A stretch of DNA of 64,000 nt from Croceivirga sp. (GTDB lineage Bacteria; Bacteroidota; Bacteroidia; Flavobacteriales; Flavobacteriaceae). The position numbers were made by a program, and so were the translations under genes. The notes beneath the pieces are model-generated. The model had not been told where the DNA came from, did no database searches, and saw only the letters and a program-made list of their open reading frames with translations. Positions 1 to 64,000 of the stretch are shown here, in pieces. Numbering within the stretch: the stretch's first letter is position 1; every line of letters starts with the position of its first letter. The stretch spans positions 186,001 to 250,000 of the forward strand of contig JANQQQ010000012.1 of the NCBI GenBank assembly GCA_028284935.1, read 5' to 3'.

Positions 1-437
1 TGAATTAATCCACTTATCGTATCTTTTCTACCTATATAAATATTCTCAATCTCATTTAAAACTATATTGTCCTTGAACTTTTCGGGGTCATTCAAAAATC
101 CATCAGGTTTTTTATAAATATACTTATGGCTAGTTGTGGTAAGATATAATACCATATCCGTTTCACGATGTATCAACAAATACAGTTCTTCAACTTTTCT
201 TATTTGTTGTTCTTGGGCTACATCAAAAAAATTATCAGGACATTCACAAAATCTTTTTGAATTATCTATTTCTTTTCCATACTTCTCACAGATATTAAAA
301 ACATAAGTCTTAAAATCTGAGATATTAAACCTTTTAATGTTTTTAAATTCCAATAAGTCACTTTTCTTAAAAGTTGTAAGAGAACTACAACTCAGGTTGA
401 GTAAAATGATAAGAATAATTACAGCTTCTTTTTTCAT
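1..437 (-). CDS. Putative lipoprotein, C-terminus cut by window edge
   Basis: An open minus-strand frame runs from an ATG at 437 to the left edge with no stop, about 145 residues. The N-terminus (Lys-Lys, then a hydrophobic run ending NLSCSS) is a lipoprotein signal, so the product is probably anchored to the outer or inner membrane. The mature part is Lys/Glu/Asp-rich with several Phe and Tyr and a CEC motif near residue 61. No family was recognised. Its ATG lies two bases after the stop of the toxin-23-like gene, so it is probably the last or a late gene of that operon, and could be an accessory or immunity partner. That role is inference from position only. Confidence 0.6.
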   Translation of the reverse strand, partial: MKKEAVIILIILLNLSCSSLTTFKKSDLLEFKNIKRFNISDFKTYVFNICEKYGKEIDNSKRFCECPDNFFDVAQEQQIRKVEELYLLIHRETDMVLYLTTTSHKYIYKKPDGFLNDPEKFKDNIVLNEIENIYIGRKDTISGLI

Positions 438-439
438 TA

Positions 440-1396
440 TTATAAATTGGAATTATTATACTCATATCTTCCACCAAACATCAACCTATATCCATGAAAG
501 TAATCTGGGTGGTAAGGTACATTCGTCCAAAAATGCAGGAAATCTTGGAAATCCAAAGAATTTAGATTGTATAACGAAACACTCCCGCCAAAACCATTAT
601 CTAGATTGGAAAAGTTTAACCTCCAACGTTGTTGATTGTATTTGAACTGGTTGGTATCCTTATAATTTATAAAATCAATTTGAAGATGTTCCCCAACATC
701 AAATGCATATTTTTGGTAACCTGTAAATTTGTGATAGCTTAATTCAACCAAGTTGACGACATCTTCAATGTTACCATGATAACTTAACACAAGTCCTCCA
801 GTATAATATCTATCTTGATTGTCGCCAGCCCACCCCAGTACTGGTCCCCCATCATTGTAATAGGTAATCTGAAATCTACCTGATACATTTAGATTAAAAA
901 AACCTGTTCTTTGTAATTTTTTCTCGTGTACCAGTATCAAATTCATGCCATAACTAACCGATGATTTAAATGGATTTTGTAAAGGGTTTGCGGTGAATTC
1001 GGCAAAATGATAAAGAGGTACTGGTCTATTTATTGGATTAAAATCCAGACGGTCGAGTTGAAATACTGCCATTGTGTTTAAAAATGCATGAGATTGGATA
1101 GTATATCTTTTTCTACTTTGATTACCTCCAACACTCCTTCCATTAAAGAACAAAAAACCGCCATGCAAGGTTGGGCTAATACCGTAGCTATTGATATCTG
1201 CATTATAACTTATACCACCAGTGATACCCAGCTTAAAATCTGGGCGGTATTTATAACTTAGTTCTATGTTAAGCTTTGCACCAAAACCAAAAGAGAAGTC
1301 ACTATTGTTGAAAGAAAAGTCATTTTGTGAACTAAGCTTGGTAGATTTTGTTAGGCACAAAATTAGAATTGTAAAAAATAAAATTTGAACTCTCAT
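440..1396 (-). CDS. Secreted protein resembling polymorphic toxin type 23
   Basis: This 318-residue protein has an N-terminal hydrophobic signal (residues 1-23, ending near SSQ) followed by a beta-rich sequence full of Gly, Asn and aromatic residues. The C-terminal two thirds, with segments such as FAEFTANPLQNP, YNDGGPVLGWAGDNQDRYY, YHKFTGYQKYAFDVG and NVPYHPDYF, matches what I remember of Bacteroidota proteins labelled 'polymorphic toxin type 23' (predicted toxin domain of unknown activity). That match is from memory. An outer-membrane beta-barrel is the main alternative reading. It sits between two lipoprotein genes with gaps of 4 and 2 bases, so the three are almost certainly co-transcribed. 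No delivery domain (Rhs, VgrG, T9SS tail) is visible. Confidence 0.6.
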   Translation of the reverse strand: MRVQILFFTILILCLTKSTKLSSQNDFSFNNSDFSFGFGAKLNIELSYKYRPDFKLGITGGISYNADINSYGISPTLHGGFLFFNGRSVGGNQSRKRYTIQSHAFLNTMAVFQLDRLDFNPINRPVPLYHFAEFTANPLQNPFKSSVSYGMNLILVHEKKLQRTGFFNLNVSGRFQITYYNDGGPVLGWAGDNQDRYYTGGLVLSYHGNIEDVVNLVELSYHKFTGYQKYAFDVGEHLQIDFINYKDTNQFKYNQQRWRLNFSNLDNGFGGSVSLYNLNSLDFQDFLHFWTNVPYHPDYFHGYRLMFGGRYEYNNSNL

Positions 1397-1400
1397 TTTA

Positions 1401-2192
1401 TCAATCTAATATCATATCATTTAGGTTGATTAAATCCACATGGACTTTTGGGATATAGGTCATATTCTTTTCTTCAACGAACTTATTTCCTTTCGCAGTC
1501 ATCCATGTTGCCGTAATTCCTCCTCTAATCCTATTAGTTTTTTCAAAGGTTTTATGAGTAATTGATGATAAAGTTGAAGCCTTGGAGAAAAAGTAATTCT
1601 TAGCATTTAAACCTAGAGAGTCCTTAAGTATTTTTAGTTTAGGCTTATTAATTGATTTATTTTCAAGAATAAAAGCTGCTTCATCTTTGATCAACATTTC
1701 AAATGTCCTTTCTTTATCACTACCTAGTTCTAAAAAAGCAATCGTAATAGAAACATCATATTTATCCGTTACTTTTTGATTAACATATTCAATATCCTTT
1801 TTTACGTATTTCCCAATTACAGTATCACTTTTTATAAAAGGTGTTATTGACACTTGATTATACCCATTTTTTGATTTTACAAACAAATGCCCTACAACTG
1901 ATTTTATATCGTAAACCGCTGCATCCATATTATTAACAAAATCTTTCTTTAAAAAGGTATTGTATATACCATAGTCGGTTTTGTTAAGCAAAGAATCTGG
2001 TAATGGAGGCAACAGGGCATTTTCATATTTAGGTTTCAACGCAACTATATCATTTTCCATTCCATCCTGGAATTCTATAAATCCATCAGGAGATTCAGTA
2101 GATAATAAGTCATAAGTCGAAACTTGTTTCTTTTCTTTTTTGCAGCTATTAACACATAATACCAATAAAAAGAGTAGTAGTATATTCTTCAT
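1401..2192 (-). CDS. Putative lipoprotein of unknown function
   Basis: I start the gene at the ATG at 2192 rather than the longer frame from 2297, because it gives a clean lipoprotein signal: MKNILLLFLLVLCVNSC followed by KKEKK. The 263-residue product is otherwise unrecognised. It has a region rich in Asp/Leu/Pro near residues 45-65 and ends in a beta-strand-like segment (YIPKVHVDLINLNDMILD). The stop lies four bases before the toxin-23-like gene, so this is probably the first gene of a three-gene operon. Upstream is a repeat-containing gap. Role unknown; a partner or anchor of the neighbouring secreted protein is possible but unproven. Confidence 0.7.
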   Translation of the reverse strand: MKNILLLFLLVLCVNSCKKEKKQVSTYDLLSTESPDGFIEFQDGMENDIVALKPKYENALLPPLPDSLLNKTDYGIYNTFLKKDFVNNMDAAVYDIKSVVGHLFVKSKNGYNQVSITPFIKSDTVIGKYVKKDIEYVNQKVTDKYDVSITIAFLELGSDKERTFEMLIKDEAAFILENKSINKPKLKILKDSLGLNAKNYFFSKASTLSSITHKTFEKTNRIRGGITATWMTAKGNKFVEEKNMTYIPKVHVDLINLNDMILD

Positions 2193-2249
2193 AATAAAGT
2201 TTTTACAATTTTGGTTAGAAAATAAAAAGGTTACTATACCCACTAATGG

Positions 2250-2360
2250 GTATTCTAAGGGGGAAGTAAGTTGTAGGAAGTCAATACTTTGGAGCATCCC
2301 AATATAGAAATTGAACCAAAAAAACCATTGTATAAAAACCTTAGAAATTCTGGGGTTTTT
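2250..2360. repeat. Hairpin-containing intergenic repeat, copy 1
   Basis: About 110 bases align with 10250-10366. Shared blocks include AAGTCAAT, TTTGGAG, CAATATAGAAATTG and a long block from AAAAACCTTAGA to GGGGTTTTT. The alignment was done by eye, with scattered mismatches and small gaps in the left half. Both copies lie upstream of the start codon of a minus-strand gene. Confidence 0.7.
2334..2360. terminator. Hairpin, terminator-like on either strand
   Basis: Arms 2334-2345 (AAAAACCTTAGA) and 2349-2360 (TCTGGGGTTTTT) form a 12-bp stem in the plus-strand RNA (two G-U pairs) around a 3-base loop. The arms end in A5 and T5, so the hairpin can act as an intrinsic terminator in both directions, although GC content is low. 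The stem is conserved in the second copy while the loop differs. Confidence 0.45.
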
Positions 2361-2466
2361 CTACTATTTTATGGTGTTTTAAGGAGTTTTTATTAACAAT
2401 GGCGATTTTAGGCCATTCCATACACTTTCACCTCCCCCACTCTATGGGTTCGGCAAAACAGTATTC

Positions 2467-2602
2467 CATTACCTTTTTAAAGAAGATCTTAGAAGAAATT
2501 TTTCAGGAGATACTCGGTAAACTTTCGCTTTTACCAAAGCTCAAGTTACATAACGTGGTACATTATAGAGCAGTTTAACTTCTCCATAATTTGACGTTAT
2601 GT
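2467..2602. repeat. Two-stem intergenic repeat, copy 1 (attC-like fold)
   Basis: The left part (CATTACCTTTTT, TTAGAAGAAATTTTT, GCTTTTACC-AAG) aligns with 5028-5110. The right part, 2548-2602, has nested inverted repeats: outer arms ACATAACGT and ACGTTATGT, inner arms ATTATAGAG and CTCCATAAT (one mismatch), spacers of 5 and 3 bases, and an 11-base loop. The order outer-spacer-inner-loop-inner-spacer-outer is that of integron attC sites. The outer arms deviate by one base each from the RYYYAAC/GTTRRRY core. No integrase is in the window, so the identity is uncertain. Confidence 0.5.
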
Positions 2603-2665
2603 AGAAATGATTTGGTAGTCGTTTTTTATTTTGACTTCCTTACAGTTCTATCTTAGCATCTAAGT

Positions 2666-4738
2666 TTACCAATCAAACACTTCCACGAAAAGATCATTTT
2701 TTGAATCGCCCCGCCAAAAGAATGATCGTTTAAAATAGCTTGAAAGGACCACCAGTTTACCGTCAAGATTTTCGTACACGTATTGTGGATAACCAGTCGT
2801 TTCAATCGTGGTCAATTGCCCATTCCTCCAGTTGAGCAGCTTTAACTCCCGAGAATCACGCTCATTAAGGTCAATACTGTTATCACCATTATTATTGGTA
2901 CCCAGTACAAATTCGCCATCAAGGCTTAATGAGCTTGTAAACGTAGGGAAGCTATAAGAACTGATGAAACTAAAATTGTCCGCTGAATAAATGCGTGAGT
3001 TCACCATATCAATTAGAATATTGCTAACCTCGTTGTATTCATTAGATTCCGGAAGACGCAGGGCTGCAGGGCTGCTGAAGGTATAATTCACTTCTTGTGC
3101 GTTTGTTATCTCCCCATTAGGCCCTATATTAAATAGAAAACTTCTAGTATCATTCTTTATTCCTGCCAGAATTTGATTTTCTCCGGTTCTAATGAGTTCC
3201 TCCATACGTTTAAAATTCGTACTAGGTTCGGGATCTAGTACATCGATGGTTTGTACATCCCGGCCAAACCGGCGGACCGTCCGTAATTCATCTCCGTCGT
3301 CTGCAATCACCCAAATATCATCTTTCAAATACAGTAAATCCTCAAAGGAAATAGGTTCATCTGCGATATCCCTCAATCGATATTTGTATTCAAGTGTTTG
3401 AGCATCAAAGACATGCATTTCCCATCCTACTTGCATAAAGACTTCTTTACCTTCGGTGCTTTCAAATATTCTCATCCGCTCCTCGGAGCTTGTATTAAGG
3501 TCAAATGAAGATTCTGCAATAACTTCCTTAGTAACAACATCGTACTTTTTAATTTTTTTGAAATTGTCTTCCACACTTGCTCCCCACAAATACATAAAGT
3601 TACTTTCATAGGGGTCGCTCGCCAGCAAGTAAACAGAATTCATATCGACCACTTCACTTGGTGAAAACGCAACTTCAATCGTATTATTGGTAAAACTACC
3701 GCCCACATCCAAGGAGCTTCGATATCCAAAAATATTGTACACATGAATATTATAATATGGATTATCAACTGAAGGAGGTGTCTCAATTGTAAGGCTTGTA
3801 GTTTCTTGATCTTCAATGGTGGTCATAATGATTTCTTCGGGAGAACCATTGTTGTAGGGTCTTTGGGATACCGTAATTTCGTACCGTTGAAAGTAGGTGC
3901 CTTCATAAGCTTCCCAATTGAGCTGTACCGTTGTACCTGATATCTGCGCTGGTAACATGGGAACTTTCAATACATTCAGTGAACTGGTGTTTACCGAAAT
4001 CATTTCGCTTTCAGCCAACGTACCGTTGTCGGTGAGCAATCGAAAAAAATAACACAGTTCCTGAACTGGTTCGGGATCAAGATCAACAAACTCTGTTTGT
4101 GACAAATCGGTAATGGTAGCGATTTTTACGGCCTCATTTTTTGAACAGTTATTGGACGCCCTGAAGATTTCATATTGCTGGAATCCATCACCAACATATT
4201 CGGCCCAGGTAAAAGCGATGAGATTATCGTCTTGAAATTTGTAAAAATCCTTGTTGAAGGTATCTGAATAAATATCTCGATCCCTAGGCGAATATTGGCG
4301 ACAATAAAGTTTGACCTTATCCGCTTTTTGGTCTCCATCAATATCAAAACTAGTTTCAAAATCAAACTGGGTCTCATCTAATTTCAATATGCGAATTTCG
4401 GTTTCTTCACCCGTACCATCGCTTAATTTTATTGTGTTGCCATTTAAAACAAAATCCAAACGGTTGATATCTGGAACACATGAGCTGTTCTGGTGTAAAT
4501 ACTCTACATATTCACCCGTTTCAAGGTATCTAAAATAATCTCGGCCACATCCCCCCCCGTCTTCAGGAATTGGAACGCGTTCGCCCTTGCCTTCAACTTC
4601 ATATATTGACCATGTTTTGCCATAAAATACCGCTTCTAAATCCACTGAGTTTTCTACATCAACAAATGGTGAATCATCCTTTGAACAACCTAGTAGTAGT
4701 ACAAAAAGAAGTAGGAGATAACATACGTGGTCTTTCAT
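2666..4738 (-). CDS. Lipoprotein with lipocalin-like, Fn3 and propeller-like regions
   Basis: This 690-residue protein begins with a lipoprotein signal (YLLLLFVLLLGCSKDD). Residues about 30-150 resemble the lipocalin-like domains common in Bacteroidota lipoproteins (start YGKTWSIYEVEG, with an FxLNGNTIKLSDGTGEE strand). Residues about 165-350 look like two fibronectin type III repeats (F.W..Y.GD.FQQYEIFR and LNWEAYEGTYFQRYEI). The C-terminal half has repeated YD..T.E and VFDAQTLEYKYRLRD-type blades of a beta-propeller, probably a surface-exposed binding protein. It stands alone, with repeat-bearing gaps on both sides, which fits an accessory surface gene. Ligand unknown. Confidence 0.75.
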   Translation of the reverse strand: MKDHVCYLLLLFVLLLGCSKDDSPFVDVENSVDLEAVFYGKTWSIYEVEGKGERVPIPEDGGGCGRDYFRYLETGEYVEYLHQNSSCVPDINRLDFVLNGNTIKLSDGTGEETEIRILKLDETQFDFETSFDIDGDQKADKVKLYCRQYSPRDRDIYSDTFNKDFYKFQDDNLIAFTWAEYVGDGFQQYEIFRASNNCSKNEAVKIATITDLSQTEFVDLDPEPVQELCYFFRLLTDNGTLAESEMISVNTSSLNVLKVPMLPAQISGTTVQLNWEAYEGTYFQRYEITVSQRPYNNGSPEEIIMTTIEDQETTSLTIETPPSVDNPYYNIHVYNIFGYRSSLDVGGSFTNNTIEVAFSPSEVVDMNSVYLLASDPYESNFMYLWGASVEDNFKKIKKYDVVTKEVIAESSFDLNTSSEERMRIFESTEGKEVFMQVGWEMHVFDAQTLEYKYRLRDIADEPISFEDLLYLKDDIWVIADDGDELRTVRRFGRDVQTIDVLDPEPSTNFKRMEELIRTGENQILAGIKNDTRSFLFNIGPNGEITNAQEVNYTFSSPAALRLPESNEYNEVSNILIDMVNSRIYSADNFSFISSYSFPTFTSSLSLDGEFVLGTNNNGDNSIDLNERDSRELKLLNWRNGQLTTIETTGYPQYVYENLDGKLVVLSSYFKRSFFWRGDSKNDLFVEVFDW

Positions 4739-4774
4739 GTGCTAAAGCTTAAAATTTGAAGTTTGGTGTATAAA

Positions 4775-4782
4775 CAAACATA
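4775..4782 (-). promoter_or_regulatory. Possible -7 element of the 2666-4738 gene
   Basis: The minus strand reads TATGTTTG, matching the Bacteroidota -7 consensus TAnnTTTG, about 37 bases before the start codon. No convincing -33 TTG at the normal distance was seen. Confidence 0.3.
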
Positions 4783-5027
4783 ATTTTCTCACAACAATTG
4801 TTCAGAATTTTTGATTTTTCATTTATTTCGACAAAATACATTACACACATATTTATTAATAACCAGTAGTTTTGTGAATAGGAATTCATGAACCTCACTT
4901 AAGTTCGGTTTCCCTCCCCTCCTACCCATCGGAAGGCTCAGGAGCCACCGTCGGGTCGTGTAAAAAGTGTTTATTGATGTTCTTGTTATTTGATTTCATA
5001 GGGATTCATCAATTGCCTGCGGAATGT

Positions 5028-5157
5028 CATTACCTTTTTGAAGAGAATATTTAGAAGAAATTTTTAAGGCAGTGCTGTACAAACTTTGGCTTTTACCGAA
5101 GTTCAAGACGATACATAAGCTGTACCTTATATACATTATATAATATTGTCTTATACT
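5028..5157. repeat. Two-stem intergenic repeat, copy 2 (attC-like fold)
   Basis: Aligns with 2467-2602 through CATTACCTTTTT, TTAGAAGAAATTTTT and GCTTTTACC-AAG-TCAAG. The end, 5111-5157, again has nested inverted repeats: outer ATAAG/CTTAT (5115-5119, 5150-5154) and inner TTATATA/TATATAA (5127-5133, 5137-5143) around CAT. The fold is conserved more than the sequence. The repeat ends two bases before the stop codon of the minus-strand gene at 5160, the place an attC would take in a gene cassette. Confidence 0.5.
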
Positions 5158-5159
5158 TC

Positions 5160-6989
5160 TTATTTCCAATTCAAGTAAGCTAGTCCTTTATATATTTCTT
5201 CATAGGCTACCTCTGCTATTTTTTTATGTCCTCTAATGGATGGATGCCAAGCATCCTTTGCGTTTAAATTATAAGCTTCGTCAATATTTATTTTAGAAAG
5301 AACTTCTGAGTAAACTAATTTAACTTTTGTTTCTGTGATTTTTTCACTTAACCCCTCGCAGAGTTTTTTCAATTCTACATTATATAATTTGGATAGTTCA
5401 ATCATTTTTTTCCTGTATTCGGGTCTCATAGCGACGAAGTAATGGTAGTCTTTTTCCAAAAACGGGTATAGTTTTGAATTGGTCAATTTTAAGTTTTCAG
5501 CCTCAAACCTTGCTTTAAAAAATGAATCAAAATTAATAAGGCCAAAAACATGAATTAGGCAGTTTTGCTTACTATTGATACCACCAACAACTAATCGTTC
5601 TAGTTGTATCTTATAGGATGTAATGAAATCCTCTACCAACTTTTCTAAAGAATTGTTCTCCTGTTCTTTCCAGTTAAGTGAATTATGTCCTATCCAAACA
5701 ATTACAATCTGCGGGAATTTTCCAATCAATACTTCGTTGACTTGATCTTTAAAATGCCATGTATCTGTTAGAACATCTTTAAAACTTCGTTTAAGGTTGC
5801 GATTAATTTTAGCAGTGGCACATGCATGTTGATAAGCTATAAAATGCGTATGTTCACCTAGTCTTTCGAAAACACTATTGATTCCATTAGATGAGTTTGG
5901 TTCATTGAAAAACCAATTATTTTCCCAATCTCGCCATATACTTTTCAACATATTAAACTTAGTATCTACATGAAAACTGGTGCTAAGGCTGTCTCCTATT
6001 AAAGCTATTGCCCTAAACTGATAAGGGTTGTGTTTTACTTTGATTTGAGGTCCGTTATGCACCATTACCCTCTTTCTTCTGAGATTATTGATACCTCTTT
6101 GATTTCGTCTAATATCTACATTGACGGATTTCCAAACTAAAAAGAACAGCAAGGGCCATACAGCGCAAAAAATAAATTTTTGAATTAAAGGGTTGTTATC
6201 ACCACCGAAATAGAATTGAAAATGCGATGCCAATAAAAGACTTAATGGAATCAACGGCAATAGATAATAAATCGTCAACCAGTTTTTATAACGCAATCTG
6301 GTAAATCTTCTAAAGCCTATTAAGGTTAAGCCAAGAATGCAAGCATGGCCAGTACTAATAATTAAACCTAGAGTTATTGTTAAAAATGCTTTCGTGGAAT
6401 GAGAATATTCAGAATTATTCCTAATGCCAGAATACTCACCTGGCTCCTCATCAATAAAGGAAATGAACCAACCATCAATAAAACCTGCATCGCTAAAAAA
6501 GGATTTGGCCGCATCAATGTTTGCCTTCTCAATCCCATTGTACTTCAACAGATCAATAGCTTGTTTTCTCCCTTCAATTAAATTGTCCAACAAAAACCCA
6601 AATTTTAACCATAGATAAAGTAAAAGTATAGGTACAAATAAGTGTAGCCATTTTAAGGGTACATCATTGGAAAAAAATGAAAGCTTATCCGAGGTCCTTA
6701 AAATCAGTAGAATGGTTATAATTACCAAAACTGCTTGTAATTGCAGATTACTCTCCAATAGTTTCAGGTCCTCTTTATAATCTTCTAACCGATGATTAAA
6801 TACTTCCTTCAGAGTAATGGTACTATTTTCATGAAGTAATATTGATGTTTTGCCTGATAGACTATTTTTGGAATTCTCATTCTTTTCAATATGGTAAATA
6901 ACCGTAGTGACAATACAAGCAAAAAGAAGCATTGAAAGTATATTCATAGTAACATGTGGAAGGATGAATATTTTATGGATAAATTTCAT
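5160..6989 (-). CDS. Membrane protein with C-terminal SGNH/GDSL hydrolase domain
   Basis: 609 residues. The N-terminal half has about six hydrophobic segments (near residues 13-33, 83-97, 115-135, 201-225, 238-257 and 270-287). The C-terminal half is a GDSL-type esterase: block I IGDSLSTS with the nucleophile at Ser334, a GHN motif (VWIGHNSLNW) supplying the oxyanion-hole Asn, and block V DAWHPS with Asp579 and His582. SGNH enzymes hydrolyse esters such as O-acetyl groups on sugars or lipid acyl groups. Fusion to a multi-pass membrane domain suggests envelope glycan or lipid de-esterification, which is inference. The gene is monocistronic, with the two-stem repeat directly after its stop. Confidence 0.75.
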   Translation of the reverse strand: MKFIHKIFILPHVTMNILSMLLFACIVTTVIYHIEKNENSKNSLSGKTSILLHENSTITLKEVFNHRLEDYKEDLKLLESNLQLQAVLVIITILLILRTSDKLSFFSNDVPLKWLHLFVPILLLYLWLKFGFLLDNLIEGRKQAIDLLKYNGIEKANIDAAKSFFSDAGFIDGWFISFIDEEPGEYSGIRNNSEYSHSTKAFLTITLGLIISTGHACILGLTLIGFRRFTRLRYKNWLTIYYLLPLIPLSLLLASHFQFYFGGDNNPLIQKFIFCAVWPLLFFLVWKSVNVDIRRNQRGINNLRRKRVMVHNGPQIKVKHNPYQFRAIALIGDSLSTSFHVDTKFNMLKSIWRDWENNWFFNEPNSSNGINSVFERLGEHTHFIAYQHACATAKINRNLKRSFKDVLTDTWHFKDQVNEVLIGKFPQIVIVWIGHNSLNWKEQENNSLEKLVEDFITSYKIQLERLVVGGINSKQNCLIHVFGLINFDSFFKARFEAENLKLTNSKLYPFLEKDYHYFVAMRPEYRKKMIELSKLYNVELKKLCEGLSEKITETKVKLVYSEVLSKINIDEAYNLNAKDAWHPSIRGHKKIAEVAYEEIYKGLAYLNWK

Positions 6990-7150
6990 CAGCTAAAGTT
7001 TATCATTTCAAATTTATTTTTTTCTATTTGACGCTCCTTCATCTAAATTCATAATACCACTTAAACCAATTGGAATGTTAAAACTTGACTTATTTTGAAT
7101 GTGTGAAACTTGATCTTGGGGCATTTCTCTTTTCGAACATTAACTTATTC

Positions 7151-10100
7151 CTAGTTTGGTAGTAAATTGAAATAGAACGCCTGTGTATTTTCCTTAAAAT
7201 ACCATCCCATTTCTTTATTGCCCATATCGAACTCTAGCATGGGATTTACATGGTAGTTCAAATTCTTCAAAGAGTAATGTAAGCTTGAATTCTTATCGTT
7301 CAGTTCTTTTTGGAGATTGCCCAGTGACTGTTCACTAATGGTCAGTCCCTTGATCTCAATTTTTCTTGAGTTCTTTTCAAATTCTTTCCTCCAATTCCTA
7401 TACTCGATATTACTGTCAATACTGGGGTTTTCAACGCGCTTAGAAAGTGCCAGGCCAATGGTATCAACGTTTTCAGAATCAATTTTACTGTAAGCAATGG
7501 ATTCTCCCTTAAGGTTCGCACCTTTTGACACGTTTCCCAAGGATTGGATCTTGGAAAGCGAGGTACTGTAGTTTTTCCAATTTATATATTCCAAATAATG
7601 CAATTGGAACAAATATTGGTACCTGCGCTTCCCCTTTTCGGGTTGGATCCGTACGATTTTGAGCGACTTTGATTTTGTGCCAGGTTCTAAAAAATCAACT
7701 TCAACCTTACCGGAAAGTTTTTGATTGGTTATGATGGAGACCGTAATTGAGGGTAAGGTCTTAAACTTAATGTCCTCGGCAAGTTTATTGGTTTTTGTCT
7801 TAAAAAGAGCGGGCAAGGCATTCCGTCTTAGGGGCGGCAAAAAAGCCACTGAGGCAATTCCGCCAAAAAGCCCCGTCTTGATACCTCGTAATACCTTACG
7901 GAAAGAGAACGGTGTATTGCCCTTGGGACGCCTTAAAAGGCCTGACAATCGTTTAATACTGAGATAATAGAGTGACTTGATATCTTCTACATATGAATAC
8001 TCCTTTTGATAAAACTCAAGCTTTGATATGTCTTTTTTCATGTTTTCTTGAATGGTCTCAAGATTTTTGTCCGCAATGATAGGGTGGTTCTTTACTGAAG
8101 AATGACCGGGGGGTTGCCTAAATCCCCCGTCTTGCTGTTTTAGGGACAGCAACGTACTGAATCTCCCATATTCAAAGGCATAATCCCTTGAGGGATATGA
8201 TGCAAACCCACCAAATGCCTCTACCTCGTCCCCCGGTAGCTCAATTGTTTGAAGGTCCTCTGAAATGGGGAGTATGGCCATGTATTCCGATTGTCCATTT
8301 TTACCGACCGTACCTAAAGAGAAATCAGTTAGCACCCTAAAGATCGTTTGGGCAAAAAGTACCTTTCGTTCTTCAATGTCGTTAGTATCTTCAATTTCAT
8401 CGTACCCCTCATTTAACATTTCAAATAACTCCTTGATGTCCAAAGGGGTTTTTTGAATGCCCGAGATGGTGTTTTTCTGGTCTGCAATAATTTTTGATTC
8501 TATCTTCCGCAGGGTCGCATCAGAAAATGTATGGCAATCCTCCACCTTTTCGTGACGTTCATGGCATACCTTATTCAGTTCGTTTTGAAAATATTCAATG
8601 ACGTCCCTAGTCCCCAGTGAAATGGCCCCTTGTTCAAGATTTGCCTGAATTTTGTCAAAAGCCCTGGCAATCAGCTTTATGGTTATCTTCTGATGGATGA
8701 GATCGTTTTCGTGAATAAAGGTGAACAATTCTTCCCGGAGTTTAAGACTTTGTTCTGCATCTTTGATGCGATGTTCTTCCTTTATACTTCCTTGGTTCGC
8801 CAAAAGGCCAATGGTACTCCCAACATTTCCTGACATTTTGGAAAGTTCTGTTTTTAGTGCAGTTGTGCGCAATTTGGGGTCGGTGCCCACTACTTGATAG
8901 GATGGAATATTGAACGAACTGTATTTCTCTTGCCGCACCGCCGGATCTACAAAAAGAACCAATCGATCCTCTTTTTTGTCCACTCGCTTAAAGTCTTGGA
9001 AACTTCCGATTCGAAAGGCTTCCCTTATGGGTTCATTATTGAACGTACCCCCATCTATATAAGGAAAGTTGAAAGAGTCATAGGTAATAGGCTCATAGTT
9101 ATCAGCTCTGTCCTTTTCATTAAAAAAGCTCTCTTTCTTTGGCAAGTCTTTAATTTCTTGGCACATTTTATTGAAAACAGATGGCCAATACCCTTGATAC
9201 TCTTGTTTATATCGTTTTAATACTACAGGTTCAAAAGCAAATGGGAAAGCTCCGCAAGCCAAAGCCGAAGAAGATAGGATGGCCCAAGTTTCTTTATCCT
9301 TGAACCCTAGGCTCATTTTAGGATTTCGATTAGGGTCTATTAGCCCCTTATCAGTTATCTGGAACCATCGGTTATCCGATGGTTTTTTCTGATCTTCTTT
9401 GAAGACAAAGTCAAAGACCCGTAGTTCGGCATGGTTTTGAGATCCCGTGGATTTATAGGCATTCTGCCTTAGAATTGGAGTTTTACCATTTTGTTTTTCT
9501 TCCAGTTCTATCGGTACTAGATTGGTCAATGAACAGGCAAAAACAACTCGGTTTTCATCCAATACCTTTGCGTTGCCCAAATCAAAGTCGATATCATCAA
9601 TTAAGTAGAATTGCGCGGAGTCAATTAATACTTTCCGGTGCAAAAGACCAAAAGAATCGTGGGGATTAATATCATAATTATCTAGCTTTTCCCCATATAA
9701 TTTTTTAACGGTTAATTGTTTAGTCCATATCTGGCGCTGCACTTTTTGCGCCAATTGAAGTGCTTTTAATTCCTCAATGTTTTTATGTTTTTCCGCGGTA
9801 TCAGTATCTCCATTAAAATAGGAATCTGCGAGCTCCTTAACCAACTCAGGTTCGTTGGTCTTCTCATCTTTCGATGTAGTTCCTGTTTCCTCAATCATTT
9901 CTTCACGGCTTTTACCTTCGTAGGTGGCGACCTTTGTATTGTAGATTGCCATCATAGCCTTATAATCCACTAGGGTTTTTAACATGATGGTCAAGGCTAT
10001 GGCACCTGCACTAGCGCCGCTCATGCCATCGAGGATAACCCTGTCATACGGCTTACCATCTTTATCTTGTCCATAGAGAATCAATAGTTTTAATGCTTCA

Positions 10101-10177
10101 GTAAGTGCGGCGCCCGAAAAGGAGCCTAAGCTTACACCACCGCCCATGGCCAAGCAAACTTTAAGGGTTTTGCCCAT
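7151..10177 (-). CDS. Large patatin-like phospholipase
   Basis: 1008 residues. The first 400 are a patatin domain: glycine-rich oxyanion loop MGGGVSLG (11-18), nucleophile elbow GASAG (54-58, Ser56) and the second catalytic residue in DGG (375-377, Asp375). The family hydrolyses acyl chains of phospholipids or other lipids with a Ser-Asp dyad. The insertion between elbow and DGG is long, and residues 400-1008 are unrecognised, with a short hydrophobic stretch near 800 (GLFGGIASVAFLPP). There is no signal peptide, so it should start in the cytoplasm. It is divergent from the PLD operon across a 548-base gap. Patatin and PLD-type proteins both occur as phage-defence effectors and as interbacterial effectors, but no sensor, cyclase or secretion tag is visible. 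Confidence 0.85.
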   Translation of the reverse strand: MGKTLKVCLAMGGGVSLGSFSGAALTEALKLLILYGQDKDGKPYDRVILDGMSGASAGAIALTIMLKTLVDYKAMMAIYNTKVATYEGKSREEMIEETGTTSKDEKTNEPELVKELADSYFNGDTDTAEKHKNIEELKALQLAQKVQRQIWTKQLTVKKLYGEKLDNYDINPHDSFGLLHRKVLIDSAQFYLIDDIDFDLGNAKVLDENRVVFACSLTNLVPIELEEKQNGKTPILRQNAYKSTGSQNHAELRVFDFVFKEDQKKPSDNRWFQITDKGLIDPNRNPKMSLGFKDKETWAILSSSALACGAFPFAFEPVVLKRYKQEYQGYWPSVFNKMCQEIKDLPKKESFFNEKDRADNYEPITYDSFNFPYIDGGTFNNEPIREAFRIGSFQDFKRVDKKEDRLVLFVDPAVRQEKYSSFNIPSYQVVGTDPKLRTTALKTELSKMSGNVGSTIGLLANQGSIKEEHRIKDAEQSLKLREELFTFIHENDLIHQKITIKLIARAFDKIQANLEQGAISLGTRDVIEYFQNELNKVCHERHEKVEDCHTFSDATLRKIESKIIADQKNTISGIQKTPLDIKELFEMLNEGYDEIEDTNDIEERKVLFAQTIFRVLTDFSLGTVGKNGQSEYMAILPISEDLQTIELPGDEVEAFGGFASYPSRDYAFEYGRFSTLLSLKQQDGGFRQPPGHSSVKNHPIIADKNLETIQENMKKDISKLEFYQKEYSYVEDIKSLYYLSIKRLSGLLRRPKGNTPFSFRKVLRGIKTGLFGGIASVAFLPPLRRNALPALFKTKTNKLAEDIKFKTLPSITVSIITNQKLSGKVEVDFLEPGTKSKSLKIVRIQPEKGKRRYQYLFQLHYLEYINWKNYSTSLSKIQSLGNVSKGANLKGESIAYSKIDSENVDTIGLALSKRVENPSIDSNIEYRNWRKEFEKNSRKIEIKGLTISEQSLGNLQKELNDKNSSLHYSLKNLNYHVNPMLEFDMGNKEMGWYFKENTQAFYFNLLPN

Positions 10178-10249
10178 AATTTCAGAGATTATTATTTTTC
10201 AAATTCAACTTAAGTTCTAAGAATATTACAGCTATTGCAATACCTGGAA

Positions 10250-10366
10250 ATGGTTATTTCTGGGGGAGAAAGCAGAAGAAAGTAAGTCAATGGTTTGGAG
10301 TATAACAATATAGAAATTGTCTATGAAAATCCATTACACAAAAACCTTAGACTTTCTGGGGTTTTT
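10250..10366. repeat. Hairpin-containing intergenic repeat, copy 2
   Basis: Aligns with 2250-2360 (see that entry). The identity is strongest from CAATATAGAAATTG to the hairpin. Location 73-190 bases upstream of the patatin start codon parallels copy 1, which lies upstream of a minus-strand lipoprotein gene. Confidence 0.7.
10340..10366. terminator. Conserved hairpin of repeat copy 2
   Basis: Arms 10340-10351 and 10355-10366 are identical to those at 2334-2360, while the 3-base loop is CTT instead of AAT. Conserved arms with a changed loop suggest selection on the stem. A terminator on either strand is possible, but the site precedes two divergent genes, so it may instead act in a leader. 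Confidence 0.4.
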
Positions 10367-10725
10367 ATGCCATTTCATACTTTATTTCTTACAAAAATTG
10401 GAGGACTTATAACCAATTGAATTTACACCCAGTTTTTACAGGAAAATAGCTGCCTGTGGATTTTGCCTGAACCCGATTCCATTTTCTCACGGCAATAGCA
10501 ACTATTTATAGCTTTCTTCCAGCTTGGTCTACACCATACGCTTTTCCCAAATATATATTTACTTTTCAATACTGGTATCCTTTTCTTATTCCATTTATAC
10601 GTTTTTTACTACAAACGATACATTATTTACGGCTATCATCCTAGAATTCAAGTACCTTAAGTAGGAATACAAAAGCTAGAGCAAGGTAAATATGGACCTT
10701 CTTTGCTTTTAAAAAACTAGGACTC

Positions 10726-11007
10726 ATGGATTTAGACTTCGAAGAGTTTATTGAAATACCGCGTATTCCCAGCGGTACGGCCAAGACAGCACGGCAAGCC
10801 CTTAACATCCAAAAAAAGGCCGAGGAAATAGGAGACTTAGAACTTGCAAAGCAAGCGGCCCTTGAGGCCATTATCAATGTGGATGCAGGGACGGAACCGT
10901 CGGAACTTAAACGCCTTCGCTTATTATATCGGGAGGTGTATACCACAGAAGAGTTAAAGGCCCTAGTGGCGCAAACCTTTCAAATATTGGGGGTGAATCA
11001 ACTTTAA
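10726..11007 (+). CDS. Small helical protein, first gene of the PLD operon
   Basis: 93 residues, no signal peptide, no family recognised. The middle (about 18-55) is Ala/Lys/Glu-rich and predicted helical (QALNIQKKAEEIGDLELAKQ). The C-terminus also looks helical (YTTEELKALVAQTFQILG). It resembles a small adaptor or helical bundle, but that is only composition. Coding is supported by position: it opens a run of five plus-strand genes with gaps of 10, about 18, 5 and 10 bases. The start is the first ATG in frame, after an A-rich stretch. Confidence 0.7.
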   Translation: MDLDFEEFIEIPRIPSGTAKTARQALNIQKKAEEIGDLELAKQAALEAIINVDAGTEPSELKRLRLLYREVYTTEELKALVAQTFQILGVNQL

Positions 11008-11017
11008 AAAAAATCTT

Positions 11018-11305
11018 ATGTCCTATCCAGATCTCGGTTGTTATGCGGAATGCCTGGAGTGCGAACTCTGCGATGACAATCCATTTGAAAATGATGATGA
11101 TGACATCGACCTTTTTGACTTTGATGATGACTTTGATCCCGGAAATCCTTGGGATGACCCAGACTTTTGGGACCCGGATCCGTTTGGAGGGGAAGATGAC
11201 GGAGGTCTTTTTGACGATTTCCCAACAGGAATACCACTTGGAGACACAGAGATTTCCCCTACCTGGGACGATGGTCCTGGGTTTGAATGGGGAGGTGAAT
11301 TTTAA
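11018..11305 (+). CDS. Extremely acidic small protein with Cys4 motif
   Basis: 95 residues, of which 33 are Asp or Glu and none is Lys, Arg or His. Most of the chain is Asp, Pro, Gly, Phe and Trp in short repeats (DDD-F-D, DP-D-F-W-D-P). The N-terminus carries Cys8, Cys12, Cys15 and Cys18 (C-x3-C-x2-C-x2-C), a possible metal site or disulfide cluster. Such a charge is typical of DNA-mimic inhibitors or calcium-binding proteins. As neighbour of two nuclease-family genes, a DNA-mimic inhibitor is the more attractive reading, but it is inference. No family recognised. Other frames here are open only because of the GAT/GAC-rich sequence. Confidence 0.7.
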   Translation: MSYPDLGCYAECLECELCDDNPFENDDDDIDLFDFDDDFDPGNPWDDPDFWDPDPFGGEDDGGLFDDFPTGIPLGDTEISPTWDDGPGFEWGGEF

Positions 11306-11323
11306 TGCTTGAATATAGCAGTA

Positions 11324-11599
11324 ATGGAAATGAACAAAGCAACAAAGGCCTATTTGGCCTCGCAAGAGTTAAAACGGTTGTATAATGCCTATCGTGCCAC
11401 AAGCAAGGCCCATATTTGGGTAGTAAGGAATATAGGGCATAACATCAAAAACGACGAATCCATCCCCAACGATGAGAAAATAGCGGCCTTTAGGCAGCTA
11501 CAAGAAAGGGAGGCACTGTCCATTGAAACAGATCTTGTTTTTAAAGTTCGTGCCAATCAGCTTCAAAGGCGCATTGCCGAACTTGAATCCTTATCCTAG
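11324..11599 (+). CDS. Small helical protein, third gene of the PLD operon
   Basis: 91 residues from the ATG at 11324. A TTG at 11309 would add five residues and an ATG at 11330 would remove two. The sequence is helical, with Lys/Arg in the first half (ATKAYLASQELKRLYNAY) and a heptad-like C-terminus (LVFKVRANQLQRRIAELESL), so a short coiled coil is likely. No family recognised. It ends five bases before the first PLD gene. Being mildly basic, it could pair with the acidic protein encoded just upstream, which is speculation. Confidence 0.7.
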   Translation: MEMNKATKAYLASQELKRLYNAYRATSKAHIWVVRNIGHNIKNDESIPNDEKIAAFRQLQEREALSIETDLVFKVRANQLQRRIAELESLS

Positions 11600-11604
11600 T
11601 TGTT

Positions 11605-12117
11605 ATGATACCTTTTGATAATACTAAGTTGGCCCGCGTTGATGACCGGGAATATTATGAATTCATGTTATCCATACTTGAACGGGCTAAAAGTCGGGTA
11701 TGGGCTTCCATTTTTATTTATGACATTAGACCGGGGCGAGATTTGGAAGGGCTGGTGATGTCCCTTACCACGGCATTAATAAACTGCCGGGGACGTGGAG
11801 TTGATGTTAAGGTGCTACTGGCAGGTTTTTTGCGAACCGGGGATATAGCTGTCGCCAATTTAGCTTCCGGCCTGTACCTTAGTCAGTTTAGGGTTCCCAA
11901 CCGTAGGGCAATGATTCAGAATGATGGGAGAAATGGCTCGCACGCAAAGTATGTAATTTGTGATGATCTGGCGGTTGTCGGCAGCCAGAATTGGACGGAT
12001 GATGGATTTAGACTGAATATAGAAGATGCGGTGGTCTTAGAAGGGAGGGCTGTTCACGCCATGGAAATGGAGTTTCTACGGCAATGGGATTTAGGTAAAG
12101 GCCTACCAAATAATTAA
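11605..12117 (+). CDS. Single-domain PLD-family (HKD) protein
   Basis: 170 residues forming one phospholipase D-like domain. The HKD motif is complete: His113, Lys115 and Asp120 in HAKYVICD, followed by GSQNWT at 126-131, typical of the Nuc/bacterial endonuclease branch. An earlier FIYDIRPGRD segment and VDVKVLLAG strand fit the same fold. Such proteins need two HKD motifs per active site, so it should act as a homodimer or pair with the next gene product. Without a signal peptide it is presumably cytoplasmic. Substrate (DNA, RNA or phospholipid) cannot be told from sequence; the GSxNWT context favours a nuclease. Confidence 0.85.
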   Translation: MIPFDNTKLARVDDREYYEFMLSILERAKSRVWASIFIYDIRPGRDLEGLVMSLTTALINCRGRGVDVKVLLAGFLRTGDIAVANLASGLYLSQFRVPNRRAMIQNDGRNGSHAKYVICDDLAVVGSQNWTDDGFRLNIEDAVVLEGRAVHAMEMEFLRQWDLGKGLPNN

Positions 12118-12127
12118 ACGAAACAAA

Positions 12128-13399
12128 ATGAAACTTCTTAAAGCTACGGTAGCACCCAAAGTTGCAGAATGGGGCACACTGTCCGATGACCCTTGGACAG
12201 CCCCACAACAAGATGCACTCATTACACAAATCATTGAACTCTCGGATACGATAACCCCAAGGGTTATTGAAAGTGACGGTCTTAGTGAGGAAGTCACACA
12301 AGCCTACCTTCTGGATAGGACGTTGGATGAGTTGAATTCTTGGCTCACTAGAGTGGCCGCCACCTACGGCAATTTCACCAACATGACTGCAGGCCAGTAT
12401 AGTCAAAAGAATGAAAATTACAGGCTCGGCTTGCGCAGTGGGACATTACAAGAAATAGAAGATCTCCCTCAGCTGGGAAAAAAATTGGCATTGGATGTGG
12501 GTAAGTATGTAAGCCGCAATCCTGTAATAGATGTTGATGAACTGGTTGCCGTTAAAGGTATTGGAATCAATACAATTAATGAGATCAGGGAGCTGATATA
12601 TTTAGACCAACCCGTAATTGGTTTAACCTCCCCTACCTTATCGCAATTTCTTATTTCCCCACAAATGGAAACCTGGATACCGATTTTAAATACTACCGAT
12701 TTAAATTTTTTCCTGGGTGATCGGAATACCATGATTCGGGGGTTGGAAGCCGCCCCAACATCCCATTTCGAACGCATGATGTCCATGTTACAAACAGTAT
12801 ACGAGCAAGCCCTAAGGCGTTATCCTGCCGTTAGGGGAGTAACCGGTCGTACCATAGCCTCCTGGGATGAACGTAGGAATAAGGAAGGGGAGGTCAAAAA
12901 TAGATTGGCATCCGGAAATGGCGCTATTCTTGTTAATTCTGAATATGTTTCTTTTGTGAAACAGCAGATCGATCAGGCCACCACATCAATCTACCTCATG
13001 GTTTTTTTGGGAACCACTGCTGCCGGTAATGAACTGCAGCCCGGTCCTTTGGAACTGGTCATTGCATTGGAAGAAGCTGCCCTACGTGGGGTGGATGTTC
13101 GAGTCATTCTCGATCAGGACGATGGAGGAGAACCTTATAAAAGCCTCTTTATAAATGATAACTTGGTCGACCGTTTCCGAGCAGGTGAGGTAGAAGTAAA
13201 ATTCGATAGAAAAGATACCTTGCTTCACTCAAAAGTTTTGGTGCTTGATGGACAAAAATCAGTGGTAGGAAGTCATAACTGGACCTTCAATAGCTTTAAC
13301 AATACCTATGAACTGAGTGTATACTTTGAACAGGAAGAGGTGGCTACGTCATACCAGGATCGATTCCTGGAATTATGGGACAGCTTACCAGCTAACTAA
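12128..13399 (+). CDS. Helix-hairpin-helix/PLD-family fusion protein
   Basis: 423 residues. Residues about 106-128 (LQEIEDLPQLGKKLALDVG) and 136-158 (VDELVAVKGIGINTINEIRE) look like two helix-hairpin-helix motifs, which bind DNA backbone. The C-terminal 160 residues are a PLD domain with His367, Lys369 and Asp374 in HSKVLVLD, then GSHNWT at 381-386. There is one HKD only, as in the preceding gene, so homodimer or heterodimer formation is expected. The HhH part supports DNA as the substrate. The N-terminal 100 residues are unassigned. It is the last gene of the operon, convergent with the ABC/M1 gene 67 bases away. Confidence 0.85.
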   Translation: MKLLKATVAPKVAEWGTLSDDPWTAPQQDALITQIIELSDTITPRVIESDGLSEEVTQAYLLDRTLDELNSWLTRVAATYGNFTNMTAGQYSQKNENYRLGLRSGTLQEIEDLPQLGKKLALDVGKYVSRNPVIDVDELVAVKGIGINTINEIRELIYLDQPVIGLTSPTLSQFLISPQMETWIPILNTTDLNFFLGDRNTMIRGLEAAPTSHFERMMSMLQTVYEQALRRYPAVRGVTGRTIASWDERRNKEGEVKNRLASGNGAILVNSEYVSFVKQQIDQATTSIYLMVFLGTTAAGNELQPGPLELVIALEEAALRGVDVRVILDQDDGGEPYKSLFINDNLVDRFRAGEVEVKFDRKDTLLHSKVLVLDGQKSVVGSHNWTFNSFNNTYELSVYFEQEEVATSYQDRFLELWDSLPAN

Positions 13400-13466
13400 T
13401 TGTCTTTTTACCTACCTGAAATTCTTAAGTCAACCATAAACACATTCGTAAATTTGCTAAATATCC

Positions 13467-16400
13467 CTACTCGTCCAATTCATTGTTGGTTTCAAACAAC
13501 TCATGCAACAACTGCTGTTGATGCTTTGGGGTAACCTTTTTAAAATAAGCCAATAGCTCCCTAGAAGTAACGTAGCGGTCGGTTTGGGTTTTTAATTTTC
13601 CTGTATAGCTCCGCCAATCGGTGATGAACTGTTGCAAGGCACGGTTCACTGACTCCTCCCCAATTAGTTCCTGTAACCGATACATGGAAATAGCCCCTTT
13701 ATGGTAGTATATAAAATCTTGATTTTCCACCAAGGCCAAGGACGGTTCATGGGTCGCTCGTTTTCGTTTCGTATCGTAGATTTCCTGTTGTAATGCTAAA
13801 AACTGCTGTATTTTATTCTCGGGATAATGGGCTTTCAACACCATGAGTGCTCCGTATTGTGCCAAGGTTTCCAAAACAAAATTCTTTCCCTGTACGTTGG
13901 CGGCCTCCACTTGCATACCGAACCATTGGTGGGCCACCTCATGGGCCGTGATATAAAAAGCCATATCCACATCTGTGGTGTCATCAATATCCAAAACAAA
14001 TCCCAAAGCTTCCGAAAATGGTATGGTGTTGGGCAAGGACTGGGCATAATCCGCATAACGTGGCACTTCCATAATCCGCAATTGCTGATATTGATAAGGA
14101 CTGAAGTTTTTACTGTAATAATTCAATGATGCCTTCATGCTTTCCATCATCCTATCCAAATTATAGGTGTGGGTTTTATGATGGTAGATTTCCAATGCCA
14201 CGGGTTGGGATGGGGTATCAGCAGGTTTCCACATGGCACTTTGCACCTCATAATCCGCTGAAACGATGGAATAAAAATTGATGATCGGATGATTGGTCTT
14301 GTAGTGAAAGTAATTGCGGTCATCTTCGGTCCATTGCCTTTGCAATATTCCTGGAGCTACTACTGTTTGGTCTTTATTGGTGCCTACGGTAACTTCAAGC
14401 ATAATACCATTGGAATCGCTGCCTGAACGTGCGATGATCAACTCGTTTTCGTTTTCAATGGTCGCCTTATTTGACCTTTGCGGTAAACCCATCGCTAAGC
14501 GTTCGACTGGATGGTGTAGTTCATATTTTTTGTTGTATCCCAAGCTTGGGAATAGGGTATTATGGAAAAAGGTGCCGTTGTACACCAGTTGGGTGTCTGA
14601 AGGATCATGTTCAAAACCTTGGGGCGCAAATGATTGTTTAAAGTCCATTTGCAGGGAGGCCTTTGGCGGTAAGGGGGTTGACAAATGGTACATGATATAA
14701 TCGAATTCGCTATGGGTGCTGTCAGCTTTCGCCCCACCTTCAAAAATCACCTCCTTAAGATCCAAATGGGAGGCGAGTCGTTTTTGTATATGGATTGCAG
14801 TAATGGGTTTATCCGTTGTATTCATCAACTGATAGGTTCCTTTGATGTCATAACTTCGGGTTTTAGGGTAGAGTTCAATGGCCAATTTTGCAGCAATGAT
14901 TTTGGGCTGTGGAAGGTACTCCAAGGGTTTTAACGTTCGTTCGTAGTTCGCTCTAAACGCTTTCTCCTGTTCCGACGTCCAATACGTGTTCAATATATTG
15001 GTGTTGTAAAAAATGTAACCGCCCAGCAGGAACCATACCACCACGGCGAACGTCAAAAAAAGTCCTTTGCGTCCTATCAGTTGGTGCCGTAGGGTACCCA
15101 TGCGCTTCCTTAATGGGGTAATTGCCCCCCTGTTCATAAGTAGGGCACTAAGAACGATCACAATACTTCCAAAAACCAACCAGTAGGCCTTTACCCAGAG
15201 ATATGGGGCCAAGAAGTGACCGTACCCATTCATTTCGGAATAGGTACCCAGGGGTTGTCCCCCAAATTTGTACAAGCTATGGTGAAATCCTAAAAACTCG
15301 GAACCCACATTGACAATGAAGAAAATTAAGGTGAGAAAGATGCCGATAAACTTGTTCTTAGCAATTACTTGAAAGAAAAATGCCATGCACGTATACAAGG
15401 TCAGGAAAGGAAGAATTTCGAGAAAGAATCCTGAAAAGTAGACCTTCAAATCGAAATGGTAATACCCATTCGCTACTTGAAAGAGAATCCCGGCAACAAT
15501 TAAGGTCAACATAAGAACGACATAAATGCCATGAAGTGCCAAGAACTTACTCGTCAGTACCATTACATTGGTTACTGGCATAGCATCATTGAGGAGATAC
15601 TGTTTGATGGTACGTTCTTTCCATATCAATTCGCTCGAATAAAAGAGCAAAATGGCAATGAAAAAGTAGAGCGACATTTCTTGCAGCTCCGCGACGATAA
15701 AATGAGTAGTGGGAAAACTATCCACCCCATAAACGGTACCTAAATTAACCGAATTACTGATGATGATAACTATGCCACAGATTACAATGGCCCAAAACGA
15801 GGTCTCTTTGAGCAAGGATAAGATATAGAACTTGATGAGCTCAAACCACTGCCTATATTGGGCCCCATAGCCGTACTGTTGTGAAACTTTAGGAATGGGA
15901 TGGTCATTGTTTGAATTCTCTTGGACCATCACGGTATCCCCCACTGCGCTCTTCTTACCTTTCTTAGCGGGTACACTAAACGAGAATTGCCGAAAACCGA
16001 CAAAAAGAATAAGAATCCCCAAGGCCACCCAAAGTAGTTTATTGTGCAATAAAATTCCATGTAAGGTGATACCCAAGGTATTGCTGTCTTCAACGGACCA
16101 GTCCTTGGCCACTTGGGTCAAGGTAGTGAGGGAAAATGGATCCAAAAGCCCTTGTAGATACTCATGGGTAATCGCTTTGGTAAGCAGGAAAATGACGAAT
16201 AGCACAAGGCCTTGGGTGTAGACCACCAACAACTTTTTACTCAACATTCCCGTTACAAAGAATGTACTTGCCCCAAAGAATAAGATGGGCAAAACGACCA
16301 CTACGAAGGATTGGACATAGCTGAATGCATTAAATGGCAGCATTTGTTCCGGCTGATGCCATGGCATTAGGGAGCCGACCATCATGCCCCATAACAATCC

Positions 16401-16748
16401 ACTAAAAATAAGCAACAGGACCACAAAGGACCCTAAAAACCTGCCTAACAAATAATCCCGCTTTGTAATGGGATTGACATATACCAAGGGTTCAATGTCA
16501 TATTGCACATCTCGTAAAACGGGAACGCCCATAATCATCGATACCATAATCATAAAAATGCCGGTAATGGCACCCATGGTTTTTGCAATAACCAGCGGGG
16601 CGTTTTTTTTCATTAGACCGATTTCCACGCCTTGAAAAATAAAATCCACGCCTACCATGGAAAAGAGGAACAAAAACCCAAAGAACACATAGGTTTCAGG
16701 CCTATTTATACGATATTTAAGTTCAAATTTGAATAGTTCAAACCACAT
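13467..16748 (-). CDS. ABC-2 permease fused to M1-family peptidase domain
   Basis: 1093 residues. The first half has repeated hydrophobic segments typical of two ABC-2 permease modules (residues 1-265 and about 300-590, separated by a charged linker). After residue 600 comes a periplasmic M1-type gluzincin domain: HEVAH with His936, Glu937 and His940 as zinc site and Glu960 in LETLAQY as likely third ligand. This permease-peptidase architecture is known in Bacteroidota and proteobacteria without a firm substrate; peptide export or cleavage is assumed. The upstream ATPase gene ends 6 bases before its start, so the two form one transporter. A LytS/LytTR pair is divergent. Confidence 0.88.
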   Translation of the reverse strand: MWFELFKFELKYRINRPETYVFFGFLFLFSMVGVDFIFQGVEIGLMKKNAPLVIAKTMGAITGIFMIMVSMIMGVPVLRDVQYDIEPLVYVNPITKRDYLLGRFLGSFVVLLLIFSGLLWGMMVGSLMPWHQPEQMLPFNAFSYVQSFVVVVLPILFFGASTFFVTGMLSKKLLVVYTQGLVLFVIFLLTKAITHEYLQGLLDPFSLTTLTQVAKDWSVEDSNTLGITLHGILLHNKLLWVALGILILFVGFRQFSFSVPAKKGKKSAVGDTVMVQENSNNDHPIPKVSQQYGYGAQYRQWFELIKFYILSLLKETSFWAIVICGIVIIISNSVNLGTVYGVDSFPTTHFIVAELQEMSLYFFIAILLFYSSELIWKERTIKQYLLNDAMPVTNVMVLTSKFLALHGIYVVLMLTLIVAGILFQVANGYYHFDLKVYFSGFFLEILPFLTLYTCMAFFFQVIAKNKFIGIFLTLIFFIVNVGSEFLGFHHSLYKFGGQPLGTYSEMNGYGHFLAPYLWVKAYWLVFGSIVIVLSALLMNRGAITPLRKRMGTLRHQLIGRKGLFLTFAVVVWFLLGGYIFYNTNILNTYWTSEQEKAFRANYERTLKPLEYLPQPKIIAAKLAIELYPKTRSYDIKGTYQLMNTTDKPITAIHIQKRLASHLDLKEVIFEGGAKADSTHSEFDYIMYHLSTPLPPKASLQMDFKQSFAPQGFEHDPSDTQLVYNGTFFHNTLFPSLGYNKKYELHHPVERLAMGLPQRSNKATIENENELIIARSGSDSNGIMLEVTVGTNKDQTVVAPGILQRQWTEDDRNYFHYKTNHPIINFYSIVSADYEVQSAMWKPADTPSQPVALEIYHHKTHTYNLDRMMESMKASLNYYSKNFSPYQYQQLRIMEVPRYADYAQSLPNTIPFSEALGFVLDIDDTTDVDMAFYITAHEVAHQWFGMQVEAANVQGKNFVLETLAQYGALMVLKAHYPENKIQQFLALQQEIYDTKRKRATHEPSLALVENQDFIYYHKGAISMYRLQELIGEESVNRALQQFITDWRSYTGKLKTQTDRYVTSRELLAYFKKVTPKHQQQLLHELFETNNELDE

Positions 16749-16754
16749 GATTTT

Positions 16755-17627
16755 CTAGTTTTGGTGGTTAATTTGCGAGAAATAAACTGCTTCAAGACTA
16801 GTGTCGATAGCCAGAAATCCATCCCCTGGAGGTACATCACTGATAATTTGAATCCTAGGCTTGCCCAAAAACCGCTTGTCATTGATGACATTGTAGTGCG
16901 TTATGTAGCTTTTCAATTCAGAGGGGTTGATGGTCTTTTGATATACCTTACCTTGCAATCCTTCCATGAGCTTTAGCGGATTTCCCTTTAATACCACCTG
17001 GCCTTGGTTGATGATGGCCATTTGTGTGCATAGTTCCCTTACATCATCCACGATATGGGTGGAGAGCACAACAATGATATTTTCGGCGATTTCACTTAAG
17101 AGGTTATGGAAACGATTACGTTCCTTAGGGTCCAGGCCAGCTGTGGGTTCATCAACAATCAATAGTTTTGGACTATTGAGCAAGGCTTGGGCAATACCAA
17201 ATCGTTGTTTCATCCCCCCAGAGAAGCCACCTAAATGCCGCTTTCTTGCATCATATAAATTGGTCTTTTGGAGTAAGGCACCAACCAGCTCCTTTCGTTC
17301 ACCAGCATGGGCAATCCCCTTGAGAACGGCAAAGTGATGGAGCAGCATCTCTGCGGAGATTTTTGGGTACAACCCAAATTGCTGGGGCAAATAACCGAGC
17401 ACCTTCCTAAGGGAATGCTTATTGGTTTGGACATTGATATCGCCTAATAGTATCTTGCCTTCATCGGCATCCTGTAGGGTGGCGATGGTTCGCATTAAAG
17501 TAGACTTTCCCGCTCCGTTTGGTCCCAATAGCCCAAACATTCCCGTAGGGATTTCAAGGGAAACGTTTTGTAATGCCTTTACCCCGTTGGCATACGTTTT
17601 GCTCAAGTTGTCAATGACGAGTTTCAT
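16755..17627 (-). CDS. ABC transporter ATP-binding protein
   Basis: 290 residues with all ABC ATPase motifs: Walker A GPNGAGKST near 36-44, Q-loop in YLPQQFG, signature FSGGMKQR, Walker B LLIVDEP followed by TAGLDP, and the H-loop STHIVDD. The C-terminal 70 residues are a family-specific extension. It belongs to the CcmA/multidrug-type subfamily that pairs with ABC-2 permeases, and its partner is the adjoining permease-peptidase gene. A minus-strand TACGTTTG element lies about 27 bases before the start codon. Transported molecule unknown. Confidence 0.93.
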   Translation of the reverse strand: MKLVIDNLSKTYANGVKALQNVSLEIPTGMFGLLGPNGAGKSTLMRTIATLQDADEGKILLGDINVQTNKHSLRKVLGYLPQQFGLYPKISAEMLLHHFAVLKGIAHAGERKELVGALLQKTNLYDARKRHLGGFSGGMKQRFGIAQALLNSPKLLIVDEPTAGLDPKERNRFHNLLSEIAENIIVVLSTHIVDDVRELCTQMAIINQGQVVLKGNPLKLMEGLQGKVYQKTINPSELKSYITHYNVINDKRFLGKPRIQIISDVPPGDGFLAIDTSLEAVYFSQINHQN

Positions 17628-17653
17628 AACTGTTCGTTTTTTGATTGTGGCCT

Positions 17654-17661
17654 CAAACGTA
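17654..17661 (-). promoter_or_regulatory. Possible -7 element of the ABC operon
   Basis: The minus strand reads TACGTTTG, a match to TAnnTTTG, 27 bases before the ATPase start codon. The -33 position is T-rich without a clear TTG. Confidence 0.35.
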
Positions 17662-17742
17662 GATATGGACTCTTTTGGTAAAAAGTTGTAGGGACGTATT
17701 TTATAGTAGCGGTGATGTGATTATCCAAGAGAATGGTCAATG

Positions 17743-17793
17743 ACGTTTGTCCCACTTTTTGATGGGTTTCGATTACGTTCTTGGCCGTTTGTC
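17743..17793 (+). promoter_or_regulatory. Possible LytTR-type binding repeats
   Basis: ACGTTTGTC at 17743-17751 and CCGTTTGTC at 17785-17793 are direct repeats 42 bases apart, with a weaker TACGTT at 17774-17779 in between. They resemble the LytTR half-site with an ACGTT core and lie in the gap between the ABC operon and the LytTR system. The spacing differs from the usual ~21 bases, so the call is tentative. Confidence 0.3.
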
Positions 17794-17834
17794 AAGGAAT
17801 TTGCCCATAGCGTTTAATTCTGCTATTATTGACC

Positions 17835-18626
17835 ATGAATTTTAAGTTTCCAAAAGGCGAGGCACGGTTATCGATTGGGGTTTTACGGATATCACTGGTC
17901 GCTATAGGTATCATCATTGTAGTATTCAATGATACCTTGGGAAAGCTGGAAGGTTTTGTGGAATTTCTGCTCCTCTATTTTATCACGATTTGTATCGTTG
18001 TCTTTCATTGGTTGTTTGTGAACATTAAAGGGATCATCAACCTAAAAAATGAAAAGGCAAAGACAGAACTGAAGCACTTGCAATCCCAAGTGAATCCGCA
18101 TTTCTTTTTTAATATGTTGAATAATTTGTACGGATTGGTGGATAAGGACAGTGAAAAAGCAAAAACACTAATTTTAAAACTGTCTGAAATGATGCGGTAT
18201 AGCATATATGAAGGACAAGAAGCACAGGTAACCTTAGGAAAAGAAATTGAATTTCTCCGGAATTATATGGAACTGCACCGAATGCGCTACCATAAGAATA
18301 TTTCCATTGATTTTGATGTTCAAGTGGAAAATCAACACCTCAAACTTGCCCCGCTCCTTTTTATTATTTTGGTAGAAAATGCCTTTAAGCATGGGGTGGA
18401 AAAGCTACGACAGCATGCTTTTGTGAAAGTGGCCATTACATCGGAACAACATACAGTGTCCTTAACCGTTGAAAATAATTTTGATGGTGAAGAAGAAAAG
18501 GGTGAAACAGGTATTGGTTTGCAGAACTTAAAAAGAAGGTTGGAACTGGCCTATCCAAAAAAACATTACTTAACACATTCGGTTAAAGGAACCGTTTACA
18601 TGGCTCAATTAACGCTGATCTTATGA
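17835..18626 (+). CDS. LytS-type sensor histidine kinase
   Basis: 263 residues from the ATG at 17835 (a TTG two codons earlier is possible). Two membrane segments (about 12-31 and 41-63) are followed by the His_kinase (PF06580-type) domain with His89 in QVNPHFFFN, then an ATPase domain with the N-box VENAFKHG and a G-box GIGLQNLKRRL. There is no large external sensor domain, which fits kinases sensing through a transporter or membrane stress. It overlaps its response regulator by four bases (ATGA) and is divergent from the ABC/M1 operon, the likely target. Confidence 0.92.
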   Translation: MNFKFPKGEARLSIGVLRISLVAIGIIIVVFNDTLGKLEGFVEFLLLYFITICIVVFHWLFVNIKGIINLKNEKAKTELKHLQSQVNPHFFFNMLNNLYGLVDKDSEKAKTLILKLSEMMRYSIYEGQEAQVTLGKEIEFLRNYMELHRMRYHKNISIDFDVQVENQHLKLAPLLFIILVENAFKHGVEKLRQHAFVKVAITSEQHTVSLTVENNFDGEEEKGETGIGLQNLKRRLELAYPKKHYLTHSVKGTVYMAQLTLIL

Positions 18627-19318
18627 TGATCAATTATATCATAGTGGACGACGAACATATCGCCCACGATATTGTTAAAGGATATTGCGATGCTTTGCCC
18701 AATCTTATCCTTATTCAGCATTGTTACGATGCCATTGAGGCCATGGAATGTTTGCGGAACCATAGGGTCGACTTGGTCTTTTTGGATTTGAACATGCCAA
18801 AACTTAAGGGGTTCGCCTTTTTAAAGTCGTTGCCGAACCCGCCAAAAGTAATTGTCACCTCGGCATATCAAGAGTACGCCTTGGAAGGCTATGAGCTCAA
18901 TATTGTTGATTATTTGCTGAAACCCTTCAGCTTTGAACGTTTTGTAAAGGCCATCAATAAACTTGAGATGCCAGCGGTACCCAAGGTGGTTTCCTCCATA
19001 AAAATGGAAGAAGAACGATTGTTTTTGCGTTCCAATAAAAAACATGTTCAGGTAAAACTCAATGACATTCTGTTTGTGGAATCCACCGGAAATTATATCA
19101 AAATCGTTTTGGTGGACCATGAAATCCAAGTACGGGAAAAGATTTCTGAAATCATTAAAACGCTACCTGAAAACGATTTCATTCAAGTCCACAAATCGTT
19201 CGTAGTTGCAAAGGGGCACATCAACACTATTGAGGGAAACAGGGTAATGATCAATGACTTTACCATACCTATCGGAAAAACGTTCAAGCACCATGTGAAC
19301 ACCCTATTCCGAGGATGA
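18623..19318 (+). CDS. LytTR response regulator
   Basis: 231 residues. Residues 1-120 are a receiver domain with the acidic pair Asp9/Asp10, phospho-acceptor Asp55 in VFLDLNMP and a conserved Lys in LLKPFSF. Residues about 135-231 are a LytTR DNA-binding domain (LFVESTGNYIKI, FIQVHKSFVVA, IPIGKTFK). LytTR proteins bind pairs of ~9-base direct repeats. Its ATG overlaps the kinase stop, giving translational coupling. The nearest candidate target is the divergent ABC/M1 operon. Confidence 0.94.
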   Translation: MMINYIIVDDEHIAHDIVKGYCDALPNLILIQHCYDAIEAMECLRNHRVDLVFLDLNMPKLKGFAFLKSLPNPPKVIVTSAYQEYALEGYELNIVDYLLKPFSFERFVKAINKLEMPAVPKVVSSIKMEEERLFLRSNKKHVQVKLNDILFVESTGNYIKIVLVDHEIQVREKISEIIKTLPENDFIQVHKSFVVAKGHINTIEGNRVMINDFTIPIGKTFKHHVNTLFRG

Positions 19319-19570
19319 CACCATTTCGAACGCTACCCTCCCTCCTATGCGCGGACACCACTCTGAGGCGCTCAAGATGACAACAGAAAGCATGTACAAT
19401 CCTGAGGTATGGCATACCAACGTTATGAATCTCTTTTTCATCCGACAAAATGGTCAATAAAGGATCCAGCCCAAGGCTGATTCCCCTGTATTTAAGTTCT
19501 AACTGGTCGATAACAACTTAGCAGAGCCACTAAGTCAACAGGAAACAATTTAATATACTACCGCCTAAGG

Positions 19571-20455
19571 ATGAAAGGTCATCACTCCATAAAAATGGGA
19601 AGTAGCAAGCTGTTGCTGCTCCTGACCGTAGTTGGACTCAACAGCTGTAAAATAGCAGATTTACGAACCTCTGCCATTGATCTCCAGGCACCTGATCGGG
19701 AGAAAAGGGCGATGGCTCTTTTGGAAAGGGCCATAAATAGTCAAGGGTTTGATGTCCTGGCCCAAGCGGAAACCTATTCTTTTGAGGCCACAGACAACTG
19801 GCGGGGACTTATGGCCGTTTTTAACCCATTTCCAAAGGATAATGAAGTCATGGAAATGCGTTTTAGGACCCAAACCTTTGACTCCCAGTTTAATTATAAA
19901 AATGCCAAAGTCTCCAAGATGTACGGAGTGCAGTCCTTTCGGTACTACGAAATTGAAGAGGATGGAACACCTAAATTTAGGAACAAAAAGTCACTTCGCT
20001 TTACATTGCCGGCCATTCAATACCTCTTTGAACTTCCCTTACGGCTTCAAAAGGCGCCCATAGTAAAATATGCGGGAACCACTGCCGTTGAAGGGGTTAC
20101 CTATGATTTGGTTTTCGCTACCTGGAAGTCCTTGGAGCCCAACGAGGAGTTTGACCAATATTTGCTTTACCTATCTCAAGAGACAGGTCGGCTGACCTTT
20201 GCAAATTATACGGTGCGCAATGCCTATCTGCCGACACCAAAACATATTTATGGCACCATACGGTATGAGGATCTGCAAGAAAACGAAAAGGGGGTCCTAT
20301 ACCCTACCACACTTTACATTCAAATCAATAAGCTCAAAAGGAATCGGAGGTGGACCCATAAAATGAGCATTGACCATTTAGAACTGAATAGCTTCAATAG
20401 TGCCATCTTATACCCCAATAAGGATTTGAAGTTCTTGGGAGATGCCAAAAACTAA
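19571..20455 (+). CDS. Putative lipoprotein, DUF6503/LolA-like
   Basis: 294 residues with a lipoprotein signal (KLLLLLTVVGLNSC near residues 13-26). The start could also be the internal ATG eight codons later. The mature part has a long antiparallel-beta pattern with conserved-looking segments (AETYSFEATDNWRG, LQKAPIVKYAGTTAVEGVTYDLVFATW, ETGRLTFANYTVR) that recalls LolA/LppX-like lipid-binding folds and Bacteroidota families such as DUF6503. The family name is from memory. It stands alone between the LytTR pair and the ArsR gene, and a 250-base gap before it shows nothing recognisable. Confidence 0.7.
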   Translation: MKGHHSIKMGSSKLLLLLTVVGLNSCKIADLRTSAIDLQAPDREKRAMALLERAINSQGFDVLAQAETYSFEATDNWRGLMAVFNPFPKDNEVMEMRFRTQTFDSQFNYKNAKVSKMYGVQSFRYYEIEEDGTPKFRNKKSLRFTLPAIQYLFELPLRLQKAPIVKYAGTTAVEGVTYDLVFATWKSLEPNEEFDQYLLYLSQETGRLTFANYTVRNAYLPTPKHIYGTIRYEDLQENEKGVLYPTTLYIQINKLKRNRRWTHKMSIDHLELNSFNSAILYPNKDLKFLGDAKN

Positions 20456-20627
20456 GGGTAAGTCTTTGACATTGGCAGTGCCCATAGGTGATAACCCATT
20501 CCAAAAGTGATGCATGGAAGAAGAATCAGAACTTCAAGAGTATGTCTATTGAATATGGGCAGGGCTATACTTCTTATGGTGCTCCAAGGGTGACGCTGGT
20601 TACTTTTCCAAACACCGCTAAAGGTTT

Positions 20628-20647
20628 TTGCAGTCAAATAACTGCAT
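20628..20647 (+). promoter_or_regulatory. Operator repeat 1 of the arsR-family gene
   Basis: TTGCAGTCAAATAACTGCAT, with inverted arms GCAGT and ACTGC. An identical 20-base copy lies 31 bases downstream. This copy begins with the TTG that can serve as the -33 element. Confidence 0.7.
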
Positions 20648-20653
20648 TATTTT

Positions 20654-20661
20654 TATATTTG
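20654..20661 (+). promoter_or_regulatory. -7 element of the arsR-family gene
   Basis: TATATTTG matches the Bacteroidota TAnnTTTG consensus, 23 bases after a TTTG that could be the -33 element. It lies between and partly inside the two operator repeats, so a bound repressor would block it. The predicted leader is only about 12 bases. Confidence 0.55.
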
Positions 20662-20678
20662 CAGTCAAATAACTGCAT
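20659..20678 (+). promoter_or_regulatory. Operator repeat 2 of the arsR-family gene
   Basis: Identical to 20628-20647. It starts inside the -7 element and ends one base before the start codon at 20680. Two identical palindromes three helical turns apart on a promoter are a classical autoregulation layout for ArsR-family repressors. Confidence 0.7.
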
Positions 20679-20679
20679 A

Positions 20680-21003
20680 ATGAAGTTAAGACGAGACGTA
20701 TTTCAGGCCATAGCCGACCCGACCAGAAGAACAATCATATCACTGGTTGCCCTACAGGCAATGACCCCAGGGGCCATAGCTGAAGAATTTGATTTTTCAA
20801 GGCAGACAATATCCAAGCACATTCAGATACTAACCGAATGTGAGATACTAAGACAGGAACAGACTGGCAGGGAAATCCATTATCACTTAAATCCCGAAAA
20901 GTTGAAGGCTATTGCAGACTTCATTGAACCTTACCGCAAGACATGGGATGAACGTTTTGATACCCTTGAGGCTATTATGAAGAACCAACCAAAAAGGACA
21001 TAG
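20680..21003 (+). CDS. ArsR-family transcriptional regulator
   Basis: 107 residues from the ATG at 20680. An upstream in-frame extension to 20488 is rejected because it runs through the operators and carries no domain. The winged helix is typical of the SRPBCC-associated ArsR group: start [17 protein letters not shown], helix-turn-helix [20 protein letters not shown], wing [18 protein letters not shown]. There is no cysteine metal-binding motif of the CxCxxC kind. It precedes an SRPBCC and a DoxX gene, a common operon, and probably represses itself and them through the two repeats in front of it. Confidence 0.93.
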
Positions 21004-21004
21004 T

Positions 21005-21463
21005 ATGGAGCAAAAAACAAAAGTAACAGCCCAAGAAGGGAAACAAGAAGTACGGATTTCAAGAGTTTTCGGGTTGCCATTGGAATCGCTTTTCAAAGCC
21101 TATGTTGACCCCAAAATCGTAGAACAATGGATGGGTACAAAAGTCATAAAGTTAGAGTGCAAAACACATGGAAGCTACCACTTTGAAACCACCGATCCCA
21201 AAGGCAACAAGCATGGCTTTAACGGGACCATCCATGAATTTGAGCCCAATCAAAAAATCACCCGCACTTTTGAAATGGAAAACACAACGTTTCCTGTGCA
21301 ATTGGAGTTTCTCGAATTTCAAGACATCAACGAAAATAACAGCAAGCTTGAAATGCTCATAGTCTTTAAATCTGTTTCCGATAGGGACAACCTGTTAAAA
21401 CTTCCGTTTGCTTTTGGTCTCAATAGGGCACATGACAAACTCGAAGAGCTGCTTTCCAACTAA
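21005..21463 (+). CDS. SRPBCC (AHSA1-like) domain protein
   Basis: 152 residues of a START/Bet v1-like fold with the AHSA1 pattern: ISRVFGLPLESLFKAYVDPKIVEQWMG at the start, a central GSYHFETTDPKGN strand, HEFEPNQKITRTFE and a C-terminal helix ending KLEELLS. Such proteins bind hydrophobic ligands; physiological roles are mostly unknown. The ATG is one base after the ArsR stop codon, so the two are coupled. Confidence 0.88.
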   Translation: MEQKTKVTAQEGKQEVRISRVFGLPLESLFKAYVDPKIVEQWMGTKVIKLECKTHGSYHFETTDPKGNKHGFNGTIHEFEPNQKITRTFEMENTTFPVQLEFLEFQDINENNSKLEMLIVFKSVSDRDNLLKLPFAFGLNRAHDKLEELLSN

Positions 21464-21474
21464 GACTATTTGAC

Positions 21475-21861
21475 ATGAAAAAAAGGAATAAAATAATCTA
21501 CTGGGTCGCCACTCTCTGGCTCTCCTTGGGAATGGTATCCACCGGAATCGTTCAATTGATACCTTTGGATGAAGAAGTAGAAAAAATGGCCCAATTAGGC
21601 TATCCTCTTTATTTCCCCACAATTATAGGAGCATGGAAATTATTGGGCGTTATTGCAGTGTTGATACCCAAACTCCCAATTGCTAAAGAATGGGCTTATG
21701 CTGGTTTTGCCTTTCTCATGTCCGGAGCCATCTTTTCCCATCTGGCTGTAAATGATGGATTGATAGAATATTTTGGGGCGACGTTGCTGCTGGTTCTCAC
21801 AGTGGTTTCTTGGCACTTCAGACCAGAAAGTCGAAAACTTATATCAAAAACCAATAACTGA
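21475..21861 (+). CDS. DoxX-like membrane protein
   Basis: 128 residues with four hydrophobic segments (near 9-29, 43-63, 70-90 and 97-115) and the DoxX-like pattern LGYPLYFPTIIGAWKLLGVIAVLIPKLP. Members are small inner-membrane proteins of unclear function, often next to ArsR/SRPBCC genes as here. The gap to the SRPBCC gene is 11 bases. Confidence 0.85.
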   Translation: MKKRNKIIYWVATLWLSLGMVSTGIVQLIPLDEEVEKMAQLGYPLYFPTIIGAWKLLGVIAVLIPKLPIAKEWAYAGFAFLMSGAIFSHLAVNDGLIEYFGATLLLVLTVVSWHFRPESRKLISKTNN

Positions 21862-21864
21862 CCC

Positions 21865-22503
21865 ATGAATCCAAAAGTTGATAATTATTTAGAACAGGGA
21901 TGTATGCGTTGCGAGTTTGGCGGAACTCCTGATTGCAAAGTCCATGCTTGGACGGCTGAACTGGAAAAACTAAGAGCAATCGTCTTGGAATGTGGGTTAA
22001 CAGAAGAGCTAAAGTGGGGCGTGCCATGCTACACCTTTAACGATAGCAATGTGTTAACAGTAAGTGCGCTCAAGAACTATAGTGTCATAAGTTTCTTCAA
22101 AGGTGTTCTATTAAAGGACGCTAATGATATTTTAGAAATGCCTGGACCGAACTCACAATCGGCGCGTTACATCAAGTTTGTAGATGCTGAGAGAATTCCT
22201 GAAATGGAAGCTGTTGTCAAATCATACATTTATGAAGCCATCGAGGTGGAAAAAGAAGGCCTTAAAGTAAATTTCAAGAAAAACCCTGAGCCCATTCCTG
22301 CAGAACTGGAACAGAAGTTCGAAGAGGACCCCGTCTTAAAGTCGGCATTTGAATCGTTGACCCCTGGCAGAAAACGAGGGTACATTCTTTATTTCTCGCA
22401 GCCCAAACAATCAAAAACCCGTGAATCTAGAATCGAAAAATGTACTGGAAAAATTTTGAATGGGGAAGGCCTTCACGATAAATATAGTAGTAGAAAAAAA
22501 TAA
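21865..22503 (+). CDS. YdeI/DUF1801-like protein
   Basis: 212 residues. The first 130 match the DUF1801 fold (LRAIVLECGLTEELKWGVPCYTF, then VISFFKGVLLKD) and the end matches the YdeI/OmpD-associated part (FESLTPGRKRGYILYFSQPKQSKTRESRIEKC). Four Cys in the first 60 residues include CMRCEFGGTPDC. Function unknown; stress or permeability roles are claimed for some relatives. It is 3 bases after the DoxX stop and its stop overlaps the next ATG (TAATG). Confidence 0.85.
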   Translation: MNPKVDNYLEQGCMRCEFGGTPDCKVHAWTAELEKLRAIVLECGLTEELKWGVPCYTFNDSNVLTVSALKNYSVISFFKGVLLKDANDILEMPGPNSQSARYIKFVDAERIPEMEAVVKSYIYEAIEVEKEGLKVNFKKNPEPIPAELEQKFEEDPVLKSAFESLTPGRKRGYILYFSQPKQSKTRESRIEKCTGKILNGEGLHDKYSSRKK

Positions 22504-23243
22504 TGCTAATGTCGTATTCAAGCAACATATCCAGACTGTCAAGACTGACTTCCATTTTGCTCAAGCTGCAATCAAAATCCGCTGTAAAAGTACAGCAATT
22601 GGCAAATTCCTTTGGGGTTAGTAAGAGAACCATATACCGAGACTTAACCGCTTTGGAACAGGCTGGTGTACCCGTAGTCCCGTTGGAAGGTGAGGGATAT
22701 AAGCTTATGGAAGGCTATGTTATTCCTCCAGTGATGCTTACCGAATCTGAGGCCAATGCCTTGGTTTTTGGCAAAAAGCTAATTGACAAAACCAAGGATG
22801 AATCCTTAATCCGAGAATTCAATACCGCAATTGACAAAATCAAGTCTGTTTTAAGAACGAGCGAAAAAGAAAAAGTGGATTTTCTTGCCGATAGAACCAT
22901 TATTGGTAAAAATTGGCAGGACGAAACTACAAGCGATTTCTTATCGGAAATTCAAAAAGCGCTCACAAACTTTCTTGTCATTCAGATACAGTATAAGAGG
23001 GCTGGTCAAAAGGAAATTAACACCAGAAACATTGAACCATTCGCCATTTATCACAATATGGAAGAAAATTGGGTGGTAATTGCCTGGTGTAGATTACGGA
23101 AGGAGTATAGAAATTTCAGAGTGGACAGAATTCGGAAGTTGACCTTAAGGGACGAGCACTTTGCTCCCCATAAAATGACCATGAAAGAATATAAAAAAAT
23201 ACAGCGCGACAAACATTTCAATGTAGCTGTGACAAAGGGTTGA
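22503..23243 (+). CDS. YafY-type HTH/WYL transcriptional regulator
   Basis: 246 residues. An HTH_11 winged helix at the N-terminus (QQLANSFGVSKRTIYRDLTALEQAGVPV) is followed by a linker and a WYL domain (IQYKRAGQKEINTRNIEPFAIYHNMEENWVVIAWCRLRKEYRNFRVDRI). WYL regulators sense small ligands or nucleic-acid species; this YafY branch is often linked with small VOC and DinB genes, as in this neighbourhood. The start overlaps the stop of the preceding gene by one base. An ATG two codons on is an alternative. Confidence 0.92.
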   Translation: MLMSYSSNISRLSRLTSILLKLQSKSAVKVQQLANSFGVSKRTIYRDLTALEQAGVPVVPLEGEGYKLMEGYVIPPVMLTESEANALVFGKKLIDKTKDESLIREFNTAIDKIKSVLRTSEKEKVDFLADRTIIGKNWQDETTSDFLSEIQKALTNFLVIQIQYKRAGQKEINTRNIEPFAIYHNMEENWVVIAWCRLRKEYRNFRVDRIRKLTLRDEHFAPHKMTMKEYKKIQRDKHFNVAVTKG

Positions 23244-23280
23244 CACAGGTCCAACTTATTTTTGTCAAAAATCGATCTAC

Positions 23281-23691
23281 ATGCATTCAATAAACTATTA
23301 TAATACCTTTATAGAAATAGCTCCGGACAGCCCAACGGGTAAAGGCGAAATGCCCCCGCTTAAAGGAGAAAAGAAATCGATAGCCAACCTACAGTTCGAA
23401 ATGCTATACGGGAATCCATACAAGTATACTTCAGATGATGTGCTATTTGATGTTTTTGCCAAAAGGCAAAATTTTGAAAAACACGAATTGGAAGAACAAA
23501 GGGAGCACTACTTTTCGAAAGGACGACCATGCTTTCGAGCCTCACCATTGACCAAAAAATTCGGCTGGGGAATTCATGCTGATGAAGAAGGCAAAATCGC
23601 CATCTATGGTGCTGAAACTGTGGAGTACAAAGATTTTTTGGAAGATGACTCCATAAAGAAAGTTAAAGCCATGCGTACGAAGCGTAATTGA
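23281..23691 (+). CDS. DUF6157-like protein
   Basis: 136 residues beginning NYYNTFIEIAPDSPTGKGEMPP, the pattern of the DUF6157 family as I remember it, with KSIANLQFEML.NPYKYTSDDVLF and a C-terminal KFGWGIHADEEGKIAIYG. The function is not known. Cytoplasmic, no signal peptide. It follows the WYL regulator by 37 bases and is part of the same plus-strand run. Confidence 0.8.
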   Translation: MHSINYYNTFIEIAPDSPTGKGEMPPLKGEKKSIANLQFEMLYGNPYKYTSDDVLFDVFAKRQNFEKHELEEQREHYFSKGRPCFRASPLTKKFGWGIHADEEGKIAIYGAETVEYKDFLEDDSIKKVKAMRTKRN

Positions 23692-23756
23692 ATCTACAAG
23701 AAAAAATATATTACATAATCATCAGCGGAGCACTATTTATAAGGTGCTCGCCAAGA

Positions 23757-24098
23757 ATGGGTTTTACCAATATTGAAGACAATAGGTCCTATGGCCTGCA
23801 TGGAAAGTTGATAGCTAAGGAAGGAAAAGAAAAGGGGCATGCCAGAATGCTACTTGAAGCCTCGGAATTGATGGAACTGGCAAAAGGTTGTCGATTGTAT
23901 GCCGTAAATAAGGACAACACGAATCCAGAAGATGTATGGGTAACCGAGATTTCGGCCAACAAACAGGCGCACGACAGTTCTTTGAGTATACTTGGAGTGA
24001 AGGAGCTGATTGGAAAGGGCATCCCGATACCTGAAGGAAACCCTCAAAAAGGTCAGGAACTTGAAGTAGTCAGTGGTTTGAGGATTAGATTATCCTAA
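23757..24098 (+). CDS. ABM-fold monooxygenase-like protein
   Basis: 113 residues from the ATG at 23757. A TTG at 23688 overlapping the previous stop would add 23 residues with a hydrophobic stretch. The core matches antibiotic-biosynthesis-monooxygenase (PF03992-like) proteins: YGLHGKLIAKEGKEKGHARML, GCRLYAVNKD and VWVTEISANKQAHDSSL. The family includes quinol monooxygenases and heme-degrading enzymes with dimeric beta-barrels; which reaction applies here is unknown. Confidence 0.72.
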   Translation: MGFTNIEDNRSYGLHGKLIAKEGKEKGHARMLLEASELMELAKGCRLYAVNKDNTNPEDVWVTEISANKQAHDSSLSILGVKELIGKGIPIPEGNPQKGQELEVVSGLRIRLS

Positions 24099-24122
24099 AC
24101 CGAAGTACCCTTGTTGGAAAGG

Positions 24123-24701
24123 TTATTTTTCGGTCAGCCCCAAAAAGATGACCTCCAGTTCCTTAAAGCGCTTTTCCAATTGGTTTTCTGAATCAATAAT
24201 ATCATTCAGCAACACCTTGAAAATGGTTTTCTCATCTTTGCCGTTTGCATTAAGGTTTTGGTACAGAAAGGAAGTGGTATAGGCAATCTTACTCTCTAAT
24301 GATTTTTGCTCTTCTTCGATATCTGTCAGGATTTTTAAGGTTTTATAATCCATCAATTCAATTTTTGAACCTGTCAATGCTTTCCAGGAGGCATTTTTTA
24401 TTGAAGGAATCTTGAATCCTCCCGACTTGGACAAAATCTGTAGTATGGTAGTCTTACCCATATTGAGATTGCTTTCAACGCTATCCAATAATCGTTTTTG
24501 TCTCAGTCTTATTTCTTTTACCTCCTCAAGGTTGACTTTGTTCTCATTTTGTACCGATTGCATGATTCGTTCCAAAAATTGCTTATCCCTTTTATTCTCA
24601 TTCCAATTGCTTACCCAGAGTGCTATCCAAATGCCAAGAATTACCGGAACCATTTCCCAAATGACCTTTTTACTATTCGATAAGAGCTGCTTTATTTTCA
24701 T
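24123..24701 (-). CDS. Small membrane-anchored protein, DUF6090-like
   Basis: 192 residues from the ATG at 24701, preferred over longer frames because it places a charged N-terminus (MKIKQLLSNSKKVIWE) before one membrane segment (MVPVILGIWIALWVSNW). The rest is helical and charged, with NENKRDKQFLERI directly after the membrane, the pattern I associate with DUF6090. Function unknown. Its start is 10 bases after the stop of the GlxA-type regulator, so the two share a transcript. Confidence 0.75.
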   Translation of the reverse strand: MKIKQLLSNSKKVIWEMVPVILGIWIALWVSNWNENKRDKQFLERIMQSVQNENKVNLEEVKEIRLRQKRLLDSVESNLNMGKTTILQILSKSGGFKIPSIKNASWKALTGSKIELMDYKTLKILTDIEEEQKSLESKIAYTTSFLYQNLNANGKDEKTIFKVLLNDIIDSENQLEKRFKELEVIFLGLTEK

Positions 24702-24711
24702 GGATTTGATT

Positions 24712-25686
24712 TTAAGCTCTTGGCATATATTTTTGTTGATATTGTCTGGGGGACATGGATGTAATTTTTCTGAATACATCCCTAAATGCCTTCGCATCAT
24801 TATATCCTACCTCATACATCACCTCGTTGACCGTTTTTCTTCCTTTTTCCAGTTCCTTCTTTGCCGCTTCGATTTTAACGCGTTGCAAGTATTCCAAAAC
24901 GGTATTGGAAGTGGCGCTTTTAAACCGACGCTCAAAAGTCCTTCGACTCAATGCCATATCTTCACAAAGGTCATTGACCGAAATCTTGTTCTTGTAGTTC
25001 TGCTCGATGTATTCCTGTGCTTTGAGTACCATGTCGTCCTTATGGTTCTTTTGGCCGGAGAACACCATAAAAGGGGACTGACTACCTCGCTCAATGTCAA
25101 TCATAAAACCTTTGGCCGCCATCACTGCTATTTCCCTGCCCGCATACTTTTCAATCAGGTAAATGACCAGATTGGTAAAGGCATAGGCACCCCCGCTGGT
25201 ATAGATTCCGTCGGAGTCGGTTACAATACGCTCATCAGTCAAGATCGCTTTGGGAAATAATTCCTTAAACACGTTGGCAAATTGCCAATGAGTCGAACAG
25301 GGTTTGCCATCAAGCAGGCCGGTTGCGGCCAAAAAGAATGACGATACGCATAGGCTTACGATTTCTGCTCCCTCTTTGTAGTGACCGACAATCCATGGCA
25401 TGAAGTCTTTGTTTCTTTTAACAACCGTTTCAAAATCATCATGTATTGCGGGTATGATGATAAGATTGGTCTTTGTAATAGCTTCGATGCCAACTTCTGG
25501 TTTGGTCGCGAAAAGGCCCCCTTTGCCATCAGTTTCAGTATCCAATCCCACTAATTGTATATGGAACAGGGGATCCCTACCGGTTTCCTTATAGAACTCA
25601 TTTACCCAAGTCAGCATTTGGTGGGTTCCTGCAACATTGACCACGCTTACATGTCCTTTGGGTATGAGTATTGATATATGTTTCAT
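24712..25686 (-). CDS. GlxA-type AraC-family regulator
   Basis: 324 residues. Residues 1-185 form a DJ-1/PfpI-like domain (VSVVNVAGTHQMLTWV, LIIIPAIHDDF, SLCVSSFFLAATGLLDG, the Cys in the elbow position). Residues 225-320 are an AraC HTH pair (ISVNDLCEDMALSRRTFERRFK and TVNEVMYEVGYNDAKAFRDVFRK). The N-terminal domain is usually a ligand sensor rather than a protease. It is divergent from the VOC gene at 25822, with a palindrome and two promoter-like elements in between, and probably regulates that array and itself. Confidence 0.93.
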   Translation of the reverse strand: MKHISILIPKGHVSVVNVAGTHQMLTWVNEFYKETGRDPLFHIQLVGLDTETDGKGGLFATKPEVGIEAITKTNLIIIPAIHDDFETVVKRNKDFMPWIVGHYKEGAEIVSLCVSSFFLAATGLLDGKPCSTHWQFANVFKELFPKAILTDERIVTDSDGIYTSGGAYAFTNLVIYLIEKYAGREIAVMAAKGFMIDIERGSQSPFMVFSGQKNHKDDMVLKAQEYIEQNYKNKISVNDLCEDMALSRRTFERRFKSATSNTVLEYLQRVKIEAAKKELEKGRKTVNEVMYEVGYNDAKAFRDVFRKITSMSPRQYQQKYMPRA

Positions 25687-25703
25687 TGCCAGACTTTACT
25701 ATT

Positions 25704-25734
25704 CAAATATAAACGAAACGGATGTCGCAATCAA
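25704..25734 (-). promoter_or_regulatory. Promoter of the GlxA-type regulator gene
   Basis: On the minus strand, TTG at 25734-25732 is followed after 20 bases by TATATTTG at 25711-25704, a good match to the Bacteroidota TTG-N17-23-TAnnTTTG promoter. The implied leader is about 10 bases. Confidence 0.55.
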
Positions 25735-25735
25735 C

Positions 25736-25750
25736 CCGTCAAATTGACGG
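25736..25750. promoter_or_regulatory. Perfect palindrome, probable operator
   Basis: CCGTCAA-A-TTGACGG, 7-bp arms around one base. It sits directly upstream of the -33 elements of both divergent genes, ideal for a shared regulator. Confidence 0.5.
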
Positions 25751-25760
25751 AATCATACTA

Positions 25761-25789
25761 TTGAATGCCATTTCAACCATGTATCTTTA
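25761..25789 (+). promoter_or_regulatory. Possible promoter of the VOC array
   Basis: TTG at 25761-25763, 18 bases, then TATCTTTA at 25782-25789, one mismatch from TAnnTTTG. The start codon at 25822 is 32 bases further on. Confidence 0.35.
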
Positions 25790-25821
25790 CAGGAACTCGT
25801 TGAACAACAAACCAATAGAGA

Positions 25822-26235
25822 ATGAAAACAATCTGGCTGAACCTACCTGTAAATGACCTTCAAAGATCCAAACAGTTTTTTAGGGACATTGGTTTTCGTG
25901 AGAATCCGATGCATAAAAATGCTGAACATTTGGGCAGCTTTTTAATCGGTGAAAATGACTTTGTGTTGATGCTCTTCCCAATGGAGCAAATAAGCCAATG
26001 GCTCAAAAATGGGGTCATGGATACGAAAGGGGGAAACGAGATGCTCATCAATGTCGATGCCCAAAGCAAGGAGGAAGTGGATGCTTTTGCCGAAACAGTA
26101 ATAAAGGCAGGTGGTACCGTTTATCAAAAACCGCACGAAGTGGATGGTTGGATGTACCTGTTCAGTTTTGGCGACCTGGATGGTCATTGTTGGAATATGC
26201 TGTATATGGACATGGATAATATGCCAAAATCTTAA
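25822..26235 (+). CDS. VOC-fold (glyoxalase/extradiol dioxygenase-like) protein
   Basis: 137 residues with two beta-alpha-beta-beta-beta modules: IWLNLPVNDLQRSKQFFRDIGF opens the first, and FSFGDLDGHCWNMLYMD closes the second. The final Glu expected as a metal ligand is replaced by Asn in this last motif. VOC proteins range from glyoxalases to drug-binding proteins; no substrate can be assigned. First of a plus-strand run of eleven genes with short gaps. Confidence 0.85.
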   Translation: MKTIWLNLPVNDLQRSKQFFRDIGFRENPMHKNAEHLGSFLIGENDFVLMLFPMEQISQWLKNGVMDTKGGNEMLINVDAQSKEEVDAFAETVIKAGGTVYQKPHEVDGWMYLFSFGDLDGHCWNMLYMDMDNMPKS

Positions 26236-26248
26236 ATCAAGTTAAATA

Positions 26249-26758
26249 ATGCTAGACGAATTAAAAAATAGTCTATGGCAACAGTTCGGAGCTAGTATCG
26301 ATGCGCTGATAAATGCAATCGAAGCCTGTCCTGAAACCCTGTACCGAAACAACAAGCGATTTTTCTACACGGCCTATCATGTAGCCATATTTCTGGACTA
26401 TTACCTGACCATTCCACCAAAAGATTTTGAGCCACAACTGCCTTTTACCATCGTTGAAAAGGAAAACATGCCCGATGAAGCTTTGGATGATGTGTACCCG
26501 GATGAACACTACTCCAAAGAAGAGCTTTTGGAGCACATTGAATTAAGCAGGGAGAAATGTCGCAACATCGTTATGGGTATCAAGGAAAATGGGAATCCGC
26601 GTTTTATTGAAGCTGTCGAAGTTGGTAAAATGGATTATTCCCTTATCGAAATATTGCTTTATAACATACGGCATGTTCAGCACCATGCCGCCCAACTGAA
26701 TATGCTATTAAGAAATGAAGGACATGAACCCCCAAAATGGGTGGCAAGCGTAAATTAA
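26249..26758 (+). CDS. DinB-like four-helix-bundle protein
   Basis: 169 residues, helical, with the DinB/YfiT pattern: an early AYHVAIFLDYYL helix (first His) and a late IRHVQHHAAQLNMLL helix with the HxxxHH-type histidines of the metal site. The family contains thiol-dependent transferases and many proteins of unknown function. It follows the VOC gene by 13 bases. Confidence 0.82.
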   Translation: MLDELKNSLWQQFGASIDALINAIEACPETLYRNNKRFFYTAYHVAIFLDYYLTIPPKDFEPQLPFTIVEKENMPDEALDDVYPDEHYSKEELLEHIELSREKCRNIVMGIKENGNPRFIEAVEVGKMDYSLIEILLYNIRHVQHHAAQLNMLLRNEGHEPPKWVASVN

Positions 26759-26782
26759 TACAACAATCAAAAACCATTGGAC

Positions 26783-27205
26783 ATGAAAGTAAATCCCTAC
26801 CTCAATTTTGACGGTAATGCCGAAGAAGCATTCCTCTTTTATAAATCCGTTTTCGGCGGTGAATTCATTTCCCATATGAAAATGAGTGATGCTCCAGATA
26901 CCGACAAGCTGTCGGAGAATGAGAAAAACCGAACCATGCACATTTCTTTGCACATAGGCGGGGATACCGTATTAATGGCTTCTGACATTCTACCCTCTGT
27001 GGGGCACAAACTGAACCCAGGAAACAACAGCTATATCTCCCTCCACCCTAAATCCAAGGAAGAAGCGGATAGGCTCTTCAACGGACTTTCAGAAGGCGGT
27101 GAAATAGAAATGCCCATGGCCGATCAATTCTGGGGAGACTATTTTGGTTGTTTTACCGACAAGTTTGGGGTCATGTGGATGGTGAATTTTAATCTGGATT
27201 TCTAG
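26783..27205 (+). CDS. PhnB-like VOC protein
   Basis: 140 residues from the ATG at 26783 (a TTG two codons earlier is possible). The sequence YLNFDGNAEEAFLFYKSVFGGEF at the start and MPMADQFWGDYFGCFTDKFGVMWMVNF at the end are typical of the PhnB/3-demethylubiquinone-methyltransferase-like VOC branch. Substrate unknown. Confidence 0.88.
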   Translation: MKVNPYLNFDGNAEEAFLFYKSVFGGEFISHMKMSDAPDTDKLSENEKNRTMHISLHIGGDTVLMASDILPSVGHKLNPGNNSYISLHPKSKEEADRLFNGLSEGGEIEMPMADQFWGDYFGCFTDKFGVMWMVNFNLDF

Positions 27206-27221
27206 AAATCGTAGAGTGACA

Positions 27222-27608
27222 ATGGAAATAACTGCCTACCACGAAGCACTATCGGACGATGATCGACTGATATGTGAGAAACTGGAACAAAACATACGTA
27301 AGTTCTTAATAGAGGCCAATGCCAAAGTCTGGCATAGGCATCCGGTTTGGTTCTTGGATGAAAATCCTATTGTAGGATACAGCAAGCAAAAGCCTGGTGT
27401 ACGTTTGATGTTCTGGAGCGGTGCAAGTTTTGATGAAGAAGGGTTGAATGTCTTGGGTACAACCTTCAAAGATGCCTCTATCTTCTTCACGGATGTTGCT
27501 CAAATCGATGAAAAAGCCCTCCAACGATGGCTGGAAAAAGCCCGCGAAATCCAATGGGATTACAAAAACATCTACAAGCGTAAAGGAGAATTGATTCGAT
27601 TAAAATGA
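27222..27608 (+). CDS. DUF1801-like protein
   Basis: 128 residues from the ATG at 27222 (a GTG two codons earlier is possible). Features KVWHRHPVWFLDENPIVGYSKQKPGVRLMFWSG and a C-terminal KAREIQWDYKNIY fit the YdhG/DUF1801 fold, a small alpha/beta domain of unknown function. Sits between two VOC genes with gaps of 16 and 4 bases. Confidence 0.78.
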   Translation: MEITAYHEALSDDDRLICEKLEQNIRKFLIEANAKVWHRHPVWFLDENPIVGYSKQKPGVRLMFWSGASFDEEGLNVLGTTFKDASIFFTDVAQIDEKALQRWLEKAREIQWDYKNIYKRKGELIRLK

Positions 27609-27612
27609 GCTT

Positions 27613-28005
27613 ATGAAAACCAATTTTAAACCAGATGGATACAACTGCGTCTCCCCCTATTTTATTGTTGATGATCCACAAAGGTTTATCGATTTTCTGA
27701 AAACAGTCTTTGATGGAGAATTAACTCGATTCTTCAAAAAAGACGATGGACAAATCAACCATGCCGAAGTCAAGGTTATGGACTCCATCATAATGCTAAG
27801 CGGCACCACGGACGATTACCCTGCGAATAACCTGCTACTTCATGTGTACGTCCCCGATGTGGACAACGTATATGAAAAGGCCTTGAGCGCAGGTTGTGAA
27901 GGTATGGAACCTCCAAAAGTGAAGGATAATGATTCGGACAAGAGGGGAATTTTCAAAGATTTTATGGGAAATACATGGGCAATAGGGACACAAAAAGAAC
28001 AATGA
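27613..28005 (+). CDS. PhnB-like VOC protein
   Basis: 130 residues: CVSPYFIVDDPQRFIDFLKTVFDGEL at the start, a central NHAEVKVMDSIIMLSG and the closing FKDFMGNTWAIGT, typical of YCII-sized VOC proteins of the PhnB kind. Its TGA overlaps an ATG at 28002 that could start the next gene. Confidence 0.87.
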   Translation: MKTNFKPDGYNCVSPYFIVDDPQRFIDFLKTVFDGELTRFFKKDDGQINHAEVKVMDSIIMLSGTTDDYPANNLLLHVYVPDVDNVYEKALSAGCEGMEPPKVKDNDSDKRGIFKDFMGNTWAIGTQKEQ

Positions 28006-28007
28006 TT

Positions 28008-28418
28008 ATGAAAACAATTACGGTGGAAACAAATGTTAATGGTTGTGTTATTAAAATTTGGGAGTTTTGGACTAAACCGGACCACATCGTCAACTGGAAT
28101 TTTGCCATCCCTGAGTGGCATTGTCCAAGAGTAGAAAACGATTTGGAAGTAGGCAAGTCTTTCAGCTACCGAATGGAATCCAAAGATGGGAGTATGGGCT
28201 TTGACTATGCAGGAACTTACAATAGGATTGAACCACATGCCTTAATAGAATATGTGCTTGAAGATGGAAGAACGGTCAGTATCGATTTCAAAAAATTGGA
28301 TGATTCCGTTTCCATTGTCGAAACCTTTGAAGTGGAAGACACCAATACCTTGGAGCAACAAAAACAGGGCTGGCAGGCCATATTGGAGAATTTTAAAAAG
28401 TACGTTGAATCCAATTAA
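28008..28418 (+). CDS. SRPBCC (AHSA1-like) protein
   Basis: 136 residues from ATG 28008 (ATG 28002, overlapping the previous stop, would add two). Pattern IKIWEFWTKPDHIVNWNFA, WHCPRVENDLEVGKSFSYRME, YNRIEPHALIEYVLEDGR and a final helix GWQAILENFKKYVES. It is the second SRPBCC protein of the region and binds an unknown ligand. Confidence 0.85.
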   Translation: MKTITVETNVNGCVIKIWEFWTKPDHIVNWNFAIPEWHCPRVENDLEVGKSFSYRMESKDGSMGFDYAGTYNRIEPHALIEYVLEDGRTVSIDFKKLDDSVSIVETFEVEDTNTLEQQKQGWQAILENFKKYVESN

Positions 28419-28422
28419 TAGC

Positions 28423-28800
28423 ATGATGACCAAAATCAATATACAGGCCGATTGTGGTAATTCACCAAGAAAGGAATTTTTAAAGGATTTTAATATCGCT
28501 TTTGCTAAGGGCAATGCCGATTTCATCGTGGAACATGCCAGTGATGATATTGTTTGGACAATTTATGGCGATAAGAAAATCGAGGGTAAGGAGGCATTTA
28601 GCAAGGAAGTCCATATGATGAAACAATATACAGCAGATGAGATGACGTTACACAATGTCATCACCCATGGAAGGGAGGCTTCAGCCAATGGTGAAATGCG
28701 TATGGGCGACAAGACCTATGCCTTTTGTGATGTTTATCAATTCACTAACACAACAAGTATGGTTTTGAAAGAAATGCAATCCTACGTCATCAAACTTTGA
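28423..28800 (+). CDS. SnoaL/NTF2-like protein
   Basis: 125 residues from the ATG at 28423; a longer frame from 28252 overlaps the SRPBCC gene and is rejected. The NTF2-like cone fold is indicated by FLKDFNIAFAKGNADFIVEHASDDIVWTIYGDKKIEGKEAF and a beta-rich second half. This fold includes polyketide cyclases, isomerases and steroid-binding proteins; specific role unknown. Confidence 0.8.
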   Translation: MMTKINIQADCGNSPRKEFLKDFNIAFAKGNADFIVEHASDDIVWTIYGDKKIEGKEAFSKEVHMMKQYTADEMTLHNVITHGREASANGEMRMGDKTYAFCDVYQFTNTTSMVLKEMQSYVIKL

Positions 28801-28824
28801 CTCTTTGTTAAAAAAATATGAATT

Positions 28825-29214
28825 ATGAACCCAGTAGTACACTTCGAGTTTCCATACAAAGACGGAAATAGAATATCAGCGTTTTACAAAACTGTTTTTG
28901 GATGGGAATTGAGTCCTTTGGGAAAAGAATTCGGTAGTTATATTTTGGCGACTACAGCAAAAACCGATGCCAAACCAGGTACACCAGCTGGCACCATAAA
29001 TGGTGGCTTCTTTCCCTTTAATCCAAATAGACCAGGGCAACACCCTTCGGTAGTGATTGGTGTTGGTGACATTGGGGAATCCATAAAGGCCATAAATCAA
29101 CATGGTGGAGAGGTTTTGGGTGAACCCCATAACATTCCAAATTTTGGTTGGTACGTTGCCTTCTATGATACGGAAGGCAATAGAAACAGTATTATTCAGC
29201 CAATAGGAATGTAA
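28825..29214 (+). CDS. VOC-fold protein
   Basis: 129 residues: VVHFEFPYKDGNRISAFYKTVFGWEL is the classical VOC opening, and GWYVAFYDTEGNRNSIIQP closes the second module. The His of the first metal position (VHFEF) is kept; the C-terminal Glu is Ser/Asn. Possibly a ligand-binding rather than catalytic member. Confidence 0.87.
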   Translation: MNPVVHFEFPYKDGNRISAFYKTVFGWELSPLGKEFGSYILATTAKTDAKPGTPAGTINGGFFPFNPNRPGQHPSVVIGVGDIGESIKAINQHGGEVLGEPHNIPNFGWYVAFYDTEGNRNSIIQPIGM

Positions 29215-29232
29215 TTAATAACCAAAAACCAG

Positions 29233-29598
29233 ATGACCCAAATGGACCCAATAATAGCTGTAAAAAATGTTTCAGCAAGTGTCCAATGGTATGGATTCGT
29301 ATTTGGTTATACAAGAAAGCATGGCGGGGACGGGTTCGCAGTTTTAGTAGATGAAAATGATAAAATTATGCTCTGCTTGCATCAATGGGGACCGCACGTA
29401 CATCCTACGATGATGAATCCGAATGGTACTCCTGGAAACGGACTCATTCTTTATTTTCGGACGGATAATATGGAGCAAATACGCAAGAACGTAGAAGAAA
29501 TTCATGTAAATCCAAACTCGACGAAAAAAGAGTTTTCGCTACGTGAACCTGATGGGTACTATCTGACCATAACCGAATTTCATAGGTACACGGAATAG
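29233..29598 (+). CDS. VOC-fold protein, bleomycin-resistance-like
   Basis: 121 residues: IIAVKNVSASVQWYGFVFGYTRKHG, then IMLCLHQWGPHVHP and a closing FSLREPDGYYLTITEFH, keeping the C-terminal Glu of the metal site. This is the pattern of bleomycin/fosfomycin-resistance-like VOC proteins, but no resistance is implied without a test. Confidence 0.86.
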   Translation: MTQMDPIIAVKNVSASVQWYGFVFGYTRKHGGDGFAVLVDENDKIMLCLHQWGPHVHPTMMNPNGTPGNGLILYFRTDNMEQIRKNVEEIHVNPNSTKKEFSLREPDGYYLTITEFHRYTE

Positions 29599-29617
29599 TT
29601 TAAAAAATCAAGTAATC

Positions 29618-30007
29618 ATGCTTAACAACGCCTATACCTTTAATGGTTTCTCAACAAATGACCTTCGGGTTTCCAAAGACTTCTATAAAAACACTCTTGG
29701 TCTAGAAGTCGTAGAAAACGAAATGGGCATTTTAGAAATCAAAGCAGCGGGTAGTAACAAGTTTATTATCTATCCAAAAGAAAACCATCAGCCGGCGTCC
29801 TTTACGGTATTGAATTTTGAAGTAAGGGATATTGAAAAAGAAGTCGATGACCTCATAAGAAAGGGAATTGTTTTTGAAGAATATCAATATCCCGAACCCA
29901 TGAAAACAGATCAAAAGGGTATTTGTCGCAGAGATGAGAGATTCGCCATCGCTTGGTTCAAAGATCCCGCAGGGAACATTATATCGCTCATTCAGGAAAA
30001 TAAATGA
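29618..30007 (+). CDS. VOC-fold protein
   Basis: 129 residues: AYTFNGFSTNDLRVSKDFYKNTLGLEVVENE at the start and IAWFKDPAGNIISLIQE at the end, with the C-terminal metal-site Glu replaced by Ser/Gln. The last residues overlap the next gene by four bases (ATGA). It is the sixth VOC gene of the array. Confidence 0.87.
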   Translation: MLNNAYTFNGFSTNDLRVSKDFYKNTLGLEVVENEMGILEIKAAGSNKFIIYPKENHQPASFTVLNFEVRDIEKEVDDLIRKGIVFEEYQYPEPMKTDQKGICRRDERFAIAWFKDPAGNIISLIQENK

Positions 30008-30537
30008 GAAGTGTAGCCGAAATAAAAAAAGACTTTTTGAACGACTTGGAAAAATGGCAAAATATAGTCTATGAATATGGGCTTAGTGATTTGCAAAAAC
30101 AGCCTGGCCCGAATCAATGGTCAACCGGTCAGGTTATCAATCATTTAGTAGAAGAAACGGACTGGTATTTTTCACAGGCGAGAAAGGCCATGGCAGATAT
30201 CCAACATCTCCAAAAATCCAGTAGTGCCAAAATTCAGGAATGGTTCGAAGCCAATAGTTTTCCCAATAAAAGATTTAAGGGACCTGAAGACATGGAGCAA
30301 CCCCATCAGCCAATTTCCATAAAAGAGTTGATTGAAAAAATCGAGGGCATCAAGAACGAGATACCGATACTGGCAAACGAGATATCAAAAGCCGGTTCTG
30401 GGGGTAAATCCCAACATCCGGGTCATCAGTTTTTAACCGCCCATGAATGGTTTCAATATGCCGAGATGCACTGTAGACACCATTTTGGGCAAAAAGACAG
30501 AATAGAAAAACCATTTGGCACTGATTCCCATGGATAG
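30004..30537 (+). CDS. DinB-like protein
   Basis: 177 residues with the DinB_2 pattern: PGPNQWSTGQVINHLVEETDWYF carries the first His, and LTAHEWFQYAEMHCRHHFGQKDRI holds the last two. It overlaps the preceding VOC gene, showing co-transcription. Second DinB protein of the array, not a close copy of the first. Function unknown. Confidence 0.85.
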   Translation: MRSVAEIKKDFLNDLEKWQNIVYEYGLSDLQKQPGPNQWSTGQVINHLVEETDWYFSQARKAMADIQHLQKSSSAKIQEWFEANSFPNKRFKGPEDMEQPHQPISIKELIEKIEGIKNEIPILANEISKAGSGGKSQHPGHQFLTAHEWFQYAEMHCRHHFGQKDRIEKPFGTDSHG

Positions 30538-30717
30538 GCTTGAAAACAAAGGTGAATTACTACGAAAAGAAGGAAAAAGCATATTCCCTGCCCTATGGGG
30601 AGCTTAAGAGGTGTTTATTGATTGCTTGTTAATTGTCTCCTAAGCACGTATTCCTATTGCCATTGATAAAATGTTATTCAATTGTTATATTTCTGACAAT
30701 CAAATCATTAATTGGAT

Positions 30718-30966
30718 ATGGAGTGGATTTATCGCATACTTTTAGGGGTACTCGTCCTTGTCATTGTAGTTAAGTTTTTTCAATAGCGATCGGCAATACA
30801 AAAGGTGGAAGCCCAACTTCCTGGGGAGAGTACCGTGGTACAAACCGCCGTTGGTCCAGTGGAGTGTTTAAAACAAGGCAACACGGACAACCATGTATTG
30901 CTTTTACATGGTACCCCTGGAAGCTATCATACTTTTATGGCCGATGTTCTCCTTGACCTTTCTTAG
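30718..30966 (+). pseudogene. Truncated alpha/beta-hydrolase remnant
   Basis: From the ATG at 30718 the frame encodes a membrane-type N-terminus (IYRILLGVLVLVIVVKFF), meets TAG at 30784-30786, continues in the same frame with HVLLLHGTPGSYHTF, the oxyanion-hole HG motif of alpha/beta-hydrolases, and stops at 30964-30966. Nucleophile elbow and the rest of the fold are missing. So it has both an internal stop and a 3' deletion. The surrounding gap (30538-30980) shows nothing else. Confidence 0.7.
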
Positions 30967-30980
30967 GGCCATACCAAGCA

Positions 30981-31562
30981 CTAGTAATGACTAAGCGACT
31001 TGACATGGGCAAATATTTTATGTCCCCGAATAACGGCTTCAACCTCTTCGCTGAACATCTTTAGCCCCTTTATATGATTTATACCATTTTCGGGTGATAT
31101 GGAAATGACATCTAGTAGTTCGCCATCCCTGTCTATTGCCCTTACTTCAATGGTATTGCCCATTCTACTTACGCCTTTGACATCAAGCAGGGCCCCGTTG
31201 TCATCTATGGCCTTGACATCAAGTATCTTACCTTCATAATCAATCGCTTTGATGGGATAGTATTCCTCTTGGTCTTTCGCAATCATTTTTATGGGAATCG
31301 TTTGTCCCCTTACCAAAGCTTTGACACTAAGAAGGCTGATATCATGGGAGTCTTGAATGGCCTTTACATCATATTGGGTGCCATCATCATCAATGGCCTT
31401 GACATCCAACAATTGGGCCTCTGGTCGAACGGCCTTAATATGCCAAAAAATCATATTCTCACCCTCTTTTACTTGCGAGTGTATACGGGTCAGGGAGAAC
31501 ATTAAAAGAACCAAGAAACCTAGGGGTCTTAGGGCTGTTGCTATCTGCTTTTGCGCTTTCAT
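30981..31562 (-). CDS. Exported VKAID-repeat protein
   Basis: 193 residues. A signal peptide (hydrophobic FLVLLMFSL, cleavage after IHSQ) precedes about eleven tandem units of 10-16 residues, each with the core [L/Y]-[D/P]-[V/I]-K-A-[I/V/L] and often D-x-[D/N/E]-G (LDVKAIDDDG, YPIKAIDYEG, LDVKAIDDNG). The regular spacing predicts a beta-solenoid or stacked-strand fold. I recall related unnamed DUF families in Bacteroidota but cannot name one safely. Location should be periplasm or cell surface. Monocistronic, next to the hydrolase remnant. Confidence 0.75.
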   Translation of the reverse strand: MKAQKQIATALRPLGFLVLLMFSLTRIHSQVKEGENMIFWHIKAVRPEAQLLDVKAIDDDGTQYDVKAIQDSHDISLLSVKALVRGQTIPIKMIAKDQEEYYPIKAIDYEGKILDVKAIDDNGALLDVKGVSRMGNTIEVRAIDRDGELLDVISISPENGINHIKGLKMFSEEVEAVIRGHKIFAHVKSLSHY

Positions 31563-31687
31563 CGGTTTAGTTTTGCTTCAAATGTAGCGCATTAACCTGT
31601 GCCTGAACATGATAATCATCAGGACCCATGGCTGGGAAGCTGGGGATTGGGCATTTCCAATAGTGCAATGGTGGCCTTGGGGAATGG

Positions 31688-32422
31688 TTATGATCGATAC
31701 CGTTGTACAAAACGTTTTAGCATGATGTTGGGCACGGGTGCCTTGGCTGGGGTCAAGGTGCGTATCAAATCATCCGCCTCACTGGGATGAAAATATCCGT
31801 TGTCCATATAAGTCTTGATGCGCAAAACAAATTCTTGGGCATCGGCCTCTGGATGAAATTGGGTGGCGTAAATGTTCTTTTTAACTCGAAACATCTGCAC
31901 GGGACAAGTTTCGGAGGTCAATAATAGCTCAGCCCCAGGTGGGGCATCATCACAGGCCTCCTTGTGGCCTACAAAACCCAGAAAACTATTGGGAAGTCCA
32001 ACTAACAAAGGATCTTTGCTACCTGCCTTCGTTTTTGAGAGCATGACCGTACTGATGGGTTCGGCATAGGTATTGGAAATTGTGGCCCCGCAATACTTCC
32101 CCAAATGACCATTGCCGGAACAAGCCCCTAAAAAAGGAAAATCCAATGGTATTATTTGGTCAAAGAGGGCCACAAAGAATTGTTCAATCCGCTTTTGAAT
32201 AGCGCTTTTTTCATTTTCGGGAAGGCTTACGTCAAATGGGCTGCCACCCGCAATAATGGCCCAATACCCTCCGAGCTCAATAGCTGGAATGGAGACTTGT
32301 TCCAAGCGAATTCGGTCAACCTCAGTTGCCTTCAACCCACCAAATCTTAATATGGCCTCAAATTCACTTTGAGCGGTGGCATCTTCAGGTCGTATTTGTA
32401 ATACAAGCAACTTCTTCGCCAT
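31688..32422 (-). CDS. Class I glutamine amidotransferase
   Basis: 244 residues with the triad of a class I GATase: nucleophile Cys101 in FLGACSGNG, and His plus Glu in ATQFHPEAD near residues 190-196. The start KKLLVLQIRPED and the WAIIAGGSPFDV motif resemble GMP-synthase-like GATases and YfeJ-type stand-alone enzymes. The ammonia-accepting partner is not in the neighbourhood, so the substrate is unknown. Confidence 0.9.
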   Translation of the reverse strand: MAKKLLVLQIRPEDATAQSEFEAILRFGGLKATEVDRIRLEQVSIPAIELGGYWAIIAGGSPFDVSLPENEKSAIQKRIEQFFVALFDQIIPLDFPFLGACSGNGHLGKYCGATISNTYAEPISTVMLSKTKAGSKDPLLVGLPNSFLGFVGHKEACDDAPPGAELLLTSETCPVQMFRVKKNIYATQFHPEADAQEFVLRIKTYMDNGYFHPSEADDLIRTLTPAKAPVPNIMLKRFVQRYRS

Positions 32423-32523
32423 GTGAAACTCTAACTGCTTTTTTGATCATTTCCGTATCCCAAACGAATCTGTGATGGATGTTTTTTGCTATGCCGAACC
32501 ATGGGTACATTGCAATGATTTAT

Positions 32524-35500
32524 CTATTCTACCTTAGTCTTCAGGTCTTTCAATTGTTTTTCAAGTTCGGGGAAACGGCGTTGTACATCGGTGCCAATCC
32601 GTTGATTGGCACCGTTGACCATATTATATAAATAGGAGATTTGTGCAACCAACATTTGTTGGGGATAGGCCCCCTTATCATTTTTAAGTTGTTCTAGCAC
32701 CGATGTTATCTTTTTCGATCTTCCCTTACTGTTTTCATCGTCCTTGTCTTTTAATTTTTTGGATTCCTTCTCCAAATGATCCTGGAATAAACGTGCTTCA
32801 CTCAATAAGGCGCGGACTTGGGACTGCATGCTTTGTTGCTTTTGAAGTATGGCTTCGGTGATTCCATCAGCTTTAACCCTGGGATCCATCAACACCTTGA
32901 ACTCTTGGAGCATGCTTTTGTCGCCTAACGTAAGTTTAGCAGTATACTTGCCTGGGGGTACCATGGGACCATTTTTGTAGCTTCTTTTTTCCTCTTTGTG
33001 CCATGGTCCTTTTTCGCGCAAATCCCACGCAAATCGATTAAGCCCTTTTTTAGTTTCCAACTTGGTATTCACGTAGCGGAAGGTAGTGCTCAAGTTCATA
33101 TCCTCTACCTCTTCCGTGGATGATTTCAACAAAGTACTATCACTTACTATGGTAACGATGTTCTTTTTATTGGCATCCAAAATCTCGAGTTTCAACCCCT
33201 TGGTGGCTTCAGGCAAGTAGTAATCGATATAAACCGCTGTTCTTGGATATTTTGGGAACGTGTTGGAAGAACGTACCATGGGATAACGGTATCGAATGGT
33301 ATTGTCCGGTGCAAAGAGATAGGGCGATTTGTCCAGCGAAGCTATCGCAGCATCCCTTAAAGCGGTAATGTCGTCCAATATCCAGAAACCACGTCCCATG
33401 GTACTCAATACCAAATCGCCCCTAAAAATTTTGATGTCGGTAATTGGGGTGACGGGTAGGTTTTGTTGAAACGATTTCCAACTTTCGCCATCATTGAAGG
33501 ATACATACATCCCGTATTCCGTTCCAGCGTAAAGCAGCCCGGGCTTAACAGGGTCCTCCCGTAACACGCGAGCGGTATGATCATTGGGAATACCATTGGA
33601 TTCCGCACTCAACAAGATCCAACTGCGGCCATAATCGCTGGTTTTATATAAATAAGGTGTTGAATCGCCCAATAGATGTCGATCCACCGCTATATATGCG
33701 GTGGCCACATCGTGTGGTGAGGCCGAAATGGACTCTACCCTACCTCCTTTGGGTAATTTCTTTGGAGTTACATTTTGCCAGGTTTCACCCCCATCCTTGG
33801 TCACCGAGACCACTCCGTCATTGGAGCCTGTCCATATCACACCTTCCTCAAGAGGCGATTCCCGAATGGAATATAAGGTACTGTAATATTCTTCACCCGT
33901 GATATCCCGCGTAATGGGACTTCCTGAAATTACTTGCTTATCCGCCTCAAAGGCCGTTAAATCCGGTGAGATGGTTTCCCATTCGTAGCCGTCGGAATCT
34001 GTTTTGTGTAAGAACTGGGAACCGTGGTATACCACATCTGGATTGTGTGGCGATACATGAACTGGGGCCACCCGCTGAAAACGGTATTTCAAATCCTTTG
34101 GATTATGTCCATAAATATTGCTCGCCCCAACATAGTAGCTCTTTTCCACCCCGGTGAGTTTGTTGAAGACCCCAAAGCGTCCTTTGCAATTTGCATAAAT
34201 GATATTTGGATTTCCGGGTTTGGGAACTGCGGGACCTGTTTCACACCCCCCGGTATTGATTACCCAAGCCGAACCCGGATTCTGGACCGCGCTCGGAGGA
34301 AAACTAGGTACGGCAATGGTGGAATAATTATCCTGCTGGCCAGCGTACAACCAATAGGGATATTGATCGTCCACCTCCACTTGATAGAGTTCTGCAGTGG
34401 GTTGGTTGAATTGTGTGGACCAAGTTTTACCCCCATTAAAACTTACATTGGCCCCGCCATCATTGGCCTGTATCAAGATGTTGGGATTTTTGGGATTCAA
34501 CCAAATATCATGGTTATCCCCATGTGGAACGCTCATTTCCTTCCAGGTTTTACCACCGTCTTCAGATTTGATGAGGGGGTTGGCATTGGAATACACAATA
34601 TCCGGATTCGTGGGATCGAGCTCTACATTGGTATAGTAAAATGGTCTATTGACCAATCGGATATCATCCGAGATGTGTTCAAACGATTGGCCTTGGTCCA
34701 CGGATTTATACAATCCCTGCTCACCTTCTGGCGCTTCAATTATGGCGTAAAGAACACTGGAATCCACAGGCGAAACTGCCAAATCTATTTTGCCAATGGT
34801 ATCCTTGGGGAGTCCTTTCTCTAACTTAGTCCAGTCCTTTCCCCCATTGATGGATTTGTAGATACCGCCCTCTGCCGCCTTTCCACCCGAGATAATCGTC
34901 CAAGGTTTTCGTTCCGCTTTCCAAGCCGCAGCATAGATTACATTGGGATTGCCCGGCAATAATTCAATATCCGCAAAGCCAACTTTTTCAGAAACAAACA
35001 GCACCTTCTCCCAAGTTGCGCCACCGTCGGTAGTTTTGAAAACGCCCCTTTTAGGATTGCTTTTAAAGGCATTGCCAATGGCCGCCACCCAAACCACATT
35101 ACTGTTGGTAGGGTCAATTTCTACCGCACCTATTTGCCCCACATTTTTTAATCCAATATGTTCCCATGTTTTTCCGCCGTCAATGGATCTGTACATGCCC
35201 TTGCCACTGATGACATTACTTCGTAAACCGTCAGAACCAGTCCCTACATAAACAATGTTTGGGTCATTTTCCGCAACTTGGATGGCCCCAATCGATGGTG
35301 TATCAAAAAAACCATCGGAAACGTTGTCCCAAGAAGTACCATAATCCGTAGATTTCCAAACACCACCACCTGAAGCGCCCAAATAAAAGGTGCCTGGCTG
35401 TTTTGGAACTCCCGTTACCGTGGTAACGCGACCTCCACGGGCCGGTCCAACGGTACGGTATTGCAGGGCATCAAATTCTTGGGATAAAACCGTGGTGCCA

Positions 35501-35556
35501 AAGGCAAAAAATAACAGAAGTAGTTTTGAAGATAGAAGGTGGTTTATTTTAGTCAT
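32524..35556 (-). CDS. Exported BNR/sortilin-like propeller protein
   Basis: 1010 residues with a signal peptide (LLLLFFAFGTTVLSQ). Residues 30-760 contain at least eight Asp-box/BNR repeats of the S-x-D-x-G-x-T-W kind (KSTDYGTSWDNV, RSIDGGKTWEHI, KTTDGGATWEKV, KSINGGKDWTKL, KSEDGGKTWKEM), forming two beta-propellers as in sortilin/Vps10-like and exo-glycosidase-like proteins. The last 150 residues are charged helices. Often annotated as glycosyl hydrolase, but no catalytic residues are evident. A secreted binding or scaffolding role is equally likely. Its start is 50 bases before the stop of the GGT gene, so they may be co-transcribed. Confidence 0.85.
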   Translation of the reverse strand: MTKINHLLSSKLLLLFFAFGTTVLSQEFDALQYRTVGPARGGRVTTVTGVPKQPGTFYLGASGGGVWKSTDYGTSWDNVSDGFFDTPSIGAIQVAENDPNIVYVGTGSDGLRSNVISGKGMYRSIDGGKTWEHIGLKNVGQIGAVEIDPTNSNVVWVAAIGNAFKSNPKRGVFKTTDGGATWEKVLFVSEKVGFADIELLPGNPNVIYAAAWKAERKPWTIISGGKAAEGGIYKSINGGKDWTKLEKGLPKDTIGKIDLAVSPVDSSVLYAIIEAPEGEQGLYKSVDQGQSFEHISDDIRLVNRPFYYTNVELDPTNPDIVYSNANPLIKSEDGGKTWKEMSVPHGDNHDIWLNPKNPNILIQANDGGANVSFNGGKTWSTQFNQPTAELYQVEVDDQYPYWLYAGQQDNYSTIAVPSFPPSAVQNPGSAWVINTGGCETGPAVPKPGNPNIIYANCKGRFGVFNKLTGVEKSYYVGASNIYGHNPKDLKYRFQRVAPVHVSPHNPDVVYHGSQFLHKTDSDGYEWETISPDLTAFEADKQVISGSPITRDITGEEYYSTLYSIRESPLEEGVIWTGSNDGVVSVTKDGGETWQNVTPKKLPKGGRVESISASPHDVATAYIAVDRHLLGDSTPYLYKTSDYGRSWILLSAESNGIPNDHTARVLREDPVKPGLLYAGTEYGMYVSFNDGESWKSFQQNLPVTPITDIKIFRGDLVLSTMGRGFWILDDITALRDAAIASLDKSPYLFAPDNTIRYRYPMVRSSNTFPKYPRTAVYIDYYLPEATKGLKLEILDANKKNIVTIVSDSTLLKSSTEEVEDMNLSTTFRYVNTKLETKKGLNRFAWDLREKGPWHKEEKRSYKNGPMVPPGKYTAKLTLGDKSMLQEFKVLMDPRVKADGITEAILQKQQSMQSQVRALLSEARLFQDHLEKESKKLKDKDDENSKGRSKKITSVLEQLKNDKGAYPQQMLVAQISYLYNMVNGANQRIGTDVQRRFPELEKQLKDLKTKVE

Positions 35557-35606
35557 ATGATGTAATTGTATTGTCTTTGTTAGTTTGAGAAATATTGAAG
35601 TTGGAT

Positions 35607-37304
35607 TTAATACCCAGCGGCCTGACCATCTTTTCTTGATTCCGAGGCGCCGGAATATACCTTGTTTTCCAAGTCGACACCAATGGCCTGATAGCCACCG
35701 AACATGCCGACACCAAAACCTATACGATGTCCTTTTTTCCGTAGTTCCCGCAAGGTTTCAGGTGCAAAACCACTTTCAAGATAAAGGGTGCCACCATTGG
35801 TCATTCTAGACCCCGTAGGTTGGGAGCTTCCGCGATGGCGCATTCTGGGGGCATCACCGGCTTCCTGTAAATTCATTCCAAAATCAACGATATTTACTAC
35901 AATTTGGGCGTGGCCCTGAGGCTGCACTGCACCACCCATAAGCCCAAAACTTACCCAAGGTTGACCATCTTTAGTGATAAAAGCGGGTATAATCGTATGA
36001 AAAGGCCGCTTACCGGGTTCCAGGGCATTGGCGTGGGTTTTATCTTGGACATTGAACATCTGACCACGGTTTTGAAGCACAAAACCCAATCCATCAGGTA
36101 CCATTCCCGAAGCAAACTCTGAATAAATGCTTTGTATAAACGAAACCATATTGCCCTCCTTGTCGGCTACTGTCAAATAAGTGGTATTCCCTGTTTCAAT
36201 TTCCATATCGCCAGCAGGATAGGTGTTGGAAGCCTTATCAGGTTGGATAAGGTTCCGTCGTCCGGTGGCATACTCTTTCGACAATAGTGTTGCTAAGGGA
36301 ATGGTACTGAAATCCGGATCCGCATAAAACTTGGCGCGATCCTCATACGCCAACTTTTTGGCTTCCGTCAACACATGCAAATATTCGGCACTTCCAAATC
36401 CCATCTGGGAAATGTCATATCCTTCAAGGATGTTCAACATCTGCAACGCCGCCGTTCCCTGCCCATTGGGCGGGAGTTCCCAAACATCATACCCTCGATA
36501 ATTCACAGAAACCGGTTCTACCCAATTCGATGTGTGATCTACCAAGTCTTGATACGATAGGAAGCCATCATGTTTTTTCATGTAGCTATCGATGGTCTTG
36601 GCTATGGAACCTTTGTAAAAAGCATCCCGACCTTCCCTGCCAATGAGCTCATAGGTATTGGCCAAATCCTGATTTTTAAATACCTCTCCCTTTTTTGGTG
36701 GCCTTCCATTGGGCATGTAGGTCTTGGCAAAACCGGGCTGATCTTTTAAACCTCCATAATTGGAAGCCATTTCAAAGGCGATAACCTCAGAAACCGGAAA
36801 ACCTTCCCTGCCATATTTGATAGCCGGTTGTAAAAGCTCAGCCATGGAAAGGCGTCCAAATTTTTCATGCAGTCTGAACCAGCCATCCACGCAACCCGGT
36901 ACCGAAACCGGCAAAGGGCCATAAAAGGGAACGTATTTCACCCCCTTTTCCATAAAATGATCGATGGTCAATGACTGTGGTGCCCTACCACTTCCGTTTA
37001 GTCCGTATAATTTATTCTCTTCGGCTGACCAGACACTGGCGAAAACATCACCCCCAATGCCACAACTTGCAGGTTCCACAAGACCTAGCATGGCGTTGGC
37101 AGCAATGGCCGCATCAACTGCACTCCCGCCTTTTTTTAATATATCCAATGCAACTTGCGTGGCCAAGGGTTGACTTGTGGCTGCCATACCGTTTTGGGCC
37201 AAAATTTCTGAACGCGTCGTAAAGGTTTCCCCCGTCAGGCGGTCTTGTGCTCGTAGTACGGAAAACAACGACAATAGGGTAATGATGGACGATACTAATT
37301 TCAT
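35607..37304 (-). CDS. ggt: Gamma-glutamyltransferase
   Basis: 565 residues from the ATG at 37304, which gives a signal peptide (MKLVSSIITLLSLFSVLRAQ); an ATG seven codons upstream is less likely. It has the GGT features: GMAATSQPLATQVALDILKKGG near the start, GGDVFASVW, and the autoprocessing Thr374 in GNTTYLTVADKEGN, followed by SFIQSIYSEFASG and a closing GGYQAIGVD. The precursor cleaves before Thr374 to give two subunits and acts on glutathione and other gamma-glutamyl compounds in the periplasm. The downstream gene encodes the BNR protein. Confidence 0.94.
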   Translation of the reverse strand: MKLVSSIITLLSLFSVLRAQDRLTGETFTTRSEILAQNGMAATSQPLATQVALDILKKGGSAVDAAIAANAMLGLVEPASCGIGGDVFASVWSAEENKLYGLNGSGRAPQSLTIDHFMEKGVKYVPFYGPLPVSVPGCVDGWFRLHEKFGRLSMAELLQPAIKYGREGFPVSEVIAFEMASNYGGLKDQPGFAKTYMPNGRPPKKGEVFKNQDLANTYELIGREGRDAFYKGSIAKTIDSYMKKHDGFLSYQDLVDHTSNWVEPVSVNYRGYDVWELPPNGQGTAALQMLNILEGYDISQMGFGSAEYLHVLTEAKKLAYEDRAKFYADPDFSTIPLATLLSKEYATGRRNLIQPDKASNTYPAGDMEIETGNTTYLTVADKEGNMVSFIQSIYSEFASGMVPDGLGFVLQNRGQMFNVQDKTHANALEPGKRPFHTIIPAFITKDGQPWVSFGLMGGAVQPQGHAQIVVNIVDFGMNLQEAGDAPRMRHRGSSQPTGSRMTNGGTLYLESGFAPETLRELRKKGHRIGFGVGMFGGYQAIGVDLENKVYSGASESRKDGQAAGY

Positions 37305-37633
37305 TTTCAATTTTTTACTGCACAAGCCCTTTAAAATTCAATGTAATCCCAACTATGGCATGGGCATCAGCTAGTTCTTAATGTTTTTTAAATATAAGAC
37401 GAACCAAGCAACCTGAGGAGCATTGGGAGCAGAAATTACTACCTTTTGTAAGATGGGTTGAAGTATTCAGATAACCTGTAACTTCCATTTGCTTTCTCAG
37501 TGATAGTGTACCACAATCCAAACCGAAACGTGTGGGCAAAACCCCAGGAACAATTTTATACAGTGTGGTATACTACGGAACTGTAACTTTTTTCATAAAG
37601 TGTGGTCTTTACTACATCATAATCCAACACCAT
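37305..37633. other. Divergent intergenic region with a short direct repeat
   Basis: No gene is supported. AGTGTGGT occurs at 37562-37569 and 37599-37606, each followed by a TACTAC-like stretch, 37 bases apart and just before the serine hydrolase gene. A related AGTGTACCAC lies near 37505. An upstream extension of the hydrolase frame to 37532 was not used. Confidence 0.4.
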
Positions 37634-39643
37634 ATGAAATCATCAACTCGTTCATTTTTTTATTTCCTCGTTCTTCTGCTTTCATTAAGTTTTTACGTGC
37701 ATGCCAATAACGGTGCTTTGGCCTACATTTATCCCATTTCCAACATTACCGTCGATGGTAATGGAGCGGATTGGCCCGTATCCATAAAACCCTATCCTTT
37801 GTCCAACATTTTTTATGGAGATGGTCTTTCAGGACCGGAAGATGGTTCCGCCCAATGGCGTGGGGGTTATGATGCTATCTCAGGTCATCTGTACTTCCTG
37901 GTGACCATGTTGGATAATGATTATGTAAAAACCCCCGACAATAGCCACTATTCCAGCCATGATTTTCAAGTGCTCTATATTGACCCAAAGCATACCAAGA
38001 AAGGGTCCGGTGTTATCGCCTATGAATTGGATGAAGACCATCGAAAAATAGTGGAACAGGAAGGGCTCCTTTTTTATCCCCAAGTAAAAAAGGCCAGTTT
38101 TGATCAGGTAGAAATTGCCATTAAAAGAACTGGTAAAACGGTTACTTACGAGTGGAAAATTGAGATTCCAGGGACCCTAAAACCTAGAAGGGTCATTGGT
38201 TTCGACTATGCGGTTTTTGATAAGGATACGGATGAAGAACATGTGATGCTCACATGGGGCAATACCGGTGGCAATAAGTTTACAAATTCCAATCTCATTG
38301 GAGATGTGATGCTTTTGGAAGCTAAGGATGAACCTACCCTAGTGAAAGGTAGGTTACAATGGGAAGGTGAAGCATCCAACCATTGGCCCAATTCCATACA
38401 ATTTACCCACGCCAATACACCGGATGTATTTGTTAATACTGCTGTGGACTCATTAGGCCAATACGAGTTAAAGTTACCCCAAGGTGATTATGAAATTCAC
38501 ATACCTCCTACCTGGCAAATGGATCGTTGGTTCGACATTGATTTGGTTCAGGGTGTAGGCCCTGCTCCATCCATTTCCGTTACCAAGGATAAGACACTGG
38601 TCGTGGATACTTTATCAGTGACAGTGGCAAAGAAACCCGACTTAATTCCCTTGAAAGGTATTTTGCATACCCAATTTGATACGGCTGCTTCAAAAAAAGT
38701 GGACGAGTTTGTTGAGGCCTATAGAGCCTACTACAACATACCAGCAGTATCACTGGCGCTCATCCAAGATGGTCAATTGGTGTACCACAACAGTTATGGT
38801 GTAGAAAACAACATCACTAAAAAACCCTTGCGGAACGAGGCCGTTTTTGAAGCTGCTTCCATAACCAAGTTGGCATTTGCCTATGTGATGAACCGTTTGG
38901 TACAACGCGGGGAATTTGATTTGGATAAACCCCTTTATGAGATCCTTCCTTTTCCAGAGTTGGAAGAATGGCCAGAATATAAATTGATGACGGGCAAGCA
39001 TGTATTGACGCATGTAAGCGGACTCCCCAATTGGGGTTCTAGAATGATCAACACCCCTGGGACTACCTATGGGTATTCCGGGGAGGGATTTGAATACCTA
39101 AAGAAAGTTTTGGCTAAAGGGGATTTGGACAACTTACCAGAAGTTATCCAATCATATTTGGACAACGAGTTATTGACTCCCTTAGGGATGACCAATACGT
39201 ATTTCATGTGCAATGACCAACTCCCAAACCTCAAGGTTGCCGGTCACTTTAATGGAATTCCCAATATGTATGACTGTCCGGATTGGCCTGGAATGGCCTT
39301 TAGCATGCATACTGAGGCAAAGGATTTTGTTCCCTTCGCGCTGGCCCTGCTGAATAGGCAGGGATTGACCGATGAACAGGCTGCAAAAATGTTCAGTTTC
39401 CACACCTTGGAAAAAGAGGAAGATTGGAGAAACGGGTATAAATCCGGTTATGGGTTGGGCGTTGCCCTGAGGGAGTCTCCCCATGGACTGGTCTTTGGCC
39501 ATGGTGGAAACAATGGGGATTTCAGATGTATTTTTGATATGTATGATGACCTGGACATGGGTTATATCATTTACACCAATGCCAATACAGCTGGACCCCT
39601 TCTATACGATGCTACTAATTTTTTGGTGGAAGGAAGAAACTAA
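37634..39643 (+). CDS. Beta-lactamase-family serine hydrolase with CBM9-like domain
   Basis: 669 residues from the ATG at 37634, which begins a signal peptide (SFFYFLVLLLSLSFYVHAN). Residues about 30-230 resemble a CBM9/DOMON-like sugar-binding domain (ITVDGNGADWPVS, GHLYFLVTMLDND, YEWKIEIPG). Then comes a carboxypeptidase-regulatory-like strand region and a class C beta-lactamase/DD-peptidase domain with SxxK (Ser409, Lys412 in SITK), a Tyr motif YGYSGEGF, and a HGGNNG box replacing KTG. It could act on peptidoglycan peptides or esters in the periplasm. Antibiotic resistance is not implied. Confidence 0.85.
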   Translation: MKSSTRSFFYFLVLLLSLSFYVHANNGALAYIYPISNITVDGNGADWPVSIKPYPLSNIFYGDGLSGPEDGSAQWRGGYDAISGHLYFLVTMLDNDYVKTPDNSHYSSHDFQVLYIDPKHTKKGSGVIAYELDEDHRKIVEQEGLLFYPQVKKASFDQVEIAIKRTGKTVTYEWKIEIPGTLKPRRVIGFDYAVFDKDTDEEHVMLTWGNTGGNKFTNSNLIGDVMLLEAKDEPTLVKGRLQWEGEASNHWPNSIQFTHANTPDVFVNTAVDSLGQYELKLPQGDYEIHIPPTWQMDRWFDIDLVQGVGPAPSISVTKDKTLVVDTLSVTVAKKPDLIPLKGILHTQFDTAASKKVDEFVEAYRAYYNIPAVSLALIQDGQLVYHNSYGVENNITKKPLRNEAVFEAASITKLAFAYVMNRLVQRGEFDLDKPLYEILPFPELEEWPEYKLMTGKHVLTHVSGLPNWGSRMINTPGTTYGYSGEGFEYLKKVLAKGDLDNLPEVIQSYLDNELLTPLGMTNTYFMCNDQLPNLKVAGHFNGIPNMYDCPDWPGMAFSMHTEAKDFVPFALALLNRQGLTDEQAAKMFSFHTLEKEEDWRNGYKSGYGLGVALRESPHGLVFGHGGNNGDFRCIFDMYDDLDMGYIIYTNANTAGPLLYDATNFLVEGRN

Positions 39644-39692
39644 GGGAATTTCAACGAACAGGTAATGGTTACTATGGACAAGGCTATTGATT

Positions 39693-40496
39693 CTAAAAGT
39701 ATTCTTTTTTTCGAAGAATCGCAATGGTATCCCCAATACCAATCTGTTCGCCAAGATTTCCCACGGACTTAAAATAATGACCAAACATAATTTTCCGATT
39801 GATGAGTCGGTATTTGGATAGTTGGAGCAAAGGTTCCTCTCCCATTTCCGCGGTTTTCTGATCAATGGTGGTCACGGTACATCTAGGACATAATTTAGTG
39901 CTTTCAAAGTGTGTATTCCCAATGGTAACACGTTGCCACCTATCCTCTTCATGTGCTTTCCCGCCTGTGAATACGATATTCGGTCGAAACCTATCCATGG
40001 AAATAGGACTGATCAGCTGGTCATTTAAAAGGTTCAAGGATTTTTCCCCTACTATCAAATAGGGGCTACTATCTGGAAAATGGACAGTAGCGGGCGCATG
40101 CCTTTTTACATGTCTAACGGAATTGGTAGCCATTCGTACCAAAAACACCTCGTGCCCAAATTGTCTGGAGAACCACTTTGAAATTTCATTCGGCTCTTTT
40201 ATTGCGAGTACGGTATCTTCCCAAATATGGCATTTCAAAATGTCCAAGGATGAAGAAGTATTTGAAACGAATATGGAGTCCCCCTGAAAAGTTACCCGAA
40301 TACCACCATCCATAAATCCGACCTGAAAGAGAGCCATCTTCGGGAATTCCCGTTGTGTGAGGCAATTTCCATCAATATCGACCAACATCCAGTACCGATC
40401 AAAAGCAAAACCCGTTTCTGTGACCGTGGCACTTTGCAGGGATATGCCAGCCATGGATTTTATGGGGTAGACATATAGTTCATTGACGGTCAGCAT
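39693..40496 (-). CDS. MOSC domain protein
   Basis: 267 residues. The N-terminal beta-barrel (VNELYVYPIKSMAGISLQSA) and the C-terminal MOSC domain (DRFRPNIVFTGGKAHEEDRW, KLCPRCTVTTID) match the mARC/YcbX type. The Cys in LCPRC is the expected molybdenum ligand. mARC-type enzymes reduce N-hydroxylated compounds. There is no ferredoxin-like domain at the end, unlike YcbX, so an external electron donor is needed. No obvious operon partner. Confidence 0.92.
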   Translation of the reverse strand: MLTVNELYVYPIKSMAGISLQSATVTETGFAFDRYWMLVDIDGNCLTQREFPKMALFQVGFMDGGIRVTFQGDSIFVSNTSSSLDILKCHIWEDTVLAIKEPNEISKWFSRQFGHEVFLVRMATNSVRHVKRHAPATVHFPDSSPYLIVGEKSLNLLNDQLISPISMDRFRPNIVFTGGKAHEEDRWQRVTIGNTHFESTKLCPRCTVTTIDQKTAEMGEEPLLQLSKYRLINRKIMFGHYFKSVGNLGEQIGIGDTIAILRKKEYF

Positions 40497-40567
40497 ATAA
40501 AGTAATTTGGCAGGTATTGATTTGGTCGAATGTGCATCTCTTCATTTACATCGAATCGAGGAAAACC

Positions 40568-41575
40568 TTAGGGCCTTACACCCTTTATTCGTGACCACAG
40601 GACTCCTAATAAATATTTGGCGTCCCTGCCCGTTTTTTTATTTTCCGTGGCAGTCATAATACCGTTTTCGTTTTGCAAAATATAGGTAAATGCAAAAAAT
40701 GGCGGGCCCTCTTTTTGAGGGATCAAGCCAAATCTTAAATCGTAAAAATACCATATGTTTTCCTTCTTTTCCACAATAAACCAACCTTCGGTTATCGCGA
40801 CAAGGCGTTGCACATTGGGATTCTCCAACATCATCTTGGCAGCTTCCCTCTTCTTGGGATAGCGTGTAAAGTGTATGGCGTCGGTATCAAAAAAGGAATA
40901 ATCGCCAATGAGATAGCTATCCTCAGTTTCAATGTTCGCATTCCAAAGAATGGTATTCAATGGTGCGGGACGTGTGCTGATGCTCTGGTATACAATTCCT
41001 TGGTCATTGAGCGCATGCTCAAATTTTTGGCAAACCCTTTGCTTGATGACCAGCGTGAGCAAAAGGTAGGTGGTGGAAAGGGCTAACCCTGCCACATTCA
41101 ATCGCTGCCTTTTTTTGGAGTTTCTTGTGGAAAAGAGGGCGAAAAGTGTACCTATTAAAAGAGGAATGGTATACAATGGATCGATCACAAAAATGGAGTT
41201 GAATGCCAAACGCAGATCAAGAGGCCAAAATAATCTTGTTCCCCAAGTGGTAAAAGCATCAAGCAACGGATGGGTGAAGAGGCCCCAAAAGAACAGTTTT
41301 GTCCATGGTTTCCATCCCAAATCCATTTTCCGCTCTATTTTGTTGACAAATCCTCCCAACAAAGGACCCATAAGGACACTAAATACTATCGAATGGCTAA
41401 ATCCCCGGTGTATCTCAATGGCTGTTATCGTATCTGTGAAAAAATTTGCAATGATGTCCAAGTCCGGTATGGTTCCGGCGATGCCACCGTACAATAAGGC
41501 CTTGTTTCCTGCTTTTTTACCAAGGGTTGCTTCGCCCACCGCTGCCCCCAGCACGATTTGGGTCAATGAATCCAA
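40568..41575 (-). CDS. Membrane-bound metal-dependent hydrolase (YdjM/DUF457-like)
   Basis: 335 residues. MDSLTQIVLGAAVGE, the metal-type motifs GGIAGTIPDLD and HRGFSHSIVF, and GLFTHPLLDAFTTWGT are the signature of the DUF457/YdjM family, with several membrane segments in the first 175 residues. The C-terminal 150 residues are soluble. Related proteins are thought to be phosphatase-like but the reaction is not established. It lies 37 bases downstream of the S41-like gene on the same strand. Confidence 0.88.
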   Translation of the reverse strand: MDSLTQIVLGAAVGEATLGKKAGNKALLYGGIAGTIPDLDIIANFFTDTITAIEIHRGFSHSIVFSVLMGPLLGGFVNKIERKMDLGWKPWTKLFFWGLFTHPLLDAFTTWGTRLFWPLDLRLAFNSIFVIDPLYTIPLLIGTLFALFSTRNSKKRQRLNVAGLALSTTYLLLTLVIKQRVCQKFEHALNDQGIVYQSISTRPAPLNTILWNANIETEDSYLIGDYSFFDTDAIHFTRYPKKREAAKMMLENPNVQRLVAITEGWFIVEKKENIWYFYDLRFGLIPQKEGPPFFAFTYILQNENGIMTATENKKTGRDAKYLLGVLWSRIKGVRP

Positions 41576-41612
41576 TACTATTATTTGTCACGAAAATACG
41601 CATTCAAGCTGA

Positions 41613-43256
41613 CTACATTTTTTTATTGATTTCTTGCAGTATTCGCCTTGCGCTTTCTGCTGGCCCGCCATCATTGGATATGAGTAATGCTTTTTGGCAT
41701 GAAAATTTGGCTTTGCCATAGTTTCCAGTTTCCAATTGTGCCTGGGCCAAATTCACCCACAAATTTTGCGAATCAGGAAAGACCATGGTGGCCAGTTCAA
41801 ATAAAAAAATGGCCCTAGCATTGTCATTGCCAAGCATAATAAAAGCTTTGTTCGTCAATTCCCTTTCAAAATCAAAGAATCCATATGCCGGTTCATCGAC
41901 CATTCGACGTATTTCCTTTTTTGCTTCCCTTACCCTATCCTTATCAAATAGTTTGGAGAGATATTCTATAGGCTTTAAGGTAAAATTATTGGGATTGAAG
42001 CTTAAGATGGTCTCCAAGGCCGGATCTTGATTCGTAATATATTCTAGATATGTCATTTCCATGGGGTAATGCGGTTCGATGTAATCTGCATTCTGCCATT
42101 GGGCCTTGTCTTGCCACCAAGCAAAGGAAAGATAAACGGGCAGTTTTGAATTTGGCAGTACCTCCCTTTTGTTATCCCCATAAAAATTAATGTTCTCGCT
42201 CGAAGGTTCACCTACAAAAAGAACATTGGTATAATTATCCAGTTCGTTAATCAACCGCTGGGCAGCCGAAAACGTTCGACGCCCGGTGATTACAAAAAAC
42301 CTACCGGGTCGATTGATTTTTTTGTTGGCAACAATCCCAGTAATGATAGGTTTGTTCAAAAAACTGTTCCCTCCTCCGTTTAAACGAACATCCAACACGA
42401 ATTTTTCAACTTCGTTGTGATCAATGATGTTAAAAACCCGCTTGTAGAAATCCTCAACGGATTCCTTTCCATCTTCTTGAATGCGGCTATGGCGTACATA
42501 GACCGTTTTTTCATTCTTTAGATATTCAACATAGTACACTTTATCAAAGCTTTTTAGATATAAGGGGGTGACGGTTGTATCACGGGCATTGACCCAATCT
42601 GAGTGGGGTCTTATCTCACCGTAGCGCATGGGCGGCCATAAGTCCTTCGTGGCTTGTACAATTTTCGTAAACCGTTTTCCGTTTTTTTCAAGCGTCAAGG
42701 TGATGGAATTCTGCAGTGTGGGAGTCACTCCCTGGGCATGTAGAACCTCGGGAATGGTTAGGTGATCTAACCCATAGGCATCAAAAAACAGGGCATTTTC
42801 TACTGGAACCGTCGGGTACACCGCCTCCACCACCTTTTCCATGGCCATCTCCCCAATGGCCAAAACATGCGCCCCTATAATATCTTTATAATCCTTGTGT
42901 GATGATTTAATTCGCATGCCATCCTTAAATCGATAAAACTCAACAGGGATGCTATGAAATGGAACAGGGGCATCGCTAAAGGACATTCGGGTGTGGCCAT
43001 ATTGAAATAATGCGATAATCCTAGAAAAACCAACAACAACTTCATGTTGTTCCATTTTGGGAATGGCTTGATAAAAGTCTTCGATGGCTGCATCGAAGGA
43101 GGCTTTACTCACTTTTTTAAATAGAAAGGAATACCTTTCATGCACCTTTTTTTGTAAAAACCTGAGATCCTCTTGCCAAGCATCTACGGCAATGGTTTCT
43201 TGTGAATACATTGAATGGAATAAAAGAAGTGCAAGTAGGATCTGGATCTTTTTCAT
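41613..43256 (-). CDS. S41-like exported peptidase with TPR
   Basis: 547 residues with a signal peptide (IQILLALLLFHSMYSQ). The core matches the S41 (C-terminal processing peptidase/tricorn) fold: FVLDVRLNGGGNSFLN and RFFVITGRRTFSAAQ with candidate nucleophile Ser330, then VLFVGEPSSEN. The usual PDZ domain is not obvious, although HVLAIGEMAMEKVV could be its remnant. The last ~70 residues form one or two TPR-like helices (LWVNLAQAQLETGNYGKA). Likely a periplasmic or secreted protease of unknown target. Confidence 0.85.
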   Translation of the reverse strand: MKKIQILLALLLFHSMYSQETIAVDAWQEDLRFLQKKVHERYSFLFKKVSKASFDAAIEDFYQAIPKMEQHEVVVGFSRIIALFQYGHTRMSFSDAPVPFHSIPVEFYRFKDGMRIKSSHKDYKDIIGAHVLAIGEMAMEKVVEAVYPTVPVENALFFDAYGLDHLTIPEVLHAQGVTPTLQNSITLTLEKNGKRFTKIVQATKDLWPPMRYGEIRPHSDWVNARDTTVTPLYLKSFDKVYYVEYLKNEKTVYVRHSRIQEDGKESVEDFYKRVFNIIDHNEVEKFVLDVRLNGGGNSFLNKPIITGIVANKKINRPGRFFVITGRRTFSAAQRLINELDNYTNVLFVGEPSSENINFYGDNKREVLPNSKLPVYLSFAWWQDKAQWQNADYIEPHYPMEMTYLEYITNQDPALETILSFNPNNFTLKPIEYLSKLFDKDRVREAKKEIRRMVDEPAYGFFDFERELTNKAFIMLGNDNARAIFLFELATMVFPDSQNLWVNLAQAQLETGNYGKAKFSCQKALLISNDGGPAESARRILQEINKKM

Positions 43257-43587
43257 AGTCTAGTTTTTTGAGGAATTGTTTCACTTGGACAAGTTGCTTT
43301 ATATAACAAAGCCTCGGAAAATCAGTTGACCCAAATGTATGATTTGGGGTATGAACTGTAGATGACTTGGATGATATAGCCCTTAGGGAACAATTGTTAC
43401 GCCTAAGAAAAGCAGGAGTAACACTTTGTGGTAACACCTGGAAAAGACTATCCTTACCCATGGTGGAATAGAAAGTACTTATTGAGAAAGGTCGTGAAAA
43501 AATTTGGTGAGATTGCAAAATGAATTCGTCAAAGAGGAACAGCCCTGCATGCAACGTACCTCTACTTGATGCGGATCATCCGCTCCA
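43257..43587. other. Intergenic region, no supported gene
   Basis: Only short broken frames are seen, including a 35-residue plus-strand stretch near 43369-43470 (DDLDDIALREQLLRLRKAG) that may be a decayed gene fragment but matches nothing I recognise. Confidence 0.4.
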
Positions 43588-44490
43588 TCAAACAAACCGG
43601 TTGCGATAATTACTGGGACTAATGCCCTTTAATCGTTTAAACATGCGATTGAAATAAGAACGATTGGTAAACCCACTTTCCAGAAAAACCTCAGTGAGAT
43701 TTATGGTTGTATCCTCAAGTAATGCCGCAGCCTTCTGGATTCGTTCAACATTTATGAAATCGGTCGGAGATATGCCCATTTCTTGCTTGAATACCTTATA
43801 GAAATGACTCTCACTCATACAAGCCTTCTCACTCAATTCCTTAATGGTTAAAGGATTTCGAATATTCTTTCTAATGTATTGCACAATAAAGGCCAAACGC
43901 CTAGATCCCGATAACTCACTTGTTTGGGTCTGGTAGGTTTTACGGACGTTGGTCTGTAATATTCGTACAATTAATTCTTGTACCATATTTGTTACAAATA
44001 AGTCTTTTGAAGGATGATTTTCTGTGTACAGATACACCAAACGTTGCAGAATTTGAAAAATGCTGTGATCGTTTGTAAAATGGAAATTGTAGTCCATCAA
44101 GTTCCAGACCTGTCCATCCAATCGTCCCATTTGTTCATTCATAAATGAAATGACCCCCTTTAACCTGTCCTCCCCAATTTCCATGGCCAAACAACGTGTT
44201 GGATTGTCTTCCCTTGCTTCCGGAAAATCGATACACATCATTTCATTGGCAGGTAAAATCAATGATTCCCCTGGCAAAAAATCAAAGGACGGCCTATCAC
44301 CAAGATGCATCACTTTCTTACCCTCGAACATACTGGCCAATACGGGTGTACCAAATTGCAGTTGTACCCGTTCTGCACGTAAATGGGTTTCAAAAATGTG
44401 CATGGCTGAATCTTCAAGCTCGTAGGAAGTCTGGTTCTCCACTAGATCTACAAGCTTTCTGGATTGATAGAACGAATCAGGTAAACGCAT
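43588..44490 (-). CDS. AraC-family regulator of aldehyde dehydrogenase
   Basis: 300 residues. The N-terminal part resembles the AraC_N/arabinose-binding-like domain that occurs in aldehyde-dehydrogenase-linked regulators (FLPGESLILPANEMMCIDFPEA). The C-terminal 100 residues hold the two HTH motifs (LTIKELSEKACMSESHFYKVFKQE and NLTEVFLESGFTNRSYFNRMFKR). It is divergent from the aldehyde dehydrogenase gene, and a 21-base-spaced direct repeat in the gap is its probable binding site. Confidence 0.93.
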   Translation of the reverse strand: MRLPDSFYQSRKLVDLVENQTSYELEDSAMHIFETHLRAERVQLQFGTPVLASMFEGKKVMHLGDRPSFDFLPGESLILPANEMMCIDFPEAREDNPTRCLAMEIGEDRLKGVISFMNEQMGRLDGQVWNLMDYNFHFTNDHSIFQILQRLVYLYTENHPSKDLFVTNMVQELIVRILQTNVRKTYQTQTSELSGSRRLAFIVQYIRKNIRNPLTIKELSEKACMSESHFYKVFKQEMGISPTDFINVERIQKAAALLEDTTINLTEVFLESGFTNRSYFNRMFKRLKGISPSNYRNRFV

Positions 44491-44580
44491 GAATTGTTTA
44501 ATAATTATCTAAAAAAATGAAACAATAGATAATAATAGTTGATAAAAGGTAGCATTTTTTTATTAAAAATGTAAGATTTA

Positions 44581-44615
44581 ATAGAATTGTTCATATGATT
44601 GATAGAATTGTTCAT
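44581..44615 (+). promoter_or_regulatory. Direct repeat, probable AraC-type operator
   Basis: ATAGAATTGTTCAT occurs exactly at 44581-44594 and 44602-44615, 21 bases apart (two helical turns). A partial copy, GAATTGTTTA, lies at 44491-44500 beside the regulator start. This matches the layout of AraC-family sites that activate one gene and contact a distal half-site. Confidence 0.65.
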
Positions 44616-44685
44616 GGTACCAAGGTCTTTTCCTCAGTAACTTGGCTATCAGTTAATTATACAACAACCGATAAATTAAACAAGA

Positions 44686-46209
44686 ATGAGTGATGTAAAT
44701 ACTACTGAAAAAACGGCCTTGGTAAAGCCACAATTCAAAAACCACTATGACAATTACATTGGTGGTAAATGGACAGCCCCTGTAAAAGGGCAATATTTTG
44801 ATAATATTTCACCAGTAGATGGCGCCAGTTTCACAAAAGTTGCACGTTCCACTGGGGAGGATATTGATTTGGCCATTGATGCTGCTTGGGCAGCTGCCTC
44901 TGCGTGGAACAATAGTTCGGCTACGGAAAGAAGCAATTTGCTTTTAAAAATAGCTGATATCATGGAGCAAAATCTAGAAGCCCTAGCCCGTGCAGAAACC
45001 TGGGACAACGGAAAGGCCCTTCGTGAGACCTTGGCTGCTGATTTGCCTCTGGCTGTTGATCATTTTAGATACTTTGCCGGGGTCATACGTGCTGAGGAAG
45101 GCACCGTAAGTGAATTGGATACCAATACCATTTCAATGAATGTAAAGGAACCGCTGGGAGTCGTAGGCCAAATTATTCCATGGAACTTTCCCCTGCTAAT
45201 GGCAGCATGGAAGGTAGCCCCTGCCCTAGCCGCTGGAAACTGTGTGATCCTAAAACCCGCGGAACAAACTCCGGTCGGAATTATGATTTTGATGGAATTG
45301 ATTGAAGGAATCCTACCTGCCGGAGTGTTGAACGTGGTCAACGGTTTTGGGATTGAAGCGGGAAAACCCTTGGCCTCCAGCCCAAGAATAAACAAAATTG
45401 CTTTTACGGGGGAAACCACTACTGGACAATTGATCATGCAATATGCCTCCAAAAACATTATCCCAGTAACCTTGGAGCTAGGTGGGAAAAGTCCAAATAT
45501 TTTCTTTGAGAGTATCATGGATGCAGATGATGCCTTCTTTGATAAATGCTTGGAGGGTGCAGCCATGTTTGCACTAAACCAAGGTGAGGTCTGTACTTGT
45601 CCGTCTCGTATTTTAATCCAAGAAAGCATCTATGACCAATTCATCGAGCGGGTTATTGAACGAGTTGAAGCCATTAAGTTAGGCCATCCCTTAGATCCCA
45701 CAACCATGATGGGTGCACAAGCTTCCAACGATCAATATGAAAAAATACTCAACTATTTGGCTATTGGGAAGGATGAGGGATGCGAGGTACTTACCGGTGG
45801 TGAGGCCGCATATAATGAAGGGCTTGAAGGGGGCTATTACATCCAACCTACCTTGCTCAAGGGAAACAATAAGATGCGTGTATTCCAAGAAGAGATTTTT
45901 GGTCCCGTTGCTTGTGTAACGACATTTAAGGATGAAGCGGAAGCACTTGAAATCGCCAACGATACCCTTTATGGCCTAGGGGCTGGCGTCTGGACCCGTG
46001 ATACCCATCAGGCGTATCAAATTTCCAGACAGGTGCAAGCCGGTCGCGTTTGGGTGAATTGTTATCATCTTTACCCAGCTCATGCTCCTTTTGGTGGCTA
46101 TAAGAAGTCCGGAATTGGTCGCGAGACACACAAAATGATGCTCAACCATTATCGGCAGACTAAAAACATGTTGATTTCCCATGATAAAAATGCACTAGGT
46201 TTCTTTTGA
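44686..46209 (+). CDS. Aldehyde dehydrogenase
   Basis: 507 residues, the length of ALDH subfamily AldB/ExaC-like enzymes. Conserved motifs: [21 protein letters not shown], the general base Glu264 in TLELGGKSP, catalytic Cys303 in [11 protein letters not shown] and the closing [13 protein letters not shown]. It oxidises an aldehyde to the acid with NAD or NADP. The divergent AraC regulator and DUF779 partner indicate an acetaldehyde/ethanol or short-chain aldehyde system. It starts at the ATG after ACAAGA. Confidence 0.96.
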
Positions 46210-46210
46210 T

Positions 46211-46579
46211 ATGGTTGAACGTGTTTTGGTCACCGATGAAGCAAAGCGGGTCATTGATTCCCTTCGGGAAGAACATGGCCCGCTCATGTTTCACCAAAGT
46301 GGGGGTTGTTGTGATGGTTCTTCACCTATGTGTTTTGCAAAAGGGGAACTGATGCTCAATGATACGGACGTCCATTTGGGAAACATCCATGGCTGTGCAT
46401 TCCATATGTCCAAAGACCAATTTGAATATTGGAAACATACGCAGCTAATTGTTGACGTTGTTCAAGGTCGTGGTTCCAGTTTTTCATTGGAAATACCCGT
46501 GGGGCTTCGATTTATCATTAAATCAAGGATGTTTTCTGAAAGCGAATTGGAATTTCTGCAACAAAATGCAAAGGAGTAA
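46211..46579 (+). CDS. DUF779 protein
   Basis: 122 residues of the DUF779 family: LREEHGPLMFHQSGGCCDGSSPMC is the diagnostic Cys-rich motif, with HLGNIHGCAFHMS later. DUF779 genes commonly follow acetaldehyde-type dehydrogenase genes. The function is unknown; the Cys motif suggests metal or aldehyde binding. The ATG is one base after the dehydrogenase stop. Confidence 0.93.
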   Translation: MVERVLVTDEAKRVIDSLREEHGPLMFHQSGGCCDGSSPMCFAKGELMLNDTDVHLGNIHGCAFHMSKDQFEYWKHTQLIVDVVQGRGSSFSLEIPVGLRFIIKSRMFSESELEFLQQNAKE

Positions 46580-46593
46580 TCTTTAATCAGGAT

Positions 46594-46636
46594 AATAAAA
46601 AATGGCAGTAACAAAGTAGATAATTGCTACTGCCAT
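46594..46636 (-). terminator. Intrinsic terminator of the EF-G-like gene
   Basis: Inverted arms ATGGCAGTA (46602-46610) and TACTGCCAT (46628-46636). Read on the minus strand the second arm is followed by T6, so it terminates transcription from the gene ending at 46658. The site lies between convergent genes. Confidence 0.7.
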
Positions 46637-46657
46637 GGATTGCCCATAAACGGCTAT

Positions 46658-48760
46658 TTACCCTTTGACAAGTTCCCGCTGTACATTTTCGGGAACGGAT
46701 TCAAATGAGGCAAATTCAGAGGTAAACGTTGCCTTGCCCTGTGTGAGTGAACGCAAGTTGGTAGAATACCCCGATAATTCGGATTCTGGGGTTGTGCACT
46801 TCAGAATTTGATAGTGGTCTACCGTATCAAACCCCAAAATAACGGACCGTCTGGATTGCAAATCGGTCATAACATTGCCTAACATCTCCTCGGGAACACG
46901 TACGGTCAATTCCCTAAGCGGCTCCATCAATTGGGGTTTTGCATTTAGGAAGGCCTCCTTAAAGGCATGCGCACCAGCTATCTTGAAAGCAATGTCATTT
47001 GAGTCAACGGAATGCATCTTCCCGTCGTAGACCATAACTCGAATATCCCTTACGTAGGAACCGGTTAGGGGTCCAGACTCCATTACCTCCAAAATTCCTT
47101 TTTTGATGGAAGGTAGATAACGTAGATCAATGACGCCACCTACAATACAGTTGTAGAAAACCAATTTGCCACCCCAGGGTAAGTCCACTTCTTCCTTACC
47201 CCGAATATTGAATCCCTCAGGTTCGGGCATGCCCTCGTACCAAGGTTCTATTTTTAAATGTACCTCAGCAAACTGACCTGCCCCTCCTGATTGTTTTTTA
47301 TGCCGGTAGCTGGATCTGGCCGAACGTTTAATGGTTTCCCGATAAGCAATTTTTGGTTGCTCAAAGTGTGGTTGTACCCCGTAAATATTTTCCAATGTCC
47401 ACTTTACCGTAGCCAAGTGCAATTCTCCCTGAAAACCGACCAGTTGTTGTTTTAATTCATTGGAATAACTAACAACAACCGTTGGATCCTGACTTTGGAT
47501 TTTTTTAAGTGCCTCGGTCAATTTTTCCTCCTCGAGTTGGGAAACGGCACGTACTGCCCTAGTCAACCGTGATTCCGGGTATTTTATGGGCTTAATCGTC
47601 ATTTTATAACCTTCTTGGTGCAAGGTGTCATTAGTTTCCGTATCCTTAAGCTTTAAGGTGGCCCCAATATCCCCAACCACTAATTTGGGTACGGGTTGAC
47701 GTTTTTTACCATCCATGATAAATAATTGGTTCAAAACCTCTATCTCTTCAGTTCTTGAATTTACCAACTTGTCATTGACCTGTATGCTGCCTGATTTAAC
47801 CTTGAAAAAAGTTAGTTGGCCAACATTGGGCAAGTTCACTGTTTTAAAAACGAATAGACTTGTGGGGGCATCAACTTTTGGTGGTATATCAGAACCTTCA
47901 ACACTTTGTTCAGGTTTTAAATCTATGGCCGCTGGGGCTACATTGTCAATAAAACCCATCAACCGACCACTGCCCATATCATTTAAAGCGGAAACACAGA
48001 ATACCGGAAAGACTTCATGGTTCAACATACCCACTTTTATTCCCTGTCTCATTTCATCTTCGTTCAACGTTCCTTTATCAAAGAACAACTCCATAAGACT
48101 TTCATCATTTTCCGCAGCCTTCTCTACCAATTCATTGTGCAAGTGATCGGCCAGTTCCTTTTGGTCTTCAGGAATAGAAAATTTTTCAGGCTTGCCCCCA
48201 TTTGGTCCAAACTTGTACATTTTCATTTTAAGTACATCTATAATACACTGTGCCCCGTCAACGACCAATGGATACTGTATCTTCACTGCGCCATTGCCTA
48301 CCAAGTTTTTCACATCGTTAAAGCTATCTTCAAAATTGGCGTTGGGATGGTCTATTTGGTTGATTACAAAGAGTGTAGGCTTGTGATAGGTGTCAACATA
48401 GTTCCAGATAATTTCTGTGCCGATCTCCACTCCATGTCTGGCATTTAGCACGGTAACAACGGTATCCGCCACCCGAATGGACGACATGATTTCGCCAACA
48501 AAATCGTCTAGTCCCGGAGTGTCGATGATGTTGATTTTATAGTTGCGCCATTCAGTATGCAAAGGTGTGGCAAATATTGACGTCCCCCGCTCGTGTTCAA
48601 TAGGATGGTAATCCGAAACAGTGTTGTTGTTTTCCACGGTCCCCCTTCGGTTGAGCAGACCCGCTTCAAAGAGCATCGTCTCAGATAATGTGGTATTGCC
48701 ACAGCCATGGGCACCCACAAACACTACGTTTTTGATATGTTTTTCATCGTATATTTTCAT
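46658..48760 (-). CDS. Elongation factor G-like GTPase with altered P-loop
   Basis: 700 residues with full EF-G domain order. The G domain has DTPGLDDF (G3) and NQID (G4), but the P-loop reads GAHGCGNTT at 16-24, with Asn22 where the Lys of GKT should be. Domains II-V follow, including YRETIKRSARSSYRHKKQSGGAGQFAEV of domain IV and ELTVRVPEEMLGNVMTDLQSRR of domain V. It is a second, EF-G2-like form, not the str-operon translocase. The lost Lys suggests weak or no GTP hydrolysis. Role (ribosome rescue or regulation) unknown. Monocistronic. Confidence 0.9.
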   Translation of the reverse strand: MKIYDEKHIKNVVFVGAHGCGNTTLSETMLFEAGLLNRRGTVENNNTVSDYHPIEHERGTSIFATPLHTEWRNYKINIIDTPGLDDFVGEIMSSIRVADTVVTVLNARHGVEIGTEIIWNYVDTYHKPTLFVINQIDHPNANFEDSFNDVKNLVGNGAVKIQYPLVVDGAQCIIDVLKMKMYKFGPNGGKPEKFSIPEDQKELADHLHNELVEKAAENDESLMELFFDKGTLNEDEMRQGIKVGMLNHEVFPVFCVSALNDMGSGRLMGFIDNVAPAAIDLKPEQSVEGSDIPPKVDAPTSLFVFKTVNLPNVGQLTFFKVKSGSIQVNDKLVNSRTEEIEVLNQLFIMDGKKRQPVPKLVVGDIGATLKLKDTETNDTLHQEGYKMTIKPIKYPESRLTRAVRAVSQLEEEKLTEALKKIQSQDPTVVVSYSNELKQQLVGFQGELHLATVKWTLENIYGVQPHFEQPKIAYRETIKRSARSSYRHKKQSGGAGQFAEVHLKIEPWYEGMPEPEGFNIRGKEEVDLPWGGKLVFYNCIVGGVIDLRYLPSIKKGILEVMESGPLTGSYVRDIRVMVYDGKMHSVDSNDIAFKIAGAHAFKEAFLNAKPQLMEPLRELTVRVPEEMLGNVMTDLQSRRSVILGFDTVDHYQILKCTTPESELSGYSTNLRSLTQGKATFTSEFASFESVPENVQRELVKG

Positions 48761-49235
48761 TGCTAAGAAAATTTAAAGGTTGCTATTCATTGAACAATGC
48801 TTTAAAAGTAGCGGTATCCAATATCACAAAACATGACATTTTACCATATAAAGTTTTGGGGAATTCCCCTAAGTTACCGAATTTGTAATCGTAAGAATGA
48901 TGTTTTTCAAGAAAAAGGGCAAAATTCCCCTTATGTTTTTTCCAACACTTCTTTTTGTATTGGTTGAAGTCCAGAAACTTAATCAACGTTAAGTTTTTAC
49001 TAAGGTCACATTGTTGAGGGTCCAACCCACAACAGCGAGAGCCAAATATGGATTTAAAATATGTGGTCTAGAACAATTTCCTTAGATTTAAGTATAGAAA
49101 TGCTGTAGATATGGAGGTGAAATGGACCAATACTAAGTTTATGTCCAAAACAAACTTTTACGTACAAGCAAAATGAGCTGCTTTTAAGAACGCATTGATT
49201 CAGTTTTGTTTTCCAACTACAATTAACTTTATTCC
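48761..49235. other. Intergenic region, no supported gene
   Basis: 475 bases between divergent genes. An 80-residue minus-strand frame (48783-49025) has no family match, start context or partner and was not called. No promoter motif of good quality was found. Confidence 0.5.
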
Positions 49236-50165
49236 ATGGGTCATTTAAAGCGAAGGGATTTTGTGAAGGGCTCCACCTTAGCGTCTACCGCTTTGGCCTT
49301 AAGCCCCAGTTCAATTTTTACCCGCTCCTTAAGTTCAGGGGAAAAGAAAATTCCCATCTGTGGTCACCTCTGGGTGTATGCGAGCAATTTCCCCCCCAAT
49401 TGGGATTGCACCCCTATTTTGGAAAACGTATTTGCTGACTTTCAGTATGCAGGCTTGTACGGTGTCGAATTGATGGAAGGGCAATTGCGTCATGAGGATG
49501 CCGTGGAACGAATAAAAGGATACATCAAAAAATACGGGGTTAAGGTTTCTGGCTCGTCCTATGGTGTGGGGTTTGGCATGTGGGACATCAAACAACATAA
49601 AGCCATTCTGGATGACTTAAGTGTGGTGCTCCCAAGATTGTCCGCTTTGGGAGGTAAGACCTTTGGGATTTCGGTAGGTCATAAAAAAGAAGGCCTTAAA
49701 ACAGCTTCCGAGTTGGATGCTCAAGCTGAATTGCTTCTAAAGGTCAGACAACAATGTGACGAACAGGGTATCGAAGCCAATTTGCACAATCATACCTATG
49801 AAGTTGAAAATGATATGCACGATTTAAAAGCTACCTTGGAACGTATACCGGACATGGCTCTGGGTCCTGATGTCAACTGGTTAGTGAGGGCTGGCGTAGA
49901 TCCGGTTGAATTTATCAAAACCTATGGAAAACAGATGGTTTATATACATCTCAGGGACCAATATCAAGATGGTACGTGGACGGAATATGTGGGACAGGGA
50001 GCAACTGATTTCAATGCAATTGCGAAGGCATTACAGGAAACGGGATTTAAGGGGCCAGCAGGAATAGAGCTTGCCTTTCCCAATGGTTTTGAGCCGGAAT
50101 ATCCACTTAAGGAAACCTGGAAGAAAAGCAGGAAGTACGTCCAACAAACGTTTGGGTGGGTTTAA
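49236..50165 (+). CDS. Tat-exported TIM-barrel sugar isomerase/epimerase-like
   Basis: 309 residues. The N-terminus KRRDFVKGSTLASTALAL is a twin-arginine signal. The rest is a xylose-isomerase-like TIM barrel: YGVELMEGQL, GIEANLHNHTYEVEND (metal His/Glu), ALGPDVNWLVRAG and YIHLRDQYQDGTWTEYVGQG, with PAGIELAFPNG near the end. Members act on sugar or keto-sugar intermediates. The next two genes encode a GMC oxidoreductase and its partner, so a keto-sugar step is likely. Confidence 0.88.
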   Translation: MGHLKRRDFVKGSTLASTALALSPSSIFTRSLSSGEKKIPICGHLWVYASNFPPNWDCTPILENVFADFQYAGLYGVELMEGQLRHEDAVERIKGYIKKYGVKVSGSSYGVGFGMWDIKQHKAILDDLSVVLPRLSALGGKTFGISVGHKKEGLKTASELDAQAELLLKVRQQCDEQGIEANLHNHTYEVENDMHDLKATLERIPDMALGPDVNWLVRAGVDPVEFIKTYGKQMVYIHLRDQYQDGTWTEYVGQGATDFNAIAKALQETGFKGPAGIELAFPNGFEPEYPLKETWKKSRKYVQQTFGWV

Positions 50166-50268
50166 TAAGATTCTTGCCCGATGGAAATAAAAGGCTATTT
50201 TGGGGCATGGATAAATGGAAGAAATGAATCATTGGACCTCCAGTGATCCGTGAATTAAACAATAGAAA

Positions 50269-51969
50269 TTGAATTTAAACCTTAAGGCAAAAGAAGCCAA
50301 TACGTACGACGCCATTGTTATTGGCTCTGGAATCAGCGGTGGATGGGCCGCCAAGGAACTATGTGAAAATGGACTAAAGACCTTGGTATTGGAGCGTGGA
50401 CGCATGGTAGAACATATTAAAGACTACCCAACAGCTCATAAACATCCTTGGGAATTAAAGCATAGAGGTGCCATACCCCAAAAAGTAAAGGAAGAAAATC
50501 CTGTAGTAAGCCGATGTTACGCTTTTAATGAGGCGACTGAGCACTTTTTTGTCAAGGACAAGGAACACCCTTATGAGCAAAAAAAGCCCTTTGATTGGAT
50601 AAGGGGCTATCAGGTGGGAGGCAAATCCTTGTTATGGGCACGTTGGACCCAGCGTTGGAGCGATTTGGATTTTGAGGCCAATGCCAAGGAAGGAATTGCG
50701 ATTGATTGGCCTATTCGGTATAAAGACATAGCACCTTGGTACAGCCATGTAGAACGCTTTGCGGGAATTAGCGGCAACCGTGATCGACTTTCCCAAATTC
50801 CGGATGGTGAATTTCTGAAACCGATGAAAATGAACTGTTTGGAAAAACATGTGAAGCAGTCCCTTAGGGAACTTTATGACGACAGACACCTCGTTATATC
50901 TAGAACGGCAAATATTACCGAACGCCATAACAATCGCGGACCATGCCAATACCGAAGCCTCTGCGAAAGGGGTTGCCCATTTGGGGGCTACTTTAGCAGT
51001 AATTCCGCTACCCTGCCCGCTGCCGAAGCCACTGGTAATTTTACCATTCGTCCCTTTTCAGTGGCACAGTCCATTATTTATGACAGGAGTTTGGGCAAGG
51101 CAACCGGTGTTCGCGTCATGGACACCAATACTAAAGAGGTGTTCGAATTTTATGCCAAAATCATCTTTGTCAATGCGGCGACCCTAAACTCTACTTTATT
51201 GCTTTTGAATTCAACATCGAATCGATTTCCAAATGGTTTGGGGAATGATTCGAGCGAATTGGGGCATAACCTTATGGACCATAATTACAATTGCAAAGTG
51301 GAAGGGGAATTTGAAGGTATGGAAGATCAATATTATTCGGGTAGAAGACCAACAGGAACCTATCTGCCCCGTTTTCGAAATTTTGGCGAAGATAAGCAAC
51401 CCCATTTTTTACGTGGTTATGCCTACGGCTGTGGAGGTTTTCGACCAGCTGGTGTAAAAAATGTTACTGAAACCAGTATTGGATTGGAATTGAAAAAAGA
51501 TCAGACCCAACTGGGCCCTTGGACTTTTGGATTGGGTGGAATGGGGGAATGCCTCCCCTATCATGATAACAAGGTGACCTTGAGTAAGGAACAAACTGAC
51601 GACTGGGGAATGCCGCTCCTTGAAATAGACGCAGAATATAAGGAAAACGAAAAAGTGATGACCCAAGACATGATTGATACGGCCATGGAAATGTTGGACC
51701 GAATGAAGTTCAAAAACATTGTTGACAAAAAAGAGATGCGAAACATCGGTCTAAACATTCATGAAATGGGTACCGCAAGGATGGGGCACGACCCAAAAAC
51801 TTCGGTTTTGAATAAACACAACCAAGTTTGGGGGGCTGAGAATGTATTTGTTACTGATGGGGCCTGCATGACTTCAAGTGCTTGTCAAAACCCTTCATTG
51901 ACCTATATGGCTCTGACGGCGAGGGCGGCCGACTATGCTATATCGGAACTTAAAAAAATGAACCTTTGA
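50269..51969 (+). CDS. GMC-family oxidoreductase
   Basis: 566 residues. FAD-binding GSGISGGWAAKELCENGLKTLVLERG at 20-45, a Cys-rich CQYRSLCERGCPFGG segment, and the C-terminal active-site HEMGTARMG with VFVTDGACMTSSACQNPSLTYMALTARA. The only start is a TTG at 50269, because an in-frame TAG lies two codons before it and no ATG follows in the domain's N-terminus. No signal is present; export would rely on the Tat-signalled partner, as in gluconate/glucoside 3-dehydrogenases. Next gene is the small subunit. Confidence 0.92.
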   Translation: MNLNLKAKEANTYDAIVIGSGISGGWAAKELCENGLKTLVLERGRMVEHIKDYPTAHKHPWELKHRGAIPQKVKEENPVVSRCYAFNEATEHFFVKDKEHPYEQKKPFDWIRGYQVGGKSLLWARWTQRWSDLDFEANAKEGIAIDWPIRYKDIAPWYSHVERFAGISGNRDRLSQIPDGEFLKPMKMNCLEKHVKQSLRELYDDRHLVISRTANITERHNNRGPCQYRSLCERGCPFGGYFSSNSATLPAAEATGNFTIRPFSVAQSIIYDRSLGKATGVRVMDTNTKEVFEFYAKIIFVNAATLNSTLLLLNSTSNRFPNGLGNDSSELGHNLMDHNYNCKVEGEFEGMEDQYYSGRRPTGTYLPRFRNFGEDKQPHFLRGYAYGCGGFRPAGVKNVTETSIGLELKKDQTQLGPWTFGLGGMGECLPYHDNKVTLSKEQTDDWGMPLLEIDAEYKENEKVMTQDMIDTAMEMLDRMKFKNIVDKKEMRNIGLNIHEMGTARMGHDPKTSVLNKHNQVWGAENVFVTDGACMTSSACQNPSLTYMALTARAADYAISELKKMNL

Positions 51970-51980
51970 CCTTTTCTTTT

Positions 51981-52556
51981 ATGAAGCGTAAAACATTTAT
52001 AAAACAAGTAGGTTATGGCACAGGAGCGGCTGTTTTGCTTCCTTCGATTGGACTTGTTCAAAGCTGTTCCTATGACCCCCAAATTAGAAGGACCTTATCC
52101 GAAGCTGATATCCCGTTGTTGGATGAAATAGGGGAAACCATAATTCCCGCAACGGCAGATGCCCCTGGGGCAAAAGCAACAAAGATTGGGGAATACATGC
52201 TATTGATGTACAAGGATTGCATGGAGGAAGAAGACCAAGGGATTTTGGTTTCGGGGATCAATACACTTGATTCCAAAGCAGCAATGGATTATTCGGAATC
52301 TTTCGTTACTATCAACCCAACAAACAGGAAAGTGCTCTTGGAAACCGTTCAAGAAGAAGCCATTGCGTATCATTTGGAACATGAAGGTGAAGAGAAGGTT
52401 CCACCCCATTATTTTGATATCCTTAAGGGCTTGACCCTTAATGGCTATTTCACTTCTGAAATTGGAATGACCGAAGCAAGGGCCTATCTTCCGCTTCCAG
52501 GACAGTACGTGGAATGCATGCCCTATTCCAAATCGGATAAGGTCTGGGCATTGTAA
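51981..52556 (+). CDS. Gluconate 2-dehydrogenase subunit 3-like
   Basis: 191 residues from the ATG at 51981, giving a signal MKRKTFIKQVGYGTGAAVLLPSIGLVQSC with Tat-like and lipoprotein features (RK then a C at 28). The sequence LSEADIPLLDEIGETIIPATADAPGAKATKIGEYM is the subunit-3 signature. It escorts and anchors the GMC flavoprotein. Together with the TIM-barrel gene it suggests 3-keto-glycoside formation, which is inference from families. Confidence 0.92.
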   Translation: MKRKTFIKQVGYGTGAAVLLPSIGLVQSCSYDPQIRRTLSEADIPLLDEIGETIIPATADAPGAKATKIGEYMLLMYKDCMEEEDQGILVSGINTLDSKAAMDYSESFVTINPTNRKVLLETVQEEAIAYHLEHEGEEKVPPHYFDILKGLTLNGYFTSEIGMTEARAYLPLPGQYVECMPYSKSDKVWAL

Positions 52557-52710
52557 CGGATGTCCCACAAAATTTGGTACAGATGTGTTGGGTTGAAAAT
52601 GAACTTTGATTGGTAGAATTACGGTATCCACACATTTCCGTCCCATAAAAGGTTTAACCGGACAAGACCAAGTTTCCGGTAGTTTACTACAGGTACCCAT
52701 GCAGCAAAGA

Positions 52711-52738
52711 AAAGGCGTGAAATACCATCCACGCCTTT
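52711..52738. terminator. Bidirectional hairpin terminator
   Basis: Arms AAAGGCGTG (52711-52719) and CACGCCTTT (52730-52738) with A- and T-rich flanks on both sides, in the 193-base gap between the convergent genes ending at 52556 and 52750. Confidence 0.65.
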
Positions 52739-52749
52739 CTAAAAATACA

Positions 52750-53538
52750 CTAATCCTCCTTGGTGTCTATAAGCATTGGAGTCTTACCGTCCGTTACGAT
52801 TATTTTGCTGTTCGGAGAGCTTGAAAGCCTATTAAAGGCCTCAATACTTCTTATTTTAATGATTTCATCGGTAAGCCCTTCAGACAGTATTTTCTGGGCA
52901 TCCCTTTCGCCTTCGGCGTCTATGATTTTTCGGTCGGCTTCCAACTTTGCCTGTTGAAGGACAAATTCCATACGCAAGGCGTCCTGTTCGGCCTGAAGTT
53001 TTCGTTCAATGGAGCTGGCCAACCCTGGAGGTAGTTGAATACTTTTCATTAAAACAGCAATCAGTTCAATACCGTCTGCCTGCTTTTTGAGGTTCTCGTT
53101 CATTTTCGTTTTAATCTCTGCCTCGATATTGGCACGCATACCTGAATGCATGTCCTTCGCATAAAATTGGGCACAAACATCCGAAGAGGCGGAACGAAAA
53201 ACACTGGTAATAATGGATTCGTAATCTCGACCTAAGTTTTGTAGAACACTTGGTATCTTATCACGTTCCAGCCGATATAGAATGGATATCTCGGACTCTA
53301 CGCTCAATCCTTCCTTACTGGGCAATGTCAAGAAGAGTTTTATGTTATTGGTCTGAGTGGATTCTTTGATTACCTTACTCGTTAAAGGATTGAAGAAGAC
53401 GGTTCCCTCTGTGGCCACTTCAGTACCAAACTTTCCCAAGGTTTGTTTTACCCCTGCCTCACCAGGTCGAATCACGGCACAACTTGAAAATAAGAGCATG
53501 GTCAGGAATGCAAGCATCGTAAAATTTCTCATAGTCAT
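52750..53538 (-). CDS. Prohibitin/SPFH-domain lipoprotein
   Basis: 262 residues from the ATG at 53538 (ATG 53532 is also possible; longer frames add no signal). A lipoprotein signal (MLAFLTMLLFSSC) is followed by the SPFH/Band 7 domain of prohibitin type: IRPGEAGVKQTLGKFG, YRLERDKIPSVLQNLGRDYESIITSVFRSASSDVCAQF and the long helix IERKLQAEQDALRMEFVLQQAKLEADRKIIDAEGERDAQKIL. Such proteins form membrane-associated rings that scaffold proteases. The lipid anchor replaces the usual membrane segment, as is common in Bacteroidota. Confidence 0.92.
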   Translation of the reverse strand: MTMRNFTMLAFLTMLLFSSCAVIRPGEAGVKQTLGKFGTEVATEGTVFFNPLTSKVIKESTQTNNIKLFLTLPSKEGLSVESEISILYRLERDKIPSVLQNLGRDYESIITSVFRSASSDVCAQFYAKDMHSGMRANIEAEIKTKMNENLKKQADGIELIAVLMKSIQLPPGLASSIERKLQAEQDALRMEFVLQQAKLEADRKIIDAEGERDAQKILSEGLTDEIIKIRSIEAFNRLSSSPNSKIIVTDGKTPMLIDTKED

Positions 53539-53784
53539 TGTTTTTGATGAATTAATAGTTATCATTTTTGAATCTATCACCCCAATTATTATACCAATTC
53601 ACCCATCAAAGCGTTGGAATTATATAAAGAAATATTAAAGTTTTAACGAATACGGTGATGCAAATTCAAAACCATTGTTATGCCCATGTTCTTTTATGAT
53701 GATTTGGTGATATGGGGTAACAACTATTTCAGTAATATAAAGATGGGTACAGCCATTGGACATACCCCATACAAAAATACTTAA

Positions 53785-56700
53785 ATGAAAACGGTCAACG
53801 TCTTTTTCGCCCTTATATGGACCATCATTTTTATGGGTCAGGTCAAGGCCCAAAACATTTTGGATACCATCTCTTTTCATCATATACCGCGTGGATTGTC
53901 GCAGACATCGGCCACCCAAATATTTGAGGATAGCGAAGGGTTTTTATGGGTAGGTACACCCAACGGACTGAATAAGTTTAATGGTACCACTTTTGAGATC
54001 TATGAAAAGGGTACCGAAACGGCAGTAGGATTGACCGATGGTTACGTGGAGAGTATTTATGAAGACCAAGATGGCGAACTTTACATTGGCACCAATCAAG
54101 GTTTAAATATTTATGATAGACAACTGGATTTGATAAAACCTTTTCCATTTCTTCCCTCTGGAGCGTTTTTGCAATCAAAATATATTGGGGCCATTGCCAA
54201 ACATCACGATTTTTTATGGCTGGGGACGGACAATAGTGGCGTGTTCAGGTATGATATGGATACTGGTGAAACCAAACAGATCTTATTTGATGAAATTTAT
54301 AAAGGAGGCCCCAGTAACCATTACATTGTAGAGCTGTTTCCTATATCCGATCATAAGTTATTAATGATTACCCAGGCTTCCATTTATATGATCAATGAGG
54401 ACTTACAGGTAATTTTCCAAATAAAAGAACCCCAAGATATCAGTAGGGCGATACAAGTGGCTGAACGTGAATTTATGTTGGGGACGCATCAAGGGGAGCT
54501 TATTAGCTTGAAAATAGACGAGAACGATGTTTTCACTACAAAAACCATCCCCATAACCCCAGGCCATGCTATTCTATCGCTAGCAATGGACGAATACCAA
54601 AACACTTGGCTGGGCAGTGAAAATGGAGGGTTATCCATCTACTCAAGCTCGGATTTAACCATAGAAACCATTAAACACGATGTTGGTGACCCAAATTCCA
54701 TTTCGAGCAATTCAATTTGGTCCATTCACAAAGCGAGAAACGGAGTGATGTGGCTGGGGCCATTTAAAAAAGGTCTGAGTTTCTATGATAAGGAGTATTA
54801 CAAATTCAAGCATATTCAAACCGATCCCTTCAATCCCGTATCATTGAGTAATAATCTGGTCAACAGCTTTTTGGAGACCGAAGACGGAGACCTCTGGATA
54901 GGGACTGACGGGGGTGGGCTTAATTTTTGGAACCGTAAGAAAAATACATTCGAAGTCTATTCCTTATCCAATGGAAGACTACATAGTGATGTGGTATTAT
55001 CGTTTTTACGGGATAAAAACAACAAAATATGGATTGGGTCATGGGCAAAAGGACTTGCCATTTTTGACCCTCAAACCAAGAAATTTGAAACTTGGACAAA
55101 GGAAAATTCGTTTTTGGGCTCCAATAATGTAACCGATATTCTTGAGGACAATGAAGGTCGTATTTGGATGGTCACCCTTTTTGGTGGCGTCCACATCTAT
55201 TTTCCGGAATCGGGTGCACATCAACATGTGAGTGTTCGCTCCGAACGTGATGGTTCTGAAACAGTGACGGTGGCACGACTGTATGAAGATCACAGAGGAC
55301 AGATATGGGTTGGTTCTCAAACTTCAGGTCTCTTCCGCCTTAAAGAAAACAAGGGTAGTTGGATTCCTGTTCATTACCATTCCATAAATGAAGAAAGGTC
55401 CATAAGCAATGATTTTATCAATACCATGTATGAAGACGCCAATGGTGATTTTTGGGTGGGAACCCAGGCGGGATTAAATAAATATTTACCAAAAATTGAC
55501 GCATTTGAGGCTATTACCAAGAAAAATGGACTGGTAAATGACGCTATTAAAGGTATTGAAGGTGATGGCAACGGTCACCTTTGGTTAAGTACGGGCGGCG
55601 GTATTGCAAGGTACAATCCTGAGAATGGGGATTTCATTCATTATGATGAGGACGATGGTCTTCAAGGAAATGAATTTAATGCGTCTTCCGTTCTCAGGAC
55701 CAAGACCAACGAGCTTGTTTTTGGGGGTAGTAACGGGTTCAATATATTTCAACCGGAAGCCATTGTAAAAAGGCAAGATGTACCCAAGGTGTTGGTATCC
55801 GGTCTACGTCTTTTTAATAAACCTGTTAGGCCCAACGATGGTACAGGAATTCTGTCCAACGACATTAGTCAGACAGATACCCTTTTCCTGTCCTATAATC
55901 AAGATGTGGTTGATTTTCAGTTTCAGGCCCTCACCTACAGACATCCCGAAAGGGTCCAATATGCTTATTTTTTGGAAAATTTTGAACCAGAATGGAATTA
56001 CGTGGAAGGAGACCAACATGCTACATATACCAACTTAAGCCCCGGAGATTATATTTTAAGGATAAAATCAACCAATTCCGATGGGGTTTGGGTCAACAAT
56101 GAAACCTCAATGGTCATCTGCATTACCCCTCCTTATTGGCAGACATGGTGGTTTAGAACACTTGTTATCACATGTTTTGCCATGACCATTTTTCTGGCAC
56201 ATAAGCTAAGGGTAATGCGCCTTAAGCGGTATCAAATTAAGTTGGAAAATGAAATTGATGAACGCACCCACGAACTAAAAGAAAAGCATGAAAAACTAAT
56301 GGCCGTTGCTGATGAGCTTTCCGATAAAAATGAAGAGATACAACGTTTTGCCTTTGCCGTTTCCCATGATTTAAAAAGCCCCCTGAACAGTATTAAGGGA
56401 ATTGCAAGCCTTATTCCCATGGAAGTGGATATGACCAAATCCAAGGACATGCAGGAATATGTTCAATACATCGATGAAACATGTGATTTGATGACCAACT
56501 TGATTGCTGACATCACCAAGATTGCCAAGCTGGGTAAAATAGAAAACAAAAACGAAGTGCTGGATACCAACGAAATGGTGGACTTGGCAAGTAATTTGGT
56601 TCAAGGACGTTTATTGGAACATAAAGCCAAGTTATATATAAGTAAAGGGCTCCCCAAAATTTATGGTGACCGAAATCGGGTGGTGCAGGTCTTTGAAAAT

Positions 56701-57042
56701 CTTATTGACAATGCTATTAAGTATATGGGAGATCAAAAAAATCCCATGGTGAGAATTGAAGCGCAAAATGGAGCGGACATTAATCAGTTTAAGGTTATTG
56801 ACAATGGTTCCGGTATGACGCAAAATGAACTGGAAAAACTATTCACCCCTTTTGAACGCTTTGACGGCAGTGTTGAAGGCTCCGGACTTGGGCTGTATAT
56901 GGTAAAAAAGATTATTGATTCCCATGATGGTGCCATTGTAGCAAAATCAGACGGTAAGGGAAAGGGAACCACTTTTACGATTACATTGCCTTCGATAAAA
57001 TCGAACAAGGAAGCGCAGATTAGGCTGGGAAAAACCCTCTAA
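53785..57042 (+). CDS. Propeller-type sensor histidine kinase
   Basis: 1085 residues with a signal peptide (cleavage after VKAQ). Periplasmic part: about twelve Reg_prop/two-component propeller repeats (LWVGTPNGLNKFN, LWLGTDNSGVFRYD, IWIGSWAKGLAIFD, FWVGTQAGLNKYL) forming two beta-propellers, then a Y_Y_Y domain (YAYFLENFEPEWNYVEGDQ). A membrane helix is near residues 790-810. The cytoplasmic part has a coiled linker, HisKA with His861 in VSHDLKSPLNS, and HATPase boxes NLIDNAIKYM, DNGSGM and GSGLGLYMVKK. Receiver and AraC-HTH domains of true hybrid systems are absent, so a separate response regulator is needed. None is adjacent. It probably senses a glycan or other surface ligand. Confidence 0.92.
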   Translation: MKTVNVFFALIWTIIFMGQVKAQNILDTISFHHIPRGLSQTSATQIFEDSEGFLWVGTPNGLNKFNGTTFEIYEKGTETAVGLTDGYVESIYEDQDGELYIGTNQGLNIYDRQLDLIKPFPFLPSGAFLQSKYIGAIAKHHDFLWLGTDNSGVFRYDMDTGETKQILFDEIYKGGPSNHYIVELFPISDHKLLMITQASIYMINEDLQVIFQIKEPQDISRAIQVAEREFMLGTHQGELISLKIDENDVFTTKTIPITPGHAILSLAMDEYQNTWLGSENGGLSIYSSSDLTIETIKHDVGDPNSISSNSIWSIHKARNGVMWLGPFKKGLSFYDKEYYKFKHIQTDPFNPVSLSNNLVNSFLETEDGDLWIGTDGGGLNFWNRKKNTFEVYSLSNGRLHSDVVLSFLRDKNNKIWIGSWAKGLAIFDPQTKKFETWTKENSFLGSNNVTDILEDNEGRIWMVTLFGGVHIYFPESGAHQHVSVRSERDGSETVTVARLYEDHRGQIWVGSQTSGLFRLKENKGSWIPVHYHSINEERSISNDFINTMYEDANGDFWVGTQAGLNKYLPKIDAFEAITKKNGLVNDAIKGIEGDGNGHLWLSTGGGIARYNPENGDFIHYDEDDGLQGNEFNASSVLRTKTNELVFGGSNGFNIFQPEAIVKRQDVPKVLVSGLRLFNKPVRPNDGTGILSNDISQTDTLFLSYNQDVVDFQFQALTYRHPERVQYAYFLENFEPEWNYVEGDQHATYTNLSPGDYILRIKSTNSDGVWVNNETSMVICITPPYWQTWWFRTLVITCFAMTIFLAHKLRVMRLKRYQIKLENEIDERTHELKEKHEKLMAVADELSDKNEEIQRFAFAVSHDLKSPLNSIKGIASLIPMEVDMTKSKDMQEYVQYIDETCDLMTNLIADITKIAKLGKIENKNEVLDTNEMVDLASNLVQGRLLEHKAKLYISKGLPKIYGDRNRVVQVFENLIDNAIKYMGDQKNPMVRIEAQNGADINQFKVIDNGSGMTQNELEKLFTPFERFDGSVEGSGLGLYMVKKIIDSHDGAIVAKSDGKGKGTTFTITLPSIKSNKEAQIRLGKTL

Positions 57043-57228
57043 AGTTTGGGAAACCCACTAAAGATTTATTTTTGAGCCCGTTGCTAAGATGGTGCTGGAA
57101 TTAATGCACCAGGGTAATCCCATTTTCCAATTTAACCCCATCATACTGGGTTAAATTTGACAAAACTGGTTTTCGTTCATCATCAAAATTTCGCGTATTT
57201 CATAATTCTGGGGTTTTAGTACCTTTTA

Positions 57229-58062
57229 ATGATGAAAGTAATGTTTGCCTTTTCAGTACTGCTCCTATTTTTAATCCATCAGGATGTGGCTTCTCAAGAA
57301 AATCGTTTTGACAAAAGGGTCGATTTGTTATTGGCCCAATTTGACTGTAAAACGGATGTGGATGATCTACATACCGCAGCAGCCTTTGCCACACTCCTGG
57401 TGCATCCGGACTTCAAAGATGTGCACTACCATTCCGTGGTGGGCACCTATGGTATTCAAGAAGGGCTTTATGTTCCACCCGAAGCGCTTTTTGAACTAGC
57501 CTTTGCAAGTCATTGGTCGGATGCCCATAATAACCCTCAAAGCGCTCAACAAGAAGTTCTTGGCAAAGTCAATACAACACTTTCCAAGGGTGGGGATATA
57601 TGGATTGCAGATGCAGGACAATCAAATTTTTCGGCAAAATGGATAATGGCCCTGGTTGAAATGCACCCGGAATTAGATGTAAAAAGTCGTGTCCATATTG
57701 TACAGCATAGCAATTGGAATGAAGAAGTGACCACCCCAGATTTATTGGAGTATGTAAAAACAACCATTGATTATCATAAAATTCCGGATGGAAATGCGGT
57801 GGGTAATGGCACTCCTGGTTTTCGATCGGATGAAAAAATAAGGTGGCAAAAGTATTTTGAGCATTCCAACGATTTAAAAAAGGTTTGGGAATTGGCCATA
57901 GCCATAGGGGACCAATACAATGGAAAGGAAGGTCGCTATCTCAACGCCTCCATTGCTGCAGGGGGGTTGGATTTTTCTGATTTATCCGAAATATGTTATA
58001 TTCTGGGATTGGAGAATATCAAAGATGGGAATGCGTTCTTTGAAATGATTTCAACGCCGTAA
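57229..58062 (+). CDS. Exported nucleoside-hydrolase-like protein
   Basis: 277 residues with a signal peptide (VMFAFSVLLLFLIHQDVAS). DCKTDVDDLHTAAAFATLL near residue 38 resembles the D-x-D-x-x-x-D-D calcium motif of nucleoside hydrolases, and GDIWIADAGQSNFSAKWIMALVE, HIVQHSNWNEE and FRSDEKIRWQKYF follow. I do not recall a named family for this branch. A DUF1593-like fold is one alternative. It could cleave N-ribosidic or related bonds in the periplasm. The gene stands alone. Confidence 0.6.
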   Translation: MMKVMFAFSVLLLFLIHQDVASQENRFDKRVDLLLAQFDCKTDVDDLHTAAAFATLLVHPDFKDVHYHSVVGTYGIQEGLYVPPEALFELAFASHWSDAHNNPQSAQQEVLGKVNTTLSKGGDIWIADAGQSNFSAKWIMALVEMHPELDVKSRVHIVQHSNWNEEVTTPDLLEYVKTTIDYHKIPDGNAVGNGTPGFRSDEKIRWQKYFEHSNDLKKVWELAIAIGDQYNGKEGRYLNASIAAGGLDFSDLSEICYILGLENIKDGNAFFEMISTP

Positions 58063-58081
58063 AATTGCGGGCAGTGCGGCC

Positions 58082-58981
58082 TTATAAAGCGGCCACGTTT
58101 TTATCCTTTGAACGCTGTTTTTTACTTGGTTTGGTAGTGTCCGTAATCATTTTATCATCTTTCCAAACGCCTTTGGTCATTAGCTTGCCATCTTTTCCAA
58201 AGAAGGCTCCCTTACCCGATCGACGGTCATCTTTCCATTGACCTATATACTTTTCCCCATTGGGCCAAAAATAGGTGCCTTGACCGTTTCGTCTATCTCT
58301 TTCGTAATTTCCTTCATAGTACTCCCCGTCCTTCCAATAGAAGGTGCCTTGACCATGACGCTCATTATTTTTCCATTGTCCTACGTATCGACCGCCTGTG
58401 TTCAAAATGGCAACACCATAGCCATTGGCTTTCCCATTAACAACTTGACCCACATAATGTACCTGACTCGCCTTACTATTGGTAAAAGCAAGATATTCCC
58501 CAAATGACTTTTGGTAAAGCTGACGTTTCATTTTTGCCAATTGCATTTTGGTCTTGGAGAGCACAAAATTGAGGGAATCCAACTGGTCAATTTTTGAATT
58601 TGGCACCGTATTTTCCACTATACTTGCTGTATCCTCTACGTTAAGCGATACCAAAGCCCTCGAGGCCAAATCGTCCTCAAATTCAAGAAATTTCTTGGCA
58701 ATGGCCATACGTAATCCCACCCCATATTCTCCATCGTTTATCAGTTCCCTTCCTTGGCTCTGATATTGTGCCAGGGCATCTTGATAAAGGCCTTGAACTA
58801 GGAGGGAGTCCGTTTTCAACAAGGATTTTTGGGTACAAAGTCGTTGTTCCAAATCTTCAATAACTGCCTGCTGACCTTTCAGTTGTTTCCTTTGTTTGAT
58901 CTGATGCCATCCCAAAAAGGAAACGCCAATCATTAGTATGGCGAAGACGCTTGATGTTAAAAATCTTTGGTTACTCTTCAT
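58082..58981 (-). CDS. Membrane-anchored MORN-repeat protein
   Basis: 299 residues. One membrane segment near residues 8-25 (LTSSVFAILMIGVSFLGW), a charged coiled-coil-like stretch around 30-165 and then five MORN repeats at about 175-285 (YVGQVVNGKANGYG, YVGQWKNNERHGQG, YEGNYERDRRNGQG, YIGQWKDDRRSGKG). MORN repeats bind lipids or proteins in the periplasm or at membranes. It is the last gene of a three-gene operon with a DUF2490 barrel and a larger MORN-like protein, gaps 32 and 8 bases. Confidence 0.85.
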   Translation of the reverse strand: MKSNQRFLTSSVFAILMIGVSFLGWHQIKQRKQLKGQQAVIEDLEQRLCTQKSLLKTDSLLVQGLYQDALAQYQSQGRELINDGEYGVGLRMAIAKKFLEFEDDLASRALVSLNVEDTASIVENTVPNSKIDQLDSLNFVLSKTKMQLAKMKRQLYQKSFGEYLAFTNSKASQVHYVGQVVNGKANGYGVAILNTGGRYVGQWKNNERHGQGTFYWKDGEYYEGNYERDRRNGQGTYFWPNGEKYIGQWKDDRRSGKGAFFGKDGKLMTKGVWKDDKMITDTTKPSKKQRSKDKNVAAL

Positions 58982-59013
58982 GATGGTTTTTGGTATACAT
59001 ATCCATATACGTA

Positions 59014-59841
59014 CTAATCGGTGAAATGGATTGCAGGAAGCTTATTTTTTACCTTCCTGATATCTGGGGAGAAATAAACGTGAAAGCGCATGGTCCAATT
59101 TTGCTTAAAAATCCCAGCGTTTTCCAAAGTTTGTCCCTGCGAATACATTAATCCTCCGGCAATTTTTAAACGAGGTGTCAAAATATAACCCAAAGTGGTG
59201 GTCAATCGCAAATCCTCCATAACGCTACCCACCACGGCTTTTCCACTTTGCATGATGACTTCAGCCTCAGGGGAAATATAAACGGTTCCCGTTTCCAATT
59301 TGTGGCTGTTCAATGGAATTTTAGCACGAAACAAATAGCGCCAACGATTTCTAAAAATATATTCACTATTTTCTTCAAAACCTTGGGTCCATCGATGTTC
59401 AATTCTAATGCGATGATAAATCATGGCACTGTAGACGGGTTGCGCAAATTGATATTGATGCCAGATACGCCATTCTGGAACAACATTTCGATCGTCCGAA
59501 GACTCATCGGTATTGAAATTGATCCGTAGTACCCCACCCAAGCTAAAGTTGATATTTTTTGAATAAAGATATCCTAAGGCATGACGATTGTATACCTGCC
59601 CAATTTGTCCAATAAAAGGGGTGTTTTCTGTTTCCTCAAAACGAAAATGGGTCTGGGCATCCCAGTAGAGTCGTTTTGAAATTCTAATGGCTCCATAGGT
59701 ATTGAACCAGACTCGAGTCTTTGGTTCCTTGAACTCCGATTCTTCTGGAAGTACCTCCCCTTCTTGGGCGTGAAGGGATCCCGAAGCAAGAATTATCGCA
59801 AGGAGCAAATTTCTAAGGAGGTTGTTATAATTGTATGCCAT
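59014..59841 (-). CDS. DUF2490 outer-membrane protein
   Basis: 275 residues from the ATG at 59841 (a GTG two codons upstream is possible). A signal peptide (LLRNLLLAIILASGSLHAQ) precedes a beta-rich chain with DUF2490 features: RVWFNTYGAIRISKRLYWDAQTHFRFEE, QVYNRHALGYLYSKNINFSLGGVLRI, IYHRIRIEHRWTQG and a final aromatic strand pattern. A ~12-14-strand outer-membrane barrel is likely. It lies between two MORN-type genes on one transcript. Confidence 0.82.
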   Translation of the reverse strand: MAYNYNNLLRNLLLAIILASGSLHAQEGEVLPEESEFKEPKTRVWFNTYGAIRISKRLYWDAQTHFRFEETENTPFIGQIGQVYNRHALGYLYSKNINFSLGGVLRINFNTDESSDDRNVVPEWRIWHQYQFAQPVYSAMIYHRIRIEHRWTQGFEENSEYIFRNRWRYLFRAKIPLNSHKLETGTVYISPEAEVIMQSGKAVVGSVMEDLRLTTTLGYILTPRLKIAGGLMYSQGQTLENAGIFKQNWTMRFHVYFSPDIRKVKNKLPAIHFTD

Positions 59842-59849
59842 GGTCACCG

Positions 59850-61793
59850 TTACCCTTCCAATGGTTTTAGGTTGAACAATTGAAGAACAACCTTTGGGTT
59901 CCGTTCCTTTCGAAGTTTTCGCTCCATTTTTGAAGTATCCTCTTCCCTTAGTTCCAGCATTCTTTCATAGGAGTTCTGAAAAAGTAGTTGTAAATCCCTG
60001 GCATTTTCGCAATTCAATCCATTTTCCACTTTTTCCAACATATAGGGAATCAAAACATTAGTATAGGCGGAAGAGATGCGTTTTTTTACGGATTCGTCCA
60101 TAATTGTTGCCGTAAATGGGTTAAACACGGCATCGGTGTACTTTTTTTGCAGTTCCAAAGACCTTTCAGGTAGTTTTACAAGCTGTTGGGAAAGGGCGTC
60201 AAAATCGAGCAAACAGCTAATCAGCATTCGTGCCCGATTCAATTTTTCATTGCCTGTTGGCATTTCGGCATAATCCCTTAGAAGGACTTCAGTAGTGAAT
60301 TTTATAGTATTCAAGGCCTTTAGTTCCCTTTTGCTTAGTCCTTGGCGCACAGAATCGGGGAATTGGTTCAAGGCATTGGCCTGGGCAATCATTTGTTCTT
60401 CGAGAAGCACAAACTCTTGTTGCTGTTTGTCGTCCTCAAGTTTTTGTCCCAGGGTAACTTTAATTTGCTCCAGACTTTGATAGGCGTATTCTGCCATCGC
60501 CAAATAACCGGCCACTCCCCTTGCCCCAAAATTGGCCGAATCACCATCTGGACCCAAAAATGTTTCAGTGTTACCGTTGTCATCCACAACAACAATTTGG
60601 GCAGATGGCTTGCCATTGGGGAAAAGGTAGTTGGATAACATGTCTTCACTAAGGTTTTCGGTAATTCCCAAATCTTCCAATTTTACCAATGTACCCAAAG
60701 GCCGCAGAAATGAACTGTCAAGTGCAACAATGGTGCGGTAGAAGGTATTGGCCTGGTCATCGGAACGCTTTATTAAATTCAATCTCGTATTTTCCAAAAA
60801 ACCTTTACTGATGGCATTGGCATCCACCGCTAATTTTACCGTGGAATCCAATTGTCTTCTTGAAATCGAATCCAATGGAAAGTAGGGGGCCTTTACTTTA
60901 AATCCTTCCAAAAATTTATTGGAACCCAATTCTGAAAGGATGTCGTCTATTTTTTGGTAATAGGAACTGTTCTGCACCAATAATTCATTGATTCCCTTGG
61001 AAAAGTCAATGGCAGTATTAGAGGAATGGTCGGCATAAATTGAAACCAAAGTACTATAGCCCTCATCCAAATCAATAATCTTTGAACGGGTAGCGGTATC
61101 GCTAAATATTTCAATTGGAATTGGAATTCCACCAGCATTCACTTCAATTTTCCCCAACCATCCGTTAGTAAAGAACCAATTTTCAATATTATATGCTTCA
61201 TTTGAGAATAAAGACCATGTATCATGAGCCAATCCATTCCTTAAAAAGCGACCAACCAAGGTGCCTTGGGCATTTCCAATGGTGAAACTCTGCTGTGGTA
61301 TGCCATCCAAAAAGTCTATCTCACTAAAAAACAAGGTGTCAAGGATTTGGGAATCCTTTATTTTCTTTTCGGAGAAACTCCATTTGCCCTCGGGCTTTCC
61401 TTGGTTCAATTCCCCTTTTGCCTCTTGTAAGGAGCCATTTACATTGACGCTATATTGAAAACCGGAAACATTGGTGGTACTATCCGTACTAAATTCGCCA
61501 AACTGAAATATCCAATTGCCTTGAGGTAGGCCGTCGTCAAAGTTTCCTTCAAACAAAAACGATTGATCGTTGTTTTTCAAGAGTGCACCCAAATTCGAAC
61601 GTTCCATTTTAAAGGACCCATCAAAAATGGTGTCAATTCCAACTACCTGATAAGTAAATCTTGCTTTGCCCTGATAAGCACCTATGGTATAATTTCCGTT
61701 GTACAAATTCCTTTTTTGCCCTAAACACTGATGGGAAATTGAAGAAAGAAGTAAAAGTGCCCAGAAGCACGTGTGCGTAATTCTTTTGGTCAT
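59850..61793 (-). CDS. Exported MORN-like protein with helical C-terminus
   Basis: 647 residues with a signal peptide (CFWALLLLSSISHQCLGQ). Residues 25-230 carry degenerate MORN-like units (YNGNYTIGAYQGKARF, FEGNFDDGLPQGNWIFQFGEF, GELNQGKPEGKWSFSEK, LVGRFLRNGLAHDTWSLF). Residues 240-647 are mostly helical and charged, with Leu/Glu-rich segments (QSLEQIKVTLGQKLEDDKQQQEFVLLEEQM). No known domain. First gene of the operon with the DUF2490 barrel and a second MORN protein; a trans-envelope complex is a plausible but untested idea. Confidence 0.8.
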   Translation of the reverse strand: MTKRITHTCFWALLLLSSISHQCLGQKRNLYNGNYTIGAYQGKARFTYQVVGIDTIFDGSFKMERSNLGALLKNNDQSFLFEGNFDDGLPQGNWIFQFGEFSTDSTTNVSGFQYSVNVNGSLQEAKGELNQGKPEGKWSFSEKKIKDSQILDTLFFSEIDFLDGIPQQSFTIGNAQGTLVGRFLRNGLAHDTWSLFSNEAYNIENWFFTNGWLGKIEVNAGGIPIPIEIFSDTATRSKIIDLDEGYSTLVSIYADHSSNTAIDFSKGINELLVQNSSYYQKIDDILSELGSNKFLEGFKVKAPYFPLDSISRRQLDSTVKLAVDANAISKGFLENTRLNLIKRSDDQANTFYRTIVALDSSFLRPLGTLVKLEDLGITENLSEDMLSNYLFPNGKPSAQIVVVDDNGNTETFLGPDGDSANFGARGVAGYLAMAEYAYQSLEQIKVTLGQKLEDDKQQQEFVLLEEQMIAQANALNQFPDSVRQGLSKRELKALNTIKFTTEVLLRDYAEMPTGNEKLNRARMLISCLLDFDALSQQLVKLPERSLELQKKYTDAVFNPFTATIMDESVKKRISSAYTNVLIPYMLEKVENGLNCENARDLQLLFQNSYERMLELREEDTSKMERKLRKERNPKVVLQLFNLKPLEG

Positions 61794-61903
61794 TTAGTGT
61801 CCGGATTTAGCCCAACTTTATTGAAAAATTGCAACTATATCCTGTTATACGTAAAGCATGCGGGAATAGACTACGCGTGCTTCATTTTTTTCGAATTTGG
61901 ATT

Positions 61904-63100
61904 CTATTTCATTGCAACTTTATCGCCAGAATAAGTAACGCGATATATGGCATCTCCATAATCATCCGAGATTAACATGGAACCATCATCCAAGATAAGT
62001 ATATCTACCGGTCTCCCAAACTGCTCTTGGCTTTCATGATCCAACCATCCATCTATAAATGTGGTGTAACCTATTGCTTCATTTCCATCCAATTCAACCA
62101 AGGAGATTCGGTAACCTACCTTTTTAGAGCGGTTCCATGAGCCGTGTTCAGCAACAAAAGCATAGTTTTTGTACTTCTCAGGAAACATATTGCCGCGATA
62201 AAATTTAACTGCCAAAGGTGCTGTATGGGGACCCATCTCCTGGACCGGGGATTTAAAATCTGAGCATGGCCGTTGCTTTCCAAACTCGGGGTCAGGAATG
62301 TTGCTGCCATGGCAAAAAGGATAACCATAATGTTGTCCCACCTCTTCTACCCTGTTCAATTCGCAGGGCGGAATATCATCTCCCATCATATCGCGACCGT
62401 TATCCGTAAACCAAAGCTCTTTAGTCTCCGGATGCCAGGTAAACCCCACGGTATTTCTGACGCCATGAGCATAAATCTCGCGGTTACCACCATCAGGATC
62501 CATTCGGGTGATGGTAGCGTACCGTTGGTCTGACACCGTACTGTCACAAATATTGCAAGGTGCCCCCACCGGAACATATAACTTGTCATCGGGACCAAAA
62601 GCAATGTACTTCCATCCATGGTGAAATTCCGTAGGATAGTCATCATAAACAACAACGGGTTCGGTGGGATTGTCCAATTGGGACTCGATATTATCATAAC
62701 GCAACAAGCGACCTACTTCCGCTACATATAAGGAACCGTTTCTGAATGCCACACCATTGGGAACCTCTAAAGTACTGTCCACTACCTTTATATGGTCCGC
62801 TTTGTAATCATGATCAAAATCTTGAACGGCATATACGGTTTTCTCATTACGTGTTCCCACAAATAGGGTGCCTTCGTCTCCCATGGCCATGGAGCGGGCA
62901 CCATCCAAACCATCAGCATACACCTCAATGGTAAATCCTTCCGGTAAATTCAATCGTTCTATGGGCAAATCGCTTATGGGCTCTTCGAATTCGGTAGGGT
63001 TTGGCGTGTTTGATTCTTTGGGGGTCTCCCTACAGCCTATAAAAATTGAACAACAAATAACTAAGATGACACAGCATATTTTATGTGATAGGGCGATCAT
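61904..63100 (-). CDS. Sorbosone-dehydrogenase-like lipoprotein
   Basis: 398 residues. A lipoprotein signal (CCVILVICCSIFIGC) leads to a six-bladed propeller of the PQQ-dependent sugar dehydrogenase/L-sorbosone dehydrogenase family: LPEGFTIEVYADGLDGARSMAMG, PNGVAFRNGSLYVAEVGRLLRYDN, HGWKYIAFGPDDKLYVPVGAPCNICDS, GVRNTVGFTWHPETKELWFTDNGRD and VGQHYGYPFCHG. Members use PQQ or heme to oxidise sugars, although several are non-catalytic. It is monocistronic. Confidence 0.88.
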   Translation of the reverse strand: MIALSHKICCVILVICCSIFIGCRETPKESNTPNPTEFEEPISDLPIERLNLPEGFTIEVYADGLDGARSMAMGDEGTLFVGTRNEKTVYAVQDFDHDYKADHIKVVDSTLEVPNGVAFRNGSLYVAEVGRLLRYDNIESQLDNPTEPVVVYDDYPTEFHHGWKYIAFGPDDKLYVPVGAPCNICDSTVSDQRYATITRMDPDGGNREIYAHGVRNTVGFTWHPETKELWFTDNGRDMMGDDIPPCELNRVEEVGQHYGYPFCHGSNIPDPEFGKQRPCSDFKSPVQEMGPHTAPLAVKFYRGNMFPEKYKNYAFVAEHGSWNRSKKVGYRISLVELDGNEAIGYTTFIDGWLDHESQEQFGRPVDILILDDGSMLISDDYGDAIYRVTYSGDKVAMK

Positions 63101-63246
63101 TGGGTACTATATTTTCGAGATTTTGTCAGTTTTTAAAATCGTTGGCAAAATACCACATTTGCAAATAGTAACCTTGGGAACAAAAAGATATTACGATTTT
63201 TTATGAATCGGAAAAGCGCGGTATTGAAGTATGATGGGGTATTGGG

Positions 63247-63558
63247 TCAAAGTCCAAGCAGATATTCTGCCATTTCCTTTTCGAGTACATGATACTGTCT
63301 TATGGAGTTCTCCACTTTTTCAGTAGCAGCCTTGAAGTCAAGGGAATGGTGTTGTATTTCATCAAATAGGAGCATTTGCTTCTTTGCCAATGAGGAAAAG
63401 GCGTTTTTTAATTCCCTTAGTCTTATAAAGCATTCATAATTTTTTGGCTCATACTTATAGGAATTCAAATTTTTAGCCAAGTGCAAGACGCATCTGTGAT
63501 TCCTTTCTAGCCTTAAAATCAATTGTTCAAAATCTAATTGGGATTCGGTTGCGGTCAA
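63247..63558 (-). CDS. Small cytoplasmic protein of unknown function
   Basis: 103 residues with a TTG start at 63558; there is no ATG before residue 62, and an in-frame TAA lies seven codons upstream. All-helical, charged, with LRLERNHRCVLHLAKNLNSY and LRELKNAFSSLAKKQMLLFDEIQHH. No family recognised. It lies between the sugar dehydrogenase and the hibernation factor, which reads away from it. Confidence 0.5.
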   Translation of the reverse strand: MTATESQLDFEQLILRLERNHRCVLHLAKNLNSYKYEPKNYECFIRLRELKNAFSSLAKKQMLLFDEIQHHSLDFKAATEKVENSIRQYHVLEKEMAEYLLGL

Positions 63559-63662
63559 TCTGCTATCAAGTTTTGTTTATCCTAAAAGTCGTAATTAAAA
63601 TTAAGAAAAATCTTAATACCAGTTTTATGACGGATATCATCTTTTTAATCTTTAACAAGATT

Positions 63663-63670
63663 TAGCTTTG
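63663..63670 (+). promoter_or_regulatory. Possible -7 element of the hpf gene
   Basis: TAGCTTTG matches TAnnTTTG about 84 bases before the ATG at 63754. No clear -33 TTG, so tentative. Confidence 0.3.
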
Positions 63671-63753
63671 ATTTAATAACTACATAACTATACGATAATG
63701 AAAATGTTATGTAATTGAAAAGAAGGTAGTATTAAAACTAAAATTTACAGACT

Positions 63754-64000
63754 ATGAACATTACTTTTGAGTATGATGGCGTAAAGGCAAGTGAACGATT
63801 GGAGGAATTGATAATCAAAAAGTTAAACAAAATTGAATCGAAATTCGACTTTATAGTGCAAGCCCGTGTTTTTCTTAGAACCCAAACTACCAGCTCGCCC
63901 CTGAGTGGAAAAATTTGTAAAATTCAATTGAGTGTTCCTGGTCCCCAACTTTTCGCGGAAAGCAATTCCAAAAGTTTTGAAATGTCGGTACAGGAAGCCA
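63754..64000 (+). CDS. hpf: Ribosome hibernation-promoting factor, start only
   Basis: 82 residues are seen from the ATG at 63754 to the window edge. The sequence NITFEYDGVKASERLEELIIKKLNKIESKF followed by a beta strand with Arg/Leu alternation (QARVFLRTQ) is the HPF/RaiA/YfiA N-terminal domain, which binds the 30S decoding site and silences ribosomes in stationary phase. The short form (about 100 residues) would end just beyond the window. The long form cannot be excluded. Confidence 0.85.
   Translation, partial: MNITFEYDGVKASERLEELIIKKLNKIESKFDFIVQARVFLRTQTTSSPLSGKICKIQLSVPGPQLFAESNSKSFEMSVQEA

Follow-up and report, generated by a model that had tools for sequence, protein, structure and literature searches.

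Tle5-type phospholipase D of the T6SS has two HKD motifs per chain, whereas the two PLD-family proteins examined here, PLD1 and PLD2, carry one each. In this they are like Nuc, NucT and Zucchini (MitoPLD), which belong to the same fold family, likewise have one HKD per chain and are reached by profile matches (1byr, 6ehi, 4ggj). Single-HKD PLD nucleases are reported to dimerise, with an active site formed where the two chains meet, homodimers being the norm, and PLD3 and PLD4 to hold both HKD motifs in one chain (PMC5714352, PMC10783504). Nuc, NucT and Zucchini are homodimers of one gene product, whereas here two diverged PLD genes always occur together, one of them with a helix-hairpin-helix (HhH) region, accompanied by small partner genes. 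PLD3, PLD4 and the virion nicking-joining enzyme (30ie) resemble the pair in having two asymmetric HKD lobes, but in the cassette the lobes would be separate genes. Given the dimerisation described in these two papers, PLD1 and PLD2, being diverged and always adjacent, are good heterodimer candidates. Our preferred reading, held at a little short of even confidence, is of a cassette that moves horizontally and encodes a nuclease of the PLD superfamily made of two subunits, in which the HhH region of PLD2 would hold DNA and small proteins would dock or restrain the enzyme. PLD1 and PLD2 are more likely the two subunits of a single enzyme than a pair of separate nucleases. The cassette is rare and apparently undescribed, and its gene order is shared by bacteria that are only distantly related; our literature search, with bioRxiv and most subscription papers outside its scope, found no description of such a PLD pair or cassette.

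The window, by which we mean the whole stretch of 64,000 nucleotides of Croceivirga sp. that was analysed, holds the cassette at 10726-13399 as five co-directional ORFs, all on the + strand, as read from the ORF list and translations (Table 1). P0003 may start at TTG 11309 (96 aa) or at an in-frame ATG at 11324 (91 aa) or 11330, and ATG 11324 lies nearer the start used in relatives. With TTG 11309 the intergenic gaps are 10, 3, 5 and 10 bases; with ATG 11324 the second becomes 18 bases, which reproduces the one-strand arrangement with gaps of 5-18 bases given in a sequence-only reading made earlier. The extremely acidic protein of that reading is P0002, with 33 D+E and no K or R, and the one complete HKD motif it saw in each PLD protein is present as a single HxKx4D...GSxN in P0004 and in P0005. 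From its N-terminus PLD2 consists of an N-terminal region, the HhH region, a middle region and a C-terminal single-HKD PLD domain. P0001 and P0003 give the impression of being helical. An overlapping frame at 11043-11312 inside P0002 was set aside as a gene because the conserved frame is P0002's own. A promoter and terminator scan found sites no commoner than in shuffles. The five genes have a GC content of 0.43-0.47, against 0.34 for window positions 1-7150 and 0.42 to the right.

Table 1. Coordinates in the window of the five genes and of the features within them.
Feature	Position	Strand	Description	Evidence
P0001	10726..11007	+	93-aa small protein, first gene of type-A cassette	pN<pS; identities in relatives
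P0002	11018..11305	+	95-aa acidic protein, net -33	identities in L005, L006, L007
P0002 Cys motif	11039..11071	+	C-x3-C-x2-C-x2-C, residues 8-18, near N-terminus	invariant columns
P0003	11309..11599	+	small basic protein directly 5' of PLD1	identities in relatives
PLD1 (P0004)	11605..12117	+	170-aa single-HKD PLD-domain protein	PLDc_2 match; PLD1 clade
PLD1 HKD motif	11941..11991	+	residues 113-129, 5 residues D to GS	
PLD2 (P0005)	12128..13399	+	423 aa	PLDc_2 match; 45% identity to L005
PLD2 HhH region	12440..12622	+	ComEA-like, ~residues 105-165	profile A4 matches
PLD2 HKD motif	13226..13279	+	residues 367-384, 6 residues D to GS	

A scan of genome contigs with two PLD2 queries, the window's own and that of a MAG from the same genus (A1), yielded 28 loci, ten of which hold an adjacent PLD1-PLD2 pair. 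Fifteen of the other 18 were examined (L029, L030 and L032 were left out), and L010 lies on the same contig as L004. Adding the window and L053 and L054, which came from later surveys, brings the loci with the pair to 13. In every one PLD1 lies directly 5' of the HhH-carrying PLD2, and PLD1 is itself preceded by an ORF of ~90-110 aa (a fused tail in one locus), the genes further upstream varying by type. Type A, which has the complete set of five arranged as in the window, comprises the window and loci in Arenibacter algicola (L005; Bacteroidota), Paraliomyxa miuraensis (L006; Myxococcota) and a gammaproteobacterial MAG (L007). Type B runs in the order P0010-like gene, ~104-110 aa ORF, PLD1, PLD2, and was found in L004, L011 (Boseongicola), L012 (Woeseiaceae), L014 (Gemmatimonas) and L054. 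In the remaining loci the pair follows a Prok-JAB gene, a gene for a 135-aa protein that contains a hydrophobic stretch, and a 97-aa ORF (L008); YkuD and a 97-aa ORF (L009, a Methanophagales archaeon); a Peptidase_M23 protein with a tail, perhaps equivalent to the small ORF, just 5' of PLD1 (L024); or a 100-aa ORF (L053). The enzymes encoded first in these loci may belong to the unit or may lie there by chance. Between types A, B and C we detected no homology of the small ORFs and rejected the idea of one family, so that the same role is ascribed to them by position alone; nor was the 135-aa protein of L008 detected as a homologue of P0001. Two genomes (G790, G833) were excluded from the 13, their matches being confined to the PLD domain in regions that show longer PLD proteins without the pair. 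The MBL gene of G001 (P0011) was also set aside, being divergent from the module and present only there among the 13 loci; an MBL-PLD protein in L013 has a different architecture. Neighbouring PLD genes that lack an HhH region are also present in L013, L019, L020 and L022, so adjacency by itself proves little.

Among the three small proteins, identities to the window in L005, L006 and L007 are 60, 39 and 40% for P0001, 73, 56 and 53% for P0002, and 59, 40 and 37% for P0003, and C8, C12, C15 and C18 of P0002 are invariant in all four sequences. In 15 of 15 comparisons (five genes by three pairs among the window, L005 and L007) pN was smaller than pS; pS was saturated in 13 of these and a dN/dS ratio is therefore not given. 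An incidental operon, or false small ORFs, was ruled out because each of the five frames shows conservation in three further loci, which belong to three phyla. The sequence-only reading had looked to conserved order in distant genomes as support for a system, and the five genes do keep theirs in the Arenibacter, Paraliomyxa and gammaproteobacterial loci. It had also reckoned that two findings would count against it: small frames lacking conservation at the protein level, and PLD pairs occurring widely without the small genes. The former is contradicted by the conservation in L005, L006 and L007 and by pN<pS. The latter is half borne out: nine of the 13 loci lack the window's three small genes, but all nine have another small ORF (one of them a fused tail) at the same position. 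The cassette, at 2.7 kb and with three conserved families that have no annotation, spans phyla, and being compact, unannotated and cross-phylum it is a directly testable system rather than a one-genome guess.

We found no family above cut-off for P0001, P0002 or P0003 in Pfam, none was named by NCBIfam, PADLOC or PHROGs, and PADLOC gave 0 families for them at E<=1 and hence no match to a known anti-phage component. The earlier inability to match the set to a described system is thus shared by our searches of Pfam, NCBIfam, PADLOC, PHROGs, PDB sequences and the literature. DISARM DrmC, a PLD-domain protein with an HKD motif, gave weak to moderate profile matches, but it has no HhH and no small genes. 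On the NCBIfam DrmC model PLD1 (40.8 bits) and PLD2 (39.0 bits) fell below the cut-off of 133, and DISARM membership was ruled out on this score. The DISARM partners DrmA, DrmB and methylase were not seen among window ORFs of at least 150 aa read by eye, and DrmD was matched by one of 125 ORFs flanking the relatives.

Both PLD proteins exceeded the curated Pfam PLDc_2 cut-off of 27 bits (PLD1 51.5, PLD2 77.8). The catalytic letters of the superfamily signature HxK(x)4D(x)6GSxN are present in 13/13 PLD2 and 12/13 PLD1 proteins. The D-to-GS spacing (read by eye in L053 and L054) is asymmetric within the pair: it is 6 in every PLD2 and 5 in ten of the 13 PLD1 proteins, those of L008, L009 and L053 having 6. 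By count from the PLD3 residue numbers given in PMC10783504, the spacing there is 6 in the first motif and 5 in the second. In the PLD1 of L053 a Gly replaces the HKD Asp; this need not kill the enzyme, since the HKD Asp of PLD3 is reported to lie 20 Å from the active site (PMC10783504).

A tree of 40 PLD domains placed all 13 PLD1 rows in one clade (96/88) and all 13 PLD2 rows in one group (80/94) that also takes in two long-branched L019 rows, indicating that the pair goes back to a single ancient event of duplication or pairing. The type A rows form a clade for PLD1 (100/100) as well as for PLD2 (100/97). Those of type B do so for PLD1 (100/99); of their five PLD2 rows four come together (91/87), the placement of L004 not being resolved. 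Identity distances of PLD1 and PLD2 covary (Mantel r 0.836, with 0 of 10000 permutations as high), part of this correlation stemming from the division into types. These data bear on the alternative that PLD1 and PLD2 are two separate homodimeric nucleases of the same pathway, comparable to Nuc, NucT and Zucchini, which we consider unlikely although it is a serious contender. It would agree with the complete HKD in nearly every protein of both kinds, with the homodimeric norm noted above and with the match of both profiles to Nuc (1byr). However, the genes are never apart in the 13 loci and keep a fixed order and covarying distances, and no stand-alone PLD1 or HhH-PLD2 was seen, with the proviso that PLD2-based queries could have missed solitary PLD1 genes.

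Comparison with two-lobed enzymes is consistent with the two-subunit enzyme. The PLD1 profile resembles the C-lobe in all two-HKD enzymes compared, with C- versus N-lobe scores of 40.4/29.0 bits on 30ie, 29.9/26.1 on 7e0m and 24.6/19.4 on PLD3, while the PLD2 profile prefers the N-lobe of the same three (N- versus C-lobe 36.6/18.6, 42.2/39.1 and 33.5/19.0 bits) and resembles that of PLD4 too. The preference of PLD2 is partly common to a control profile built from six ordinary single-HKD PLDs, which gave N/C scores of 33.8/27.2 bits on 7e0m and 24.3/29.7 on 30ie and for which the N-lobe was the best stretch on PLD3 and PLD4 too; in OPG057, moreover, the best stretch for PLD2 was the C-lobe in two of three records. 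The lobe argument for PLD2 is therefore weak, the control behaving much like it except on 30ie, and the specific part is the C-lobe likeness of PLD1.

We envisage that PLD1 and PLD2 would each contribute an HKD motif to one active site shared across their interface, while the ComEA-like HhH region of PLD2, by homology, would hold DNA. Docking, placing or restraining the enzyme may fall to the ORF that precedes PLD1 and to the gene or genes upstream; docking by P0003 is a guess, and P0002, in the window's type, might speculatively mimic DNA and fill the basic groove until it is released. If PLD1 and PLD2 do form one active site, the pair would be a natural split of a class described as a homodimer or a two-lobed single chain, and activity would depend on both PLD genes and the small partners. 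A bolder version, which we regard as rather doubtful, is a new mobile conflict system of bacteria and archaea with a nuclease that is an obligate heterodimer of PLD proteins, its active site split between them and its HhH region clamping DNA, with swapped control proteins and with the acidic protein as a metal- or redox-sensitive DNA-mimic lock. The control proteins swapped by type would be P0001 with the acidic Cys protein, the P0010-like protein, JAB with a membrane protein, YkuD, and the M23 fusion.

HhH regions are DNA-binding, and the one in PLD2 suggests DNA as the target. Over positions 73-182 of profile A4 there are clear matches to ComE operon protein 1 (E 4.2e-16) and EEPD1 (E 1.2e-23), and PLD2 fell below cut-off with Pfam HHH_3 (20 bits versus 27) and with the NCBIfam comEA model (21.2 bits versus 152). 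The region is like that of ComEA and other HhH DNA-binding proteins, but unlike in ComEA it is fused to a PLD domain. Among PDB sequences ComEA is its closest match, EEPD1 apart, which would suit a DNA uptake or processing module in which PLD2 is a ComEA-like DNA binder and the pair trims incoming DNA; NucT is implicated in natural transformation (PMC5714352). We judge such a module improbable, as PLD2 has no membrane anchor or evident signal, no conserved competence gene lies beside the loci, and the cassette is rare and patchy.

The best single-sequence PDB match of PLD2 is a phospholipase (7e0m), so the substrate may be a lipid, and the pair might act as a phospholipase that is delivered alongside hydrolases of the wall or membrane, in an effector cassette attacking lipid or envelope. 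We find this improbable. Such an effector would account for the genes beside the pair, among them YkuD (L009), Peptidase_M23 (L024), Prok-JAB (L008) and Zn_dep_PLPC (L005), and for a patatin and a GDSL lipase gene close to the window operon. Against it, the patatin gene (P0006) is divergent and 548 bases away, and a link to it found no support, there being no homologue beside other loci and no matches outside the window; no neighbour family recurs across the 13 loci beyond generic ones; neither PLD1 nor PLD2 has a strongly hydrophobic N-terminus or evident signal peptide; HhH regions bind DNA; and the gene downstream of the pair in L009 is an SNase-family nuclease.

Returning to the two-subunit nuclease, its likeliest role in our view, put tentatively and at less than even confidence, is in intracellular conflict, either attack on invading DNA or self-killing, a preference owed to the lack of evident signal peptides and to the rare, patchy occurrence. 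The PLD pair was found in at most two genomes of each of nine samples, which overlap, were searched at thresholds from 1e-12 to 1e-40 and had centres chosen for carrying the pair. With the centre included, matches occurred in 2/99 relatives, 1/395 genomes of the phylum, 1/249 of the family, 2/274 of the class of G675, 4/235 of the phylum of G674 (the pair being held by two, G674 and G788), and 1/149, 1/150, 2/201 and 1/205 in further samples. Whole-genome searches of nine carriers revealed no second full-length copy at E <= 1e-10. The distribution does not track host taxonomy, so the cassette apparently moves as a unit, and the occurrence of type A in Bacteroidota, Myxococcota and Gammaproteobacteria suggests that the complete set has been transferred horizontally.

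Phage defence, suggested by the sequence-only reading, drew no support from context, although a defence role is possible. Searches for viral, plasmid and phage copies, by scans that need exact short peptides, returned generic PLD domains or nothing and no copy of the pair; a virus or plasmid origin was set aside on this outcome, which does not prove absence. In the relatives' flanks, to which the PADLOC and Pfam scan was confined, 131 ORFs were called by coding score and 125 scanned, six shadow-frame-like ones being omitted. These flanking genes are mostly housekeeping. At 1e-10 PADLOC matched eleven families, each in at most three of the 125 ORFs (raw counts), and there was one IstB_IS21. By eye, transposase-like genes lie on either side of L054. 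In G003, of the same genus, similarity to the window spans 13573 to 19309 and ends there; from an adenylate-cyclase-like gene (equivalence between the two genomes judged by eye) to the M1/ABC gene, the window genome has ~20 kb of other genes and G003 ~5 kb.

Left of the five-gene PLD operon, the gene for the patatin-like protein is oriented divergently from it; its product exceeds the Pfam Patatin cut-off of 27.7 bits and scores far below that of TIGR03607. The N-terminal half of the GDSL lipase-domain protein was judged by eye to be hydrophobic. Also on this side lies an AT-rich block (GC 0.28-0.37; window 1-7150 and L067:4000-10000), where synteny between the window and G003, a genome of the same genus, breaks. 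The 1456-aa protein returned no Pfam family above cut-off.

Genes to the left of the operon
Feature	Location	Strand	Basis or context
1456-aa protein	L067:5083-9453		within AT-rich block
609-aa protein, C-terminal GDSL lipase domain	window 5160-6989	-	domain search
Patatin-like protein, 1008 aa	window 7151-10177	-	Pfam Patatin, 32.9 bits

In Arenibacter (L005:3743-7039), genes for a 711-aa Zn_dep_PLPC protein and a 377-aa protein without a Pfam match are co-directional with the PLD cassette and lie 62 bases upstream of it. The cassette of locus L009, from a putative Methanophagales archaeon (MAG), is directly preceded by a YkuD L,D-transpeptidase-domain gene (L009:7000-7641); archaea are not known to have peptidoglycan.

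Two other loci carry different PLD arrangements. L013:6480-8480 encodes a 666-aa protein matching both P0011, an MBL protein, and the PLD domain, and is followed by a 183-aa single-HKD PLD. At L019:5576-6672 there are two overlapping single-HKD PLD ORFs lacking the HhH region, both long-branched in the PLD-domain tree.
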